Positions 1 through 64,000 of a stretch of DNA of 64,000 bases are shown here, in pieces (positions within the stretch are counted from its first letter, which is position 1; every line of letters starts with the position of its first letter). This stretch comes from Nemophila menziesii (taxonomy: Eukaryota; Streptophyta; Magnoliopsida; Boraginales; Hydrophyllaceae): positions 20,697,507 through 20,761,506 of the forward strand of contig JARWIR010000017.1 in assembly GCA_029959085.1 (NCBI GenBank), given 5' to 3'. The position numbers were made by a program, and so were the translations under genes. The notes under the pieces were generated by a model. That model made no database searches, was not told the DNA's origin, and saw only the letters and a program-made list of their open reading frames with translations.

Positions 1-1310
1 GTATTAGATTTCTTTTATTTTCATTTATTTATTATGAACTAAACCTCTTTTACTTGAGGCTTGCAATTGGTATGAACCTAATTAATTATTCTCTATGTTA
101 TTTGGATTCGGGATATTTATATTGAAATGAATTGAGGTTTATTTTTCCATTGGTTATATATCTATGCTTGTTGCCAATTCATTACTTGATCACATGTTGG
201 GTAGTAATAGACTTTTGGCTTACACCCAGGAGGGGTCGAATATCGGAACTAGTATATAAGCATCTATTGTGCTGTAGTGAATCAGGAGGTCTTGCCTAGC
301 TAGATAGTCAATAGACTTAGAATTATTATGCCAAGCCATTGCATATGGCGTCCTTACCCAAGTCCCTTAGTAGTGTTGAGATTGCCTTCTAAGCTACCGA
401 CATGAGTTAGGAGGACTTTTGAATCTCGAATAATGTGAAAAGCCCAATTCTCCCTTATATCGAATCACGATTAAATAGTTGATTATGAGGATTTCCCTCA
501 ATAATAAAGTATATCTCTCATCCTTTATTATCTTTTAGATTTTTGTTTGTTTGTCTTCAAGTTAATCATTTATATTATTTGCAATTTTAACCCTTTTTTT
601 AAAAATAAAACATATATTACATTGTTTATATATTTATGCTTGTTGCCTATTCATTCCTCGGTCACGTGTTGGGTAGTAATAGACTTTTGGCTTACACCCG
701 GGAGAGGGTCAAATTTCGGAACTAGTATATAAGCGTCTATTGTGCGGTAGTGAAACGGGAGGTCTTGCCTAGCTAGATAGTAAATGGGGTTAGGATTATT
801 ATGTCAAGCCATTGCGTATGGCGTCCTTACCCATGTCCCCTAGTAGTGTTGAGGTTGCCTTCTAAGCCACTGACATGAGTTAGAAGGACTTTTGAATCTC
901 GGATAATGTGAAAAGCCAAATTCGCCCTTATATCGAATAACGATTAAATAGTTGATTAGGAGGATTGCTCTCAAATATCAAGTATACCTCTCATACTTTA
1001 TTATCTTTTAGATTTTTGTTTGTTTGTCTTCTAGATAATCATTTATATAATTTACAATTTTAACCATTTCTATGAAAACAAACAAATATTACATCATATT
1101 ATTATCATTTATTTAGCAACTCTACATTATTTTACTTATAGGACACATTTATCTCAAATTTGATAGTCACTGTGGAGACGTTAACACCACACTTATCAAA
1201 TTATTACTTGTCAACGACACGTACACTTGCAAGGAGTCACTTTCCCTTGGCATCGATTTGTTTATCATGCCTTGGGAAATGAACAATATACACCCTATAA
1301 ATTGATTTCA
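1..1310 (+). repeat. Gypsy LTR-like relic with a 472-bp tandem duplication
   Basis: Two imperfect direct copies lie at about 153-560 and 625-1030. The shared run gtagtaatagacttttggct begins at 201 and again at 673, giving an offset of 472 bp. Both copies continue through the same order of short motifs (gtcttgcctagctagatag, then gcgtccttaccca). The stretch near 1165-1245 holds gacacgtacacttgcaagg, which resembles the 3' parts of plant Gypsy LTRs as I know them. No open frame longer than about 60 codons is convincing. I read this as the decayed 3' part of a Gypsy LTR in which one segment was duplicated. The class is inferred; the duplication is seen directly. Confidence 0.4.
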
Positions 1311-2905
1311 TGATATTATATTAATTTGGGATTTTAGATTTGAATGAATATGTGATTGATGTCTCCCATTTGTGATGATTTAATATTAAGTGGAGACATC
1401 ATTTCTAGTGTTTTAGAAGTTTAAATACTTGATTTTCTCATGATATATTGCACTTTCCTATTTCTTGTCTTGATTTAATGAATTATTATTTTTAGAGCAT
1501 ATTGGGTTTAAATATTTATTTAGTGTGAAGCTTTAAAGATATATATGGAGATTATTTAGATGCCAAGTCAATTCTAAGAGATAAAGGAAAGAAGATATAC
1601 ATGGAAATTGGAGAAAAGAAAGGAAACACTAGGATATGGAAAGATAAAGTTGCCAAATAAATATGAATTCCAGCACCCACGACCACAAAAGGGTTCATAA
1701 CTCAAGATTGGCTAGGAATTTGGAAGAATGGTCTGAAGCAAAGTTAAAGAGCTTTCCGAGACGATCAGTTTCGACTATTGGAACACATCAAACAGATAAG
1801 TATTGAAGCAGTTACGACCAAAACAAAACAGTGGCAGATTATTATCTTTTCTATATTTTAGGGTTACAAATTTGAGTTGGGCTTGGAGTCCAAGTTACTT
1901 GTCTTCCACTCCAAGAAAACGAATTAGGTCTTCTAAACACCTATAATACACCCTTATAACTCTTGTAAATAATCCTTGCCTCACATAAATTAGCCCTTAG
2001 GTTTATTATCATTAGAGTTATTGTAGAGAGTAAGATGAAGTCTTTTAATCAATCTTTTAGTTTATTTACTTCAGGTATGAACTAATTATCCCATAGCTTG
2101 GATTTTGCATTATGTATAATCTATGAATTCTATTTTCTTTCCATCTAAGTTTCTTTGGGAATTATATGTTTTAATTTGATATTAGCTGCTTACCCATATA
2201 TTTGTTTATGTGTTTTGAATCATTGTCTGTCCTAAACTTGATCACTTTAGGCTTTCTTAATAGTAGTTAGATGGTCGCCCGGAAGGGGTGTCTAATTATT
2301 GAAACACCACATAACGTCTAGTGTCCGATATTGGTCCTGACAACACCGATTCTAACTAGATAGTCATTAGGGTTTGTTTTAATCACCATATCACCATTTG
2401 AAGGAATTGTATTGCTTAGGGCCTTGGTAGCGCTTGATAACCCTAAGTTTAGACTGCCTCGTGGTTGTGTCGTAGCCCCCTTAGTCGCTCTCAAGGTCTA
2501 AGGTATGGGAATTTAGAATCCTGACTAAGTATTTAAGAGCTATTATCTCCCTTATTAACTAGAATTTGATAGAAAGAATTCGAAGGATTAGTGCATACTA
2601 GCAAAGCTAAGCTATATCTCTCATCTCATATTCTTCGTATTTATTTTATTGTCTTTACTTTTATTTAGTTTAATTAATCATCTCTCAATTTATTCATCTT
2701 TATTTTCCGTCTTTTAATTAATTAATTGCTACTCCTAATTATTGCTCATTCGTATAGCACACTGAGTCCCTGAGAACGAATCTAACTTATCATTAAAACT
2801 TGCATACGTCCTGTAATACTTGCAGTACCGTGCTAGTCTAGGGTGAATTGTGCATCGTTTATCTATCTTTTATTATATTATTTTATCACACCCTAGGCAA
2901 CACCA
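1311..2905 (+). repeat. Decayed Gypsy (Athila/Tat-like) LTR
   Basis: This sequence lies immediately upstream of a Gypsy-type primer binding site at 2912, so at least its right part should be a 5' LTR. Its 2250-2850 portion recurs in reverse complement at about 48190-48790: the block ggaaggggtgtctaattatt occurs at about 2281 here and inverted near 48720, and the block tccctgagaacgaat at about 2766 matches an inverted copy near 48270. The left LTR boundary cannot be fixed because no second LTR of the same insertion is in the window. The right boundary is near 2900, after ccctaggcaaca. No gene is seen inside. Confidence 0.5.
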
Positions 2906-2911
2906 AGTTTT

Positions 2912-2929
2912 TGGCGCCGCTGCCGGGGA
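2912..2929 (+). other. Retrotransposon primer binding site (tRNA-Asp type)
   Basis: The sequence tggcgccgctgccgggga matches the plant Gypsy primer binding site TGGCGCCGTTGCCGGGGA, complementary to the 3' end of tRNA-Asp, with one mismatch. That site is typical of Athila-type elements. It fixes the orientation (plus) and the class of the LTR to its left. Confidence 0.75.
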
Positions 2930-3029
2930 CTTGTGTCTCGTTAGCGTGTGGGTTATCTATTTCGAGTAGTAGTTTTTAGTTAAATTTTTATTTTTCAGTT
3001 TATGTTTTTATTTTTCCAGATTTACGCTT

Positions 3030-3345
3030 GTGGTTTGCTTTAGTCTTTTTCAGGTTTCAACAGTGTTTCATCTTTGGCCTCCTCTACCGGAGCCCGAAAG
3101 GAGCTTCACAGCTTATAACAGACGTATCCGAGAAGAAAGAGCCTTAAGAAGAGCTATGGCAGAACAACAAGATCCAGTAGATCCGAAAATACTTGGTCCA
3201 TTAGGACATATACCACCACCAGGTAGGAGATAACAGAAATAACAACAATAATCAGAACAAAATTGAGCAAGACCTCCCAAGCTTGGGAGCACCGTTTCAT
3301 GTTTTTAACCATTATCGTTCTCCAGAGATCCTAAATATCAAATGA
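3030..3345 (+). pseudogene. Remnant of Gypsy gag N-terminus
   Basis: About 100-240 bp downstream of the primer binding site a short frame (3030-3233) contains an Arg/Glu-rich stretch followed by MAEQQDPVDPKILGP with its ATG at 3156. This is the place and composition expected for the start of an Athila-type gag. It stops at 3231-3233, and weakly gag-like codons continue with stops to about 3345, after which the sequence turns AT-rich and unrelated. No pol domains follow, so the internal region has been almost entirely deleted. This is not a functional gene. Confidence 0.45.
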
Positions 3346-4188
3346 TAGACGTAAATATTAATTTGTTTTCTCCAAATATATCAATTTTTTATTTTTTTTG
3401 ATTCTTTTACAATTAGTTATGATAATTTTAAAAAAAATTCACAGATGCACACGTGTGTATTAGTTTTTATTTTGTTTTTTTATAATAATTATTTATAAGG
3501 GTATTTTGAATTGAGACTGTATTTTATAAATAATTTTATTTTAAGTATTTTTTTATTAATAGTTTTTTAATAATTTTTTTTTTATTATTGTCTCAGTTTA
3601 TATTTGTAAGACATGGAGTTGGTATAAAAATAAGCAAAAAGAATGATGACGAAAAATTAAATAAAACTATTAACCAGTCGAGAAAGATCAAAGATAAATT
3701 TTTTAAAAGTTAAAAAGTTAAATTTGATTTTTATTTCAAAGTTTATTATTTCGTTGGGGTTTCAAATTTGAGTAGAGAAAATAGCGCCGCCAGCTAACGG
3801 GGTCCATCTGATTTATAATTGGGTTCGTTTTCTTTAATTGAGTTCATATGGGTCTCGTGCATCAGCGGTAAGGATCTTCAAAGCCTACACAACCTGTACT
3901 TTTAATTCCCTATTGGGCCCATAACGTGACTATTTTAAACGAAGTATTTTTTTTTTAACAAATACATAATATATTAACATACAAAAATAAATTTTCTATA
4001 GAGAAGAGTATGGTGGGGAGATAAAAAATAAAAAAACAACCAACAAAATAAAGGAGAGAAAAATAAGGTTATGATATATCTAATGTTAATACTCATAATA
4101 AAATTCATCCATTTGATTTTTTTCTGAAAGAAAAGCTACAAAATTAGTTGGATCGATTAAAAATCTAGTAATAATTAGGAGAAACATC
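3346..4188. other. AT-rich spacer, no gene seen
   Basis: Long T and A runs with no frame or recognised motif. It ends at the target duplication of the hAT element at 4189. Confidence 0.6.
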
Positions 4189-4394
4189 ATTATGAATAGG
4201 ACTGCACAGGCTTGACCCAAACCCGCCCAACCGAAAAAACCGACCCAAAATCGGCCCGAAAAAACCCAAACCGAGCCCCACCCGAACCCATTGGGCTAAA
4301 AAAATAAATTATTTGGGTATTGGGCCGGTTGGTGGGTTTGGCTTTGCCAAACCCGCGGTTAACCGAACCCGACCCGCTCCCAACATTTTTTTAT

Positions 4395-4397
<3 letters not shown>

Positions 4398-4445
<48 letters not shown>
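4398..4445. repeat. (TA)n microsatellite
   Basis: About 24 uninterrupted TA units inside the 5' untranslated region of the hAT element. Small open frames across it are artefacts of the dinucleotide repeat. Confidence 0.95.
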
Positions 4446-4448
<3 letters not shown>

Positions 4449-4840
4449 AAACAAAGTAAGATAAAACAAAGGAAAGAGGGAGGAGGCGTATTCCTTATGC
4501 GTTTTCTCATTTGACCCTTTTGTTCTGCCCTTTCGTTACGCGAATAGTTCACCTCTCTCTTCTCTCACCCATCTCACATCATCCTCTCTCCTTCTTTCGC
4601 TCGAAAACCCTACTCCATAGCCCTGCGTTTCTCCTTCCCCGTCTAATCTCGCCGGCGTTTTGAGCGATATTATACACCGCATTAATACCTTCTCACCTAT
4701 TTTTGTGGGTTGCATTTATTGCTCTGATAAAGCTCGTCCTTTGGGTTCTGGGTTTAATCATCTAACCATGGTTAGAGATCTAGACCGTGGGTAACGGCGA
4801 TGGGTTATTGTCCATTAAAATACCCTTTTGAAACCCTAAG

Positions 4841-5328
4841 GTGCGTGTTTGGCTTTTCTGTAATTCCGATTGAATTTTAGTTGATTGTTTGTGTAAATCT
4901 TATGATTTAGAAACAAATAATTGTTTAATTGAATGATTTGCACTAGATAATTGATATTGGCTAATAGATTGTTTATTTTGTGAATTGCATGGTCTCGCTA
5001 TTGTTCAATACTTCAATTGGTGTGGGTGTTTGTCTTGTTCTTTCTTTGTTAATCAAACTAAAGGTATTTTCTAATCTTTCTTGGTTACATTTTAATGTTG
5101 TGTATTGTATATTGGCTAATAGATTGTTCCCTTTGGTTTTCTGGCATGATTCGCAACTGTTGTTAACTTTAATGGACCTTTTCTGGATTTTATTGTTCAA
5201 AGCTTGATTTGTATCTCCATTTACAATTTACAGGTATGAATTCAAATTTCTATTAAATATTTTTCATTTCAAAGCTTGATTTGTGTAAATGATAATCAAA
5301 TAACTCTTGAATTTTATGTTTTTTGCAG
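4841..5328 (+). other. Probable 5' UTR intron of the hAT transposase gene
   Basis: A C/T-rich leader (about 4500-4840, typical of plant 5' UTRs) ends in accctaag followed by GTGCGT at 4841. A T-rich tract ending TTTTTTGCAG at 5328 lies just four bases before the transposase ATG. Donor and acceptor are inferred from consensus. An alternative acceptor, TTTACAG, lies near 5233. Confidence 0.5.
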
Positions 5329-5332
5329 ATAA

Positions 5333-7375
5333 ATGGAGAATGAAAATGAGGTTATTGATATTACAACATCAACACCAACCCCTGAGGGTAGTTCTCTTAC
5401 CCAAACCCATCCTCCCCCCTCTAGTAACAAACCCCCAGATGCTAAGAAGCCTAAGAAAATAATAGACAATTGTTGGACAGTTTTTGAACCCATTTTCGAT
5501 GAGTCAAATAAAAGAAGAGGCAAATGCAAATACTGTCCCACAACTTATGCTGCTGATTCAAAGATACATGGTACTACAAATATGTTAAACCATATAAATC
5601 ATAGGAGGTGTAAGAATTATCCATTCTACCCCCCTGTAGAAGAGGGACAAAGTCAGTTGATGTTTAAAAGAGAGGAAGATGGTGGGGGTGTGGTGCCATA
5701 CACATTTTCAGTGGAAGCTTGTACTAAAGCTTTAGCTGAGATGGTTATTATTGATGAATTATCCTTCAGATTTGTGGAGGGCATTGGATTTAAGAGGTTT
5801 TGTAATGTAATGCAACCCAAATTTGTTAAAATACCTTCTCGAATGACTATTATGAGGAGGTGTATGTCCATTTACGAGGAAGAAAAGGCTAAGTTTAAGA
5901 AATTGATGAAAGGTTTAAGGATAAGTATGAGAACTGATACTTGGACTTCAAATCAAAATCTCAACTACATGTGTTTAACTGCTCATTTTATTGATGATCA
6001 GTGGAAGTTACAAAAGAGGATTATTGGATTTTGTATGGTGGAGGATCACAAAGGTGAAACTATTGGGAAATATGTGGAATCTATTCTTAAAGAGTGGGAG
6101 TTGGACTCTTATTTGTGTTTAACAGTGGATAATGCTTCTTCTAATACAGTTACTATAAAGTATTTGGTGAAATCAGATGGTCATAAACCTAAGGCTATTT
6201 TAAATCATGAGTTCTTACATGTTAGGTGTTGTGCGCATATCTTAAATTTAATTGTGCGAGAAGGTATGATAGAATTGGATTCTTCTATTAAGAATATAAG
6301 GGAGGCTGTTAGATATGTTAGATCTTCTCCAGCTCGCGCTCTTACATTTAAAGAGGCAATGATTACTAGTTCTATTGAGTCAAAGGCGCTTTTGTGCCTT
6401 GATGTTGCTACGCGCTGGAATTCCACTTATAAAATGCTTGAAAGTGCTATGAAGTTTGAAACTGTGTTTACTACAATGAAAGATCATGATGACAACTACA
6501 AGTTGTTCTTTGTCGAGGACACTGATAGACCACCTCCTAATTTTGTTGATTGGCAAAATGCAGCATCTTTTGTAGAGTTTCTGAGGTTATTTTATAACTC
6601 TACTAAAAAATTCAGTGGTACACTTTTTGTAACTACAAACCTATTCTTTGATGAAATAGTTATAATTTGGGAAAAGATTGAGGAGTTATGTAAATCAGAT
6701 GATGAAGTCTTGAAAGAAATGGCTGAGAAAATGAAAGCAAAGTTTCAGAAATATTGGGGGATTAAGAGTATTAACATACTCTTGTATGTTGCAGTAGTTT
6801 TGGATCCTAGAAAAAAAATGCAGTATCTCACATGTTACTTTAATTTTATGTATACCCCAAGTGAATCAACTGATTTGCTTGTAAGAGTGAAAGATGTAAT
6901 GGACAGATTGTTTTCTCAATATTCAAAAGCAGCTGCTCCTACTTCTAGTAGTGGAGTGGCTGCTAGTTCTCAATCAACTGTTTTGGGTGGCAGATTTCAA
7001 TCATTTATGAAAGAAAAACAAGTAGCTAAAGGTAATGAACTTCAAAGGTATTTAAATGAAGAAGTTGAGGAGATGACTACTGATTTTGACATTCTTCTTT
7101 GGTGGAAAAATAATGCATCTAGATTCAAATACTTATCTGAAATGGCTAAACATATTTTAGCCATACCTGTGTCCACAGTAGCCTCTGAATCTGCCTTTAG
7201 TACAAGTGGAAGGGTGCTTGATCAGTTTAGAAGCTCCCTTTCACCAAAAACTGTTGAGGCACTGATTTGCACTCAAAATTGGTTGAAAACAACTCTTCCA
7301 ATTAATCTTACATCATCTAAGATGTTAGTGGAAGATCTGGAGGCTGAATTAGGTAACTACTTTATGAATTCTTAG
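5333..7375 (+). CDS. hAT transposase with BED zinc finger (ZBED/RICESLEEPER type)
   Basis: A 680-aa frame, within the usual 600-750 aa range of plant hAT transposases. It catalyses cut-and-paste transposition of its own element in the nucleus. Domains in order: a Ser/Thr/Pro-rich head (1-40); a BED zinc finger (about 45-95) with WTVFEPIF, ligands C65 and C68 and His/Cys ligands among H87, H90 and C93; the RNase-H-like core with D202 in TDTWTS, D266 in TVDNASSN and the RCCAHILNLIV motif at 298-308; the RWNSTYKML segment; and the C-terminal hAT dimerisation domain (about 586-652) with ILLWW, E619 in ASESAFS and LSPKTVEALICTQNWL. The three acidic catalytic positions are therefore present. The ATG follows a probable intron acceptor. 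Splicing 7353-7446 out would replace the last residues and end at 7505 (692 aa). No frameshift or internal stop is seen. Confidence 0.93.
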   Translation: MENENEVIDITTSTPTPEGSSLTQTHPPPSSNKPPDAKKPKKIIDNCWTVFEPIFDESNKRRGKCKYCPTTYAADSKIHGTTNMLNHINHRRCKNYPFYPPVEEGQSQLMFKREEDGGGVVPYTFSVEACTKALAEMVIIDELSFRFVEGIGFKRFCNVMQPKFVKIPSRMTIMRRCMSIYEEEKAKFKKLMKGLRISMRTDTWTSNQNLNYMCLTAHFIDDQWKLQKRIIGFCMVEDHKGETIGKYVESILKEWELDSYLCLTVDNASSNTVTIKYLVKSDGHKPKAILNHEFLHVRCCAHILNLIVREGMIELDSSIKNIREAVRYVRSSPARALTFKEAMITSSIESKALLCLDVATRWNSTYKMLESAMKFETVFTTMKDHDDNYKLFFVEDTDRPPPNFVDWQNAASFVEFLRLFYNSTKKFSGTLFVTTNLFFDEIVIIWEKIEELCKSDDEVLKEMAEKMKAKFQKYWGIKSINILLYVAVVLDPRKKMQYLTCYFNFMYTPSESTDLLVRVKDVMDRLFSQYSKAAAPTSSSGVAASSQSTVLGGRFQSFMKEKQVAKGNELQRYLNEEVEEMTTDFDILLWWKNNASRFKYLSEMAKHILAIPVSTVASESAFSTSGRVLDQFRSSLSPKTVEALICTQNWLKTTLPINLTSSKMLVEDLEAELGNYFMNS

Positions 7376-7446
7376 TTTTTAACTTTTGTTGACTATTTAA
7401 TTATACATACTAATCAATCTTTTGTTGTTTTTTTGACATTTGGCAG
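7353..7446 (+). other. Possible 3' intron giving an alternative transposase C-terminus
   Basis: The coding sequence reads gaattag|GTAACT at 7353, and TTTGGCAG ends at 7446. Joining these keeps the frame and adds GYFGLDELSESSQDSTLTS before a stop at 7503-7505. Without splicing the frame stops at 7375. The in-phase continuation is suggestive, not proof. Confidence 0.4.
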
Positions 7447-8354
7447 GTTATTTTGGCTTAGACGAGTTAAGTGAGTCCTCGCAAGACTCAACTTTAACAA
7501 GTTAGAAACCAATAACCTAAGGTATATAGCTGAATTCTTATAACTTACAAGTTAACATTGTTATTCATTTCACTTTTGTATGCATCTCCCAATTAATTTG
7601 ACCTAACTACAATGGTTAAGTTAAGGTTAATGAATGAGTAAATAGGAGTTGAATAATTGGTTGAGTTGGCAACAAGTGACTTGATTATTGTTTCTTGTAA
7701 GTTTTTTGATAAGTCCCTTGTCCCTAAACATGTCCCTAAGGTTTTAATGCCAATGAAGATTACAAAATCTGAGGCAATAATTGTAGCCAATGATGAGACT
7801 CCTTCTGAGGCTCAAACAATCTGACTTCATTCTTCTATCCAGTTTTTGGAAATTTGCAGGTTATTTTGGAGTTGGAAGGTGGTTTTTGGAGTCTTTTTGG
7901 ACAGATTTTGGATTCACAACAACATTTGCACCCAAGGTTGTACAAACTGTTGATTTTGCACAAGTTATGGTTACAATATGTCAATCTGTGATGATTTTTG
8001 ATTTCCTTTTTGAGTTTCTAATTCTGTAATTCAGTTCAATGATATGTAATTTTGTAATTCAATTCAATGTGATGTAATTCAATTAATGAATTAGCTGAAT
8101 TATGTATGAAAAACTAAAAAAAAACAGTATCCTATGATTTATTTAAGTTGATGAATTTTTTTTAAGGTAATATCAGATGGTTTAGTTCACTCCCTCAATT
8201 ACCCGAAACCGACCCAAACCCAGCCCAACCCGATGATTTCAATTAAAAAAAATGGTTATTGGGTTTAATAAACTAAAAACCGAGAATTGAGTTTGGGTAT
8301 TGGGTTTACCCCTACGGGTCGGTTAACTGACCCGTGTGCTGCCCTAATTATGAA

Positions 8355-9260
8355 CACCAAAAAAGTTAGTCAATCAAGTCGAAATCCTCGAATTACATTG
8401 ATGTCATCACATATCTTCTCAAAGTACCATTAAAAACAATGGCAATAGTTTGTTGTCCTGAAAATTCAGGAAGTATAACGTAGATGAAGAGGTGGCAAAG
8501 AAAAAAATTCACCCGCCATCTTATTATCAACAAAAGGAGACTACAATACAATCACACACAATAAGAGATTGAGAGGCAACTTAGGAAGTATCTTAATAGG
8601 ATTTGACCATTGCCTCTTAATCAACCTTTTACGAAAAAAATCTATAAATTTTGCAATACTGGGCCACCACTACCAACAAATCTCGATAAAGTTGAGGTTC
8701 GCAAATGATTTTTCCCATCAGAATACTGAAATACAAGATTTCCACTCCAACAAATGATGAATTCCACCATGAAAATCAAACGAGTGACATTTTGTATTAC
8801 TATTCCTTAGTTTAGCATATGATTAGAGGTTATCCATTGGGACTTCATCAAAGATCTATGTTTCAAGATTATGGTTGATCCAGTATGTTATATCTTTATA
8901 TGTTGGTTGTGCTCTTCACAAAGATGATATTTGTACCAGAGACACGGTAAAAGAAATTGACCAGGCCAATAATATGGATATATGCACTAAAAAAGTGTAA
9001 ATGATACCTTGATTAAATGGGTATCCCAATCGAGAGGAAATACTCCAAAGATTCAGGAGATAAACCACTAAATAATGTTTGGAAGGCCACACACGATCAC
9101 GAAAAGGAGTTCAAGGTAAAACTCTTACCAAACCACCATTCTTTTAAACTCAAATAAATACGATTTGTAAGGACCTCCCCACACAAGATCATTACAAAAG
9201 TTACTCAAATAAATACCCTTCCATGTCATCACAAAATAAGATTCAAAACCATCCTTACCG
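8355..9260. other. Unrecognised AT-rich region, possibly decayed coding DNA
   Basis: No frame above about 62 codons and no motif I can name. Base composition is less extreme than the flanking spacers, and the minus strand has several stretches of 40-60 codons without stops, so an old decayed element or gene is possible. Nothing more can be supported. Confidence 0.4.
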
Positions 9261-9429
9261 AATGATATATACCACCCAAATTGATACCACCCAAATGTCA
9301 CCCAATGACGTGGCGTGAATTGGTTGGTTACAAATCTTTAATCAAATCAAGGAAATAAATGCATTAACAATTTTTAACCAATCAATTCACGCCACGTCAT
9401 TGGGTGACATTTGGGTGGTATATATCATT
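9261..9429. mobile_element. 169-bp foldback MITE, copy 1
   Basis: The two ends are long inverted repeats. The left arm runs from AATGATATATACCACCC through ccaatgacgtggcgtgaatt to about 9330. The right arm (about 9375-9429) is its near-perfect reverse complement, ending GGGTGGTATATATCATT. A second copy with the same ends and exactly the same length is at 35269-35437, and a partial one starts at 45323. No clear target duplication was found, so the superfamily is left open. Confidence 0.8.
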
Positions 9430-9761
9430 ACTCTATAAAAAACTATATTGTACGGGGAATGATAATCAAACCAGTTTTAATTGAAGCAACAACATGAGTA
9501 GGGAAACAAATGAAATGCTAACCCTTCTTCCACAACAATAACCGTTATTGTTAACTGACCATTAACCTGGAGGTAGATGGGTGTCCTAACGAATGGATTC
9601 TCTCCAAAGAATAGGAACAAAAATGTCTTCGCGAAGAATGAGGAACCATGCCTGAAAAAGGGAGTGAAAATTGGACTTGTTCTCAGCACTTGAAGTGTGA
9701 AAGTTCCAATCCTCATAGGGCCAAAAGTAAATACTAAAAAGTTCTTTATAAACAACGTCAG
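9430..9761. other. Spacer with short minus-strand frames, no gene recognised
   Basis: Two overlapping minus-strand frames of 81-92 codons cross this stretch (9477-9831). Their Phe-rich translation shows no motif I recognise. They may be remains of the same decayed unit as 8355-9260 and 10741-12500. Confidence 0.3.
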
Positions 9762-9764
9762 TAA

Positions 9765-10737
9765 GGGTGCGATTGGTACGCGGTAATGAATTTAGACAGG
9801 AATGGAATGTAGTTAGGAATATAATTACCATGGGACAAAAATAACTTTGTTAATCATAATACTATACTTGGTATGTCATGTGAATAGCCGTGGGAATACA
9901 TTAATTCATTCTAAATACATACTTGGTAAAATATTATATCTTTTCGGGATTAGGCATAAATTTTATAATCTTACAATACTCTTATAACAATCCATCCAAA
10001 TATATTAGAATTATTTTGTTAATTTCTACCACTAATTTATTTCATAGGTAAATAAATAGAGATCTTTGAATTTTTATTTTAAATGGAAAATATTTTTATA
10101 TTAATTTTAAAAGTTTTAATTCATTTGCATACTTTCATATTGAAAATTCATTGTTATATGAACAAAAATTATAATAATGACTTTTTCTTTCTTTTCTTTT
10201 GTTCGAGGAAATAAGAATTGAAAAATTTCAAAAATTTGTGTTAATTATATGAGAGCCCAACAAAAGATTCAAGCTTAATGTTAAGGATGAATTTCGTTAT
10301 AATAACTTTTAGTATATTAAAAAAAACCTTCTAGGTGCATTTGAGGTGAATCATTAAGAATTTATAATTATTATTATAACCTTAATAAAGAAAATTGATC
10401 GAATAAAATATTCATGAAATTGTGTTGAAAAATAAAATTATTTGCTAAAAAATTGTATCTAAGAAGACAAAAATATTTGAGATAAAAATTGCTATGTTAT
10501 TAAAATTGTCAAGGTTTTAAATTGATTTATTATAAATAAATTTCCATTCCTAATGCAATTGGAATGAGTTAATACCATAGGAGGTAGATGGAATGGATAT
10601 TACCATATATATATGGGATTTGATATCCTTTGGTAATATTTATCCTACTCTTTTTAACCTGTAACAAACATGAGATTAAAATTAACTAAGGATTAGTATT
10701 CCATTTCTAATTGTATTACTGCGTACCAATCGCACCC
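9765..10737. mobile_element. PIF/Harbinger-type non-autonomous element (973 bp)
   Basis: Terminal inverted repeats GGGTGCGATTGGTACGCGG (left) and the reverse complement of TGCGTACCAATCGCACCC (right) match except for one base. They are flanked by the trinucleotide TAA at 9762-9764 and 10738-10740. A 3-bp TAA/TTA duplication and ends beginning GGG are the hallmarks of PIF/Harbinger and its Tourist MITEs. The interior is AT-rich and holds no transposase frame, so the element must have been mobilised in trans. Confidence 0.85.
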
Positions 10738-10740
10738 TAA

Positions 10741-12533
10741 GAGTCCAACGATCAAAACGATCTGAAATCCAACTAGAAATCCAACAATATCTAAACTCTA
10801 ATGATCTAAAATGTCCATAAGAAATTGCATTTTAGTCCCCATACAAAACCTATTCAAATTCAAGACCATTACATTGTATACCCCTTAATTCTAGAAAAAC
10901 AACCTCAAGTCCCTACTCCTATCTTTAGAAACCAAAGTCCAACCGGTATCATCCTCAACCCTATATCTAATATAAATATCACCTAAAACCACATGATGAA
11001 CACCCCATTCAGTATTGTTTTAAACGCTCATCATCTTGAGATATCAGTAGGCATCCACACGAAACTTGACCTTGTTCCACATGGATTAAAAATTTGGACT
11101 TTAGAATCTGAATTGACTCTCCAAAAGATTATGTACATGCTATAATTTTCTAATAAAATACTTGATAGCATCCAATTCGTGTTACGCTTATTCAAGTCTC
11201 TATCAAGTTCACCATCACACCATTTGTAGAGATATCTTTAACGGAGAAATATTGAATATAAAAACTTTTTTCCTAATAAGGAAATTATGTATATTAAAGT
11301 TTCTCAAACACTATTCTTTAAGTATCTTCTTCCACTTATCTGCAATTAAATGATCAACCCATGTCCCCCTAACCTTCGAGTAAGGAATTAGTAACCATAA
11401 AAAGGCCTCATTTGAAAAGAAAATGAAAAACCCAACACTATAATCACAGACTTGGGTAATATAATACGCATCCTTAGCAAAATGGACATATGAAAAGAAT
11501 GGATAACCCCATAAAAAGATTCTAAACATTTAAATTCTTCCACAAATATGGGCAATTGATTTGTAAAAAAATAACACCCTTCCAAATTAAAGAGATAACC
11601 AAGTAGGACACAAGTCAAAAGTTCAAGAAAATCTATTCATCGAAAAATACGATCCAAGAACAGAGAGCGAGGTTTCACCTTGCTAAAAAGCTTTATTTAT
11701 CCAACTATCATTCATATAAATAAACTCTCAATGGTCTGGAAAATAATAAAACATCTTGTCTATCCAAAAACCAAGGAAAGAATTGACACTGAGTCAATCT
11801 AAAGTAACATGAGTAATAAAGTGACCAAAATATAAAGGAAAGTGAGACTCATCTAAAATCAAAACCATCTAGTAATTAGAGGAAGTGAAATCCTATGTAA
11901 CGATGGCGTTGCCCGAAATTCGATCATGTACAGTAGCTAGAGGTGGCGGTGACAAACTCAGAAAAATTATTAACGTTGCATTAGGGTAGGAGTTTTAGTT
12001 ACATTATAACTCTTTTCTTATATAAAGAAAGAGTTAAAGATAATTAATAAAGCAAGACTGCAAAATTTGACTAGAAAAATAACCCCCCCTCTCCATTGTC
12101 GAACCAAAGAGGAGGAAGAAAACCAATTTTTCTTCAATATTTATTCATCCATTAATTTCTTCAAACTTTTCTCCATATAAATCAATTAAGTGATTAAGAG
12201 TCCAGTCTTGTTATAGAAGATATGGTCACAGATTAGAGGAGAAGATCAGAAGTAGTTAGAGGAATTCTTGAAGGCAAGTGATTAAACGAGTTAACACTCT
12301 GTCTTGAAGATTTTGGTAGCAATGTATCCAGCTTGCATCATCTCATCAAAATGGCCATGATGTTCTCATTTCAACTCAGAATTGCGCTACGTTTGCAGCC
12401 ACATATACTATACTTAAAGATTTCTCTAACGGTATACGGATCACCACCTAGTTCCTCATCAGTGGTTTGTATCAACTCGTCAAAGTCAGCAAACAGTTTC
12501 ACGTGATTACGAAAACGAAAGAGTATAAGAAAG
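10741..12533. other. Unrecognised region, decayed
   Basis: Short minus-strand frames at 11311-11529 and 11388-11618 and smaller ones elsewhere show no domain I can name. The piece 12090-12290 has a C/T-rich then purine-rich composition like a plant leader sequence, but no gene follows on either strand. The region appears to be old decayed sequence interrupted by the Harbinger element. Confidence 0.3.
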
Positions 12534-12990
12534 TGTTGTAAAATAAGGCGCAAAATAGTTTTTGATTTTAGTCAAAACCAGTTTCCGAACCCCAGAAAAC
12601 AAGAACAAAGAAAATAGCAGCGAAAATAAAGATCATAGAGATTTATCGTGGTTCAGCACAAAAATGCCTACATCCACGTTGAAATCCTCCTCAGAAGATA
12701 CTTCGCACACTATAGAACAAGGTTACTACTCAATACAATCGAGAAATACTACTCAATAATCAAGCCAGATGCTTGATTTATTCTATTCTAATTGATAATC
12801 TTTATAGTACAGAATATCAATATACAAAACCCTAGTTTTCTTTCTGAAAGAGACAAGAGAGCAAAGAGTCGAAGTCAGAAGCGAAGAGAGGAGAGAGAAG
12901 ACCAATAGCGTGAAGGGATGGTATTTATATGAGACAGAGGAGGAGATAAAATCTTATCCGTCCAAACTAATAAGAGATCAAGCACCATGA
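12534..12990 (-). repeat. Probable 3' LTR of the minus-strand Copia element
   Basis: It lies directly after the RNase H end of the Copia pol relic, where the 3' LTR should be. Read on the minus strand it has a TATA-like box (catataaatacc, near 12925), a following pyrimidine-rich leader and an end ...TTTTACAACA at 12534, consistent with a TG...CA LTR. No matching 5' LTR was found to the right of gag, so the boundaries rest on position and composition only. Confidence 0.4.
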
Positions 12991-12991
12991 G

Positions 12992-13545
12992 CTAAACGAA
13001 GTTATACTTTATATCAATGTGTTTGGTCTTGCTGTGATATATTGGATCTTTCACATAAGCCATTGCAGCTTGACTATCATAGTATATCGTAATTGAACTC
13101 CCACTATCACTAGAGAATCCTAAATGTTCAAAGAACCTTTTTAACCAAACAGCTTCTTGAACCGCAGCTGAGCAAGCTACAAATTCAGCTTCCATCGTTG
13201 ACAAAGCTACACAGGTTTGTTTCTTGCTACTCCAAGAAATTGCAAAATTATTCAACAAGAATACATAACCTGATGTGGATTTACGCCCACCTATATGGCT
13301 ATATCACCAGCCCAATTAGCGTCTGTATATCCTTTTAGACGTAATCTATCTCCGCGAAAGCATAAGGCATGATCTTTAGTGCCTTTTAGATATCTCAATA
13401 TCCTTTTCACAGCTTTCCAATGTTCTTGTCTAGGGTTCGATTAAAAATGACTAACTAAACCTACTGCATAACATATATCTGGTCTCGTACACATCATAAC
13501 ATACATAAGAGTTAAGACTACCAATGGCACTAGAATATGGTACTG
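12992..13545 (-). pseudogene. Copia RNase H relic
   Basis: The minus-strand frame 12992-13258 reads through [15 protein letters not shown] and [13 protein letters not shown] and ends at [13 protein letters not shown], the conserved C-terminal RNase H of Copia polyproteins. Upstream (13259-13545) the same protein continues in broken frames. The expected tail after the IDIKYHF motif is missing, so the 3' end of pol is truncated. Confidence 0.85.
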
Positions 13546-14460
13546 TTAACATTTATGTTTCTCTTTTGTAGTACTAGGACACATGTCGAGAGTTAAGTTT
13601 ATTCCCTTTTCTATAGGAGTGTCAATAGAATTGCACGTAGTCATACCAAAACGCTCCAGTACATTCATAATGTAAGGTTCTTGAGATAAAGATAATAGTC
13701 TTCTAGACCTATCTCTGTGAATCTTAACACCAAGAATATAATTTTCTTTTCCCATATTTTTCATATCGAATTGAGAAGCTATCCACTCCTTATTAGATTG
13801 AATTAACTCTTTATTATTCCCAGCTAATAGGATGTCATCCACATAAAGAGATAAAATTATGAAATTTTTCTTGGAACGTTTAATATAAACACAATGGTCT
13901 TCACTTATTATCTCAAATACATTTGACGAAATGAATTCATGAAATCTCAAATTCCACTGTCTCGAGGCTTGCTTAAGACCATAGATTGATTTCAACAATC
14001 TACATACTTTATTCTCTTAATCTTTTGCAACAAAACCCAAGGGTTGTTCCATGAAAATTACCTCTTCTAAATCTCCATTTAGAAATGCAGTTTTACCATC
14101 CATATGGTGCAACTCCAGATCGAAATGCGCCACAATAGCTAAAATAAGACATATTGAGGTAAATATAACAAGAGGAGAAAAAGTTTCCTCAATGTCTATT
14201 CCTTCCCGTTGAGTATAGCCTTTCTCTACAAAGCGAGCTTTGTACCTGTCAATGGAATTTTCAGGTTTCCTCTTTATTTTGAGAACCCATTTGTTCCCAA
14301 TCGCTTTACGTCCCTTTGGGAGATCAACCACTTCCCATACCTGGTTTTTCTTCATCGACTCCATTTTTTCTTCCACTGCTTTTCTCAATTCATTCTTAGT
14401 AGGACATGAAAGTGCTTCATTAACTGTTCGAGGTTCTTCTTCGTCTTGTGGAGTTATCAT
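13546..14460 (-). pseudogene. Copia reverse transcriptase relic
   Basis: Two frames, 14017-14460 and 13546-13998, together cover the Copia RT. The first has NQVWEVVDLPKGRKAIGNKW, the AIGNKWVLKIK strand, GIDIEETFSP and HHMDGKTAFLNGDL, where the usual H-x-MDV-KTAFL carries the first catalytic Asp. The second has KSIYGLKQASRQWN and the YVDDILLAG catalytic motif. They are separated by an in-frame stop. RT would copy the element RNA in the virus-like particle; this copy is dead. Confidence 0.9.
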
Positions 14461-14478
14461 AAAGACTTCTCCTTCGAT

Positions 14479-15740
14479 TTAAAATCGACGACGAGGAACT
14501 AAACCTCTAGCACTTCTTTTAAGTTGTGAATCTTGAGAAATAGGATTACTAGATGATGCAATGGTTTCTTCCGTCTCAAGATGTAGAGGAGTGTTCGTCT
14601 CTATTTCCTGAGTATGTGTTACCTCATCAGGTGTCACATTTGTTTGCATATCATCTTCCTGAATCTCATTTAATTCACATAAAATGGAATTTATGTCAAC
14701 CTCACCTCTGCTAGGACAATTATTCTCTAAGAATGTAACATCTCGTGACTCAATTTCAGTAAGACTCCCATCATTAATAAACATATATCCTTTAGAGTGA
14801 TCAGGGTATCTAATAAAGATACACTTCTTACCTCTTGGACCTAACTTCCCATACTTATGAGATAGATCATGAACATAGCCTGCTGACCCCCAAGGTCGCA
14901 AGTATGACAAGTTAGGTTTCTTTCATGTCCATAGTTCATAAGGAGTTGATGGAATATTATTTGTGGATACTCGGTTAAGTATATAACAGGCGGTAAGCAA
15001 GGCATCTCCCCAATAAGATATTTGAAGATTTGATTGTGCCATCATAGACCTAACCATTTCTATGAGTGTTCTATTCCTCCTTTCAGCCACACAATTCTGT
15101 TGTGGTGTTCTAGGAATCGTAAGCTGCCTTACTATCCCTTTTTCATCACACAATTCTTTAAACGGATCAAATAGATATTCACGTCCTCGATCAGTTCTTA
15201 GGGTTTTCACCTTCCTCTTTAACTGATTTTCCACTTCATTGATAAATGTCATAAAATATTTCAATGCTTCAGATTTGTGAGAAATCAGGTAGACATAACT
15301 AAAACTAGTGAAACCATCTATAAAAGTGATGAAATAACGTTCCCCACGTCTATTTGAACACTCATTGAGCCACAGATGTCTGAATGAATTACTTGTAATG
15401 GGTACTCGAATCGTTTAGCCTTTCCAAATAGTTTCCGTTTTGCTTTACATGCTAGACAATTTTCACAAGTTGGCAAGTTGAATTTAGTCAACGGACCCAA
15501 AAGGTTCGCTTTAGCCAACAAATATATACGGTCTTGTCCAATATGACCTAATCTAGCATGCCATACATTTTCTTCTACATTAGAATTACTAGAAGAAGTA
15601 TTAGTAGAAAAGCAACTACTTCTATAATAACTATTAAACGAGTTATCATCATCTTGTACAATTAAACCATGCGAAAAAAATCCAGAACCATAATACCTAG
15701 CATCATAATAGATATCTACTTGTTTGTTATGAAAATGCAT
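14479..15740 (-). pseudogene. Copia integrase relic
   Basis: Three frames in order on the minus strand. 15318-15740 contains the pre-integrase zinc-binding motif (VWHARLGHIG ... CENCLACK) and VIHSDICGSM. 14923-15264 contains the core with LRTDRGREY and TIPRTPQQNCVAERRNRT, where the normally invariant Gly after QQN is Cys. 14479-14910 contains the C-terminal part. Frame breaks fall between each pair. The reading order is integrase before reverse transcriptase, which defines Copia rather than Gypsy. Confidence 0.9.
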
Positions 15741-15785
15741 ATTAAAACCTAATACTAGAAGAACAGTGACCGATACTAAGTTCCG

Positions 15786-16130
15786 TCAAATGCCAGGTTC
15801 GTAACGTACATCATGAAGGTACAAGGTTTGACAACCTAGCAAGTTCAACTTGCAAGTGCCAACTCCTTTTACTTCAACTTTATTGTTGTCTCCTACATAT
15901 ATCCACCTTGTTCCCTCTGGAATCCGACGGTACTCTACATATGTCTCTCGGTCTTTGGCTACATGGTCTGTCGCTCCTGAATCCACAGTCCATAAAGGAT
16001 TAGAATTAGCTAGAAATACAGTACGGGCAAGATAAGTAAAATTACAAGAAGTAAATGACATTGCTACCTTTCTAGGCTCGTTGCACTCGCGAGCTAAGTG
16101 ATCCAATTTATCACAGTTAAAGCATTTCAT
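15786..16130 (-). pseudogene. Copia gag zinc knuckle and protease relic
   Basis: The frame opens with a CCHC knuckle, CFNCDKLDHLAREC (C-x2-C-x4-H-x4-C), and about 40 residues later has WTVDSGATDHV, the aspartic protease active-site loop. It matches the gag-protease junction of Copia elements. It is separated by stops from integrase downstream and gag upstream. Confidence 0.88.
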
Positions 16131-16925
16131 CTTACTCTTGTCTTTCTTCTTACGTAAACGTTTTCCCTTATTGTTACCACCCTTCTTGTTCTTCTTGGAA
16201 ACATGCTCATTTCCGTTCTTCTTCCCATTGTTCTTGCGCTTATTGCCAGAAACTTTGTGGGAACTTGACTCAGCAACATAAGCCTAACCCTGAAGCTTAA
16301 TTGCATCTAGACGTTCATCTTCCAATGTCACATGACGAGCAACATCATCAAAGGTTTTGATGTTGTCATTGTGAGTCAAGTTTATCTTTAAATGCTCCTA
16401 GTTATTTGGAAGAGATTGGATCACAGTTTGAACCTATTGTTCATCAGTAAGGCTATCACCTGTAGTCTTAAGTTCCCTAATCATGTTAGACATCTCTCGG
16501 AGATGTTGTTGCATGGTTTGATTAGGCTTCTTCATGTAAGTGTCAAACTTAATGGTCAATTGATGCAACTTAGTCACAGTCGTACCCCCATACTTCTCAT
16601 TAAGAGAATTCCACATCTCGTGAGCAGTGAGGTATCGTTGACATTCTTAGACAAGATCGTCATTCATGGAGCCTATCAGGATGCCTCTTGCAGTGGAATC
16701 TTTCTTTTTCCATTTCTCATAATCCTCCATGTCCCTTTTGTTTTAGTTGTGTTTCCTTCCTTAGGATGAGCCATGACATTGTTAATAGCCTCAAGAACAT
16801 CTTGCTCATCTAGAACATAATGTATCTTGAGCTTCCAAAGGTTATAGTTCTCACCATTCATCTTTTCTCCTTTGTTAAGATCAGCAATGATGGTTTTCGA
16901 TGTATTTTTCTCTAATAAAGTAAGA
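16131..16925 (-). pseudogene. Copia gag relic
   Basis: Frames 16676-16861 (MNGENYNLWKLKIHYVLDEQ) and 16434-16616 (MWNSLNEKYGG ... HLREMSNMIREL) are the UBN2-type gag core that coats the element RNA. In-frame codons upstream of the MNGENY methionine read SKTIIADLNKGEK and run to a stop near 16925, so the original start is lost. A Lys/Arg-rich stretch at about 16140-16260 leads into the zinc knuckle. Confidence 0.82.
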
Positions 16926-18018
16926 GATTCTCATTAGTAACAAATATTTATTTAATAACCTAATGCTATCAATGCAAATGGAATATATAAGAAAGATAAC
17001 AAAATAGGTGATAAAGAAAGTTCACTATGTTTCCAATCATGAACCGCCATATTTTGTTTGTCTTAGTCATTCAATCAATTTCATTAATTGCAAAAATAAG
17101 TTCTATTAGAACTCCCACTTACTCTAATATAAATAGAGAAAAATGTATAAAAATAAAGGACTTGTACATAAAATCAAAGAAACTAGTTGAATTCATATGT
17201 ATTTGAAATACTTGTTCTATAAGAAAATAATTTAATTAAAACAAATATTGCAATTCCTAACAAACAGGGATTAAACAAAATTAGAAAAACAAACCACTAA
17301 GCAAACTACCTATTGCAAGTCCTAACTAACATACGCTTTTCATATCCAAAACCTTAATTTAGGAATTGACTGCTCAAAGTTCACTTCCTCATAGAGTCTA
17401 ATTGGAAAATAATTATCAACATCAGTAGTTCGATAATGCATTCAACAGTTGCATTGGTCTGACTTAGTGGAACTATTGAAATGTTTCCACATGTGAGATT
17501 CAGTCAAAGCATAGACTAGCCACTCATATGTAGCTTGTCTTCCATGAACATAGTCCTCTGGAAAGTCATTCTCCCATAAGATTATGAGATCCCTTTGCAT
17601 CTCTCTGGCAAAGTATTATAAATAACTTCAACTTTGTGTCCTTCACATATGATATCACCCCAATTAATGACATCTTGAATCAACTTATTCACAACTACTA
17701 CATGTTGCACTAAAGTATGATTAGGTCTCTTCTTATATCAGAGTGCTTTGATACTGTTATTTAAAATTTGTTTTTGTCTCGGTGTCCTTGCAACTTTTGG
17801 TGTATGGACCCTTAATGCTCCATTTGATTTCTTACGTTCCTGTTGAGCCATCTGTACACTGTCAGTTGCTCAAGACTTGATGCTCGAGATCCCCTGGATC
17901 GTGTCCACACCATTTTTATACATATAGAAAAATTAAGAACCGTCAAAGATTAGCAAAAATTGATTGGAATTTTTTTCCAGAAATACAATCTATTTCCAAA
18001 AGTCGTTTATTTACAAAA
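16926..18018. other. Leader or flank of the Copia element, no gene seen
   Basis: A possible but poor tRNA-iMet primer binding site is visible on the minus strand at about 17744-17757 (cagtatcaaagc, two mismatches to TGGTATCAGAGC). It is nearly 900 bp from gag, much farther than normal. The minus strand at 17400-17740 has weakly gag-like codons full of stops. No LTR matching 12534-12990 was found here. Confidence 0.3.
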
Positions 18019-18080
18019 GGTGTAGGTAGCATATCTGGTTAGACTACTTGTCACTAGACTAGGGGTTTGACTCCCATAAC
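18019..18080 (+). other. tRNA-like segment (Pol III A and B boxes)
   Basis: tagcatatctgg at 18027-18038 fits the A box TRGYNNANNNGG, and ggtttgactcc at 18064-18074 fits the B box GGTTCGANTCC with one mismatch, at normal tRNA spacing. I could not fold a paired acceptor stem, so this is a tRNA relic or the head of a tRNA-derived SINE, not a working tRNA gene. Confidence 0.35.
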
Positions 18081-18356
18081 ATGCATTTCAGTTTTCTTAT
18101 ATAAAATAAAACGACCCAAAATTGAAACGAATTCGGCCCAAAAAAGATATATCATCGGGTAAGCCCAAAAGAAAAATCCATGCGTCCACTAGTGAAAAAC
18201 AAAATTAAAAATAATAGTCGACCAAATAAAAGAAACTGTGGACTAACATAATATACTTATGGGTTGAAATTCAACAATTACAAACCTAATATATATATCC
18301 AGTATATATCGTACAGATTACTAATTCTTCCTAGAAAAAAAATTTCTTTTTCTTTA

Positions 18357-21300
18357 CTAAACACGTTCGACAAAATAAATCCTTCGACAGTTTTTAAAAA
18401 AAATTAAACATGAACCGCAACAAGAATTCAACACATGAATCAACAAGAATTTAAATCAGGTAACATAGCTCTGATACAAATTGTTACCTATTAATTAAAT
18501 AGTTATGGTTTATCAGACAAACCTCTTACGCTACGGATTGATAATTCCTAATTTCCACTTTCTGATCGTGAATTTAATTACAAGAATTCAATTCTTTGTT
18601 TTCACCACCTAAGTGTCTGAGAGATATTGTTAATTGTATAAGGAAAGAGTTAAATTGATTTAGCGGGAAAAAGTTTGTTGTGTTTGTTGTTGTGTTTGGA
18701 AAGGAGAAGCAGACTCCTATTTATAGAGGGATAAGAGCGTTTCTTTATTAACTGATAATAAACCATCTCTCCACTATCTCGACTCTCTCAATCTCTCTTA
18801 GTGGGCAAGTTACCATTATAACTTCCTGACTAACTTCCCAAGCAGTACGTTCATGTCACCCCATCATGGGTGACATGGAATAAAATAATACTTAATATTT
18901 TATTGCTTTCAGAGATGATACAAATTATTGAGGTTGAGGATTGTGTTGGGGGGTGCTGTGAACGACATCAGTATTTTAATGGTTGGGGTGTCGCCATGAA
19001 CAACAATGTTGTTGAAGGAGGAATACTATCTAAACACGTTCGACAAAGAAAATCCTTAGACATTTTCCTTTTTAAAATTAAACATGAACCACACCAAGCA
19101 TTTAGAACATGAATTAGAAACAAGAATCTAAATCAGGTAACATAGCTCTGATACCAATTGTTACCTATTAATTAAATAGTTAAGGTGTACCAGACAAACC
19201 TCTTACGCAGCGATTGATAATTTCTGATTTCTACTTTCTGATCGTGAATTTAATCACAAGAATTTGATTCTTTGTTTTCACCACCTAAGTGTTTGAGAGA
19301 TATTGTTAAGTGTATGAGGAAATAGTTAAATTGATTTAGCGGAAAAAAGTTTGCTGTGTTTGTTGTTGTGTTTGGAGAGGAGAAGCAGACTCCTATTTAT
19401 AGAGGGATAAGAGTGTTGGTTTATTAACTGATAATAAACCATCTCTCCACTATCTCGACTCTCTCCATCTCTCTTAGTGGGAAAGTTACCATTGTAACTT
19501 TCTGACTAACTTCCCAAGCAGTAAGTTTATGTCAACCCATCATGGGCGACATTGAATAAAATTAATACTTAATATTTTATTTCTATCAGAGTTGATACGA
19601 ATTAGTGAGGTTGAGGATTGTTGGGGTGGTGCTGTGAACGACATCACTATTTCAATGGTTGGGGTGGCGCCGTGAACAACGATCTTGTTGAAGGAGAGAG
19701 GCTACGGGAGTTTATGTTTTGAGTTTGTAAGTTTTTAAGTGCCCTTTTAAAAAAAATTAAACATGAACCGCAACAAGAATTTAGCACATGAATCAGAACA
19801 AGAATTTAAATCAGGTAACATAGCTCTGATACTAATTGTTACCTATTAATTAAATAGTTAAGGTTATAAGACAAACCTTTTACACAGAGAATTGATATTT
19901 CTAATTTCTACTTTCCGATCGTGAATTTAATTACAAGAATTAAAATCTTTGTTCTCACCACCTAAGTATCTGAGAGATATTGTTAAGTATATGAGGAAAG
20001 ATTTAAATCGATTTAGCGGGAGAAAGTTTGTTGTGTTTGTTGTTGTGTTTGGAAAGGAGAAGCAGACTCCTATTTATAAAGGGGTAGGAGCGTTGGTTTA
20101 TTAACAGATAATAAACCATCTCTCTTAGTGGGACAGTTACCGTTGTAACTTCTTGACTAACTTCCCGAGCAGTACGATCATGTCACCCCATCATGGGTGA
20201 CATGGAATAAAATAATACTTAATATATTATTTCTTTCAGAGATGATACAAATTAGGGAGGTTGAGGATTGTGTTTGGGTGGTGTTGTGAACGACCTCAGT
20301 ATTTCAATGGTTGGGAGGCGCCGTGAACAACGATGTTGTTGAAGGAGAGAGGCTATCTAAACACGTTCGACAAAAAAATCCTTCGACAAATTTTTTTCTT
20401 TAAAATTAAACATGAACCGCAACAAGAATTTAGCACATGAATCAGAAACAAGAATTTAAATCAGGTAACATAGCGCTTATACCAATTGTTACCTATAAAT
20501 TAAATAGTTAAGGTTTATCAGAAAAACCTCTTACGCAGCGGATTGATAATTTCTTATTTCTGCTTTCTGATCATGAATTTAGTTATAAGAATTAAATTCT
20601 TTGTTTTCACCACATAAGTGTCTGAGAGATATTGTTAAGTGTTTGAGGAAAGAGTTAAAGTGATTTAGCGGGAGAAAGTTTGCTGTGTTTGGAGAGGAGA
20701 AGCAGACACCTATTTATAGAGGGATATGAGCGTTGGTTTATTAACTGATAATAAACTATCTCTCCACTATCTCGACTCTCTCCATCTCTCTTAGTGGGCA
20801 AGTTACATTGTAACTTCCTGACTAACTTCCCAAGCAGTGCGTTCATGTCACCCAATCATGAGTGACATGGAATAAAATAATACTTAATAGTTTATTTCTT
20901 TCAGAGATGATACAAATTAGTGAGGTTGAGGACTGTGTTGGGTGGTGCTGTGAAGGACATCAGTATTTCAATGATTGGGGTGGCGCTGTGAACAACGATG
21001 TTGTTGAAGGAGAGAGGCTACGTGAGATTATGTTTTAAGTTTGTAAGTTTTTAAGGTCCCTTTCTAAAAAAAATTATACATGAACCGGAAACAAGAATTT
21101 AACACATGAATCAGAAACAAGGATTTAAATTAGGTAACATAGCTCTGATACCAATTGTTACCTGATAATGAAATAGTTAAGGTTTATCAGACAAACCTCT
21201 TACACATCAGATTGATAATTTCTAATTTTTGCTTTCTGATCGTGAATTTAATTACAAGAATTAATTTCTTTGTTTTTACCACCTAAGTATCTGAGAGATA

Positions 21301-24300
21301 TTGTTAAGTGTATGAGAAAAGAGTTAAATTGATTTAGCGGGAGAAAGTTTGCTGTGTTTGTTGTTGTGTTTGGAGAGTAGAAGCAGACTCCTATTTGTAG
21401 AGGGATAGGAGCGTTGGTTTATTAATTGATAATAAACCATCTCTCCATTATCTCGATTCTCTCCATCTCTAATAGTGGGTAAGTTACCATTGTAACTTCC
21501 TGACTAACTTCCAAGCAGTACTTTCATGTCAACCCATCATGGGTGACATAGAATAAAATAATACTTAATATATTATTTCTTTCAGAGATGATACAAATTA
21601 GTGAGGTTGACGATTGTGTTAGGGTGGTGCTGTGAACGACATCAGTATTTCAATGGTTGGAGTGGCGCCGTGAACAACGATGTTGTTGAAGGAGAGAGGC
21701 TATATAAACACGCTCGACGAAAAAATCCTTCTACAGTTTTTTTAAAATTAAACATGAACCACAACAAGAATTTATCACATGAATCAGAAACAATAATTTA
21801 AATTAGGAAACATAGCTCTGATACCAATTGTTACCTATTAATTAAATAGTTAAGATTTATCAAACAAACCTCTTACACAGAGGATTGATAATTTCTGATT
21901 TTGGCTTTCTGATCATGAATTTAATTACAAGGATTAAATTATTTATTTTGACCACCTAAGTGTCTGAGAGATATTGTTAAGTGCTTGAGGAAAGAGTTAA
22001 ATAAATTTAGCGGGAGAAAGTTTGCTGTGTTTGGAGAGAAGAAGCAGACTCCTATTTATATAGGGATAGGAGCGTTGGTTTATTAATTGATAATAAACCA
22101 TTTCTCCATTATCTCGACTCTCTCCATCTCTAATAGTGGGCAAGTTACCATTGTAACTTCCTAACTAACTCCCCAAGCAGTACGTTCATGTCAACCCATC
22201 ATGGGTGACATGGAATAAAATAATACTTAATATTTTATTTCTTTCAGAGATGATACAATTTAGTGAGGTTGACGATTGTGTTGGGGTGGTGTTGTGAATG
22301 ACATCAGTATTTTAATGGTTTGGGTGGTGCCGTGAACAACGATGTTGTTGAAGGAGAGAGGCTGCGGGAGTTTATCTTTTAAGTTTGTATGTTTTTAACT
22401 GTCCTTTTAAAAAAAAATAAACATGAACCGCAACAAGAATTTAGCACATGAATCAGAAACAAGAATTTAAATAAGGTAATATAGTTCTGATACCAATTGT
22501 TACCTATTAATCAAATAGTTAAGGTTTATCAGGCAAACATATTACACAAAGGATTGATAATTTCTAATTTCTGCTTTCTGATCGTGAATTTAATTACAAG
22601 AATTAAATTCTTTGTTTTCACTGTCTAAGTGTCTCAGAGATATTTTTAAGTGTATGAGGAAAGAGTTAAATCGATTTAGCGGGAGAAAGCTTGTTGTGTT
22701 TATTGCTGTGATTGGAGAGGAGAATCAGATTCCTATTTATCGAGGGATAGGAGCGTTGGTTTATTAACTGATAATAAACCATCTCTCCACTATCTCGACT
22801 CTCTCCATCTCTCTTAGTGGCAAGTTACCATTGTAACTTCCTGACTAACTTCTCAAGCAGCACGTTCATGTCACCCCATCATGGGTGACATGGAATAAAA
22901 TAATACTTAATATTTTATTTCTTTCAGAGATGATACAAATTAGTGAGGTTGAGGATTGTGTTGGGGTGGTGCGATGAAGGACATCAGTATTTCAATGGTT
23001 GGGGTGGCGCCGTGAACAACAATGTTGTTGAAGGAGAGAGACTATATAAACACGTTCGACAAAAAAAATCCTTCTACAGTTTTTTTTAAAAATTAAACAT
23101 GAACCACAACAAGAATTTATCACATGAATCAGAAACAATAATTTAAATTAGGTAACATAGCTCTGATACCAATTGTTACCGATTAATTAAATAGTTAAGG
23201 TTTATCAAACAAACCTCTTACACAGCAGATTGATAATTTTTGATTTCGGCTTTCTGATCATTAATTTAATTACAAAAATTAAATTATTTGTTTTGACCAC
23301 ATAAGTGTCTGAGAGATATTGTTAAGTGTTTGAGGAAAGAGTTAAATTGATTTAACGGGAGAAAGTTTGCTGTATTTGTTGTTGTGTTTGGAGAGGAGAA
23401 GCAGACTCATATTTATAGAGGGATAGGAGCGTTGGTTTATTAACTGATAATAAATCATCTCTCCACTATCTCGACTCTCTCCATCTCTCTTAGCGGGCAA
23501 GTTACCTTTGTAACTTCTTGACTAACTTCCCAAGCAGTACGTTCATGTCACCCCATCATGGGTGACATGGAATAAAATAATACTTAATATTTTATTTCTT
23601 TCAGAGATGATACAATTTAGTGAGGTTGAGGATTGTGTTGGCATGGTGCTGTGAACGACATCAGTATTTCAATGATTGGGGTGGAGCTGTGAACAACGAT
23701 GTTGTTGAAGGAGAGAGGCTACGGGAGTTTATGTTTTAAGTTTTTAAGTTTTTAAGTGCCCTTTTTAAAAAAAAATTAAACATGTACTGCAACAAGAATT
23801 TAGCACATGAATTAGAAACAAGAATCTAAATCAGGTAACATAGCTCTGATACCAATTGTTACCTATTAATTAAATAATTAAGGTTTATCAAACAAACCTC
23901 TTACACAGCAGATTGATAATTTCTAATTTTTGCTTTCTGATAGTGAATTTAATTACAAGAATTAAATTCTTTGTTTTCACCACCTAAGTGTTTGAGAGAT
24001 ATTGGTAAGTGTATGAGGAAAGAGTTAAATTGATTTAGCGGGAGAAAGTTTGCTCTGTTTGCTGTTGTGTTTGGAGAGGAGAAGCAGACTCCTATTTATA
24101 GAGGGATATGAGCATTGGTTTATTAACTCATAATAAACCATATCTCCACTATCTCGACTCTCTCCATCTCTCTTAGTGGGCAAGTTACCCTTGTAACTTC
24201 CTGACTAACTTCCCAAGCAGTACGTTCATGTCACTTAATCATAGGTGACATGAAATAAAAGAATACTTAATATTTTATATCTTTCAGAGATGATACACAT

Positions 24301-24430
24301 TAGTTAGGTTGAGGATTCTGTTGGGGTGGTGCTGTGAACGACATCAGTATTTCAATGGTTGGGGTGACGCCGTGAACAACGAATTTGTTGAAGGAGAGAG
24401 GCTACGAGAGTTTATGTTTTAAGTTAAGTA
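18357..24430 (-). repeat. Tandem array of nine ~670-bp LTR/PBS units
   Basis: Nine head-to-tail copies, each marked on the plus strand by gctctgatacca followed by ttgttacc. The TGTTACC starts are at 18482, 19159, 19837, 20487, 21156, 21829, 22498, 23174 and 23857, so the spacing is 650-683 bp. On the minus strand each junction reads GGTAACA-AT-TGGTATCAGAGC: an LTR 3' end plus a tRNA-iMet primer binding site. Each unit also has CTATAAATAGGAGTC on the minus strand, a TATA box where LTR U3 should have one. Two linker variants follow the segment gaaggagagaggct: A (aaacacgttcgacaaa) and B (gggagtttatgtttt). Their order from the left is A A B A B A B A B B. No protein domain is present, so the unit is best read as a TRIM-like or LTR-derived retroelement amplified in tandem. 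The 5' end of the LTR is not resolved. Confidence 0.85.
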
Positions 24431-25242
24431 ACTTTTTATTCTATGATAAGTATATATATATATAGTAGGATATTTCAGAAAGTTTTTAATTTTGTAAGTG
24501 CGTCAAAAAAAGAAATTTGTAAGTAATTGATTTGAAATCTTTCTTAAATATAATGTTGGCTTAAGGCTTCTTCAATATCAGGGCGAGTCCATAATGATAC
24601 TCCCTCTGTTCCAATTCAAATTGTTCACATAGCATTTCACACAAATTAAGAAAAGTTATTACTAAACTCAACTTTACAAAAATACCCTTAATAAATTTGT
24701 TATTTTTCCAATACAAGACCCTATTTATGAGGAAATGTAATACTGTTGGAGCCAAAATTTATGGTAGAAGTCTAACATCCCTCTGTTGTGATAGAAGTCT
24801 CTCCACATAGCATTGGAGCCAAAAAAATTTGCTCGTACAATGCAAAACCAAAATGGAGCCAACATTTAAAAATCAAATTTTAAAGCTAAAATTTCTAACC
24901 ACCAACTATCTATAAATTGTTTATGCTGGATTAAAATTCTTACTCTACATAATATTTCATTATCAAAATATATTTACAAAATAGCTTTTACTGGGTTTGA
25001 ATTAAATTTTTCACGTTTTAATTTTGATCATTAATCCAACTTCTTCAGAAGAATCAATATCCAATACAGGTATTTATATATCTTATTTAATTTTAATTTT
25101 TTAATACTATAAGTAATTTATTAAAATTGTCTGAAATGATTTTATTTTTGTTTTTATTTGATTCGGTTATATTTTCTTTTTCTGCTGATAATTTACATTT
25201 AATTTAATAAAGTGTTTTAATTAATTTATATATAATAGAATA

Positions 25243-25555
25243 TTGTGGAGATCAATTCTAATTTCTTTTTCCTATTTTTAAGGTAATTAGTTTTTTTTCC
25301 AAATAATTGTAGATGCACGAACGAATGTAGGCAAGATTTTGTTTTTATTTGTAGTTTATTTATTATTTAATCGAATGACATTTTTTTGTTCTAAATAGAG
25401 ATTATGGAGATCAATTCTGATTAGTTTTTCCTATTTTTAAGGCAATTAGTTTTTTCCAAATAATTGCAGATGCACGAACGAATGTAGGCAAGATTTTGTA
25501 TTTATTTGTAGATTATTTATTTAATCGAATGGCATTTTTTTTCTAAACTGAAGAC
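25243..25555 (+). repeat. 157-bp direct duplication in the MLE 5' region
   Basis: Two copies in tandem. tgcacgaacgaatgtaggca begins at 25313 and again at 25470, with tggagatcaattct about 65 bp before each. Copies differ by a few substitutions and a small indel. It lies between the left end of the MLE and its transposase. Confidence 0.85.
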
Positions 25556-25689
25556 ACTTCCGTCGACTAAAATAAAAAATAAAATATGGAACCTCCAGGT
25601 TGGTCATGAAATTTATTTTCATACATAAAGTTTAATCAAATTCTATATCCCTAGAAATGAAATTAATAGAATATTTTTATTTTTTATAA

Positions 25690-26988
25690 CAGGAAATATT
25701 AATAATGGACCATTAGAAGATTTAAAAAAATATAAATTTTTAACGACAAATGAACGTAAAACAATTTTTAAAATGATGTTATGAAAAAGTGTTGATGGAA
25801 TATTACAAAGGGGGGGGGGGGGGGGTGATAAAAACAATTGCATTGCAATTTTCACAGTTTCGACAAAAACAGTTCAACGTATTTGGAAACATGGTAATGC
25901 ACCTAAAAAGTTATGAACTCGTGGTCGTAAGAGAGTTGAGGTAGATTTAAATCGATTGAGTGATATTCCTTTACAAAAAAGAACAACTATTAGATCTTTA
26001 GCTTGTGCCTTACATACAAGTATAGGCACATTAAGTAGGCTTTTAAAAGATGGACATATTAGGCGTCACTCAAATGCTATAAAACCATTTCATAAGGAAG
26101 AAAACAAAATAGCTCGATTAAAATTTTGTATCAATGCTTGAAAACGATAGCATGCTACATGATCCCATTTTCAAAAGAATGCATAATATTATTCATACAA
26201 ATGAGAAGTGGTTTTACTTAACCAAAAAAAAAAATCAGAATTATTACTTATTGCCCGAAGAAGAAGTTCCATTACGTGCTTATAAAAGCAAAAATTTTAT
26301 TCCAAAAGTCATGTTTATTGCTGCTCAAGCTCATCCAAGGTTTGATACACAAGGAAACGTTATTTTTTCTGAAAAAATCGGTATATTTCCCTTTATCATA
26401 AAAGAACCAGCTAAAAGAAGTAGCATCAACAGGTCTGCGGGAACATTAGAGACAAAACCAATTACTTCAGTGACAAGAGATGTTATCAGGTTTTATTTGA
26501 TCGATAAAGTCATTCCAGCAATCAAGGAAAAATGGCCGATAGAAGATTCAAGAGATACAATCTATATTCAACAAGACAATGCAAAAACACATATTGATTG
26601 TAATGATCCCGCATTTCATGAAGCAGCTACACAAGATGGATTTGATATTCGACTGACATGTCAACCTCCAAACTCTCCAGATTTAAATGTTCTCGATCTT
26701 GGATTTTTTAGAGCTATACAATCACTTCAACATAAGGAGTCACCTAATACGATCGATGATCTTGTTAATATTGTTGAGAAGGCATATGAAGATTTTTCAG
26801 TTGTAAAATCCAATCATATATTCATAACATTTCAGTCGTGCATGAAGGAGATTATGCAAAAGAAGGGTTCGAATAATTATAAAATTCCTCACATGAAAAT
26901 AGAAATGTTGGAACAAAAACGTCTACTTCCAACTCAATTAAGGTGTGATCGAGAATTAGTTCAAGAAGTTCTTAATTATCTAGAGTGA
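25690..26988 (+). pseudogene. Mariner-like transposase (DD39D), broken
   Basis: The transposase would bind the element ends and cut at TA. N-terminal helix-turn-helix codons are scattered from about 25740 (TVQRIWKHG, then GRKRVEVDLNRLSDIPLQKR) but are interrupted by stops and a 16-base G run at 25810-25825. The second N-terminal frame (25956-26141) has KRTTIRSLACAL. The catalytic domain is open from 26134 to 26988 (284 aa) in a different frame, so one small indel sits near 26134. Within the 284 aa, the first catalytic Asp of the usual DEKWFY is Asn (N23 in HTNEKWFY, codon 26200-26202). D148 (QQDNAKTH) and D188 (LNVLDLGFF) are kept, with exactly 39 residues between them, the plant DD39D signature. 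It is dead by frameshift, stops and loss of an active-site Asp. Confidence 0.92.
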
Positions 26989-27343
26989 TGTGATTAAAAA
27001 ATTATTTATGATGTAATTTTTTTAATCAGATAATTTGAATTTGGAGTATTTTTTTATGAAAGTATATGTCAATTAGCTATTTAATCAAAGATTTAAAAAT
27101 AAAGTAAAATAATTTTCATTTTTAATTTAACGAATTAAAATAAAATATCAAAGACAGAATAACTTTTAGTAATAAAATAAAATATATTATTATTTTAATA
27201 TTAAGACTTAGTCTTATTCAATAATTCAAAAAACTCAAATCAGTTTAACAAAGTAACGATTGTATTATTAAGTAAAATAATCCATAATATAAATTACTCC
27301 TATTTATTTGCGGCAAATGCGTAACAATGTGTGTATAACTTAC
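26989..27343 (+). other. 3' non-coding part of the MLE, left of the Copia insertion
   Basis: AT-rich, no gene. It ends with CTTAC (27339-27343), the left copy of the target duplication of the Copia element; the MLE resumes at 34981. Confidence 0.7.
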
Positions 27344-27519
27344 TGTTAGCCTCACCTTGTTTTTATTCCCGTTTTAATATTCGACAAATCATCATTTAAA
27401 CTAAAATTCATTTGGTATCACTTTTAAAGGTTTTCCAAAACCCCTCATTAGATTAGTTGTGTTTAATTCCTTGATCTTAAGCTTGAGCTTTAAAAGAACA
27501 GTATCACGGTACACCGGAC

Positions 27520-27835
27520 AAGAGCTGCGGTACACCGCAGTACCACGGACCAAAGGCGCGGTGCATAGGATAGCCCGATCAGTAAGCTAAGTAAATGTGC
27601 GGTACACCGGACTAAGGCGCGGTACACCGAACGGAGGCACGGACCAGGAACGCGGTGCATAGGCTAGTCTGACCAGTAAGCTAAGAAAATGTGCGGTACA
27701 CCGGACTAAGGCGCGGTACACCGGACTGAGGAACGGACCAGGAACACGGTGCATAGGATAGCCCGTCAGTTTACTTTGAAATCAAGACGAGTGATTTTGC
27801 GGTGCACCGGACCATACCCGCGGTACACCGCATGA
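27520..27835 (+). repeat. Subrepeats built on cggtacaccg in the U3 region
   Basis: The palindrome-like motif cggtacaccg and its variants recur about eight times. A longer unit of 94 bp (aaatgtgcggtacaccggac, at 27593 and 27687) is repeated about 2.5 times. The zone is far more GC-rich than its surroundings. Such upstream repeats in LTRs often act as enhancers; that role is inferred here. Confidence 0.8.
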
Positions 27836-27938
27836 AAGGGTTTCTGCACTATTACTAGAGGACAAAGCTTATATCCGTTGGAGGTAAAATAGATCCGTTA
27901 GATACAAGCCTTTTTGACCGTTGGGAGCTCATTTTAGC

Positions 27939-27945
27939 TATAAAT
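27939..27945 (+). promoter_or_regulatory. TATA box of the SIRE-like LTR
   Basis: gcTATAAATtgaagctc lies just downstream of the subrepeat zone, and a leader-like sequence follows. It is the best TATA match in the LTR and is absent from the deleted 3' LTR. Confidence 0.6.
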
Positions 27946-28602
27946 TGAAGCTCATTCAAGACACAACTAAAGCCTTCCATCTACCAATCTTAAGAGCAAT
28001 TAATATTATCATTCAAGAAGGTTTCAAAGGAGCATTCAAGTCATATTCATTCTCAAGCTACATAATTTATATCCACTCATTTAGGAGTTTAGTTACAAAG
28101 CTTTTATAAGCACCCCTAAACACTTTTCCTTTCCTCTTAGTTCTTGTAATAGATTAAGAGAGTAGTGTGAGCATAGGTTTTATGCTTGGTTCCTTGTGTT
28201 GGTGATAACACAAGTGTATTTCCTTCAAGGTTTTGAAGTGGTTGTAAAGGGTTTGTAATCTCACCCGGTTTAAGAGTTACGAAGATTAGTTGAGAATCTT
28301 GCAAATCATAAGGAGGCTTCCTTAGGTAGTGGATGTAGGGAAACCGAACCACTATACATCGTTGTGTATCATTTTCTATCCCTTCACTCTTTACATTTCC
28401 GCACTCTATATGCTTGATAAAATGCTTACATGAATAGTTTGATAATATTGTCTTTTAGGATTATCTAGTTCTTAACTATTTAGTTTGCTAAAACAATAGG
28501 ATTCAAATTAGCTTTTAATTTTATTTACTTGAAATAAAATTAGCCGATTAATTTCCATTGTCCTATTCAACCCCTCTTCTAGGACGCATATAGAATATCA
28601 AT

Positions 28603-28614
28603 TGGTATCAGAGC
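28603..28614 (+). other. Primer binding site (tRNA-iMet)
   Basis: TGGTATCAGAGC, the perfect complement of the 3' end of initiator tRNA-Met, two bases after the LTR. It is the site used by nearly all plant Copia elements. Confidence 0.95.
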
Positions 28615-28655
28615 CTCACTCTATTGTACTTAATCGTTTCTAGAGTTAATACGAT

Positions 28656-29063
28656 ATGGATTCTAATCAACCGGAAGGTTCATGTTCTACTAGACCTCCA
28701 CTTTTTGTAGGAAAAGATTACTTTGGATGGAAAAAGAAAATGGAGATTCATGTCAAAGGAATTGATTACTTTTTGTGGCTTGCTATCAAGAAGGGTCCTT
28801 ACATTCCTTATGTTAATGGTAGTAAAACGGAGGTGAAAGATGAAGATGATTACAATGATCAAGACATAGCTAAACTCACAAAAAACAACAAAGCTATGAA
28901 CATACTCATAAATGGGTTAAGTGTCACGGAATATGCTAGAGTTTGTGAATGTAATTCGGCTCATGAAATGTGGCAACTCTTGGAGCTATCATATCAAGGA
29001 ACGGAAGATATCAAAGAAACTAAGATTGGTCTTTTTATCACCAAGTATGAGCTATTTCGTATG
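28656..29063 (+). pseudogene. gag N-terminal half, SIRE-like element
   Basis: ATG at 28656, 42 bp after the primer binding site. The frame reads RPPLFVGKDYFGWKKKMEIH and continues through NALS-like gag codons to YELFRM, where the hAT-derived fragment interrupts it and a stop follows at 29070. This is the UBN2-type gag domain that forms the particle. The product can no longer be completed because the rest of gag is 518 bp away in another frame. Confidence 0.88.
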
Positions 29064-29581
29064 GTTTGTTAATTTCTCGAGCCGAGCCGAGCCGAGCTCA
29101 AATTTAGACGAGCCGGATCGAGCCGAGCTCAAATTTAAACAAGCCGAGCCCGAGCTTCCAATCATCCAAATCAGAAATGTTAGAACTTGTTTGTTTAACT
29201 TATTGAATAATCTTTTTTAAAGTCGAGCACGAGTTGCTCATGAACAATTTCTTTTTTATGGTTGAAATGAGACTTTCATGAGTGTGTGGTATGAAAATAT
29301 GAAACATAACACTAATGAAAAAATAAATGACTAAAGAAATTAAAGATATCCAATTAGATATTGAAGGTTAATAATATATTTATAAGTAGATAATTTATTT
29401 TTATTTATACTTCATAATTTTAAACGAGCTCACGAGCCGAGCTCGAGCAGGCTCGTTTACGTATCGAGCTTAAAATGGAGTTTGAGCTTGAGCTTGTTTA
29501 CATTCGAGCCGATCTCGAACGAGCTTTTCTCCGAGCCGAGCTCGAGCTGCTCGCGAGCGGCTTGGTTCATTTACAGCCCTA
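29064..29581. mobile_element. hAT-like non-autonomous fragment inside gag
   Basis: The interrupting block is rich in gagccgagc/gctcggctc repeats at both edges (29078-29155 in one orientation, 29425-29560 in both). It ends GGTTCATTTACAGCCCTA, the inverse of the hAT-type end TAGGGCTGTAAATGAACC. The matching left end TAGGGC is missing and no clean 8-bp duplication is visible, so the left boundary is truncated or rearranged. It splits the gag coding sequence and is therefore younger than the retrotransposon. Confidence 0.75.
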
Positions 29582-30945
29582 CTATGCATCAAAGATTTTC
29601 TAACATTGTCAACACCTTGAAGACTCTTGGTCAAGAGTACACCAACAAAGAACAATGCCGAAAAATCTTATTTGCTCTTCCAAAGAAATACAAATCAAAG
29701 ATCAACTCTATAAGAGACACTAAAGATCTTTCAAAAATGACGGTTCATGAACTCATTTGCAACCTCATGACGGAAGAGCTTGTGCTTGAAGAAGAAAAGA
29801 TAAGAGATGATGAGGAGAAGAAGATTAAGAAATCCATTGCCTTCCATGCCTTGAGTACCAAGTTGAAAGAACGAAAATAAAGGAAGGAAAGTGAAGAAGA
29901 AGAGAACTCACATGAAGAAGAAACTAGTGAAGATGAAGGAGTAGCTATGTTGGCAAGAGATATGAAAAAATTCATGAGATACAAACGATTTGTCAAGAAA
30001 GGAAGTTCTTCCTCACCCTATAAGAAGAATGTTAGAGCTATCAAACAAGATGAACCCACTTGCTATCATTGCAAGAAAGTTGGTCACATCAAAAATTATT
30101 GCCCTCTTCTTCAAAAGGAGAAACCTAAGAGAGCAATGCATGCTAATATCACTTGGGATACTCAAAATTCGGATGAAGAAGAAAGTGATAATGAAAATGT
30201 TAATCTTGTTGCTTTTATGGGAGAACTTGAAAATGATGAAGATGCTTCGTCGGATGATGATACCGGTTCAACTCACTTTGCCTTTATGGCAAATCATGAT
30301 GAGGTAACTCCTAAATCTAGACTCTCTTTATCTAATGATGATGCTAGTGAACAAGATATTCATGAGGCATTTGATTCTCTCTACAATGATTTTTAAAACT
30401 CTATTGAAACAAACAAAGTTTTAACAAAAGATTTAGAATTTGAGAAAAATAGAACTAAAGAGGTTTTGAAAGCTTTGGAAGATTGTCAAAATCTTTGTGA
30501 TGAGTGTATAGATGAAAATGAGAAACTTCATCTTATTGAGAAAAATCTTTTGGAAGAAAAATCTTTGTTGGAGAAAAAGATTGTTGATCAAAATGCTATT
30601 ATTTTAAAATTTACAAGTGGGCAAGAAAACTTGGATTTGATTTTAGGTTCTCAAAAAATGGCTTTTGAAAAAAGTGGTGTTGGATATGATCCATTCACTA
30701 AACAAAAACCCTTGAAAAATGTTTTTGTAAAATCAAAAATTTCAAATGCAATTCCATCTTCTTCAAAATCTTCTATCACATGCACCTATTGTGAAAAACT
30801 TGGTCATGATGCATCTCATTGTTATTATCGTAAATTATTGGATTTGGGATCTCTTGTGCCACTTTGGAAAAGGCCTATATGGGCTATAAAAAGAAAATCC
30901 ACTAACCCTCATGGACCCAAACCAAATTGGGTACCTAAAGCCTAA
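29582..30945 (+). pseudogene. gag C-terminal half with two zinc knuckles
   Basis: gag resumes with MHQRFSNIVNTLKTLGQEYT and runs in one frame to 30945 with two in-frame stops (29878-29880 and 30394-30396). It has knuckle 1, CYHCKKVGHIKNYC (about 30061), a long acidic Asp/Glu-rich stretch, a Glu/Lys/Leu-rich likely coiled coil (about 30440-30640), and knuckle 2, CTYCEKLGHDASHC (about 30781). Two knuckles separated by an acidic coiled region fit SIRE-type gag. The frame ends at VPKA, just before pol, which lies in a different frame. Confidence 0.85.
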
Positions 30946-30965
30946 ATTATTTTTGTGTGTAGGGA

Positions 30966-33900
30966 TTGAGCATCAAGAAGCAAAATATATGGCTCCTTGA
31001 TAGTGGATGCTCAAGACATATGACCGGGAACCCATCATTATTTACACGTTTATATAAAACAAAAGGTGATAGAGTTACTTTTGCCGACAATACTAAAAAA
31101 CGCGTTTTGGATAAAGGTAACATCGGTAATATGAATTCTTTACTTATCTCTAATGTTTTACTTGTTGAGGGTCTATCTTTTAACTTGCTTAGTATAAGTC
31201 AACTTTGTGATGTTGGTTATAGTGTTAAATTTGAAGCATCTAGATGCATTATTTTCAAAAATGATGAGTTAGATACTATGTTTATTGCAAAAAGATCGGA
31301 TAATGTTTTTGTAGTTGATCTTGAGAGTATTATGTGTCAACGTATTAAATGCTTATCCGTGGTAAATGATAGTTGGCTTTGGCATAGACGTTTAGGACAT
31401 GCTAGTATGGATTTGATTTCAAAATTGTCTAGAAAAAATCTTGTCGTTGGTTTGCCTATTTATAAGTTTGATAAAGATAAATTATGTGATGCATGTCAAC
31501 TTGGTAAACAACATCTTTCATCTTTTAAATCCATAAATAAGGTCATCACCGTTAGGCCACTTCAATTATTGCATATGGATCTTTTTGGTCCCGTTGATGT
31601 CACTAGTCTAGGAGGATCTAGATATGTCTTTGTTGTTGTTGATGATTACACTAGATATACATGGGTGATGTTCCTTGCTTTAAAAAGTCATGCCTTCAAT
31701 GAATTTGCAAAACTTTGTAGAAAGGTGCAAAATGAGAAAGGCTACTCTATTACATGCATTCGTAGTGATAATGGTAGTGAATATGTGAACTCTCCTTTTG
31801 TGCATTTTTGTGATGAATTTGGGATTGATCATAATTTTTCGGCTCCTAGAACTCCCCAACAAAATAGGGTAGTGGAAAGGAAAAACCGAACTCTACAAGA
31901 AATGGCTAGAACAATGCTAAAAGAACATAGCTTGCCTACATACTTTTGGGGTGAAGCCGTTCATACGGCTTGTTATGTGTTAAATAGAGTTCTAATTAGA
32001 CCCCTTATTAAGAAAACCCCTTATGAGCTTTGGAATGGTAGACCACCAACTATTGCTTATTTTCGTGTTTTTGAGTGCAAATGTTTTATCTTAAACACTA
32101 GGGACTATTTGGGAAAATTTGATGCTAAATCGGATGAAGGTATTTTTCTTGGTTATTCCACTAAGGGAAAAGCCTATCGCATTTTCAATAAACGTACTCG
32201 TACCATTGAAGAATCTATGCATGTTGACTTTGATGAGACTAACCCTTTTTGTATCAAGAAAGTAGTAGATGTTGATTTACATGAAGATACTCCACAAGAT
32301 CAACCCTTAGAATCTCCTACTCAAGAATTAAACTCTCATGATGAATCTCTTAAGGAAAATGGTCAACTCTCAAATGAAACTAGTACGGATTTACCAAAGT
32401 GTTGGAAAAATATCAAAGATCACCCAAGTGAATTAATTCTAGGTGATCCAAAAGAAGGTGTTACCACTCGTTCTCGTATTATTGCTCTATGTGCTCATCA
32501 AGCATTCTTTTCTCAAATTGAGCCCAAGAATATTAAAGAAGCCTTGCTAGATGATCATTGGATAAACGCTATGCATGAGGAATTAAATCAATTTGAGCGT
32601 AGTAAAGTTTGGACATTAATTGAGAAACCAATTGGCCCTACTATTATTGGCACTAAGTGGGTATTTCGCAACAAGCTAGATGACACTGGTATTATCACTA
32701 GAAATAAAGCAAGGTTAGTTGCTCAAGGATACAATCAAGAAGAAGGTATTGATTTCGATGAAACTTTTGCTCCGGTAGCTAGACTTGAATCTATTCGTAT
32801 GCTACTTGCTTTTGCTTGTTATATGAATTTTAAACTTTACCAAATGGATGTCAAAAGTGCTTTTTTAAATGGTTTTATAGATGAAAAGGTTTTTGTTAAA
32901 CAACCACCGGGTTTTGAAGATCCAAAATTTCCAAATCATGTTTTCAAACTTTCAAAAGCTTTATATGGTTTAAAACAAGCACCTCATGCTTGGTATGAAC
33001 GTTTAAGCAAATTTTTGTTAGATGATGGTTTTAAATGAGGAAATATTGACTCCACTTTATTTATAAAAAGGTCTTCAAAAGATATCCTTCTTGTTCAAAT
33101 TTATGTGGATGATATAATATTTGGTGCTACTAATGAAAATCTTTGTGAGAATTTTTCTAAAAGCATGCATAAGGAATTTGAGATGAGCATGATGGGAGAA
33201 TTGAATTAGTTTCTTGGTCTTCAAATCAAGCAAATGAAGGATGGCATCTTTGTAAATCAAGCCAAATACACAAAAGAATTGATCAAAAAATTTGGACTTG
33301 AAGATGCAAAGGAAATCGGAACTCCAATGAGCACATCCACAAAATTAGACAAAGATGAAGATGGTAAGGATGTTGATGAGAAAGCATCTCGAGGTATGAT
33401 TGGTAGCTTACTTTATTTAACCGCTTCTAGGCCCGATATTATGTTCCCCGTGTGTCTTTGTGCTAGATTTCAATCCTCTCCTAAGGAATCTCATCTTAGT
33501 GCCGTTAAGCGTATTTTTAGGTATTTGAAAGGAACCCTAAGTCTAGGACTTTCGTACCCTAGATTTACCACTTTTGAACTAATAGGTTATTCGGATGCCG
33601 ATTATGCCAGTTGTAGACTTGATAGGAAGAGTACTAGTGGAAGTTGCCAATTCTTAGGTCAATCCCTTGTTTCTTGGTCTAGTAGAAAACAAAATAGTGT
33701 TGCTTTATCCACGGCCGAAGCCGAATATGTTGCGGCCGGAAATTGTGTGACTCAAATTTTTTGGATGAAACAAACCTTACTAGATATTGGCCTAGAGTAT
33801 GATTGTGTTCCCATTCGTTGTGATAACACTAGTGCTATCAATCTTACCAAAAATCCTATTCAACACTCTAGAACGAAACACATAGAAATCCGTCATCATT

Positions 33901-34043
33901 TTATCCGTGATCACACTCAAAAAGGGGATATTGTACTTGAATTTGTCACTTCGGAAAATCAACTAGCCGATATCTTTACGAAACCTCTACCCCAAGATCT
34001 TTTTGAGAAAATTCGTTGTGAGATTGGCATGCAAATTCTCTAA
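30966..34043 (+). pseudogene. Copia pol: protease, integrase, RT, RNase H
   Basis: One frame from about 30966 to 34043 with only two stops, TGA at 33036-33038 and TAG at 33207-33209. The first codon is TTG, so no ATG start is implied. In order: protease WLLDSGCSRHMTG; integrase zinc site WHRRLGHAS with CDACQLGKQ; HMDLFGPV; core IRSDNGSEYV and RTPQQNRVVERKNRTL; RT with ARLVAQGYNQEEGIDFDETF and QMDVKSAFLNG; catalytic YVDDIIFGAT, which falls between the two stops; RNase H with GYSDADYASC, ALSTAEAEYVAAGNC and HSRTKHIEIRHHFI. The end at CEIGMQIL is intact. Both stops could come from C-to-T or G-to-A changes typical of methylated plant DNA. Confidence 0.93.
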
Positions 34044-34383
34044 CCTTCTTATCATGCCATTATTGTTTAGTGCTTTTTGTGTATATTATCTTGTTGCTAA
34101 TATTTTCTTGATGTTATAGGGTCCTTGAAGCTTCTAATTGTTATCCATTTACTTCTTTAGCCTTTGTTTTTACTCAAAATGTATTTTGACCCCTTAAAAT
34201 TTTCAAAAATCGTATCATTGGTTCTTTTTGTTGTTGACAAAGGGGGAGAAATTTTAGTTAAACTTTTTCAAATGCATTTTGTGAGGGGGAGTTTTTATAA
34301 AAACTCTAGTGATTAGGTTGAGGGGGAGTTTTTGATTAAAACTTTATCTAAGGCATCTTCAAAAGTTTATGATTTGTCAAACA

Positions 34384-34399
34384 TCAAAAAGGGGAAGAT
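34384..34399 (+). other. Polypurine tract of the SIRE-like element
   Basis: caaaaaggggaagatt lies directly before the 3' LTR start TGTTAGCC. Upstream there are extra GGGGGAG tracts near 34247, 34283 and 34321. It primes plus-strand DNA synthesis. Confidence 0.85.
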
Positions 34400-34980
34400 T
34401 GTTAGCCTCACCTTGTTTTTATTCCCGTTTTAATATTCGACAAATCATCATTTAAACTAAAATTCATTTGGTATCACTTTTAAAGGTTTTCCAAAACCCC
34501 TCATTAGATTAGTTGTGTTTAATTCCTTGATCTTAAGCTTGAGCTTCAAAAGAACAGTATCGCGGTACACCGGACAAGAGCTGTTTAACACAAGTGTATT
34601 TCCTTCAAGGTTTTGAAGTGGTTGTAAAGGGTTTGTAATCTCACCCGGTTTAAGAGTTACGAAGATTAGTTGAGAATCTTGCAAATCCTAAGGAGGCTTC
34701 CTTAGGTAGTGGATGTAGGGAAACCGAACCACTATACATCGTTGTGTATCGTTTTCTATCCCTTCACTCTTTACATTTCCGCACTCTATATGCTTGATAA
34801 AATGCTTACATGAATAGTTTGATAATATTGTCTTTTAGGATTATCTAGTTCTTAACTATTTAGTTTGCTAAAATAATAGGATTCAAATTAGCTTTTAATT
34901 TTATTTACTTGAAATAAAATTAGCCGATTAATTTCCATTGTCCTATTCAACCCCCCTTCTAGGACGCATATAGAATATCA
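34400..34980 (+). repeat. 3' LTR with a 678-bp internal deletion (581 bp)
   Basis: 34400-34583 matches 27344-27527, and 34586-34980 matches 28206-28600. The bases in between (27528-28205 of the 5' LTR), holding the GC-rich subrepeats, the TATA box and the start of the transcript, are missing and replaced by two filler T (34584-34585). Such a filler suggests end joining after a double-strand break. Confidence 0.92.
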
Positions 34981-35268
34981 CTTACTCCTATTAAAAAAGT
35001 ATATTAATAATAATCAATAACATAGGATATGTGTGTATCCCAATATTTAGAAATATGGGATAAGTAATAAAGTAATATTCTAAACATTTATCATTAAAAG
35101 TTAAAGTAAGGGTAATAATGAAAAAAATAGTTTAAAGCTGTCTTGAAAGGCTAAGTGGACAATATTTTTGAAACAATACTTTTAGTAAGTGGACAATTTG
35201 TGTGGAACGGAGGGAGTATATGTTAGCCTCAATTACAAATATACTCCAAACATAATTTTAGATAAACT

Positions 35269-35437
35269 AATGATATATACCATCAAAATTCATACCACCC
35301 AACATATTACATATGTCATGGTGTGATTTGGTTGGAAGTAAATCGTTAATTAAATCGATAAAATAAATAGATTAATGATTTACTTCCAACCAAATCACAC
35401 CAAATCATGAGTGGTATGTTGGTTAATATATATCATT
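35269..35437. mobile_element. 169-bp foldback MITE, copy 2
   Basis: Ends AATGATATATACCA and TATATATCATT, with long inverted arms meeting near 35352. It has the same length as copy 1 (9261-9429) and the same ends, but the arms have diverged (tcatggtgtgatttggttgg here, cgtggcgtgaattggttgg in copy 1), while within each copy the arms still match. It lies 52 bp right of the MLE end. Confidence 0.78.
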
Positions 35438-35739
35438 ACTCTTTTAGAGAATGATGTCTGCTAAAGAAAATATGCTCCACATGACGTCCTTCTAGTTGCT
35501 AAGAGTTTAAATCAAATGGAAAACACAAATTATGGTGAATTTCTTTTCTCATAGCAATGCTTAGTTTATTTCAGATTCCACTTTTGGCAACTACATACGA
35601 TTATTATGAGATATGTTAATATCATGTGAAAATAGTTTTCACTAAATGGGAGCTTAAGGATGACGTCCTTAAAACCAATTATAAAGGTCCAATGTCTCCA
35701 TATGCTCATAATAAAATACGTAAGTTCCAAAAAAATCAT

Positions 35740-36356
35740 TTAATGGATTGAAAAAATGTGACTAAGTCAGATTATTCTCTTTCATACAATCAAATAGTTT
35801 GATTTTATGATTTTAGAATAAGAGTCACAAGAGTACAAAGGACTAGTAGGAGTACACTAATTTTCCTAGTGTTATATGTAGATGACATATTATCACATAA
35901 GGATATGATATACCAACCAAATGAAAAAGCCAAGTTTTTAATTGTCTAATAGTTCTCCATAAAAGATTTAGGAAAAGTAGCTTATATTATTTGAATTGGG
36001 ATCTATATAGATAGATTAAAGAAGCTACATGACATATATCAATCTTAGTACATTTATACCATTTTAGAAGTATAACATGGAAATTCCAAGAGAAGGTATT
36101 TAACAATAGGCTTGGAATTACTCTTAGTTGGAGGGTTTGTTCTAGGACCCTAAAAGTAAGAGAATGAATGTGTATAGTCATAATTGTTACAACAATAAGA
36201 ATCTATCCAACATACCATGGAAAATGTATAAGACCTGAAGTGTACTACACGCTAGGAGTAGCGAGTAAGTATGAACATAACCTTGATGAGAATGTTAGTA
36301 AAGTAGTGAAGACTAACCTTAAGTACTTAAGAAGTATTAAGGACCAATTTTTATAA
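35740..36356 (+). pseudogene. Copia pol relic (RT to RNase H)
   Basis: Broken plus-strand codons include VLYVDDIL (about 35870) and FSIKDLGKVAYII (about 35950), then RPEVYYTLGVASKYEHNL and LKYLRSIKDQFL (36228-36356). These are consecutive landmarks of Copia reverse transcriptase and the RT-RNase H link. Stops and frameshifts are frequent. It is an older, different copy from the two other Copia elements in the window; no LTRs are seen. Confidence 0.75.
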
Positions 36357-36359
36357 GTT

Positions 36360-36618
36360 ATGTAAGTTAGAAGATTCACCTAGTTCTTACCAAGATCAAA
36401 CAATTTTTGGGAGGCAGGACCGATCTCCTTCAAATTTATTCCTCGAAGGTTTAACAGGAAAACTGGTCAACTTACGAATGACCTAGGTATGGAGCCGACG
36501 GCTTGGCGACAAATAGACTTTACCCCAGATCTATCAGATACTTTTAATAAGTTAGGAATAGGTTAATTTTGGTTTTATTCTTTTTCCGGGTACCTTGTAC
36601 CCTTTCCGTGTTAAAAAA
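36360..36618 (+). mobile_element. Possible LINE 3' end
   Basis: The stretch ends ccgggtaccttgtaccctttccgtgttaaaaaaaa. A short CT-rich tail with ggtaccttgtacc followed by TTAAT/TTAAA and A-runs resembles the 3' ends of plant L1 LINEs as I know them. The 5' border and a target duplication could not be identified. Confidence 0.3.
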
Positions 36619-36620
36619 AA

Positions 36621-38800
36621 CCTTTTACAATAATTTAATAAAAAGTAAAATGCTTATTATTATGATTTTTTGGACGGATAGTATTATGAATTTAAAATTA
36701 TAATTATCGAACCAATTTGACCATCTCTATCTAGTACATACGATATAATCTCCATCTAATAATACATAGGATTATTTTTAATCATGTTTATCTTTTTTCT
36801 TTGGTAGAATATTATCAAGTTCATCTAATTTACTTTAAAATTTATTTTATTTGTAACGATCAATAATAAAAAATAAAAAATCAATATTATAAGTATCTGT
36901 TTATATGACCTTCTAATCACTGTATAAGTAATCTAACCACTAGAGTAATTATTTATCTTATTCATATTATTCTTTTGACTCCAAAGGAATTTCATAATAA
37001 TCTACAACAAAATTAAATTATCCTTTAATATATTTGATGATCTATTGATTGAAGAATTTAGTTGTAACATTATGGAAAGTCTTAGTTTTATTTTTATATA
37101 TTTGAGGACAACCTATAAGGAAAATCTTACTAAAATCATGTCGAGGCACTCACTACAACTTTAGGTGTGGTCTATTTACTCATATCTCATGCAATATTTA
37201 TCCACAAGCCATCCAGGAGGTGACTCATGGATATCTACTCTATAGATTCCTATGTGTATGTGCTTATTAAATTCAAGATAGTTTATAGCTATATACTTCA
37301 GATACTAGAGCATAATCTATGGATCATCTTTCCAGTATGTCACTTGTCAGATTGATTGTGGATATATATAGGCTGAGATATGGGTGGATGGACCACGACA
37401 CCTTGACATGAGTCTAGTAAGGTTTTTCTTACATGTTGTCTTGGCCTAAAATGTGTGAAAAAATCTAAGGTTTTTTTTGTAGTGTTAAATCTAATTCTTT
37501 CGTAAATTATTATCAATATTCTTTTTTAATTAAAAGACGGATATGAATAAGATTGATAGTTATTCTAGTTGTTCGCATATTTATGCAGTGATTAGATAGT
37601 CATGTGATCAAATTTTATTCGAGTCACAGTTACTCTTAGATATATTAAGAAATCGATATAAATAATTTATGATATTGAATTTTTATTTTAATCATTTAGT
37701 TTTTATTTTTTACAATTAATGTTTACAAATAAAGTGAATTTTATAAGTTATATTAGATTAACATGATAAAATAATAGTTTGCAATATGTATGTAGATGGT
37801 AAAATTGGTTCAATAAGTAATGTTTTAAAATATAATAAAATAATTTTGTATATCATTTATTAAAAAATTTTAAAAGGTTGAAGAGGAAGAAAAACTAATT
37901 GTTATTTTACCAATGAAGTTCTCTTTGTTTAATACCAAAACCATGTCCCCACATATATCGTGAGATATGGTCTCCAAATTCATTAGATAGTTATATGAAT
38001 AAGATCAATATTTATTCTAGTTGTTATAATATTTATTCCGTGTTTCGATAGTCATGAAATATGAGTGGATAGGTCACACCTGGAGTTGTAGTGAGCACCT
38101 CGACATGAATTTAGTAAGGTTTTTCTTATAGGTTGTTTTGACCTCAAATGTATGAAAAAAATTAAGGGATTTTCATAATATTAAAACTAAGTTCTTCAAT
38201 CAATCGATCATCAAATATATTGTTTGAAAATTTTAATTTTGTTGTAAATTATTGTGACATTTATTTTAAGTCAAAAGACTGATAGGAATACGATAGATAA
38301 TTACTCTAGTGGTTAGAATATTTATGCAGTGATTAGAAGGTTATGTGATCTAATTTTACTCGAGTAATAATAGTTCTTAGATGCATTAAAATATAGACGG
38401 ATACTTATAATATTGATTTTTTATTTTTTATTACTGACCGTTACAAATAAAATAAATTTAAAGTATATTAGGTGAACTTGATAATATTCTACCAAAGAAA
38501 AAAAGATAAATATGATAAAGAAAATCTTATATATAGATGGAGATAATATAGTAAGTAGTAGATAAACATGGTAAAATTGGTTCGATAATTATAATTTTAA
38601 GGTCATAATACTATTCGTCCAAAAAAAGTCATAATAACAATTTTTTTACTTCTTACTAAATTATTGCAAAAAGTTGAAAAAAAAGTTTATTGTTAAAAGA
38701 ATGGCATGCAATACTCCTCTCATATTTGTTTACAAAGAAATTATTTGTTCAATATTTAAACTATAGGCCCACATATAGTGTAAGACCACCTAAGTTTTTT
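36621..38800. repeat. Long inverted plus direct repeat cluster
   Basis: Three copies of one ~600-bp sequence. The left copy (36621-37205) is the reverse complement of the right copy (about 38045-38700); for example ggacggatagtattatg near 36672 pairs with cataatactattcgtcc near 38604. A third copy (about 37370-37975) has the same orientation as the right one. The arms share tcgaggcactcactacaact against its inverse. The two direct copies continue to cccacatata at 37948 and 38768. No coding capacity is visible. The layout fits a long-TIR foldback DNA element with a partial duplication. Superfamily and exact borders are unknown. Confidence 0.75.
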
Positions 38801-39786
38801 CCCTTTTACGGTTTTGTTACACCTGTATTGTCAACTAGTTTATTTGATGACACGTCTTGTGCCTTAAAACTTGAACTTCTTGCGAAAGAATTTCGGAGCT
38901 AACTGTTTGTTGACCATTATGTATGAATTTTCCTACTAATGTATGTTCATTATTTCATCAAAGAGTGAGTCTAATGATTTTCCACATCGTGATTTATTTA
39001 CCTTGGGAACCTTTTGTCTCAAAATGTAATGTATGTATTATATTTATAACCGATGTTCATTAGTTTTAATTTCATTGCATGCGACTAGTGAATGGTTCGT
39101 TCCTTTGTTTACCTTATAGTTGTTAGGCCTTTGCATCCTAACATTCATTTATTGATTTTGCATATCCTTCTTTGCATTCGTTTTCAATCTCATTGCTCCC
39201 ATCTCAAGTTCATTGACTTGATCCGAGTTTTCAATGTTGTTATTTTATAGAGGGTGGAATTCATGATGTTTTTTGTATAATAGTGATGTGTACAATATTG
39301 CTTTGTTGTTTCATCTTCGTATTCAACCTAAAATCGCAAGCCTTCCTTGCATAACTATTCATATAAAATCTCATCTAGCAAAAATATTCAATTATTGTTG
39401 AGAACCTTTATCCATACCCATGTAAATGATACTTGTCTACATATTTAGTAATATCTCATGGTTTGTCGATCCCACATTAATCCTAGCAATTGTTCTCATA
39501 TTTGACTTACCGATTCATCTTCTTTCTACTAAAAGGTATATACTTCCTTGTTGGCTTAAAAATGCGAGTATGCATTTTATAGTGAGTTTTTTTAAGGTAG
39601 CAAAATTTTACAAAAAATTTGGCAAAAAAAACACACCTAGAAAAGTAATCTAGCATCCAGCACTCTGTTCGCAGTTCAGCCAACGCCTCACAAGAAAGGC
39701 GGTCCTCTAAAGATCGTCTTTCATTAGACTCATGTTTTAAGAGAAAGACGGTCGTCGAATGACCGCCTTTCACCTAATCCCTTTGC
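38801..39786. other. Spacer, no gene; short imperfect hairpin at 39690-39772
   Basis: AT-rich without supported genes. A GC-richer patch has gaaaggcggtcctct at 39694 and the inverse gaccgcctttc at 39760, with related aagatcgtctttc and gagaaagacggtcgtc between them, so it can fold. Origin unknown. Confidence 0.5.
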
Positions 39787-42190
39787 TTAAGTATTAATGA
39801 TTCTTTATTGTGGGTTATGTTTAACCATACATGTCTATTCCACCTATATCTAGAAATGTGTGATAAGTAATTCCTCCGATCCACAAAAATTATCACTTAC
39901 TAAATATATTGTTCCAAAAATATTGTCCACATAGTATTTCAAGACAACTTCGGAATCCCCCCCCCCCATTATTATCCTTACTTTAACTTTTGATTATAAA
40001 TATTTAAAATATTACTTTATTACTAATCACGCATTTCAAAATATTAAAATAGACATCTATGGTTAAAAATACTCCACGATCAAGAATTATTAACATGTAC
40101 TATATTTTGTATTGGAATAATATCAACTTTATAAGGGTATTTTTGTATTATTGAGCTTAATAATGATATTTCTAAATTTGTTTGAAAAGCTAAGTGGACA
40201 ATTTTTATAGAACAGAGGGAGTAATAAAGTAATATTTTAAATATTTATAATTAAAAGTTTAAGTAAAAGTAATAATGAAAAAAAATTCCAAAATTGTCTT
40301 GAAATGCTAAGTGGATAATATTTTTGGAACATCACTTTTAGTAAGTGAATATTTTTTTGGGAAAGGAGAGAGTATTACATAATAAAGTTTTGGATAGTAT
40401 AGTTACTATATAGGGAAATACTTTCATCCAATATTGGATGGTCCAATACCAATCGTATTATAACACATATTTTATGTTTTAAACTTTCAAAACTAATTAT
40501 AATAACTACCTAATTAATCTAATAGCATGTGTTCTGTTAATATAATAATAAAATATCATTATTAAGCTCAACAATACAAAAATACCCCTAATAAAGTTGA
40601 TATTATTCCAATTCAAAATATTAATGATTCTTGATTGTGGGTATGTTTAACCATACATATATGTCTATTCTAATATCTAGAAATGTGTGATAAGTACTTC
40701 CTTCCTCCATTCCACAAGAATTGTTCACTTACTAAAAACGTTGTTCCAAAAATATTGTCAACTTAGTATTTCAAGACAACTTTGGAATATTTTTTCCATT
40801 ATTATCCTTACTTTAACTTTTAATTATAAATATTATAAATATTTTTTTTATTACTAATCATACATTTTTAGATATTGAAATAGACATGTATGGTTAAAAG
40901 TACCCCACAATCAAGAATCATTAATATGTATTATATTTTGTATTGGAACATTATCAACTTTACGAAGGGTGTTTTTGTATGTTGAGCTTAATAAAGATAT
41001 TTTTTAATTTGTGTGAAATGTTAAGTGGATAATTTTTGTGGAACTGAGGGAGTAATAAAGTAATATTTAAATATTTATAATTAGAAGTTAGAGGAAAGGC
41101 AATAATGGAAAAAGTATTCCAAAATTGTCTTGAAATTCTAAGTAGATAATATTTTTGGAATAACATTTTTAGTAAGTGGATAATTTTTGTGGAACGGAGG
41201 GAGAATTGCATAATAAAATTGTGGATATTATAATTACTATATAGGAAAATACTTTCGTCCAATATTCCAATGGTCTAATACCTACACATATTTCATGTTT
41301 TAAACTTGCAAAAACTAATTATAGTAACTACCTGATTTATCTAATGACACGTGCTTTATAAATATAATAATGAAATGCCATTATTAAGCTTAACATTAAA
41401 AAAATACCTCTTATAAAGTGGATATTATTTCAATACAATATATTAACAATGCATAATTGTATGGTATGTTTAACCATACATGTCTATTCCAATATCTAGA
41501 CAATGTGTGATAAGTACCTCCTCTGTTGCACAAAAATTGTCTACTTACTAAAAGTGTTGTTCAAATAATATTGTTCACTTAGTATTTTAAGACATTTTTC
41601 TAATATTTTTCCAAAATTTTCCTTACGTAATCTTTTGATTATAAATATTTAAAGAATTATTTTATTACTAATCACACATTTCTAGATTTTGGAATAGACA
41701 TGTATGGTTAAAAATACCCCACAATCAAAAATCATTGATATATACAACATTTTGTGTTGGAATAAGATCAACTTTACAAGAGGTATTTTCGTAATATTAG
41801 GTTAATAATGATATTTTTTAATTTGTGTGGAAAACTAAGTGGATAATTTTTGTGGGTGGAGTAATAAAGTAATAGTTTAAGAATTTATAATTAAAAGTAA
41901 ATATTTAGGTAATAATAGAAAAAATATTTTAAAACTGTATAGATAAGTGGATAATATTTTAGGAACACCAATTTTAGTAAGTGGATAATTTAATTTGTGG
42001 AACGGAGGAAGTATTGCATAATAAATGTTTTGATAGTATAGTTACTATATATATACTTTCATCTAATATTGGATTGTGCTATACCAATCGTATTGTAACA
42101 CATATTTTATATTTTAAACGTGCAAAAACTAATTATAGTAACTATCTAATTAATCTAATAATATGTGTTTTGTTAATATAATAAATAGTT
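39787..42190. repeat. Tandem triplication of a Stowaway-in-Stowaway nest (~820-bp period)
   Basis: Three inner Stowaway MITEs lie at 39870-40221, 40697-41052 and 41517-41861 (352, 356 and 345 bp). Each has been inserted at the same TA (gataagTA ... TAataaagtaatat) of a surrounding Stowaway, whose right ends are at 40372, about 41213 and 42011. The starts of the inner elements are 827 and 820 bp apart. The spacers between units (about 40375-40550 and 41214-41370) are also homologous. Identical nesting three times means one nested locus was duplicated as a block, not three independent insertions. Ends are of the CTCCCTC..GTTCC type; subterminal sequence matches the MLE at 24600-35216. Confidence 0.88.
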
Positions 42191-42506
42191 ATAATGTAAA
42201 TATTGTACCTTCTAATATTAGATGGAAGTCCTAATATTAATCATTTGAAAGTATTTTTTGAAAACACACCTTGGATGTATGGTTCTTTTAAAAATCTAGA
42301 AATATTATTTTATGAAGATGGTTAGAAATACATAATTAAAATCTAGAAATATTATTTTGTTACTTAACTTTCGAATTATGTTTTTAAGCCTAAAATATTT
42401 TAGAAAAATATTAAATATATGCTTTTCCAAAAGAAGGAAAATACTTTAATATTGAATGGTCCAATATCCATTGTAATACTAATCTATATTTTAATCATGT
42501 AAAAGT
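42191..42506. other. Relic of the spacer repeat, target of the LINE insertion
   Basis: ggaaaatactttaatattga at 42426 resembles the ggaaatactttcatccaata block in the spacers of the Stowaway array, so this is a diverged further copy. It is cut by the LINE fragment at 42507 and resumes at 42897. Confidence 0.5.
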
Positions 42507-42882
42507 ACGCGAGAAAAAATACAGAAGAAAGCAAATAAAGACAGCATTGGAAGGCGAAGCGTGGGCAATACTCCAGGCAATGAATAATTCAGAAAGTCTA
42601 AAGAGAGATAGAATTAATTTTTACACGGACAACGTGTGATTGGAGAATTCAGCCAATTATAAACCTAATAGATACGTGGATTAAAAAACACCCAGAATGG
42701 AAAGTAATTTACATAAAAAGAGATCTTAATATGATTGCAGATCGAGCAGCAAAATGGGTTAGAAAGAATGGGAATTTAGATGATATTAACCTAATTTGTA
42801 ATTTTGATATTATAGGATTTACTAATCAATTAACTCAAAGTTGTATTGACTCTTAATTTTGATTGAAATGACAAAAAAAAAA
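42507..42882 (+). mobile_element. 5'-truncated LINE with target duplication
   Basis: A 14-bp direct repeat aatcatgtaaaagt flanks the insert (42493-42506 and 42883-42896), and an A-run ends it. The codons read ALEGEAWAILQAMNN and INFYTDN, then after a frameshift PEWKVIYIKRDLNMIADRAA: the RNase H domain found at the C-terminus of plant L1-type ORF2. Only the last ~120 codons are present. Truncation at the 5' end, an A tail and a 14-bp duplication are the signature of target-primed reverse transcription. Confidence 0.9.
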
Positions 42883-42896
42883 AATCATGTAAAAGT

Positions 42897-43345
42897 TATT
42901 TAACTATCTAATTAATTTAATTATGTTTGTAGACGACCCATTGTTGTTGTTTAGAAACATGATAAGTATAAAAAAAATAGTTTGTTGTTGAACTTAAATT
43001 TTTGATACCATAAAGAATAACACAGAAGAGGATTGGAAAAGTATATATATTCTTATTCATATATCTGATCAGTATATATACAGGTATATAGAGTTTAAAT
43101 TACAAAAGGGATAACACAGATATCTTAATTACAAAAGAGATAAAATAAATAAAGATAAATGTCTTATAAAGAGTCGATCTTATCAAATAATATAACCATT
43201 TTACAGGTTTATAGCAATCAGTTGCAGCAATAATTCAAATATTATTATCTTGTTTAAGAGAAGAAGAAAGACGGAAAAGAAAATTAGAAACGTAGAAAAA
43301 CACCAACTACCGCTACAAAAATAAATAAACCATCCACAACTCTCG
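42897..43345. other. 3' flank of UGT-A
   Basis: No gene. It contains the 3' untranslated region of UGT-A, which is read leftward. AT-rich; no clear polyadenylation signal can be singled out. Confidence 0.5.
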
Positions 43346-44797
43346 TTAGGACTCCCCAGCCACACAACCCAAGGAAACACCGTCCCTCTCTAGTGTATGA
43401 ACCAGTGATTCTAAATTCTTGTCAGAAGAACCACCTTCTTGCATAGTTTCCCTTGCTAAAACTTTCCATTTCATCGCATTCCTTCTCAATTCTAAGCCTC
43501 TTACTTCACCCTCCATTACCATCTCTATACAATTTTTTATCTCATCGCTTTCTACTATGCCATTTTTGTTTGGTGTCACCCTAACCCCTATTTTCCAGAT
43601 ATCTTCGATCAACTTTGCATTAGTCCCTTGATCTGACCATTGAGGAAAAGCAACCACAGGAATGCCACAAACCATGCTCTCCAACGTAGAATTCCATCCA
43701 CAATGTGTCACGAAACATCCCAAAGATGAATGTGTTAGAACCTCAAGTTGTGAACACCACTCTACTATCATTCCTTTTTCTTCCAATTCGTCTAGGCAAC
43801 TCAACTTATCCTCTTCCTTTTGTTCTTCACCATTTTTATTCGGTCTTATCACCCACAAGAATGGTCTTCCAGTGTCCAACAACCCTCTTGCAATCTCTTC
43901 TAGTTGCTCCTTCTGCAGATTCAACAAACTCCCAAAGGATATGTAAACAACTGAAGAGTCAGGCTTTGAGTTTAACCACTCGGCACAATCTTTTGATTTT
44001 TCAAAAAGATCACCAGAGAACGAAGTATCTGAAGGATCTCTACCATTCAAGAAAACTGATGGAATCAATGGTCCAACAGGTATTAAGTTGTATTTTTCAA
44101 TTGCTTTGAGTTCTTCAGGCTCAAGTGCATCAAACGTGTTCACTAATACCTTCGGATTTGCTTCTGCATCGAGTATATCAAACTGTTCCCTAAACGTGTG
44201 CACTCCAATACCAGATCCAGATAGAGATTCCCCGCTACAAGGAAGTAAAAAGGAGGGCATGTCACGTTTAGAGAGTATCGGCAGCCCAGGTAAGTGAATA
44301 GACCAATTGGGGTTTTCACAATTTGTTAAAATATCATTCTCAGAGCCATTGAAGTAATAGTAGTACACATCAAAAACAGTAGCTGGTTGAATCCAAAGAA
44401 GAGCAGAAGGAATGTGAAATTCACGCACAACTTCAGCCGCCCACGGAACGAAAAGAGTGTAGACAAGAGAAGTTATTGGGCGACCTTTTTCAGCACTTTT
44501 GACAATGATATCTCTCAAAGTTTCCGAGCCACGAGTCTTCATCTCAGCCATGTAGACCTTGCCATCATCACTTCCATCGGAAAAGCTTGCAAAGTTTAAT
44601 CCGTTAATCACGCCTGCTGAGTTTGACATGCGCCTGTGGGCAGAAACAGTCGTCATAAATGTAACTTCTACGCCCATTCTGATAAGCTTCTTGGCGAATT
44701 CAAGAGAAGGATTAATGTGGCCTTGAGCTGGAAACGTTATTTGAATGACATGGTGAGATTGCACCATGGCGGCAACTTTTGAAACTAATTCAGACAT
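43346..44797 (-). CDS. UDP-glycosyltransferase, UGT75-like (UGT-A)
   Basis: 483 aa, single exon, normal length for plant family-1 UGTs, which move glucose from UDP-glucose onto small hydrophobic acceptors in the cytosol. The N-terminal acceptor domain has FPAQGHINPS with the catalytic His at H27 and WIQPATVFDVYYYYFNG at 135-151. The C-terminal donor domain holds the 44-residue PSPG box at 347-390, from WCSQLEVLTHSSLGCF through the HCGWNS core to a final Gln (Q390), which usually goes with UDP-glucose preference. YTLFVPWAAEV replaces the common catalytic-partner Asp region, as I recall for UGT75 members. These motifs suggest UGT75, the group with flavonoid, crocetin, auxin/ABA-type ester and anthocyanin enzymes; the substrate cannot be read from sequence. 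A second ATG is at codon 11. The closest relative here is UGT-B. No breaks seen. Confidence 0.95.
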   Translation of the reverse strand: MSELVSKVAAMVQSHHVIQITFPAQGHINPSLEFAKKLIRMGVEVTFMTTVSAHRRMSNSAGVINGLNFASFSDGSDDGKVYMAEMKTRGSETLRDIIVKSAEKGRPITSLVYTLFVPWAAEVVREFHIPSALLWIQPATVFDVYYYYFNGSENDILTNCENPNWSIHLPGLPILSKRDMPSFLLPCSGESLSGSGIGVHTFREQFDILDAEANPKVLVNTFDALEPEELKAIEKYNLIPVGPLIPSVFLNGRDPSDTSFSGDLFEKSKDCAEWLNSKPDSSVVYISFGSLLNLQKEQLEEIARGLLDTGRPFLWVIRPNKNGEEQKEEDKLSCLDELEEKGMIVEWCSQLEVLTHSSLGCFVTHCGWNSTLESMVCGIPVVAFPQWSDQGTNAKLIEDIWKIGVRVTPNKNGIVESDEIKNCIEMVMEGEVRGLELRRNAMKWKVLARETMQEGGSSDKNLESLVHTLERDGVSLGCVAGES

Positions 44798-45058
44798 AAT
44801 TAGCTAGGTTATTTTTTAAAACATACAGAGTGAGGGATAATAATGATGGTATTAAGCTAATGGTGAGCAACATGTATATGCGCGCATGTTGTAGAAATAA
44901 TTCCTTGTGTACGTTAACGTGCTGATCACCATTTACTCACAAGTCGATAAAATACTTTAAATGTCACTACGTGATTTAACAACAATACTTAAAGAAAAAA
45001 TGTGGATTAAATTAATCGAATGATAAGTTGATTACCTCTGAACAAAAAACGAAAAAAA
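44798..45058 (-). promoter_or_regulatory. 5' flank of UGT-A
   Basis: Only about 260 bp separate the UGT-A start from a TRIM retroelement, so the proximal promoter must lie here or be supplied by transposon sequence. No convincing TATA box could be chosen; catatacatg (minus strand, near 44878) is the nearest candidate. Confidence 0.3.
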
Positions 45059-45310
45059 GAGGTTGGAGTATAATATCTCACTAATATAATGCATTCTCCT
45101 AAAAGTTCGGATTTTTGGTTGAGTTGACAATTTAACATGGTATCAGAGCTCCACGGTTCTTGAGGTCCTTGGTTCGAGTCTCTCCCCACCGCCACCCACT
45201 TAAAAATCTGCACATGCTCTACTAAACTTGCACGTGAGGGGGCGTGTTGGAGTATAATATCTCACTAATATAATGCGTGTTGGAGTATAATATCTCACTA
45301 ATACAAAGAG
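45059..45310 (+). mobile_element. TRIM (miniature LTR retroelement)
   Basis: A short LTR (about 45061-45137: ttggagtataatatctcact ... tttaaca) is followed at once by TGGTATCAGAGC (45138-45149), a perfect tRNA-iMet primer binding site. Then come about 80 bp of non-coding sequence and a polypurine-like gtgagggggcg (about 45234-45244). A second LTR start, TGTTGGAGTATAATATCTCA, is at 45245. The second LTR is cut after about 32 bp and its first part is repeated at 45277. The whole unit is about 250 bp with no coding capacity, the definition of a TRIM. It sits just upstream of UGT-A. Confidence 0.85.
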
Positions 45311-45322
45311 AGTGTTGTGCGT

Positions 45323-45434
45323 AATGATATATACAATCCAAAATCATACAATTCAAATACCACACAATGACGAGGCGTGAATTGGTTGGTTATAAATCGT
45401 TAATTAATCTTTTCATATTTGTTCTATATAAACA
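45323..45434. mobile_element. 169-bp MITE family, copy 3 (left part only)
   Basis: AATGATATATACAATCC then acacaatgacgaggcgtgaa and ttggttggttataaatcgtt follow the left arm of copy 1. The right arm is missing; a T-run at 45438 replaces it. Confidence 0.7.
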
Positions 45435-45945
45435 ACTTTTTTTTTTTTTTGCAGAAACTTGATTTTTATTAATAATCTTACAAGAGTCAACCATTTGCTT
45501 ATATTATCAAATCGTGAACGTACTTGTGATTATATACGACGAAATTACGTGTGTAGATTTGGCTAAGTCTCACTTGTGAATGTAAATTCTTGTCCCTCGA
45601 TTTGGTAAAAATTTATTGCGTTTTTCGTATAGGCACGCTACACACGTAAGTTTCGGCTTTGTCTCAATTATAAAGGTAATTATTGTCCCCAGTGTATTAT
45701 ACAGTCTCTTATCTTCACCATTTGGTAGAATGTAGCTACAACTCGAACATAACATACCTCGTCATATTGAGATCCAAAAAACCAAGGATTTGTAGTGGGA
45801 AAATACGGTTTGGTTTAATAAACCCATGAAATATTGTCATGATATTAGTGAAAGGGGTTTGACTCACAAGAAGGATCGATTATGGATTAAGATGAGTCTG
45901 GTCCATTAAAGATAGGAAATGATCCTCTCATATGGGTTGATACTA
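45435..45945 (-). other. Possible minus-strand retroposon tail, otherwise unrecognised
   Basis: A 14-base T-run followed by gcagaaacttgatttttatt is the reverse complement of ...AATAAAAATCAAGTTTCTGC(A)n, like the 3' end of a LINE or SINE. A 61-codon minus frame (45570-45755) has no recognisable motif. The left part of the MITE copy ends exactly at the T-run, consistent with an insertion there. Confidence 0.35.
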
Positions 45946-45953
45946 GGGGTGTG

Positions 45954-46643
45954 CACGGGTCGGTTTTGGATGAAAAATACTCAGCCCACAAACCGCCCGT
46001 TGTTGTGCGGGTTTTGAAAAATGAGACCCGCACCTGCCCAATCCATTATTTAAACCATTGAGTTTCGGGTTGAGCGCGTTGCGGGTGCATTGCGGGTGAT
46101 TTAGTTCAATAAATGAGCCGAAATTCTATCCATAATCATTCGGCAGGATTATATTACTAATGCATGTTGCAACACAAATATAGTTTATGATGCTCATATA
46201 CATTTTAAATCATCTCTAATTTTAAAAAATATAAAATGAGATTTTAGAAAAATAAATTTATGAATTAAACAAAAGATTGAAATAATATCATAAATGAAAT
46301 GAATACATATTCATTTGAAAAAATATATTTGAAATACCAAGGATTTAAAAAATTCAAAATGGAAGGAATAAGAAAAGAAATATAAAGTGAGAATCACATG
46401 ACCATACAAATTTATTTGAATAAAATAAGCAATACAATTTTTTCTAATAATTTATACTACATGGTAATCGGGTATGCGGGTTTGCGGGTTTCAAGTTTAA
46501 AATCTGCAACTCGCAAAAAGTGTATACTTTTTCTAAAATGTAAACCGCAATCCACCCAATAGAAAACTAACCCATATTATTGCGGATTAGGGTAATCGGG
46601 TTGGTCGGGTTATGCAGGTCTTCTAACCCGATGCACACCCCTA
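45954..46643. mobile_element. Non-autonomous hAT element (690 bp)
   Basis: Inverted ends TAGGGGTGTGCACGGGT (left) and the reverse complement of ACCCGATGCACACCCCTA (right). The flanks gttgatac (45946-45953) and gttgatgg (46644-46651) agree at 6 of 8 bases, as expected for a decayed 8-bp hAT duplication. Subterminal zones are rich in cgggt/acccg motifs. No transposase; the ends differ from those of the complete hAT at 4197-8346. Confidence 0.82.
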
Positions 46644-46651
46644 GTTGATGG

Positions 46652-46863
46652 TATATTTCATATAAATCTTGGAAGCTATCCAGTAAATCGTGGTGTCTAT
46701 GGGGGCTCAAGTCCATATAAACCCCAAGATTTTTAAAAATATATGTGTAATTTTGTACAAAAGAAATAATAAAACCCTTAAGTTTTCAAAATAAACAAAT
46801 AACGTTGTAGGTCTAGTGGTAAAGGTGATATAAGTTATTGAACAATCAAGGCTCAAGGCTCAG
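46652..46863. other. Spacer, no gene
   Basis: AT-rich with one GC-richer patch; no supported feature. Confidence 0.5.
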
Positions 46864-48165
46864 TTGAAGCATTATTTTTATAGTTTGAAATTAAAATTAG
46901 TTGAGGGATTTTTCTTGTTATTTAATATATCTTCGTTTCTTGTTTGTTTGGAAGATTTGTTACTTTTAGAGCTATTTATGCCGAATTTCCGTGTTAAGTG
47001 TGAAACTCTTAGATACATGGATGCTATTGGGATCCCAAAGCATGGATAAGAAGTCGAGGAAAGAAGATCAAAACTGAAGGAAAGAGTTAAAAGAAACATA
47101 AGTAGTTTTTGGAAAGTGAAAGAGTTACCAGTCAGATTTAAAAAGTGAATTACTCGAGGTGCCACGCAAGATTGACAAAGAGTCTGGAGGAACATGTTGA
47201 TATGCATCTAGGATTTGAAGGTAGGATTCGACGGTTTGTGATTTGGAGTTGGGACAAATAAGTTATTAAGGTTGCAGTTGTCGTGGCTCGAATCATACCA
47301 CAATTGGGGGGAAACGTTTAGGTTGGGTGAATTGTTCGAGTAGCCACGCGAGATTAACAAAGATTCTGGAGGATCCCTTTGATATCCAGCTAGGATTTGA
47401 AGTTAGTAACACGGAGGATTCGATGGTTCGGGATTTGGAGATTAAATGAATAAGTTGTTAAGGTTGCAGCTGCCGTAGCTCGAACCGGACCACTCTTGGA
47501 GAAAAACATTTTTGGGTTGGGTTTAGTCACTTAAAAGAATCTCATGACCCATAAAACATTTTTGGACCTATAAATATCAGCAAATAACATTAAAGAAGGG
47601 TCATTGCTTAGATTTTATATAGAATTTCGACTAGAGATAGGTGAGAAAGTCGACAAAAGAGGAGAAGACAACAGAGTTGGAGCATCACAACACCCAAATT
47701 GCATCTTTCCATCTCTATCATTAGGGTAATGTCTTAGTTTCTTGGCTTAACCATGTTTCTAAACTTTTTATTACTTGGTTTTATTTCTTTAGATATGCAC
47801 TAATTCTCTTAGCTCGGGTTTGCTTAATTGTATAAGCCTTGACTATTGCTATTGCTATTCAATGTTTTGGGAATTTGTTTTAAATGATCTGAGCATTTAA
47901 ATTATAGTTGAGTATGAATTACATAAATTAATACTATAAAGATTCTAAAAACCTCTAGATTTACCTAAATCTTTAGACTATCACCCTGATAGGGGGTTTA
48001 GGGACTGAACCGATTCATATCTGTTCTATTTTCGGTTATGATCCTTACAGGCTTGCCTAACTGAATAGTCATATAGGGCAAGTTCATATCGACAACTCTT
48101 GCATATAATAATATCACTCAAGGACTCTAGTAAGAGTGTGACAACTGGTGGCTGGCAGGGTATGA
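46864..48165 (+). repeat. Gypsy LTR relic, forward orientation
   Basis: From about 47690 on, the order of motifs parallels the LTR at 1311-2905 (an attaattctcttagctcggg zone, then a tagatt/acctcta zone, then cttgcctaactgaatagtca). Codons are broken throughout. A ~182-bp tandem duplication lies at about 47145-47510: gccacgcaagattgacaaag at 47160 and gccacgcgagattaacaaag at 47342. The right end is lost at the junction with the inverted LTR at 48166. Confidence 0.45.
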
Positions 48166-49091
48166 TAAAATAATAGATATAAATAAAAGAACTAATCTCC
48201 CTAACTAGTCACGTTACTCACTGCAAGTATCACAGATCGTATGAAAGTTTTAATATTAAGTATAATTCGTTCTCAGAGACTACGAAAGTTAGCTAGGGAC
48301 TAATGCAAATATAAAGTGCAAATAAAGAAGTTAGAATAATAATACACAGGAAAGACTCTGAAATATTTGTTGGGTTTTTAAGACTCTAAACACTTAACTT
48401 AAAAAAACTAGAAATAAATAAAAGAGAAATAAGTGGTATGAGAGTTTAGCTCGAGATATAGCAAGTGATCCCCACTAGCCTTGTGTTATGAACTATTTAT
48501 GTAAGGGAGAATTGTGTGATATGCAATAGCCAGAATTCTCTATTCCTCCTAACCCCCTTTGGGGTGGACTTAGGTGGCGACCTAACAATTACTAGGGGAC
48601 TTGGGTAAGGGGACTCTGCGCAATGATTGGTGGTTAATCTCAAACCTTAGTGATTATCTAGTTAGACAAGCCCTTCCGGATCACTACCGCACACTAGACG
48701 TTTATGTGGTGTTTCAATAATTAGACACCCCTTCCGGATGACCATCTAACTACTATTATGGTAATCATATACGTTGGCCACCACAAGAACTACAAACAAT
48801 ACAACAAAGCACATAAAAACATAGATAACACTATTAATTTCAATTAAATGTAAAAGGACATCCCAAATTAGATATAAAAGAAGTCTAGGGTTCATACCCC
48901 TACGCTTATCTCAAGCTAAATAGAATTAGTTCATACTAAATAAAGAAAGGAAATAAATTACAAAGTTGAAGGGTTGGAATGGCATGAATGGGATCCAACT
49001 CCTGCTTGTCTTTTCTTCTGTTAATGTAAGCTTCCTCTTGGTCTTTTGATGATTAAGGACTAACCAATGATGATTTATCTAAGGTAGAAAT

Positions 49092-49160
<69 letters not shown>

Positions 49161-49640
49161 CACTTGGTCGATGTATGGAGTAATCCCCAAGTAAAGGATA
49201 CATGATCTTACCAAAATTTGTATTCTTAACATGTAGGACATGATAAACCTTTGCAGATATTGATTTGGTCATATCTCCTTCGTTACTTATCGGAAATTTA
49301 ATGTTCTTTATATGGAAACGACCGCATTTTAGAGATCTATCTGCTCATATAAAAATCACCTCCTAATTCATGAACGAGATTCTCTAGAAATTTAATTAGT
49401 GGACGTATGTGCAGTTTTAGCAACTTCTTTACTTTCCAAATATATCCAAACTCTTCCTTTTTGAATTCGACTAAGGGATTTCCTTTACTTTTCCACTTCA
49501 AATTAGTTTCCAAAGGTGTAATAGCTTCCATATACCAAAGTGCTACACAAATAACACATAAATTACGCGCTAAAGCTCACAAAATAGCAAAACACCTAAA
49601 ACTAGACAAGAAAGTGTAAGTATGAATAAATGGGGAAAGA
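48166..49640 (-). repeat. Gypsy LTR relic, inverted
   Basis: Read on the minus strand, 48166-48790 matches 2250-2890 of the left-end LTR, including ggaaggggtgtctaattatt and ctgagaacgaat and an LTR-end-like ttattttatcataccctg near 48166. No primer binding site follows on the minus strand, so this is a solo or truncated LTR. The outward part (48790-49640) has no gene. Confidence 0.5.
49094..49158. repeat. (TA)n microsatellite
   Basis: About 32 TA units, inside the inverted Gypsy LTR relic. Tyr-Ile repeat frames across it are artefacts. Confidence 0.95.
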
Positions 49641-49657
49641 AATCCCGAAATTAAATA

Positions 49658-49910
49658 CTCCCTCCATCCATTTTTATTTGTCCTTCTTTCTAAAAGGAGG
49701 TGTCCAATAATATTTGTCCCTTTTATATTATTAAGACATTTTCTCCCATTTTTCCAATATCACCCCTAATTAATTAGTCTAAAACAATGGTGCATTAAAT
49801 GACATTCTACTCAATGAATAAGGGTAATGTAGTAAAGAGAGAGTGTATTTAATGTCCTTTTTAATCTTTGTGCCACAAAAAGTAGGACAAATAAAAATGG
49901 ACGGAGAGAG
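49658..49910. mobile_element. Stowaway MITE (253 bp)
   Basis: Ends CTCCCTCCATCCATTTTTAT and the inverse ATAAAAATGGACGGAGAGAG, flanked by TA on both sides (49656-49657, 49911-49912). The interior is unrelated to the 820-bp array members, so it is a different Stowaway family. Confidence 0.92.
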
Positions 49911-49912
49911 TA

Positions 49913-51727
49913 ATAAATAACCCTAAAATGATGTCTCAAGTATAGATTAGTGTATCACAAATAGAGAGACATCAAGACCCTCAACTCAAAGTTGTATCGT
50001 CCTAATACATTAAAGATAAGAATAGTAGGGTAGTCAACAATAAATATAGAAGGAGAAGAAGAATAGAAAGCAATAAATGATCCTAGAGCAAAATATATAA
50101 AAAGTCTCATGTAGTAATGTTAAGAAAATAATGCACACACATGCTTAATATACACATAATCAAAAATCCATAAATTAAAGTCCAGATTAACTTCACAATG
50201 CCAGAAGGAGAGGTCTTCAACTCAGTTTGTGTTAACGGCTATAGGGTGATCATAGGCCCTACTATAGTATCTAATGGTCCACTCAACTATGCCCTAATTG
50301 TCCCATTGTTCCTCCACCAAGTAGTTAGAAATCCTACGGTCTTTATGGTTATAACTTGGCTTAAGGACGGTATGATATATTTGGATAATGAAAAGTGAGA
50401 TTTTGGCTCTCTCCTCACATTTCATCAACGAATCAGAGCTTGAGTTTCACTTGAAGATGTTCTTACTCAACCAAATTTTGATGCTTTGATTTGCATCCCC
50501 GAATAACCCAAATAAAGATTTTTTTTGTGATGATTACATAACAAATTTCACTTTGCCGGTCCAATTCTCTTCAATCTTTTCATATTTTTTCTAAGTTGGT
50601 TATGACTCCCTTTTTTAGGTGAGATGTCATTCCACTTTTTCTCATATCTCTCTTTTTTTCATTTACTTTTACCCCAAAAAAGGGTTGCAAATTTGAGATT
50701 TGTGTGTTCCATGAATACAGAAATCTTATATTTGTGCGTTCTAAGAATACACAATTCTGAGATTTTTGTGTTCCAGGAATACACAGAATTAGAATAAAAA
50801 AAATCAAGACAAAACCCTAAAACATAAACACACAAAAATAACAAAAAAGTGTTGGACAAAAAGATAATATATCAAGATAGTTAAAGACGAATAAAAATAG
50901 GGTATATGCGATTAATAAATAGAAAAAAATAATTTTGTTAAAGAAGAGAATCCTTTAGGTCGATTTTATGACTTTGTGTGTTACAATAACACATAAATCT
51001 ATATTTGTGTGTTACAGCAACACATAACCCAAAATTTCGATTCCAGAAATAAAAAAATAAAAAAAAAATAAAAAAATAAAAATTAAAAAAATAAAAAAAT
51101 CACATAAATGTAACATTGGAAGGTAAATATGACAATGTATTTAATTGGGAATTAAGTTAAAAATTTGTGAGTAAGTATGAAGTAATTTCCTCCTTCCTTT
51201 TTTTTGGGAAGGAAAAGTGAGGAATTATAATTAATTGAGAATTATTTCTTGACAAAAAATGTTTTTAAAAATAAATAAATGACCATTTTGCAATTAAATA
51301 AAGTGTTATAGGAAAATAAATTTGACTTATAATTTTTTTATGAAAATAAAAGAACCAAAATGTAATTTTAGAAAAGTATTATATAAAAATAAAGTAGGAG
51401 TAAAATGTATTGTTTTTAAAAAAGGGTCCAATTTGCAATTTAAAGAAAACTAAAAACTGAATAATTTGACCACAAAAACACAATTTTAAAATATCAAAAG
51501 AAAAATTATATTTTTTTAATTTACTATATGACTAATATAAATTTTTTGTGTAATACAGATTGTAAGTGAAATGGATGTATTATTATATTCTTAATTTATT
51601 TAATTTGTTATTGTAATGTTTATTTTGTATTTAATTTATATGTATGTATTTAATTAATTTGGTGATGTAATAATTTTTATTTTTCATTTTATTTTTATTT
51701 CTGTCTTTTGAATATATTGCAAAATAG
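49913..51727. repeat. AT-rich spacer with short tandem repeats
   Basis: No supported gene; a 66-codon frame at 50198-50398 has no recognisable motif. At 50690-50790 a ~43-bp unit with gtgtgttccatgaatacaga is repeated about three times. At 50968-51030 a ~38-bp unit with gtgtgttacaataacacata is repeated twice; both contain the palindromic idea tgtgtt..aacaca. The remainder is A/T homopolymer-rich. Confidence 0.6.
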
Positions 51728-52464
51728 ATGGCCGATGTGATAGCTAGGAGTCACGGAGGGGACGATGGGAGCCGCGACCCAAACCAAAATCCCAACAAAC
51801 ACCTTGCAGATTGTAACAATCAACCGGGTAAATAAAAAAATTATATCCAAAATTATGTTAAATATAACTTATACATTAATTAAATCTAATTTAAAACAGA
51901 ACCAATTAAGCGCAAAAAAGGGGGAATGTGGCACTAAAATCCGCCATTAAGGCACTAAAGGCGGTCGAGTATCCTTTGCCGATCGATTTCTGCGTACTAG
52001 ACGACACGTGGAATCCCTCGGGGTAAATACGGGAAACACGTTAGCCAGGTGGTCGGGCTAACTATTCGAGAGAGGATACAACCGTGCTACAAAGCGTGAG
52101 AGAAAGTTCCGAATTCTGACAAAGTAGCAGTCATTAAGCGATTATCGGTAATGTTAAAACTAATCCCACCATTAATACTTATATATAATAACTTATTAAT
52201 TTAATTTAACTTTAAATAATATTTTGGATATAGCAATTTTTCGATATTGCTAATTGGAGGAAAAGGTCAGATTAGAAATTTATTGCTGGGAATTTGGATG
52301 GTACTATGCGAGTCAGGTACAAAGACTACAAACAGTGTGAAAAAGCATTATTACTTGAATGGTAAGAAACCGAGTGATTTATCTGATGAGATCTGAGAGT
52401 TGTGTTGTAATTTGACAAAAAAAAAGAGTTGTGTTGTAAGTTGTGGGGTTCGAAGGAAGCAAAA

Positions 52465-52536
<72 letters not shown>

Positions 52537-53594
52537 TTCTATTTTATCATTTAGATTATATATAATGTTATTAATATTTGTATTTTAGATTTTTTCAGCA
52601 CCAGGCAAAAATGAAAAAATAAAATCGAAAGAAACAAAAGAATAAAAGTGGAGCAGGGTCTCGAAAATATTCCCGAACTCGGGATATTCTTTACGAGGTA
52701 CTTTAATTTTTATGTATATGTGTTTAATGTATTTAGAATATTTATTAATTATATTTAACGAAACAGGGTGTTGAGAAGTTGACCGAGGATGGGACGGTGG
52801 TAGTGAGGGATGAAGCAACTCAAGAAGAAATCCCTATTCCACAAATGGTACGTTTTTTGAGGTGGTGGGCAAAAGCAAAAAGACAAAGCAGTGGAGGTCG
52901 GAGGGTTATAAGAACGCTGATGTAAGTTTATTTTAAAAATAAAATTTTAAATAAAATTTTATTCATAAATTGATTTTAATATTAATTTTTTTCATGTCTA
53001 TAGTTAAACAGAAATTGTTAAGGAATGCTATGAAAGAGAAAGTGACTAAGAGTCAATCTGAGTCAACTGAAACTCGTGACTTGTCGCAAAGGAGCAAATT
53101 GAGTCGGTGAGGGAAACTGATAAAAGGCTATTGGGTTGCCAAAGAGGAGATGGACACCGGGTATGGGTCGACCGAGAAAGAAGAAGCATGTCTCAAGTCC
53201 TTCGACTATCCCGGCACAAGATGAGCAAAACACGCATATGATGGCGACAATAAATGAGCTTCGAGTAGCCCGAGGATTGACACCTTATATACCCCCTATT
53301 ACATCCACTTCTAGTAGCGCTCCTCCAGTTTATTCTCAGGCAGCTGTGACTAATGCGATGACTTATATTAACGAGATGAGGGTACAACAAGGTTTGCCCC
53401 CTATCCAGCCTATGCCCGCGAACACTACTCCTCCAACTAGTAATGCATCCGAGTGTCTAGTTGATGAAGAGGGTTATGAAGAGAGTGATGGAGATGAAGA
53501 AGATGATGATTCCGATGGAGAACAGGAGACCCGTTTATATGGCCTTTACGTTGGGTCAAGTTGGTGTTTATTTTGGTTTAATTTTATGATGTAA
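51728..53594 (+). pseudogene. Decayed En/Spm-associated protein gene (Transposase_24-like)
   Basis: An ATG at 51728 opens a short exon with GGDDGSRDPNQNP before a probable donor at 51828. Further blocks are separated by AT-rich intron-like sequence: NWRKRSD then MRVRYKDYKQCEKALLLEW (about 52240-52365), and KNEKIKSKE/KQKNKSGAGSRKYSRTRD (52610-52690). These recall the RNK.NR..Q...AGSK.FA pattern of plant Transposase_24/Ptta proteins. The last block is an open frame at 53136-53594 with RRWTPGMGRPRKKKHV and a strongly acidic tail (DGDEEDDDSDGEQE). Stops interrupt several blocks. The family assignment is an inference from pattern and location. Confidence 0.5.
52467..52532. repeat. (TA)n microsatellite
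   Basis: About 33 TA units inside an intron-like part of the CACTA element. Confidence 0.95.
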
Positions 53595-53829
53595 TAATAT
53601 TTTGACTATATTTTGACTTTTGGTTTGACTTTTATTAAAGTTTATGGATGATTTTGATGTATTAGTATTTTAATTAATTATTTGGTTTATACTTGGTATT
53701 TTTAATTATTAGTTGTATATTTTTTTTTAAAATAAAAAAAATATGATTTTGTAATTATATTTAATTGTAATATTGCAATTAAATATAATTTATAATCATA
53801 TTTTTTTAATTTTTTTTTGAAAATAAATA

Positions 53830-54182
53830 AATGTCATTAGCGACTACAATTAGTCTAGAAAAACAATTAAACGTAGTAGCTACATATTAGCTTCTAGCGA
53901 CTACAACTGTCGTCGATAATAAATAAACAAATAGCGACTACTTATATAGTCGGTAATACTTAAGTCATTCACGACTACAATCGTAGTCGTAAATGACACT
54001 AGACCATCTCGCGACTACATACTGACTTTCGTCGTTAGATATGACCTCTAACGACGAGTTTTTCGCAACTAAGCAATAACGACTACATGTATTCGTTAAA
54101 GTCCAAATTTGTTTTCCGCGACTAATTTTTCCTTCTTTCGTGACTACAAATGTAGTCGCGGAAAGAAGGACGTGGTGTAGTG
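53830..54182. repeat. CACTA subterminal repeat zone
   Basis: The motif gcgactaca, with variants cgactac and inverse gtagtcg, occurs more than ten times in both orientations, ending in the 25-bp hairpin around tgactacaaatgtagtcgcg at 54140-54160. Such arrays bind the CACTA regulatory protein in known elements. Several imperfect palindromes would fold into hairpins. Confidence 0.8.
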
Positions 54183-54185
54183 TGG

Positions 54186-55060
54186 CTCAGGAAAAACACT
54201 CAACTGGCACATACAACACTCTTTGTCCCATTCAATTTGTTTCTCTTCTCATAGCTAAATAGTCCACGACTCAAAGACACGGTAGAAATGTCAGTGCGTA
54301 TGGGAGTGATTAGGCTCATTTTATTGAATTGAAGGTAACGGTGGATGAAACCCTAACATATATAGATGTTTCTTTTTTGTTATTCTAAATATTTTCATGG
54401 GTTTGAGGGTTCAATACCTTCATATTTTTTATTTTGTTGTGTAATAGGAAAAGTCTGAATGTAATGTGGGTTATATTATTGAGCTTTTTTGTTTTGAGTC
54501 GTATGACATAGGTTATTTGTATGTACTATAACTTTGAATGCCATTTTTGTTGGTTTCAAAGTCTAAGCAAACACTTTTAGAAAGATGGAAGACATTGAGC
54601 ATATCTAAACGTGTTCACGTGTGTTGCATGTGTAGGGACTCTGAGCCTAATGACACTATTTATATGGATATAAGCATGCTTAGGGTTGAAAGGCTTAGAG
54701 TCATTAGGCTCAATGTTGAGCATGATTAGGGGTTCATATGCTCAATGTCATTAGCTTAATGTATCCATGGTAAATTTAAACATGTTCAGTGTCTATATGC
54801 TCAGTGTTTAAGGGTAAATTGTATTTGGATTCTGAGCCTATATTCTCTGAACCTATTGACACTGAGCATATAAACACTAAGAATGATTAAGGTCCAAATG
54901 CTCAGAGTCAGTAGGCTTAATGTTGAGCATTCTCATAGGGTTATATTCTTAATGACATTGGTTCAAAGTGGCGGTGGTGAATTTTAACTTACTTAGTGTC
55001 TAAATAATTAGTGTTTAAAGCTCAATGTAATCAACCCACATCCTCAAAAGGCCAAATTAA
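54186..55060. repeat. Spacer with imperfect internal duplication
   Basis: No gene. At 54637-54775 and 54838-54965 the same order of motifs recurs about 200 bp apart (ctctgagcctaatgacact, then aggcttaatgttgagcat-type blocks). Copies are strongly diverged. Many short inverse pairs (attaggctcaatg and cattgagcc-like) are visible. Confidence 0.5.
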
Positions 55061-55064
55061 TTGG

Positions 55065-56870
55065 TCGTGTCTTCGATGCATCCCCAATTTTGTTTGTCAT
55101 ATACTTTTTCCAAGACGGTTTTAACTACCATGTACCTCTTCTTACATGTTACATTTTCATCATGTGATCTACCTTTAAAGTTAGGATCACATTATCTACT
55201 GTTGGTTGCCTTGGAAGAAATCAACAATGGTTTGGTCCAACACTTTCAACTAATAATGGACGGATTCTGTTTACCATCACTGTCGTAATAAATTTAACTG
55301 GAACTTTAATCATGCTTATTGGCCCGAGTTGACTAACCAGTTCTGGTTCAGTTACCTTCAGAATCAAATGAATAATAGTTTCATTGAGTTTATATGAGAT
55401 CTCTACCTCTTTAGTGGAAGCTCTACCTATTTGAAAAACAATTGGTCCAATAGTCTCCCAACACTTTTGATAAAAGACCATTGACATTCCATCTGGTCCG
55501 TGAGCTTTTGTCGGATTCGATCAAAATACTTCTTTATGAATCTCCTCATTTGTCAATTCTTCCACTAGGTGTGACGCCTTCTCCGTTTCTAACCATTGAA
55601 GATAGGGTAACGAAACATGGTCCACAAACTTTTTTGTTTCCGCATAGGGTTCCTCAAAAACTTGTTGGTCAACTTCTGTAACTCTCCTAGTTTTCTAATC
55701 CAGTCGCCGCTCTAATTCTTCAATTATGTCATCCTCAATATTTTTTGTCTTTGAATGGTCTCTAGGTGGTGAATAACATATTTTGATCCCTAGAGCTAAC
55801 CCATTTCTCCTTTAATAGTTGAAACCAAAGCATTTCATCCTCCTATAAAGCACTCAAATATTCATTTATAAGTCTCTTTCTCAATAAAAATAGGGATGAT
55901 TTATACGAATGTTGAAGTGGAAAATGAGTACCTCAGATCCTAGCTAGAAGTAATATTTTTCGCCTATTAAAATCTCCAAACACGTCGATTTTCTATTTCT
56001 AGAAACGTGCTTGTATATCAATAATACACTCCCCCAAATTATCATCTTGTGTATTCCACTTGTACTGTTAAAACTCACTGAACCCCTTGTGTAAGCACCA
56101 AGCTGATTCATATCTAAATCTGGTGGTCTCGCATTGAGCAACCACATTCGGTAAAAGTTGTATAAGGATATATTTGGGATCCGATTGAAGTCGATCAAGG
56201 TGATTAAATTTTTCTTGCGAAAATAAACTATTCGAATTCACTTAAGATTTGTCCAAACGTCGCACAATACTTTGTCCAGTGTTCCAAGAATCATACTATG
56301 TGAATCTCAGGCCCGCGAAACCCAAGTCAATTAACCCATAATTATGCCACCATTCGTCGAATTTTTCCATCCTTCTAGTGATCTCTAGTACACCACCTTT
56401 TTTGTCTTCTTCTTTTCCTACTTGGTTAAAATCTCCCTCTACAAGCCAAGGCGTATCTATATTGCAAAAATCTTGAGTAAGATCTCCCCACAGTTCCTCT
56501 TGCTCAGTCAGATATGTTCTAGCGCAGAAAGCCGATAAACACCAGGGTTCGCCATAAACTCTTGATACCCTTATATTAATCACTTGGTGACCCGCAGACT
56601 ATAAACTAAACATATATATATGAGGCATCCCTTATAAGCTAGATACCCTCTTTGTATGTCACTGCTTCCAGTATCTAAGAATTTTCATTTCCCAACCCTC
56701 TAATGATCTTATTTGCCTTCTCGCCACTAACCCTTGGTTCTACATTAACTGTTACCTAGAATTTGTGCATCCACAACATTTCTCTAACTACTTGTTGAAA
56801 GTCAGACGCTACCACTCCATGAAAATTGCACACTAATATATTCAAAGGATGAGAAAGACCCTCCCATCAA
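55065..56870 (-). pseudogene. LINE ORF2 relic (endonuclease to RT)
   Basis: Read leftward: LNILVCNFHG then EPRVSGEKANKII (about 56700-56850) starts the AP-like endonuclease. PWLVEGDFNQVGKEEDKKGG and LIDLGFAGLRFT (56296-56583) are its later motifs. RYESAWCLHKGFSEF (about 56085) is the endonuclease-RT linker. DGMSMVFYQKCWETIG, LGPISMIKVPVKFITTVMVN and ESVGPN (55221-55490) open the reverse transcriptase. The relic stops near 55065 before the YxDD box. Stops and frameshifts throughout. The same landmark sequences occur on the plus strand at 63257-64000, so the two LINEs belong to one family. Confidence 0.85.
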
Positions 56871-56879
56871 TAACTATTG

Positions 56880-57511
56880 TTATTGGTTGTACATATTAAG
56901 GAAACAAATATTAGTACAAAACAATAAATGAACTAGATTATGGAGATACCATAAGTACATCGGTGGAACCACCAACAATGATTTTGGCTTGCTCGTCCTT
57001 AAAAACCGAAAACCTAATAATCGAACCTATTAATATCCGATTATATACCGTGGTTAAAACTATTAGTTTATGAATTTGAAAAGTGTAACCAATGGTTAAG
57101 TTGTTAGGTTATGGTTTTAGACAAAAACAAAAATGAATAACTTGGAACCGATTATTATCATATATTTTCACATTTTTAAAATAATTTAGGTAAGAAAATA
57201 TATTTAAATTGTAATATTAAAATCCAAATACAACATTTAACTAACGAAATAACAAATATACAATTTTGTATATACTTTAGAAATTTTCTTATATGTGTTT
57301 TCTTATTTTAAAAATAAATATTTGCAGATTTATCGTTCAGTTATGGTTAAAAACCGCAAAACCGTTTAAAATTCAAAACCAAATAATACAATTATGGTTT
57401 TGAAAAGTAAACCCGGTGGTTAAAACCGTTAGGTTATGGTTTTTAATAAAATAAACATTTATGATTATAGTTTTTGATATTTTCGCTGTTAACAATACCT
57501 TGCCATCCCTA
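56880..57511. mobile_element. hAT-like relic inside the minus-strand LINE
   Basis: The right end ttgccatcccta (57500-57511) is the inverse of TAGGGATGGCAA, a hAT-type terminus. The interior holds many aaccg/cggtt and ttaggttatggtttt motifs in both orientations. It lies between the ORF1 and ORF2 parts of the LINE. The left terminus and target duplication were not found. Confidence 0.5.
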
Positions 57512-58360
57512 TTGTGAACGGGTCTTCATCCAGAGTACCCATATTAAACCCTTGTTCTTGAGCCTATATTGAGTCTTCCTGAATAAATAACACACCAAAT
57601 CTTGAACTCAAATCCTTATTATATCCACCTCTTCCTTTGTTGGCCCGGAGGTAATAGACAACCTTCCCCTACAAAACCTCCTTCCCCACCGTCAACCAAC
57701 CACCATACATAGATGGTGTTTCATTTACCAATTCCTTCCCACCTATGATTCTATTTCTCTATTCGTCTTTATAAATTCCTCTTCATTGGATAATAATTTT
57801 GACCATTAGGCACTTATCCATTTGATGACCAAACGACCATATTCATTACAATTCATATTTAGCCTTTCATATTCTATCAAACATAATTCTCCCCTAATCC
57901 GAATTTTAGACATTAGTGGCATGTTGAGATCAATATCGACCTCCAATCTAGTGTAGTCACCTTTCTTCCTAGCATTATTTAAAGGCGTGATTCTCATTAT
58001 CTTCCCAGCTAGATCCCCCACGTTCCTAAGAATTTGTGATTTATAATTTTGCATTCCCAAGTTTCATATATGTACCCATGTTGTGGTAGTTGTGATGGAA
58101 TCAATGTGAGGTTTAAAGTTGGATATCCACTCCCGGACAATAAGATAGTGGTCATAGATCATTCACGACCACCTCCTTAACGCAAAATTAAAATCTTCTC
58201 TAAACGCGAACTTCACCCATGAGATATCTATAGCTAACCTCTGCTAGTTTAGTCATTCCTATGGGATTCTAAATTTGCTTCAGTTTTGCCGCTACATAGA
58301 TGAAGCCTACTTTATATCCCAACAAACTCACCACTTCCTTGTTGCTCCAAAGTTCCATGC
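57512..58360 (-). pseudogene. LINE ORF1 relic (DUF4283 and zinc knuckle)
   Basis: Read leftward: KVGFIYVAAKLKQI (about 58290), DHYLIVREW then ISNFKPHIDSI (about 58110), and MGMQNYKSQILRNVGDLAGK with the degenerate knuckle CNEYGRLVIKW (57806-58060). These match, in order, the ORF1 of the plus-strand LINE at 61720-62260. They belong to the DUF4283-type ORF1 proteins of plant LINEs, which bind element RNA. Confidence 0.82.
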
Positions 58361-59074
58361 TTGATAATCTCCTTCTTAGATTTCACAAAATGCGAAATTC
58401 GCAATCCTTAATGACTACATCATCCTCAATTGTAGAAACAAATTCCCTAATTACCACATTATTTGCTTTCTCTGAACTCTCACAATTATCTATTATGACT
58501 GGAACAACCAAGTCCATGCATGTAAGTGTCAAATGCCACCTCCAATTCTTTTTTGGTGGGATGTCTCTTAAACCCACCCACCCCCCCCCCCCCCCCCCCC
58601 CCCTCGTGTAGATGACTAACGTGAGTACCTATCGCCGAAGATGAACGAGCCCACTTGGAAAGTCTGGATTGTTCTTGCACCAAATAAGAGATTGACAATG
58701 ATCACAACCCCTTTATCCTTTCATTCCTCTGATTGTAACGTCATCGTCACGTCTCCGGGTGCCAGCATCACCACTGGCCTCGGGATGGTCATTTAGATGT
58801 TAGGGATATTGGTTTAAGTAAAATTGGAAGTTTTCTTGCTGTCATTTGTTCGTTTCGGTTCAAATGCTTTTGGTCTCTAATTAGTCAACTTATTAGGTAG
58901 ATATAAATATTTTATATTTTTTATGTAATGTTTACAAATATAACCACACAAAGTTCGACAAAATTAAAACTTTAAAAAAAAAAAAACCATACGAAGAAAT
59001 TCAGTAACATTAATTTCGAACCCTTTATAATTCAATCCCCCTTTCACTGATTTAATAAGCGGATGCAGATCATC
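58361..59074. repeat. LINE 5' part, C23 homopolymer and 3' flank of UGT-B
   Basis: A run of 23 C lies at 58581-58603. The rest left of about 58760 may be the start of LINE ORF1 but is too decayed to read. 58800-59074 is AT-rich 3' flank of UGT-B. Confidence 0.5.
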
Positions 59075-60451
59075 TTAAATTTCATTAACAGTAGATTTCA
59101 AAATCTTGTCTGAAGAACCACCTTCTTGCGTTGCTTCTCTTGCCAATTCTTTCCATTTCATCGCATTCTGTCTCAACTCTAAGCATCTTACTTCACCATC
59201 CATTGTTATCTCTATACACCGTTTGATCTCATCACTTGCAACTATTCCATCCTCGTTTGCTATTACTTCAACTCCTGTCTTCCAAACATCTTGAACCATC
59301 TTCGTATTAGTCCGTTGATCTGTCCACTGAGGAAACGCAACCACCGGAACTCCACAAGTTATGCTCTCCAATGTTGAATTCCAACCGCAATGTGTTACAA
59401 AACATCCCAAAGAAGGATGTGTTAGAACCTCCAGTTGTGAACACCATTCTACTATCTTTCCTTTTTCTTTCAATTCTTCCTCACAACTCAATTTATCATC
59501 CTCCCTCTGTTCTACTTGGTTTAGATTCGCTATAATTACCCATAAAAATGGCCTACCTGTGTCTAACAACCCTCTTGCAATTTCTTCCATTTGTTTCTTT
59601 TGCAAATTCAACAGACTTCCAAATGCTACATAAACCACTGATGACTCAGGCTTTGAGTTTAGCCACTCCATATAATCATTTGATTTTTCGAAAAGATCAA
59701 AACCAAATGAAGTATCTGAAGGATCTTTTCCATCCAGGAGCGCTGATGGAATCAAGGGTCCTACGGCAATCAAGTTGTATTTCTCGATGGCTTTAAGTGC
59801 TTCAGGCTCAAGTGCATCAAATGAGTTTACTAATATCTTCGGACTTTCTTCCGCGTCTAGAATATTAAAATGCTCTTTGAATAATGGGAGTAGAAGATTA
59901 GCGAACATGGTTGGGGAAACAAAAAATGAGGGAAGATCACGTTTTGTGAGCAAGGGTAACCCAGGTAATTGAATGGACCAATTCGGATTATTGCAGTTTT
60001 TAGTAATCTCATCTTCATAACCATTGAAGTAATAGTGATATAAATCAAACACTGTGGCTGGTTGAATCCAAAGAAGCATAGATGGGACATGAAATTGGCG
60101 TGCCACCTCTGCAGCCCAAGGAACTAGTAGAGTGTAGACAAGAATGGCTACTGGTCGACCTTGGTCGCCACTATTAGTAATAATGTCTCTCAACATGTTC
60201 GAACCACGAGGTTTAATCTCATCAAAGTAGTTTGCATGTTGTAACCCATCATCATAACCGTCGGAAAAGGTTGCGAAGTTCAAGCCCTTAAGCATGTTTG
60301 TGGCTTTTGACATGCCTCGGTGGGCAAAAAGAGTTGTTGATAATGTGACTTCCATCCCCAGGTTGATGAGCCTTTTGGCGAATTGGAGAGATGGATTAAT
60401 GTGGCCTTGTGCTGGAAATGTTATTAGTAAGACATGGCGGGGTTTCACCAT
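59075..60451 (-). CDS. UDP-glycosyltransferase, UGT75-like (UGT-B)
   Basis: 458 aa from the ATG at 60449-60451, which begins MVKPRHVLLITFPAQGHINP. A frame extension to 60475 opens only with GTG and is not used here. Same fold and motifs as UGT-A: catalytic His at H17 in FPAQGHINPS, WIQPATVFDLYHYYFNG, and a 44-residue PSPG box at 336-379 ending in Gln (UDP-glucose preference), with the HCGWNS core intact. It ends at STVNEI, slightly earlier than UGT-A, which has a longer tail. Against UGT-A it differs in the middle acceptor loops (about 175-200), where substrate choice is made, and has IANLNQ in place of IRPNKN after LWVI, so the two may accept different substrates. Single exon, no breaks. It is flanked on both sides by LINEs. 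Confidence 0.95.
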   Translation of the reverse strand: MVKPRHVLLITFPAQGHINPSLQFAKRLINLGMEVTLSTTLFAHRGMSKATNMLKGLNFATFSDGYDDGLQHANYFDEIKPRGSNMLRDIITNSGDQGRPVAILVYTLLVPWAAEVARQFHVPSMLLWIQPATVFDLYHYYFNGYEDEITKNCNNPNWSIQLPGLPLLTKRDLPSFFVSPTMFANLLLPLFKEHFNILDAEESPKILVNSFDALEPEALKAIEKYNLIAVGPLIPSALLDGKDPSDTSFGFDLFEKSNDYMEWLNSKPESSVVYVAFGSLLNLQKKQMEEIARGLLDTGRPFLWVIIANLNQVEQREDDKLSCEEELKEKGKIVEWCSQLEVLTHPSLGCFVTHCGWNSTLESITCGVPVVAFPQWTDQRTNTKMVQDVWKTGVEVIANEDGIVASDEIKRCIEITMDGEVRCLELRQNAMKWKELAREATQEGGSSDKILKSTVNEI

Positions 60452-61173
60452 TGCAGGGGGTCGCTTTTCTTCCACAAAAGAAAATGAGAGACAAAGAGGA
60501 CGATTCAGTAAGTTCTATAGAACTAGTTAAATATGTGGAAAGTTGAAATTTGAAGTTTAATGATCAGATAATCAAAGATATAATATAGGGAAATCCCCTA
60601 TGGATGCTGATGTTAGTTTATAGATGCCATTGACTTTTTTCCGGCTGTGTGATGTTATTTCTTTTTTTCCAACTTGTGATTTTAGTCTTTTTTATTCCAA
60701 ATACTTTAACTAAAGTTAATAAAAAAAATACTATAAAATTATCCAATGTCCGAAGGCATATCATCTATTTTAATTAGTTGTTGGATAGCTGATGTGGATA
60801 TGTGTAAAGAAACTAACTAAGTATGTGAGCTAAGTATGTTGGTAGGCCCAGTTTTTTTTAAGCACATCCCAAGGCAGTTCAATGGTCGTGCAGACAACTT
60901 AGCTAAATAAGCTAGACACAGGACACAAAAGGAAGGGGGAAACAACTTCGATTCACTAATTTCTCAATTTTCTCGATTAGGAATCGGATGATAGCTTTAG
61001 AAATCATGTGTAGTTGAAATGTATAAGCGTCAAAAATAAAAATAAAAAGTATGTTGCTAAGTATATCAAAAGTGGACCATAAACAACAAAATAGCAAAAT
61101 AAAAAAATGCTTTCAAAACTTTTTTCCTCCGCAATTTCTGTTCAAAAGAAAAACAACTTTCGACCGTTGGAAA
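60452..61173. promoter_or_regulatory. Shared spacer: UGT-B 5' flank and LINE 5' flank
   Basis: UGT-B reads leftward from here and the LINE rightward. On the minus strand tatattatat near 60580-60590, about 130 bp before the UGT-B ATG, is a possible TATA region. No other element recognised. Confidence 0.35.
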
Positions 61174-63191
61174 TGGCTTCAGCGCCGCCACTCTTGGTCG
61201 GCGACCCGCCGCCACCAGACCAACCACCAGAAAACCCACTCGTTGTAGTGCACGAAACAACACCAGGTGATATAGCATTGACCAACTAGACCCAATCTCA
61301 TGATCAAGTAATGGACGAGTTTCCTGAACTTACTGCAGCAATTCAAGATGGCAGGGGTGGGCAAGAGGTAGCGCTCAGCTTGAAGTGGTTCACACAACAA
61401 TGCCGTGGCGGTGAATTTATCAAAAGAACCTACTACAAATCAAAATGTATCATCAAAAGCCGGATTTAATGCTAACCCAGGTAATATTTCTGGAAATTTT
61501 GTTAGACCTAAATTAAATGGTTGGAAAGGTACTGTAACTGGTAATAATCCGGTCATACCAATCATTGAGGATAGTGATGAAATTAGGACTAATTGAATAA
61601 TGGGTGAGAATGATTTCCGTGAATTAGAGGATTTAGTTGAGGATGATGATGCGAATGATATAAATGATTCAATACCCACTGTAATTAGAACTAGGGAAGA
61701 GATTTAGGAAGGTATCAGTTTGTGGCGCAACACGGCAATAATTAGACTTCTAGGTAGGAAGGTTGGTTTTACTTATTTGTCATCAAAATTAAGACAGATT
61801 TGGACATCGGAGGGACATTTCGAATTGGTTGATGTTGGTCATGGATATTATATGGTTAAATTTGAAAAAAGAGAGGACTTCGACTTTGCATTATCTGGCG
61901 GCCCTTGGATGGTTTTGGACCATTATCTTATTGTTAGGGAATGGACACCGAGTTTTAATGCAATATCTAATTCAATAATAACAACAACGGCTTGGGTCCG
62001 GGTAACAAATGTAGGCATGCAAAACTACATGGCGCACATCTTGAGGAAGATAGGTGATAAGCTTGACCGAACTGTTAAAATAGATCCTATGACAAAGGGG
62101 AGGCTAAGAGGAAACTACCCAAAGTTAGCTATTAAACTTGATCTGAAGAAACCACTGGAACCGGAGGTTAGAATGGGCTCTGATATATGTATGGTTGAGT
62201 ATGAAGGGCTCCATTTGATATGCTTCAAATGTGGTAAGTTCGGGCATAGAAAAGAAAATTTCCCGCCAAATATATCGACAAGAATGGAGGATGATATGAA
62301 CGCCACTAATGGAAAGGAGAAGGCAATTGATGATGTTATAGAGGTCCCGGTTATAAAAGAAAAATATGGGGAGTGGATGACGGTAAGACGAGAGAGTGGT
62401 AAAGGAGTTACAAATAACACTCCGAAATCTCATTTCAAAGTGGATTTGGAACCCAATTTGAGGCGCTTAGAATGGAAGAAAATGGAGCTGAGATGAGGTA
62501 AAATCTGCATAGTATTTCAAGTAAAGGTTAAAGCTCGGGAACAAAAAATAATAATAGTAAAAGAAAGAGCGTTTCATGGGCTAATACCAACAACAAAAAA
62601 TTTGGAGGTGCTAAAGGACATGGTGTAATTTCATCGCCAAATTTTGAGGTCCTTGAAGATATAGTAGAGGTAAATTATTTTGAAGCTAATGAATTACAAA
62701 AGGGGGAAAGCTCCTAAAAAATGGAAAAAAGATCACAAAAGAAGGAAAAGTCAATAACAAATCAGGTGCGAAATTGGTTATTGGGAGTACTGTTTTGAGC
62801 TTTGTGGGTAAGTCATATAGTGAGGCATGTCTTGGACAGAAAATGGGGGAGCTAGTTGAGGTAAATATTGGAGAAACTATTAGTGGAGGGTTGGTTTCAA
62901 ATACAATTAAAACAAATTATGGCCCCTTTGATGCGGGACCTGTCACACCAAAATATGCAGCCAACTGCAAAAGCTGGAACATCACCAGCAAGTCCTCGCG
63001 GCAATACAGATAGCAGCTCCCTTGCTATGATGTCGCCTGATCCTCTTTGGGACATGGCTGCATGTGATGAGGGGGACGATGTAATGTGGCTTGAAAGCCA
63101 AGCTGCGGAGTCGTCTGAAGAAGAACACCAACCATGCGAGCAGAGCCCAAGGAGCGGGAAAGAAGACGTGAATATGGATTCTCGCACATGA
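61174..63191 (+). pseudogene. LINE ORF1 (DUF4283, zinc knuckle), interrupted
   Basis: ATG at 61174 (MASAPPLLVGDPPPPDQPPE, Pro-rich head). Stops occur at about 61288 and 61594. The core frame 61720-62496 has LLGRKVGFTYLSSKLRQIW, FALSGGPWMVLDHYLIVREW and NVGMQNYMAHILRKIGD, a DUF4283 domain as in plant LINE ORF1 proteins, then a zinc knuckle CFKCGKFGHRKENF whose last Cys is Phe. A Ser/Glu-rich tail is open at 62868-63191. ORF1 proteins chaperone the element RNA. Stops and the lost zinc ligand show decay. Confidence 0.85.
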
Positions 63192-63256
63192 TGCGCCATG
63201 AGGTAACTCTCATAAATTAATTTTATTATTTAATGAATTTTTTCAATTTTTCAGGA

Positions 63257-64000
63257 ATGAATTGGGAGAAATCTAAACTTCCCGTTAACATATTAATTTG
63301 GAATTGTTACGGTGCGGCTAAACCTAGGTTTCGTCGTGTATTGCAAGACATGATGATAAAGAATAATTTTTGGTTCACGGTAATTATGGAACCGCGTGTA
63401 AGTGGTATAAATGCCAATAAAATTATTAACTCCTCGCAAAAGGATATCTCTGTTAGAGTGGATTCGGAATGCTACGTAGGCGGTATTTGGCATTCAGATA
63501 TAAACGTAAGAGTTTTATCAGCTGGTCGTCAAGTAATTAATGTCGAGATAAGCCAGAAAGGGTGTAATCTTGGGTGTTCTCAGCCGTATATGCGAGTCCA
63601 GATTATAAACAAAGAGATATACTCTGGGATGCACTTTATCATGCCTTCCGTAATCTCAATTCACCTTGTCTTGTTGCCGGAGATTTCAATCAAGTAGGTA
63701 TAGAAATAGATAAAAAGGTGGAGTTTCCGGTGTTTCAAGAAGAATGGAAAAGTTTGAGGAGTGGAGGCCTAGCTGTGGGTTAATTGATCTTGGGTTCAAA
63801 GGATAGAGCTTATGGTAATATAGAGTGGCAGCTTTTGTTCCCGATTACTTGTGTTATTCATTTATTAAGGGTTCATTCGGATCACATGCCAATCTTGATA
63901 CAAGTTTGCCCAAACCGAAGTTGAATTCTCACCTTTTTAGGTTCGAAACAGCTTGGTGCACCATAAGGGTTTTCAGGAATTTATTGATAAAGAATGGGAA
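63257..64000 (+). pseudogene. LINE ORF2, 5' part (endonuclease), runs off the window
   Basis: ATG at 63257 (MNWEKSKLPVNILIWNCYGA). It has the endonuclease start, MEPRVSGINANKII, and, after a frameshift near 63570, FSAVYASPDYKQRD and CLVAGDFNQVG (63574-63710). Later codons include VIHLLRVHSDHMPIL (about 63850) and FRFETAWC (about 63940), the join to the reverse transcriptase. It is the same family as the minus-strand relic at 55065-56870. The RT and 3' end are outside the window. Confidence 0.85.

Follow-up and report, generated by a model that had tools for sequence, protein, structure and literature searches.

The window, by which we mean the whole stretch of 64,000 nucleotides that was analysed, carries an array of nine head-to-tail units of 654-685 bp each, beginning at position 18359 and lying beside the remains of a copia retrotransposon. 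The original prediction of ten linkers in A/B order and of units running in one direction was borne out: all nine units point to the minus strand, and the linkers, between which they lie, read from left to right A A B A B A B A B B, with starts at 18359 (A), 19032 (A), 19705 (B), 20359 (A), 21021 (B), 21706 (A), 22365 (B), 23048 (A), 23722 (B) and 24405 (B). Each unit is composed of about 117 bp of host DNA, a 5' LTR, a primer binding site (PBS) and about 110 bp of leader, and the same host segment precedes each LTR of the array. The array is limited on one side by host flank past linker B and on the other by the element's own leader. The features are as follows.

12995-18356, minus strand: parent copia body with leader, gag and pol in pieces (from genome copies and Pfam)
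18357-18481, minus strand: native PBS and leader beyond the LTR nearest the body, holding linker A in its original context (from alignment with L019, L021 and L027)
18482-18911, minus strand: LTR copy 1, nearest the body, PBS changed
19032-19080, minus strand: A spacer, about 40 nt of extra leader joined to host flank; also at 20359, 21706 and 23048
19159-19588, minus strand: LTR copy 2, with its PBS at 19145-19156
19589-19704, minus strand: example of the host segment of about 117 bp upstream of the LTR, one per unit
19705-19760, minus strand: B spacer, leader T/A run joined to about 40 nt of extra host flank; also at 21021, 22365 and 23722
19837-20238, minus strand: LTR copy 3, PBS changed, 26-bp deletion
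20487-20903, minus strand: LTR copy 4, PBS changed
21156-21584, minus strand: LTR copy 5, TATA changed
21829-22246, minus strand: LTR copy 6
22498-22926, minus strand: LTR copy 7, TATA and PBS changed
23174-23603, minus strand: LTR copy 8
23857-24286, minus strand: LTR copy 9, outermost, beside native host flank
24287-24594, minus strand: native flank of host DNA lying upstream of the 5' LTR; linker B (24405-24425) has its original context here

The array is far beyond chance. Full-length identity among the nine units is 86.3-93.2%, and because the units differ this much, we infer that an assembly duplication of a single unit cannot explain it.

The minus-strand leader and broken gag-pol of the array's copia family were found at 12995-18066. 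Long stretches of this parent body are 87-93% identical to genome copies of the family, and the family similarity ends at 12995. Pfam domains (RVT_2, SH3_retrovirus, rve, gag_pre-integrs, Pol_BBD and zf-CCHC) are located on separate open pieces, their 5' to 3' order on the minus strand being zf-CCHC with Pol_BBD, gag_pre-integrs, rve, SH3 and RVT_2; the element thus has gag and pol with integrase before reverse transcriptase, as in Ty1/copia. No further LTR, including a 3' LTR, was found in the window or in the adjoining 20 kb on the left. The array represents the 5' end of a single copia element that has lost its 3' end, including the 3' LTR and the 3' flank. It is not a TRIM: its LTR comes from a copia family that has coding elements, and the decayed gag-pol of that family adjoins the array.

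According to its genome copies, the family LTR is about 430 bp long and runs TGAAAG...GTAACA. These copies have TG...CA ends, a PBS after the 5' LTR (in 5' copies the LTR is followed by ATTGGTATCAGAGC) and a PPT before the 3' LTR (a purine tract such as GTGGGAGAA lies ahead of seven copies resembling 3' LTRs); one copy, L010, is an LTR alone between two ATAAT. Each array unit had been described as an LTR end with a primer site and a TATA box; LTR, PBS-like and TATA-like sequences are present in each, but the LTR is whole (402-430 bp). The promoters and primer sites are not all intact as had been proposed: the 12-nt PBS TGGTATCAGAGC is exact in five of the nine units (u2, u5, u6, u8 and u9), the TATA motif TATAAATA is retained in seven, being gone from u5 and u7, and both are intact together in four. 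The leader carries the LTR end inverted, in the arrangement AGGTAACA - PBS - TGTTACCT, and a pattern of this type occurs at 157 exact places in the genome, versus 0 for the reversed pattern. Given the inverted LTR end, the primer site could, judging by sequence, sit in a hairpin loop. An initial anatomy, in which the LTR ran TGTTACCT...AGGTAACA and the PBS alone stood between LTRs as a primer site kept from a two-LTR circle, was dropped because the genome copies show the LTR to be TGAAAG...GTAACA with TGTTACCT in the leader; the sections consulted of two papers on that anatomy (PMC2797772; PMC12220202) have no bearing on the result. Viral contigs searched with two patterns, and bacterial and archaeal genome contigs searched with one, gave 0 matches. 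The nearest UGT proteins, with various asterids among their sources, share about 66% identity.

Linker A is extra retrotransposon leader. It lies within the leader of L021 and L019, which aligned through A, and L027 aligned on both sides of it; L027 is without part of the linker, and the L019 alignment past A is gappy. Linker B is extra host flank and is non-homologous to A: positions 24313-24499 are colinear with an LTR-free locus on C35 (L031), where host segment, B and right flank are found together. Relatives of the host segment of about 117 bp occur, free of LTRs, at C35 and in a C110 cluster, and cover all but the 26-28 bp or so adjoining the LTR, for which no outside match was found; no match to the segment was found in 20 family loci. 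Another reading, of a 51-bp insertion within the right flank followed by the B tail (0 of 500 shuffles scored as high), was dropped because the C35 locus shows the stretch to be native flank. Another dispersed repeat starts near 24595. The junction in the A spacer (j1) consists of TAG with short filler and that in the B spacer (j2) shows A-run microhomology, each being of a single kind, small changes aside. Since A is extra leader and B is extra host flank, the two linkers mark the endpoints of two overlapping tandem duplications.

We consider it very probable that the array arose by local tandem duplication of the copia 5' end together with host flank and was later expanded. A different origin, as a tandemly arrayed TRIM or as an LTR-internal-LTR concatemer made via template switching or LTR-LTR recombination, finds some encouragement in the published form of TA-TRIMs, which in the sections cited are head-to-tail LTR-PBS units without coding domains (PMC4717578; PMC7215508), and in the longer tandem units of the family itself, which at C100 have a spacing of 7,293 bp (99.7%), each unit having a single LTR as far as the locus was read. 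However, the DNA ahead of each array LTR had no counterpart in the internal sequence of 20 loci, and it is host DNA whose relatives lie where there is no LTR; no purine tract of the kind found before the seven 3'-LTR-like family copies precedes the array LTRs, the spacer being PBS, leader and host DNA and not an internal domain with PBS and PPT; and the array begins in host flank and finishes in the element's own leader, so that it is not bounded by LTRs. This origin is therefore very improbable. As far as the parts cited of Gao et al. 2016 (PMC4717578) go, TA-TRIMs resemble the array in having tandem LTR units without coding domains, but their LTRs alternate with a TRIM internal region and they have target duplications, whereas the array has leader plus host DNA as spacer and is not bounded by LTRs. 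Cassandra (Kalendar et al. 2020, PMC7215508, in the sections consulted) shares the identical 12-nt TGGTATCAGAGC in the search pattern; its long arrays, without coding domains, differ in having 5S-like LTRs, in occurring in many species and in having LTR plus internal domain as the unit.

It had been expected that unit identity would follow the A/B period, with units two steps apart closer than neighbours. The results showed that identity outside the linkers was 91.0% at lag 1 and 91.3% at lag 2 (89.6% and 90.7%, respectively, in the left part, beside the linker), which refutes the expectation outside about 50 linker columns. Units with the same left linker were 91.0% identical and those with different ones 90.9%, a difference reached by 47 of 126 relabelings, while grouping by right linker gave 91.25% versus 90.74% (5 of 126). 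Six derived sites are common to u6 and u8, and these two units also share a tract that takes in the surroundings of linker A and the left part. The class signal by right linker and this sharing are weak, and the inner unit classes have no fixed difference in columns 50-685 of 688.

A higher-order satellite, with A and B as two diverged monomer types amplified as dimers in an ongoing or young process, would account for the linker order A(AB)4B, and the u6/u8 tract and the right-linker signal agree with it. On the other side stand the nature of A and B as non-homologous ends of a duplicated segment, the lack of a fixed class difference, the divergence of about 9% between units (mean K80 0.097), which also speaks against a young satellite as formerly proposed, and the genome survey: with a spacer query in a search that skips very common words, 25 of 25 candidates were scored and a single array was matched, so that neither a second array nor long or multiple arrays were found. 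Within the reach of that survey the array is not a genome-wide satellite either, and we think it most unlikely that a higher-order satellite is present. As to the amplification of a two-unit block, it is still the simplest route to the inner spacers ABABABAB, but core identity lacks the A/B period. By arithmetic, four A and four B spacers alternate strictly in 2 of 70 random orders, and the alternation is only modest evidence for such a block.

The nine LTRs form one star-like clade (support 98/90) with end branches of 0.031-0.056 and a stem of 0.0087, showing that they have a common origin and diverged near-simultaneously. At assumed rates, this corresponds to an early burst of units roughly 3.7-6.9 My ago. 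The 48 informative sites exceed the means of 19-39 for simulated star trees under the four rate models tried, which counts against the favoured account. Homogenisation that ended some 4-7 My ago would also be expected to give a star tree.

Promoters and primer sites show no sign of selection. Along the unit, divergence is even, at 0.033-0.084 per 40-column block, and transition rates are 0.096 at CG, 0.093 at CHG and 0.040 at CHH, the CG/CHG excess being as expected for silenced methylated DNA. That the nine LTR promoters were retained as drivers of the downstream body or of small RNAs, as in a functional multi-promoter locus, might be read from the single orientation and the TATA kept in seven of nine units. 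But divergence has no trough at TATA or PBS, transitions peak where silenced DNA would have them, and the downstream body is broken, which leaves hardly any likelihood for this idea. The array is not a new mobile element, nor in all likelihood a working multi-promoter gene.

The local duplication that we favour would have proceeded in the following way. A single copia element would have inserted on the minus strand, and soon after, the DNA across its 5' insertion boundary would have been tandemly duplicated at least two times via end-joining. One duplication, giving spacer A, would have extended between the place of A in the leader and GTAGCC in the host DNA; the other, giving spacer B, would have extended between the T/A run of the leader and a host site about 40 bp farther from the element. 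The product beside the body would then read B-u-B-u-A-u-A, where u is the 117 bp of host DNA, LTR, PBS and leader. The inner block (B-u-A-u) would have gone from one to four copies, either by unequal exchange or by a circle copied and put back, to give nine LTRs. The 3' end of the element would have been lost, and the units would have drifted apart by C-to-T decay with some local conversion (u6/u8 and u5/u6). The order in which the duplications took place is inferred, and so is the step by exchange or circle. A two-unit circle (B-u-A-u) that arose once the first duplications had happened, and gave most units at once by rolling-circle copying and homology reinsertion, is consistent with the star-like divergence, the absence of fixed class sites and the exactness with which the two-unit block is repeated; a small number of rapid unequal exchanges would fit equally, however, and no stray insert of the circle was found elsewhere in the genome with the spacer query. 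We regard the circle as possible, though rather unlikely.

The closest known systems are CRM1TR and CRM4TR of the maize Ty3/gypsy CRM family. In the portions cited of Sharma, Wolfgruber and Presting 2013 (PMC3648361), there are 187 full-length CRM1TR monomers at centromeric or pericentromeric loci, with an average of 696 nt at locus I; the two repeats occur at few local loci, and their amplification began at least about 4 and 1 My ago, respectively. Like the array, they have tandem monomers of similar size made of LTR and adjoining UTR of one family, illegitimate recombination was proposed as their start, and two end variants (EA and EB) exist. The array shares with them a monomer across the LTR/UTR junction and illegitimate head-to-tail joints, here of two types and with host flank added. 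As described in those portions, the CRM repeats are wholly element-derived and are modelled by internal deletions giving LTR-UTR~LTR, whereas the array is copia, has host flank in each unit, is joined in register to its parent body and counts nine units. Sobo of wild potato, according to the same portions, also has a monomer of LTR sequence plus genomic DNA, but it is a 4.7-kb monomer with a gypsy LTR spanning about 360 kb, while the array is short and still attached to its parent. We identified no published case of LTR arrays with host flank in a limited literature search, which does not imply absence from print.

A C158 locus at 14.5 Mb has the architecture of the array, with two copies of leader, LTR and about 830 bp of upstream DNA. 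Among the first 20 loci, which are the top matches to a unit, the 5' LTR is duplicated in L011, L015 and L016, the last two being copies of one duplication event. General recurrence of 5' LTR duplication was rejected, since LTR duplication was absent from all eight of the other family 5' LTRs that were picked in the order of the list, without selection; two of the same eight loci have a direct repeat at another place in leader or flank. Direct repeats (at least 60 bp) away from the LTR were seen in L013, L015, L016, L024, L040, L045 and L048, of which L040 is a selected case, chosen for two motif matches 105 bp apart. Head-to-tail duplications touching the LTR-PBS-leader boundary are found in the array, the C158 pair at 14.5 Mb, C13 at 25.67 Mb and C158 at 6.70 Mb (107 bp), and the four look independent of each other. 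It is conceivable, but doubtful, given the lack of a duplicated LTR at the eight unselected loci, that this boundary of the copia family is a seeding point for tandem repeats; if it were, new insertions would nucleate proto-satellites able to carry host DNA.

Arguments about how retrotransposons become tandem repeats have often relied on arrays already separated from the parent element. In this array the host flank, the parent body and the two kinds of junction have all stayed in register, which makes the founding step almost directly readable as an end-joined duplication across the insertion boundary, in contrast to internal deletion or to concatemers formed by reverse transcription. What tells these routes apart is the host segment in every unit, a mark that could be searched for in other LTR-derived satellites, and local duplication of this kind may show how satellite DNA starts.

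The nine head-to-tail units and the linker series of the original prediction were confirmed, ten linkers being located at the following starts, all in minus-strand orientation:

18359, linker A
19032, linker A
19705, linker B
20359, linker A
21021, linker B
21706, linker A
22365, linker B
23048, linker A
23722, linker B
24405, linker B

The units bounded by these linkers (u1 to u9) are 654-685 bp in length with full-length identity of 86.3-93.2%. When the array was used as a query against the window, no related sequence was detected elsewhere in it. Adjoining the array, 12995-18066 matches internal regions of the array's LTR family at 87-93% in long stretches, and separate open stretches on its minus strand encode zf-CCHC and Pol_BBD, gag_pre-integrs, rve, SH3, and RVT_2 in two parts. 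The coding region of this body is fragmented into pieces of 147-165 aa. The family similarity ends at 12995, and a search for another LTR in the remainder of the window and in the 20 kb to its left was negative; the 3' end of the parent element is therefore gone. By homology, the array is evidently part of a larger copia-family element. Other features of the window are as follows:

5333-7375, an open frame of 680 codons that encodes hAT transposase domains
27344-34980, another copia element with two LTRs about 99% alike, the 3' LTR being without 678 bp (27528-28205) that include the greater part of a 94-bp GC-rich minisatellite (27507-27765)
39789-42184, a direct repeat of about 825 bp present three times (about 81-82%), also containing inverted repeats of about 150 bp
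43346-44803 and 59075-60514, a pair of UDP-glycosyltransferase frames that look intronless and are 76% alike at the DNA level; the best protein matches of the former are at about 66%, many named UGT75C1-like

The assembly containing the window (361 contigs, 1.517 Gb) was searched with a unit-sized query, which matched at least 51 places (40 of 1,238 candidates scored). The LTR ends were defined from 20 genome copies extracted with their flanks; most of the matches share a few common endpoints, and the LTR is therefore about 430 bp long, TGAAAG...GTAACA in element orientation (minus strand). In the 5' copies the LTR is followed by ATTGGTATCAGAGC, and TGGTATCAGAGC is presumably complementary to initiator tRNA-Met. 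Seven of the 20 loci (L009, L012, L017, L018, L020, L023 and L028) are 3'-LTR-like, with a purine tract, e.g. GTGGGAGAA, preceding the LTR, and an apparent lone LTR (L010) is flanked by ATAAT on both sides.

The leader of the family also holds an inverted repeat of the LTR end around the primer binding site (PBS), AGGTAACA - PBS - TGTTACCT, in L011, L013, L026 and L027, an arrangement that could place the primer site in a hairpin loop. This motif occurs exactly at 157 genome places and the reversed pattern at none; the repeat is weaker in some loci (4/8 letters in L021, 5/8 in L022).

Through linker A and 18357, the leader after the body-nearest LTR aligns with those of the family loci L021 (82%) and L019 (80%), the L019 alignment being gappy past the linker. 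L027 aligns (83%) both before and after linker A and is without part of it. When the A stretch alone was compared by BLAST, the match to L021 was 89% (37 bases) and that to L019 76% (33 bases). Linker A is, on these alignments, retrotransposon leader; lying within the family leader, it makes the array's left edge no edge in the element.

The segment from LTR start to linker, tested for two units, matched none of the 20 family loci. With a query of this segment, linker B and the leader start, 25 candidates were obtained and every one was scored: ten are rows of the array itself, one lies on contig C35, twelve on contig C110 (61.9-62.8 Mb) and two are leader-only. The C35 locus is colinear with the window through the host segment, B and the right flank to about 24499, and no LTR match was found in it or in the three C110 loci read. 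On this evidence linker B is host DNA, as are about 117 bp of every unit. The 26-28 bp adjoining the LTR, with no match outside the array, are probably host DNA as well. The flank from about 24595 is a different dispersed repeat. The twelve C110 copies, 76-77% like the host segment, are scattered across about 0.95 Mb.

Read in element orientation, the native arrangement runs host flank - B - u - A - body, where u stands for the host 117 bp, LTR, PBS and leader. At spacer A, a short filler links the leader after GTGTTTAG to host TAGCC; at spacer B, the T/A run of the leader is joined to host sequence at an A-run common to both sides. Each junction type is uniform along the array, small changes aside. 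The spacers represent two tandem duplications that overlap and differ in their endpoints. The linker order seen is B u [B u A u]x4 A; both duplications would have given a three-copy product, whose inner two-unit block would then have come to be present four times, and we infer the order of events accordingly from this arrangement.

K80 between units outside the linker averages 0.097 (range 0.070-0.116, 36 pairs). At the substitution rates used for dating, 1.3e-8 and 7e-9, the divergence age is 3.7 My or 6.9 My, respectively. In a tree of 34 LTRs the array's nine form one clade (support 98/90; recovered in 99% of bootstrap trees), whose end branches measure 0.031-0.056 on a stem of 0.0087. The A/B unit classes had been expected to be distinct, and this was not observed: between u2, u4, u6, u8 and u3, u5, u7 no column in 50-685 shows a fixed difference, all 21 that do lying in the linker (1-49) or junction (686, 688). 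From the star-like tree and the lack of fixed class columns, either the array arose within a small fraction of its age or homogenisation lasted until then. Informative sites number 48, against means of 19-39 in simulated star trees, so the tree is near-star and not a perfect star; later exchange may have left two tracts, one in u6/u8, largely confined to the left side, and one in u5/u6, on the right. Nor are there nine intact promoters and primer sites, as had been proposed: the PBS is exact in five of the nine units and the TATA box retained in seven, with both in four. Divergence is even across the unit length, and transition rates are 0.096 at CG, 0.093 at CHG, 0.040 at CHH and 0.012 at A/T sites, a pattern that fits long methylation and no selection.

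Other duplications occur in the family. L015 and L016 (contig C158) hold two head-to-tail copies (1,394 and 1,342 bp) comprising leader, LTR and about 830 bp of DNA upstream, for which none of the other family loci searched gave a match; the two loci are 94.5% alike and are copies of one event. In L011, a 515-bp duplication takes in leader and part of the LTR. L040, selected for its closely spaced motif pair, has a 107-bp duplication spanning LTR end and PBS; among the first 100 of the 157 exact places listed, it is the only motif pair less than 3 kb apart besides the array, in a list that misses loci with a changed motif, e.g. L011, L015 and L016. When eight more loci with a 5' LTR were taken in the order listed, none had a duplicated LTR, and two of them (L045, L048) have a direct repeat elsewhere. 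On contig C100, units tandemly spaced at 7,293 bp (99.7%) each have a single LTR in the stretch read (5621500-5631400), and three motif hits lie about 9,280 bp apart at 5822097-5840688, one of them read; these may be ordinary tandem full-length elements, perhaps recent.

Known tandem LTR arrays include TA-TRIMs (129 subfamilies, 35 of 43 genomes; PMC4717578) and Cassandra arrays (PMC7215508), and satellites derived from retrotransposon parts are documented (PMC7004042). The nearest case is maize CRM1TR/CRM4TR, whose LTR-UTR monomers resemble the array and are attributed by their authors to internal deletions (PMC3648361). The host flank inside the array's units marks the difference: unlike the internal deletions proposed for those monomers, the founding step here was a duplication across the insertion boundary.
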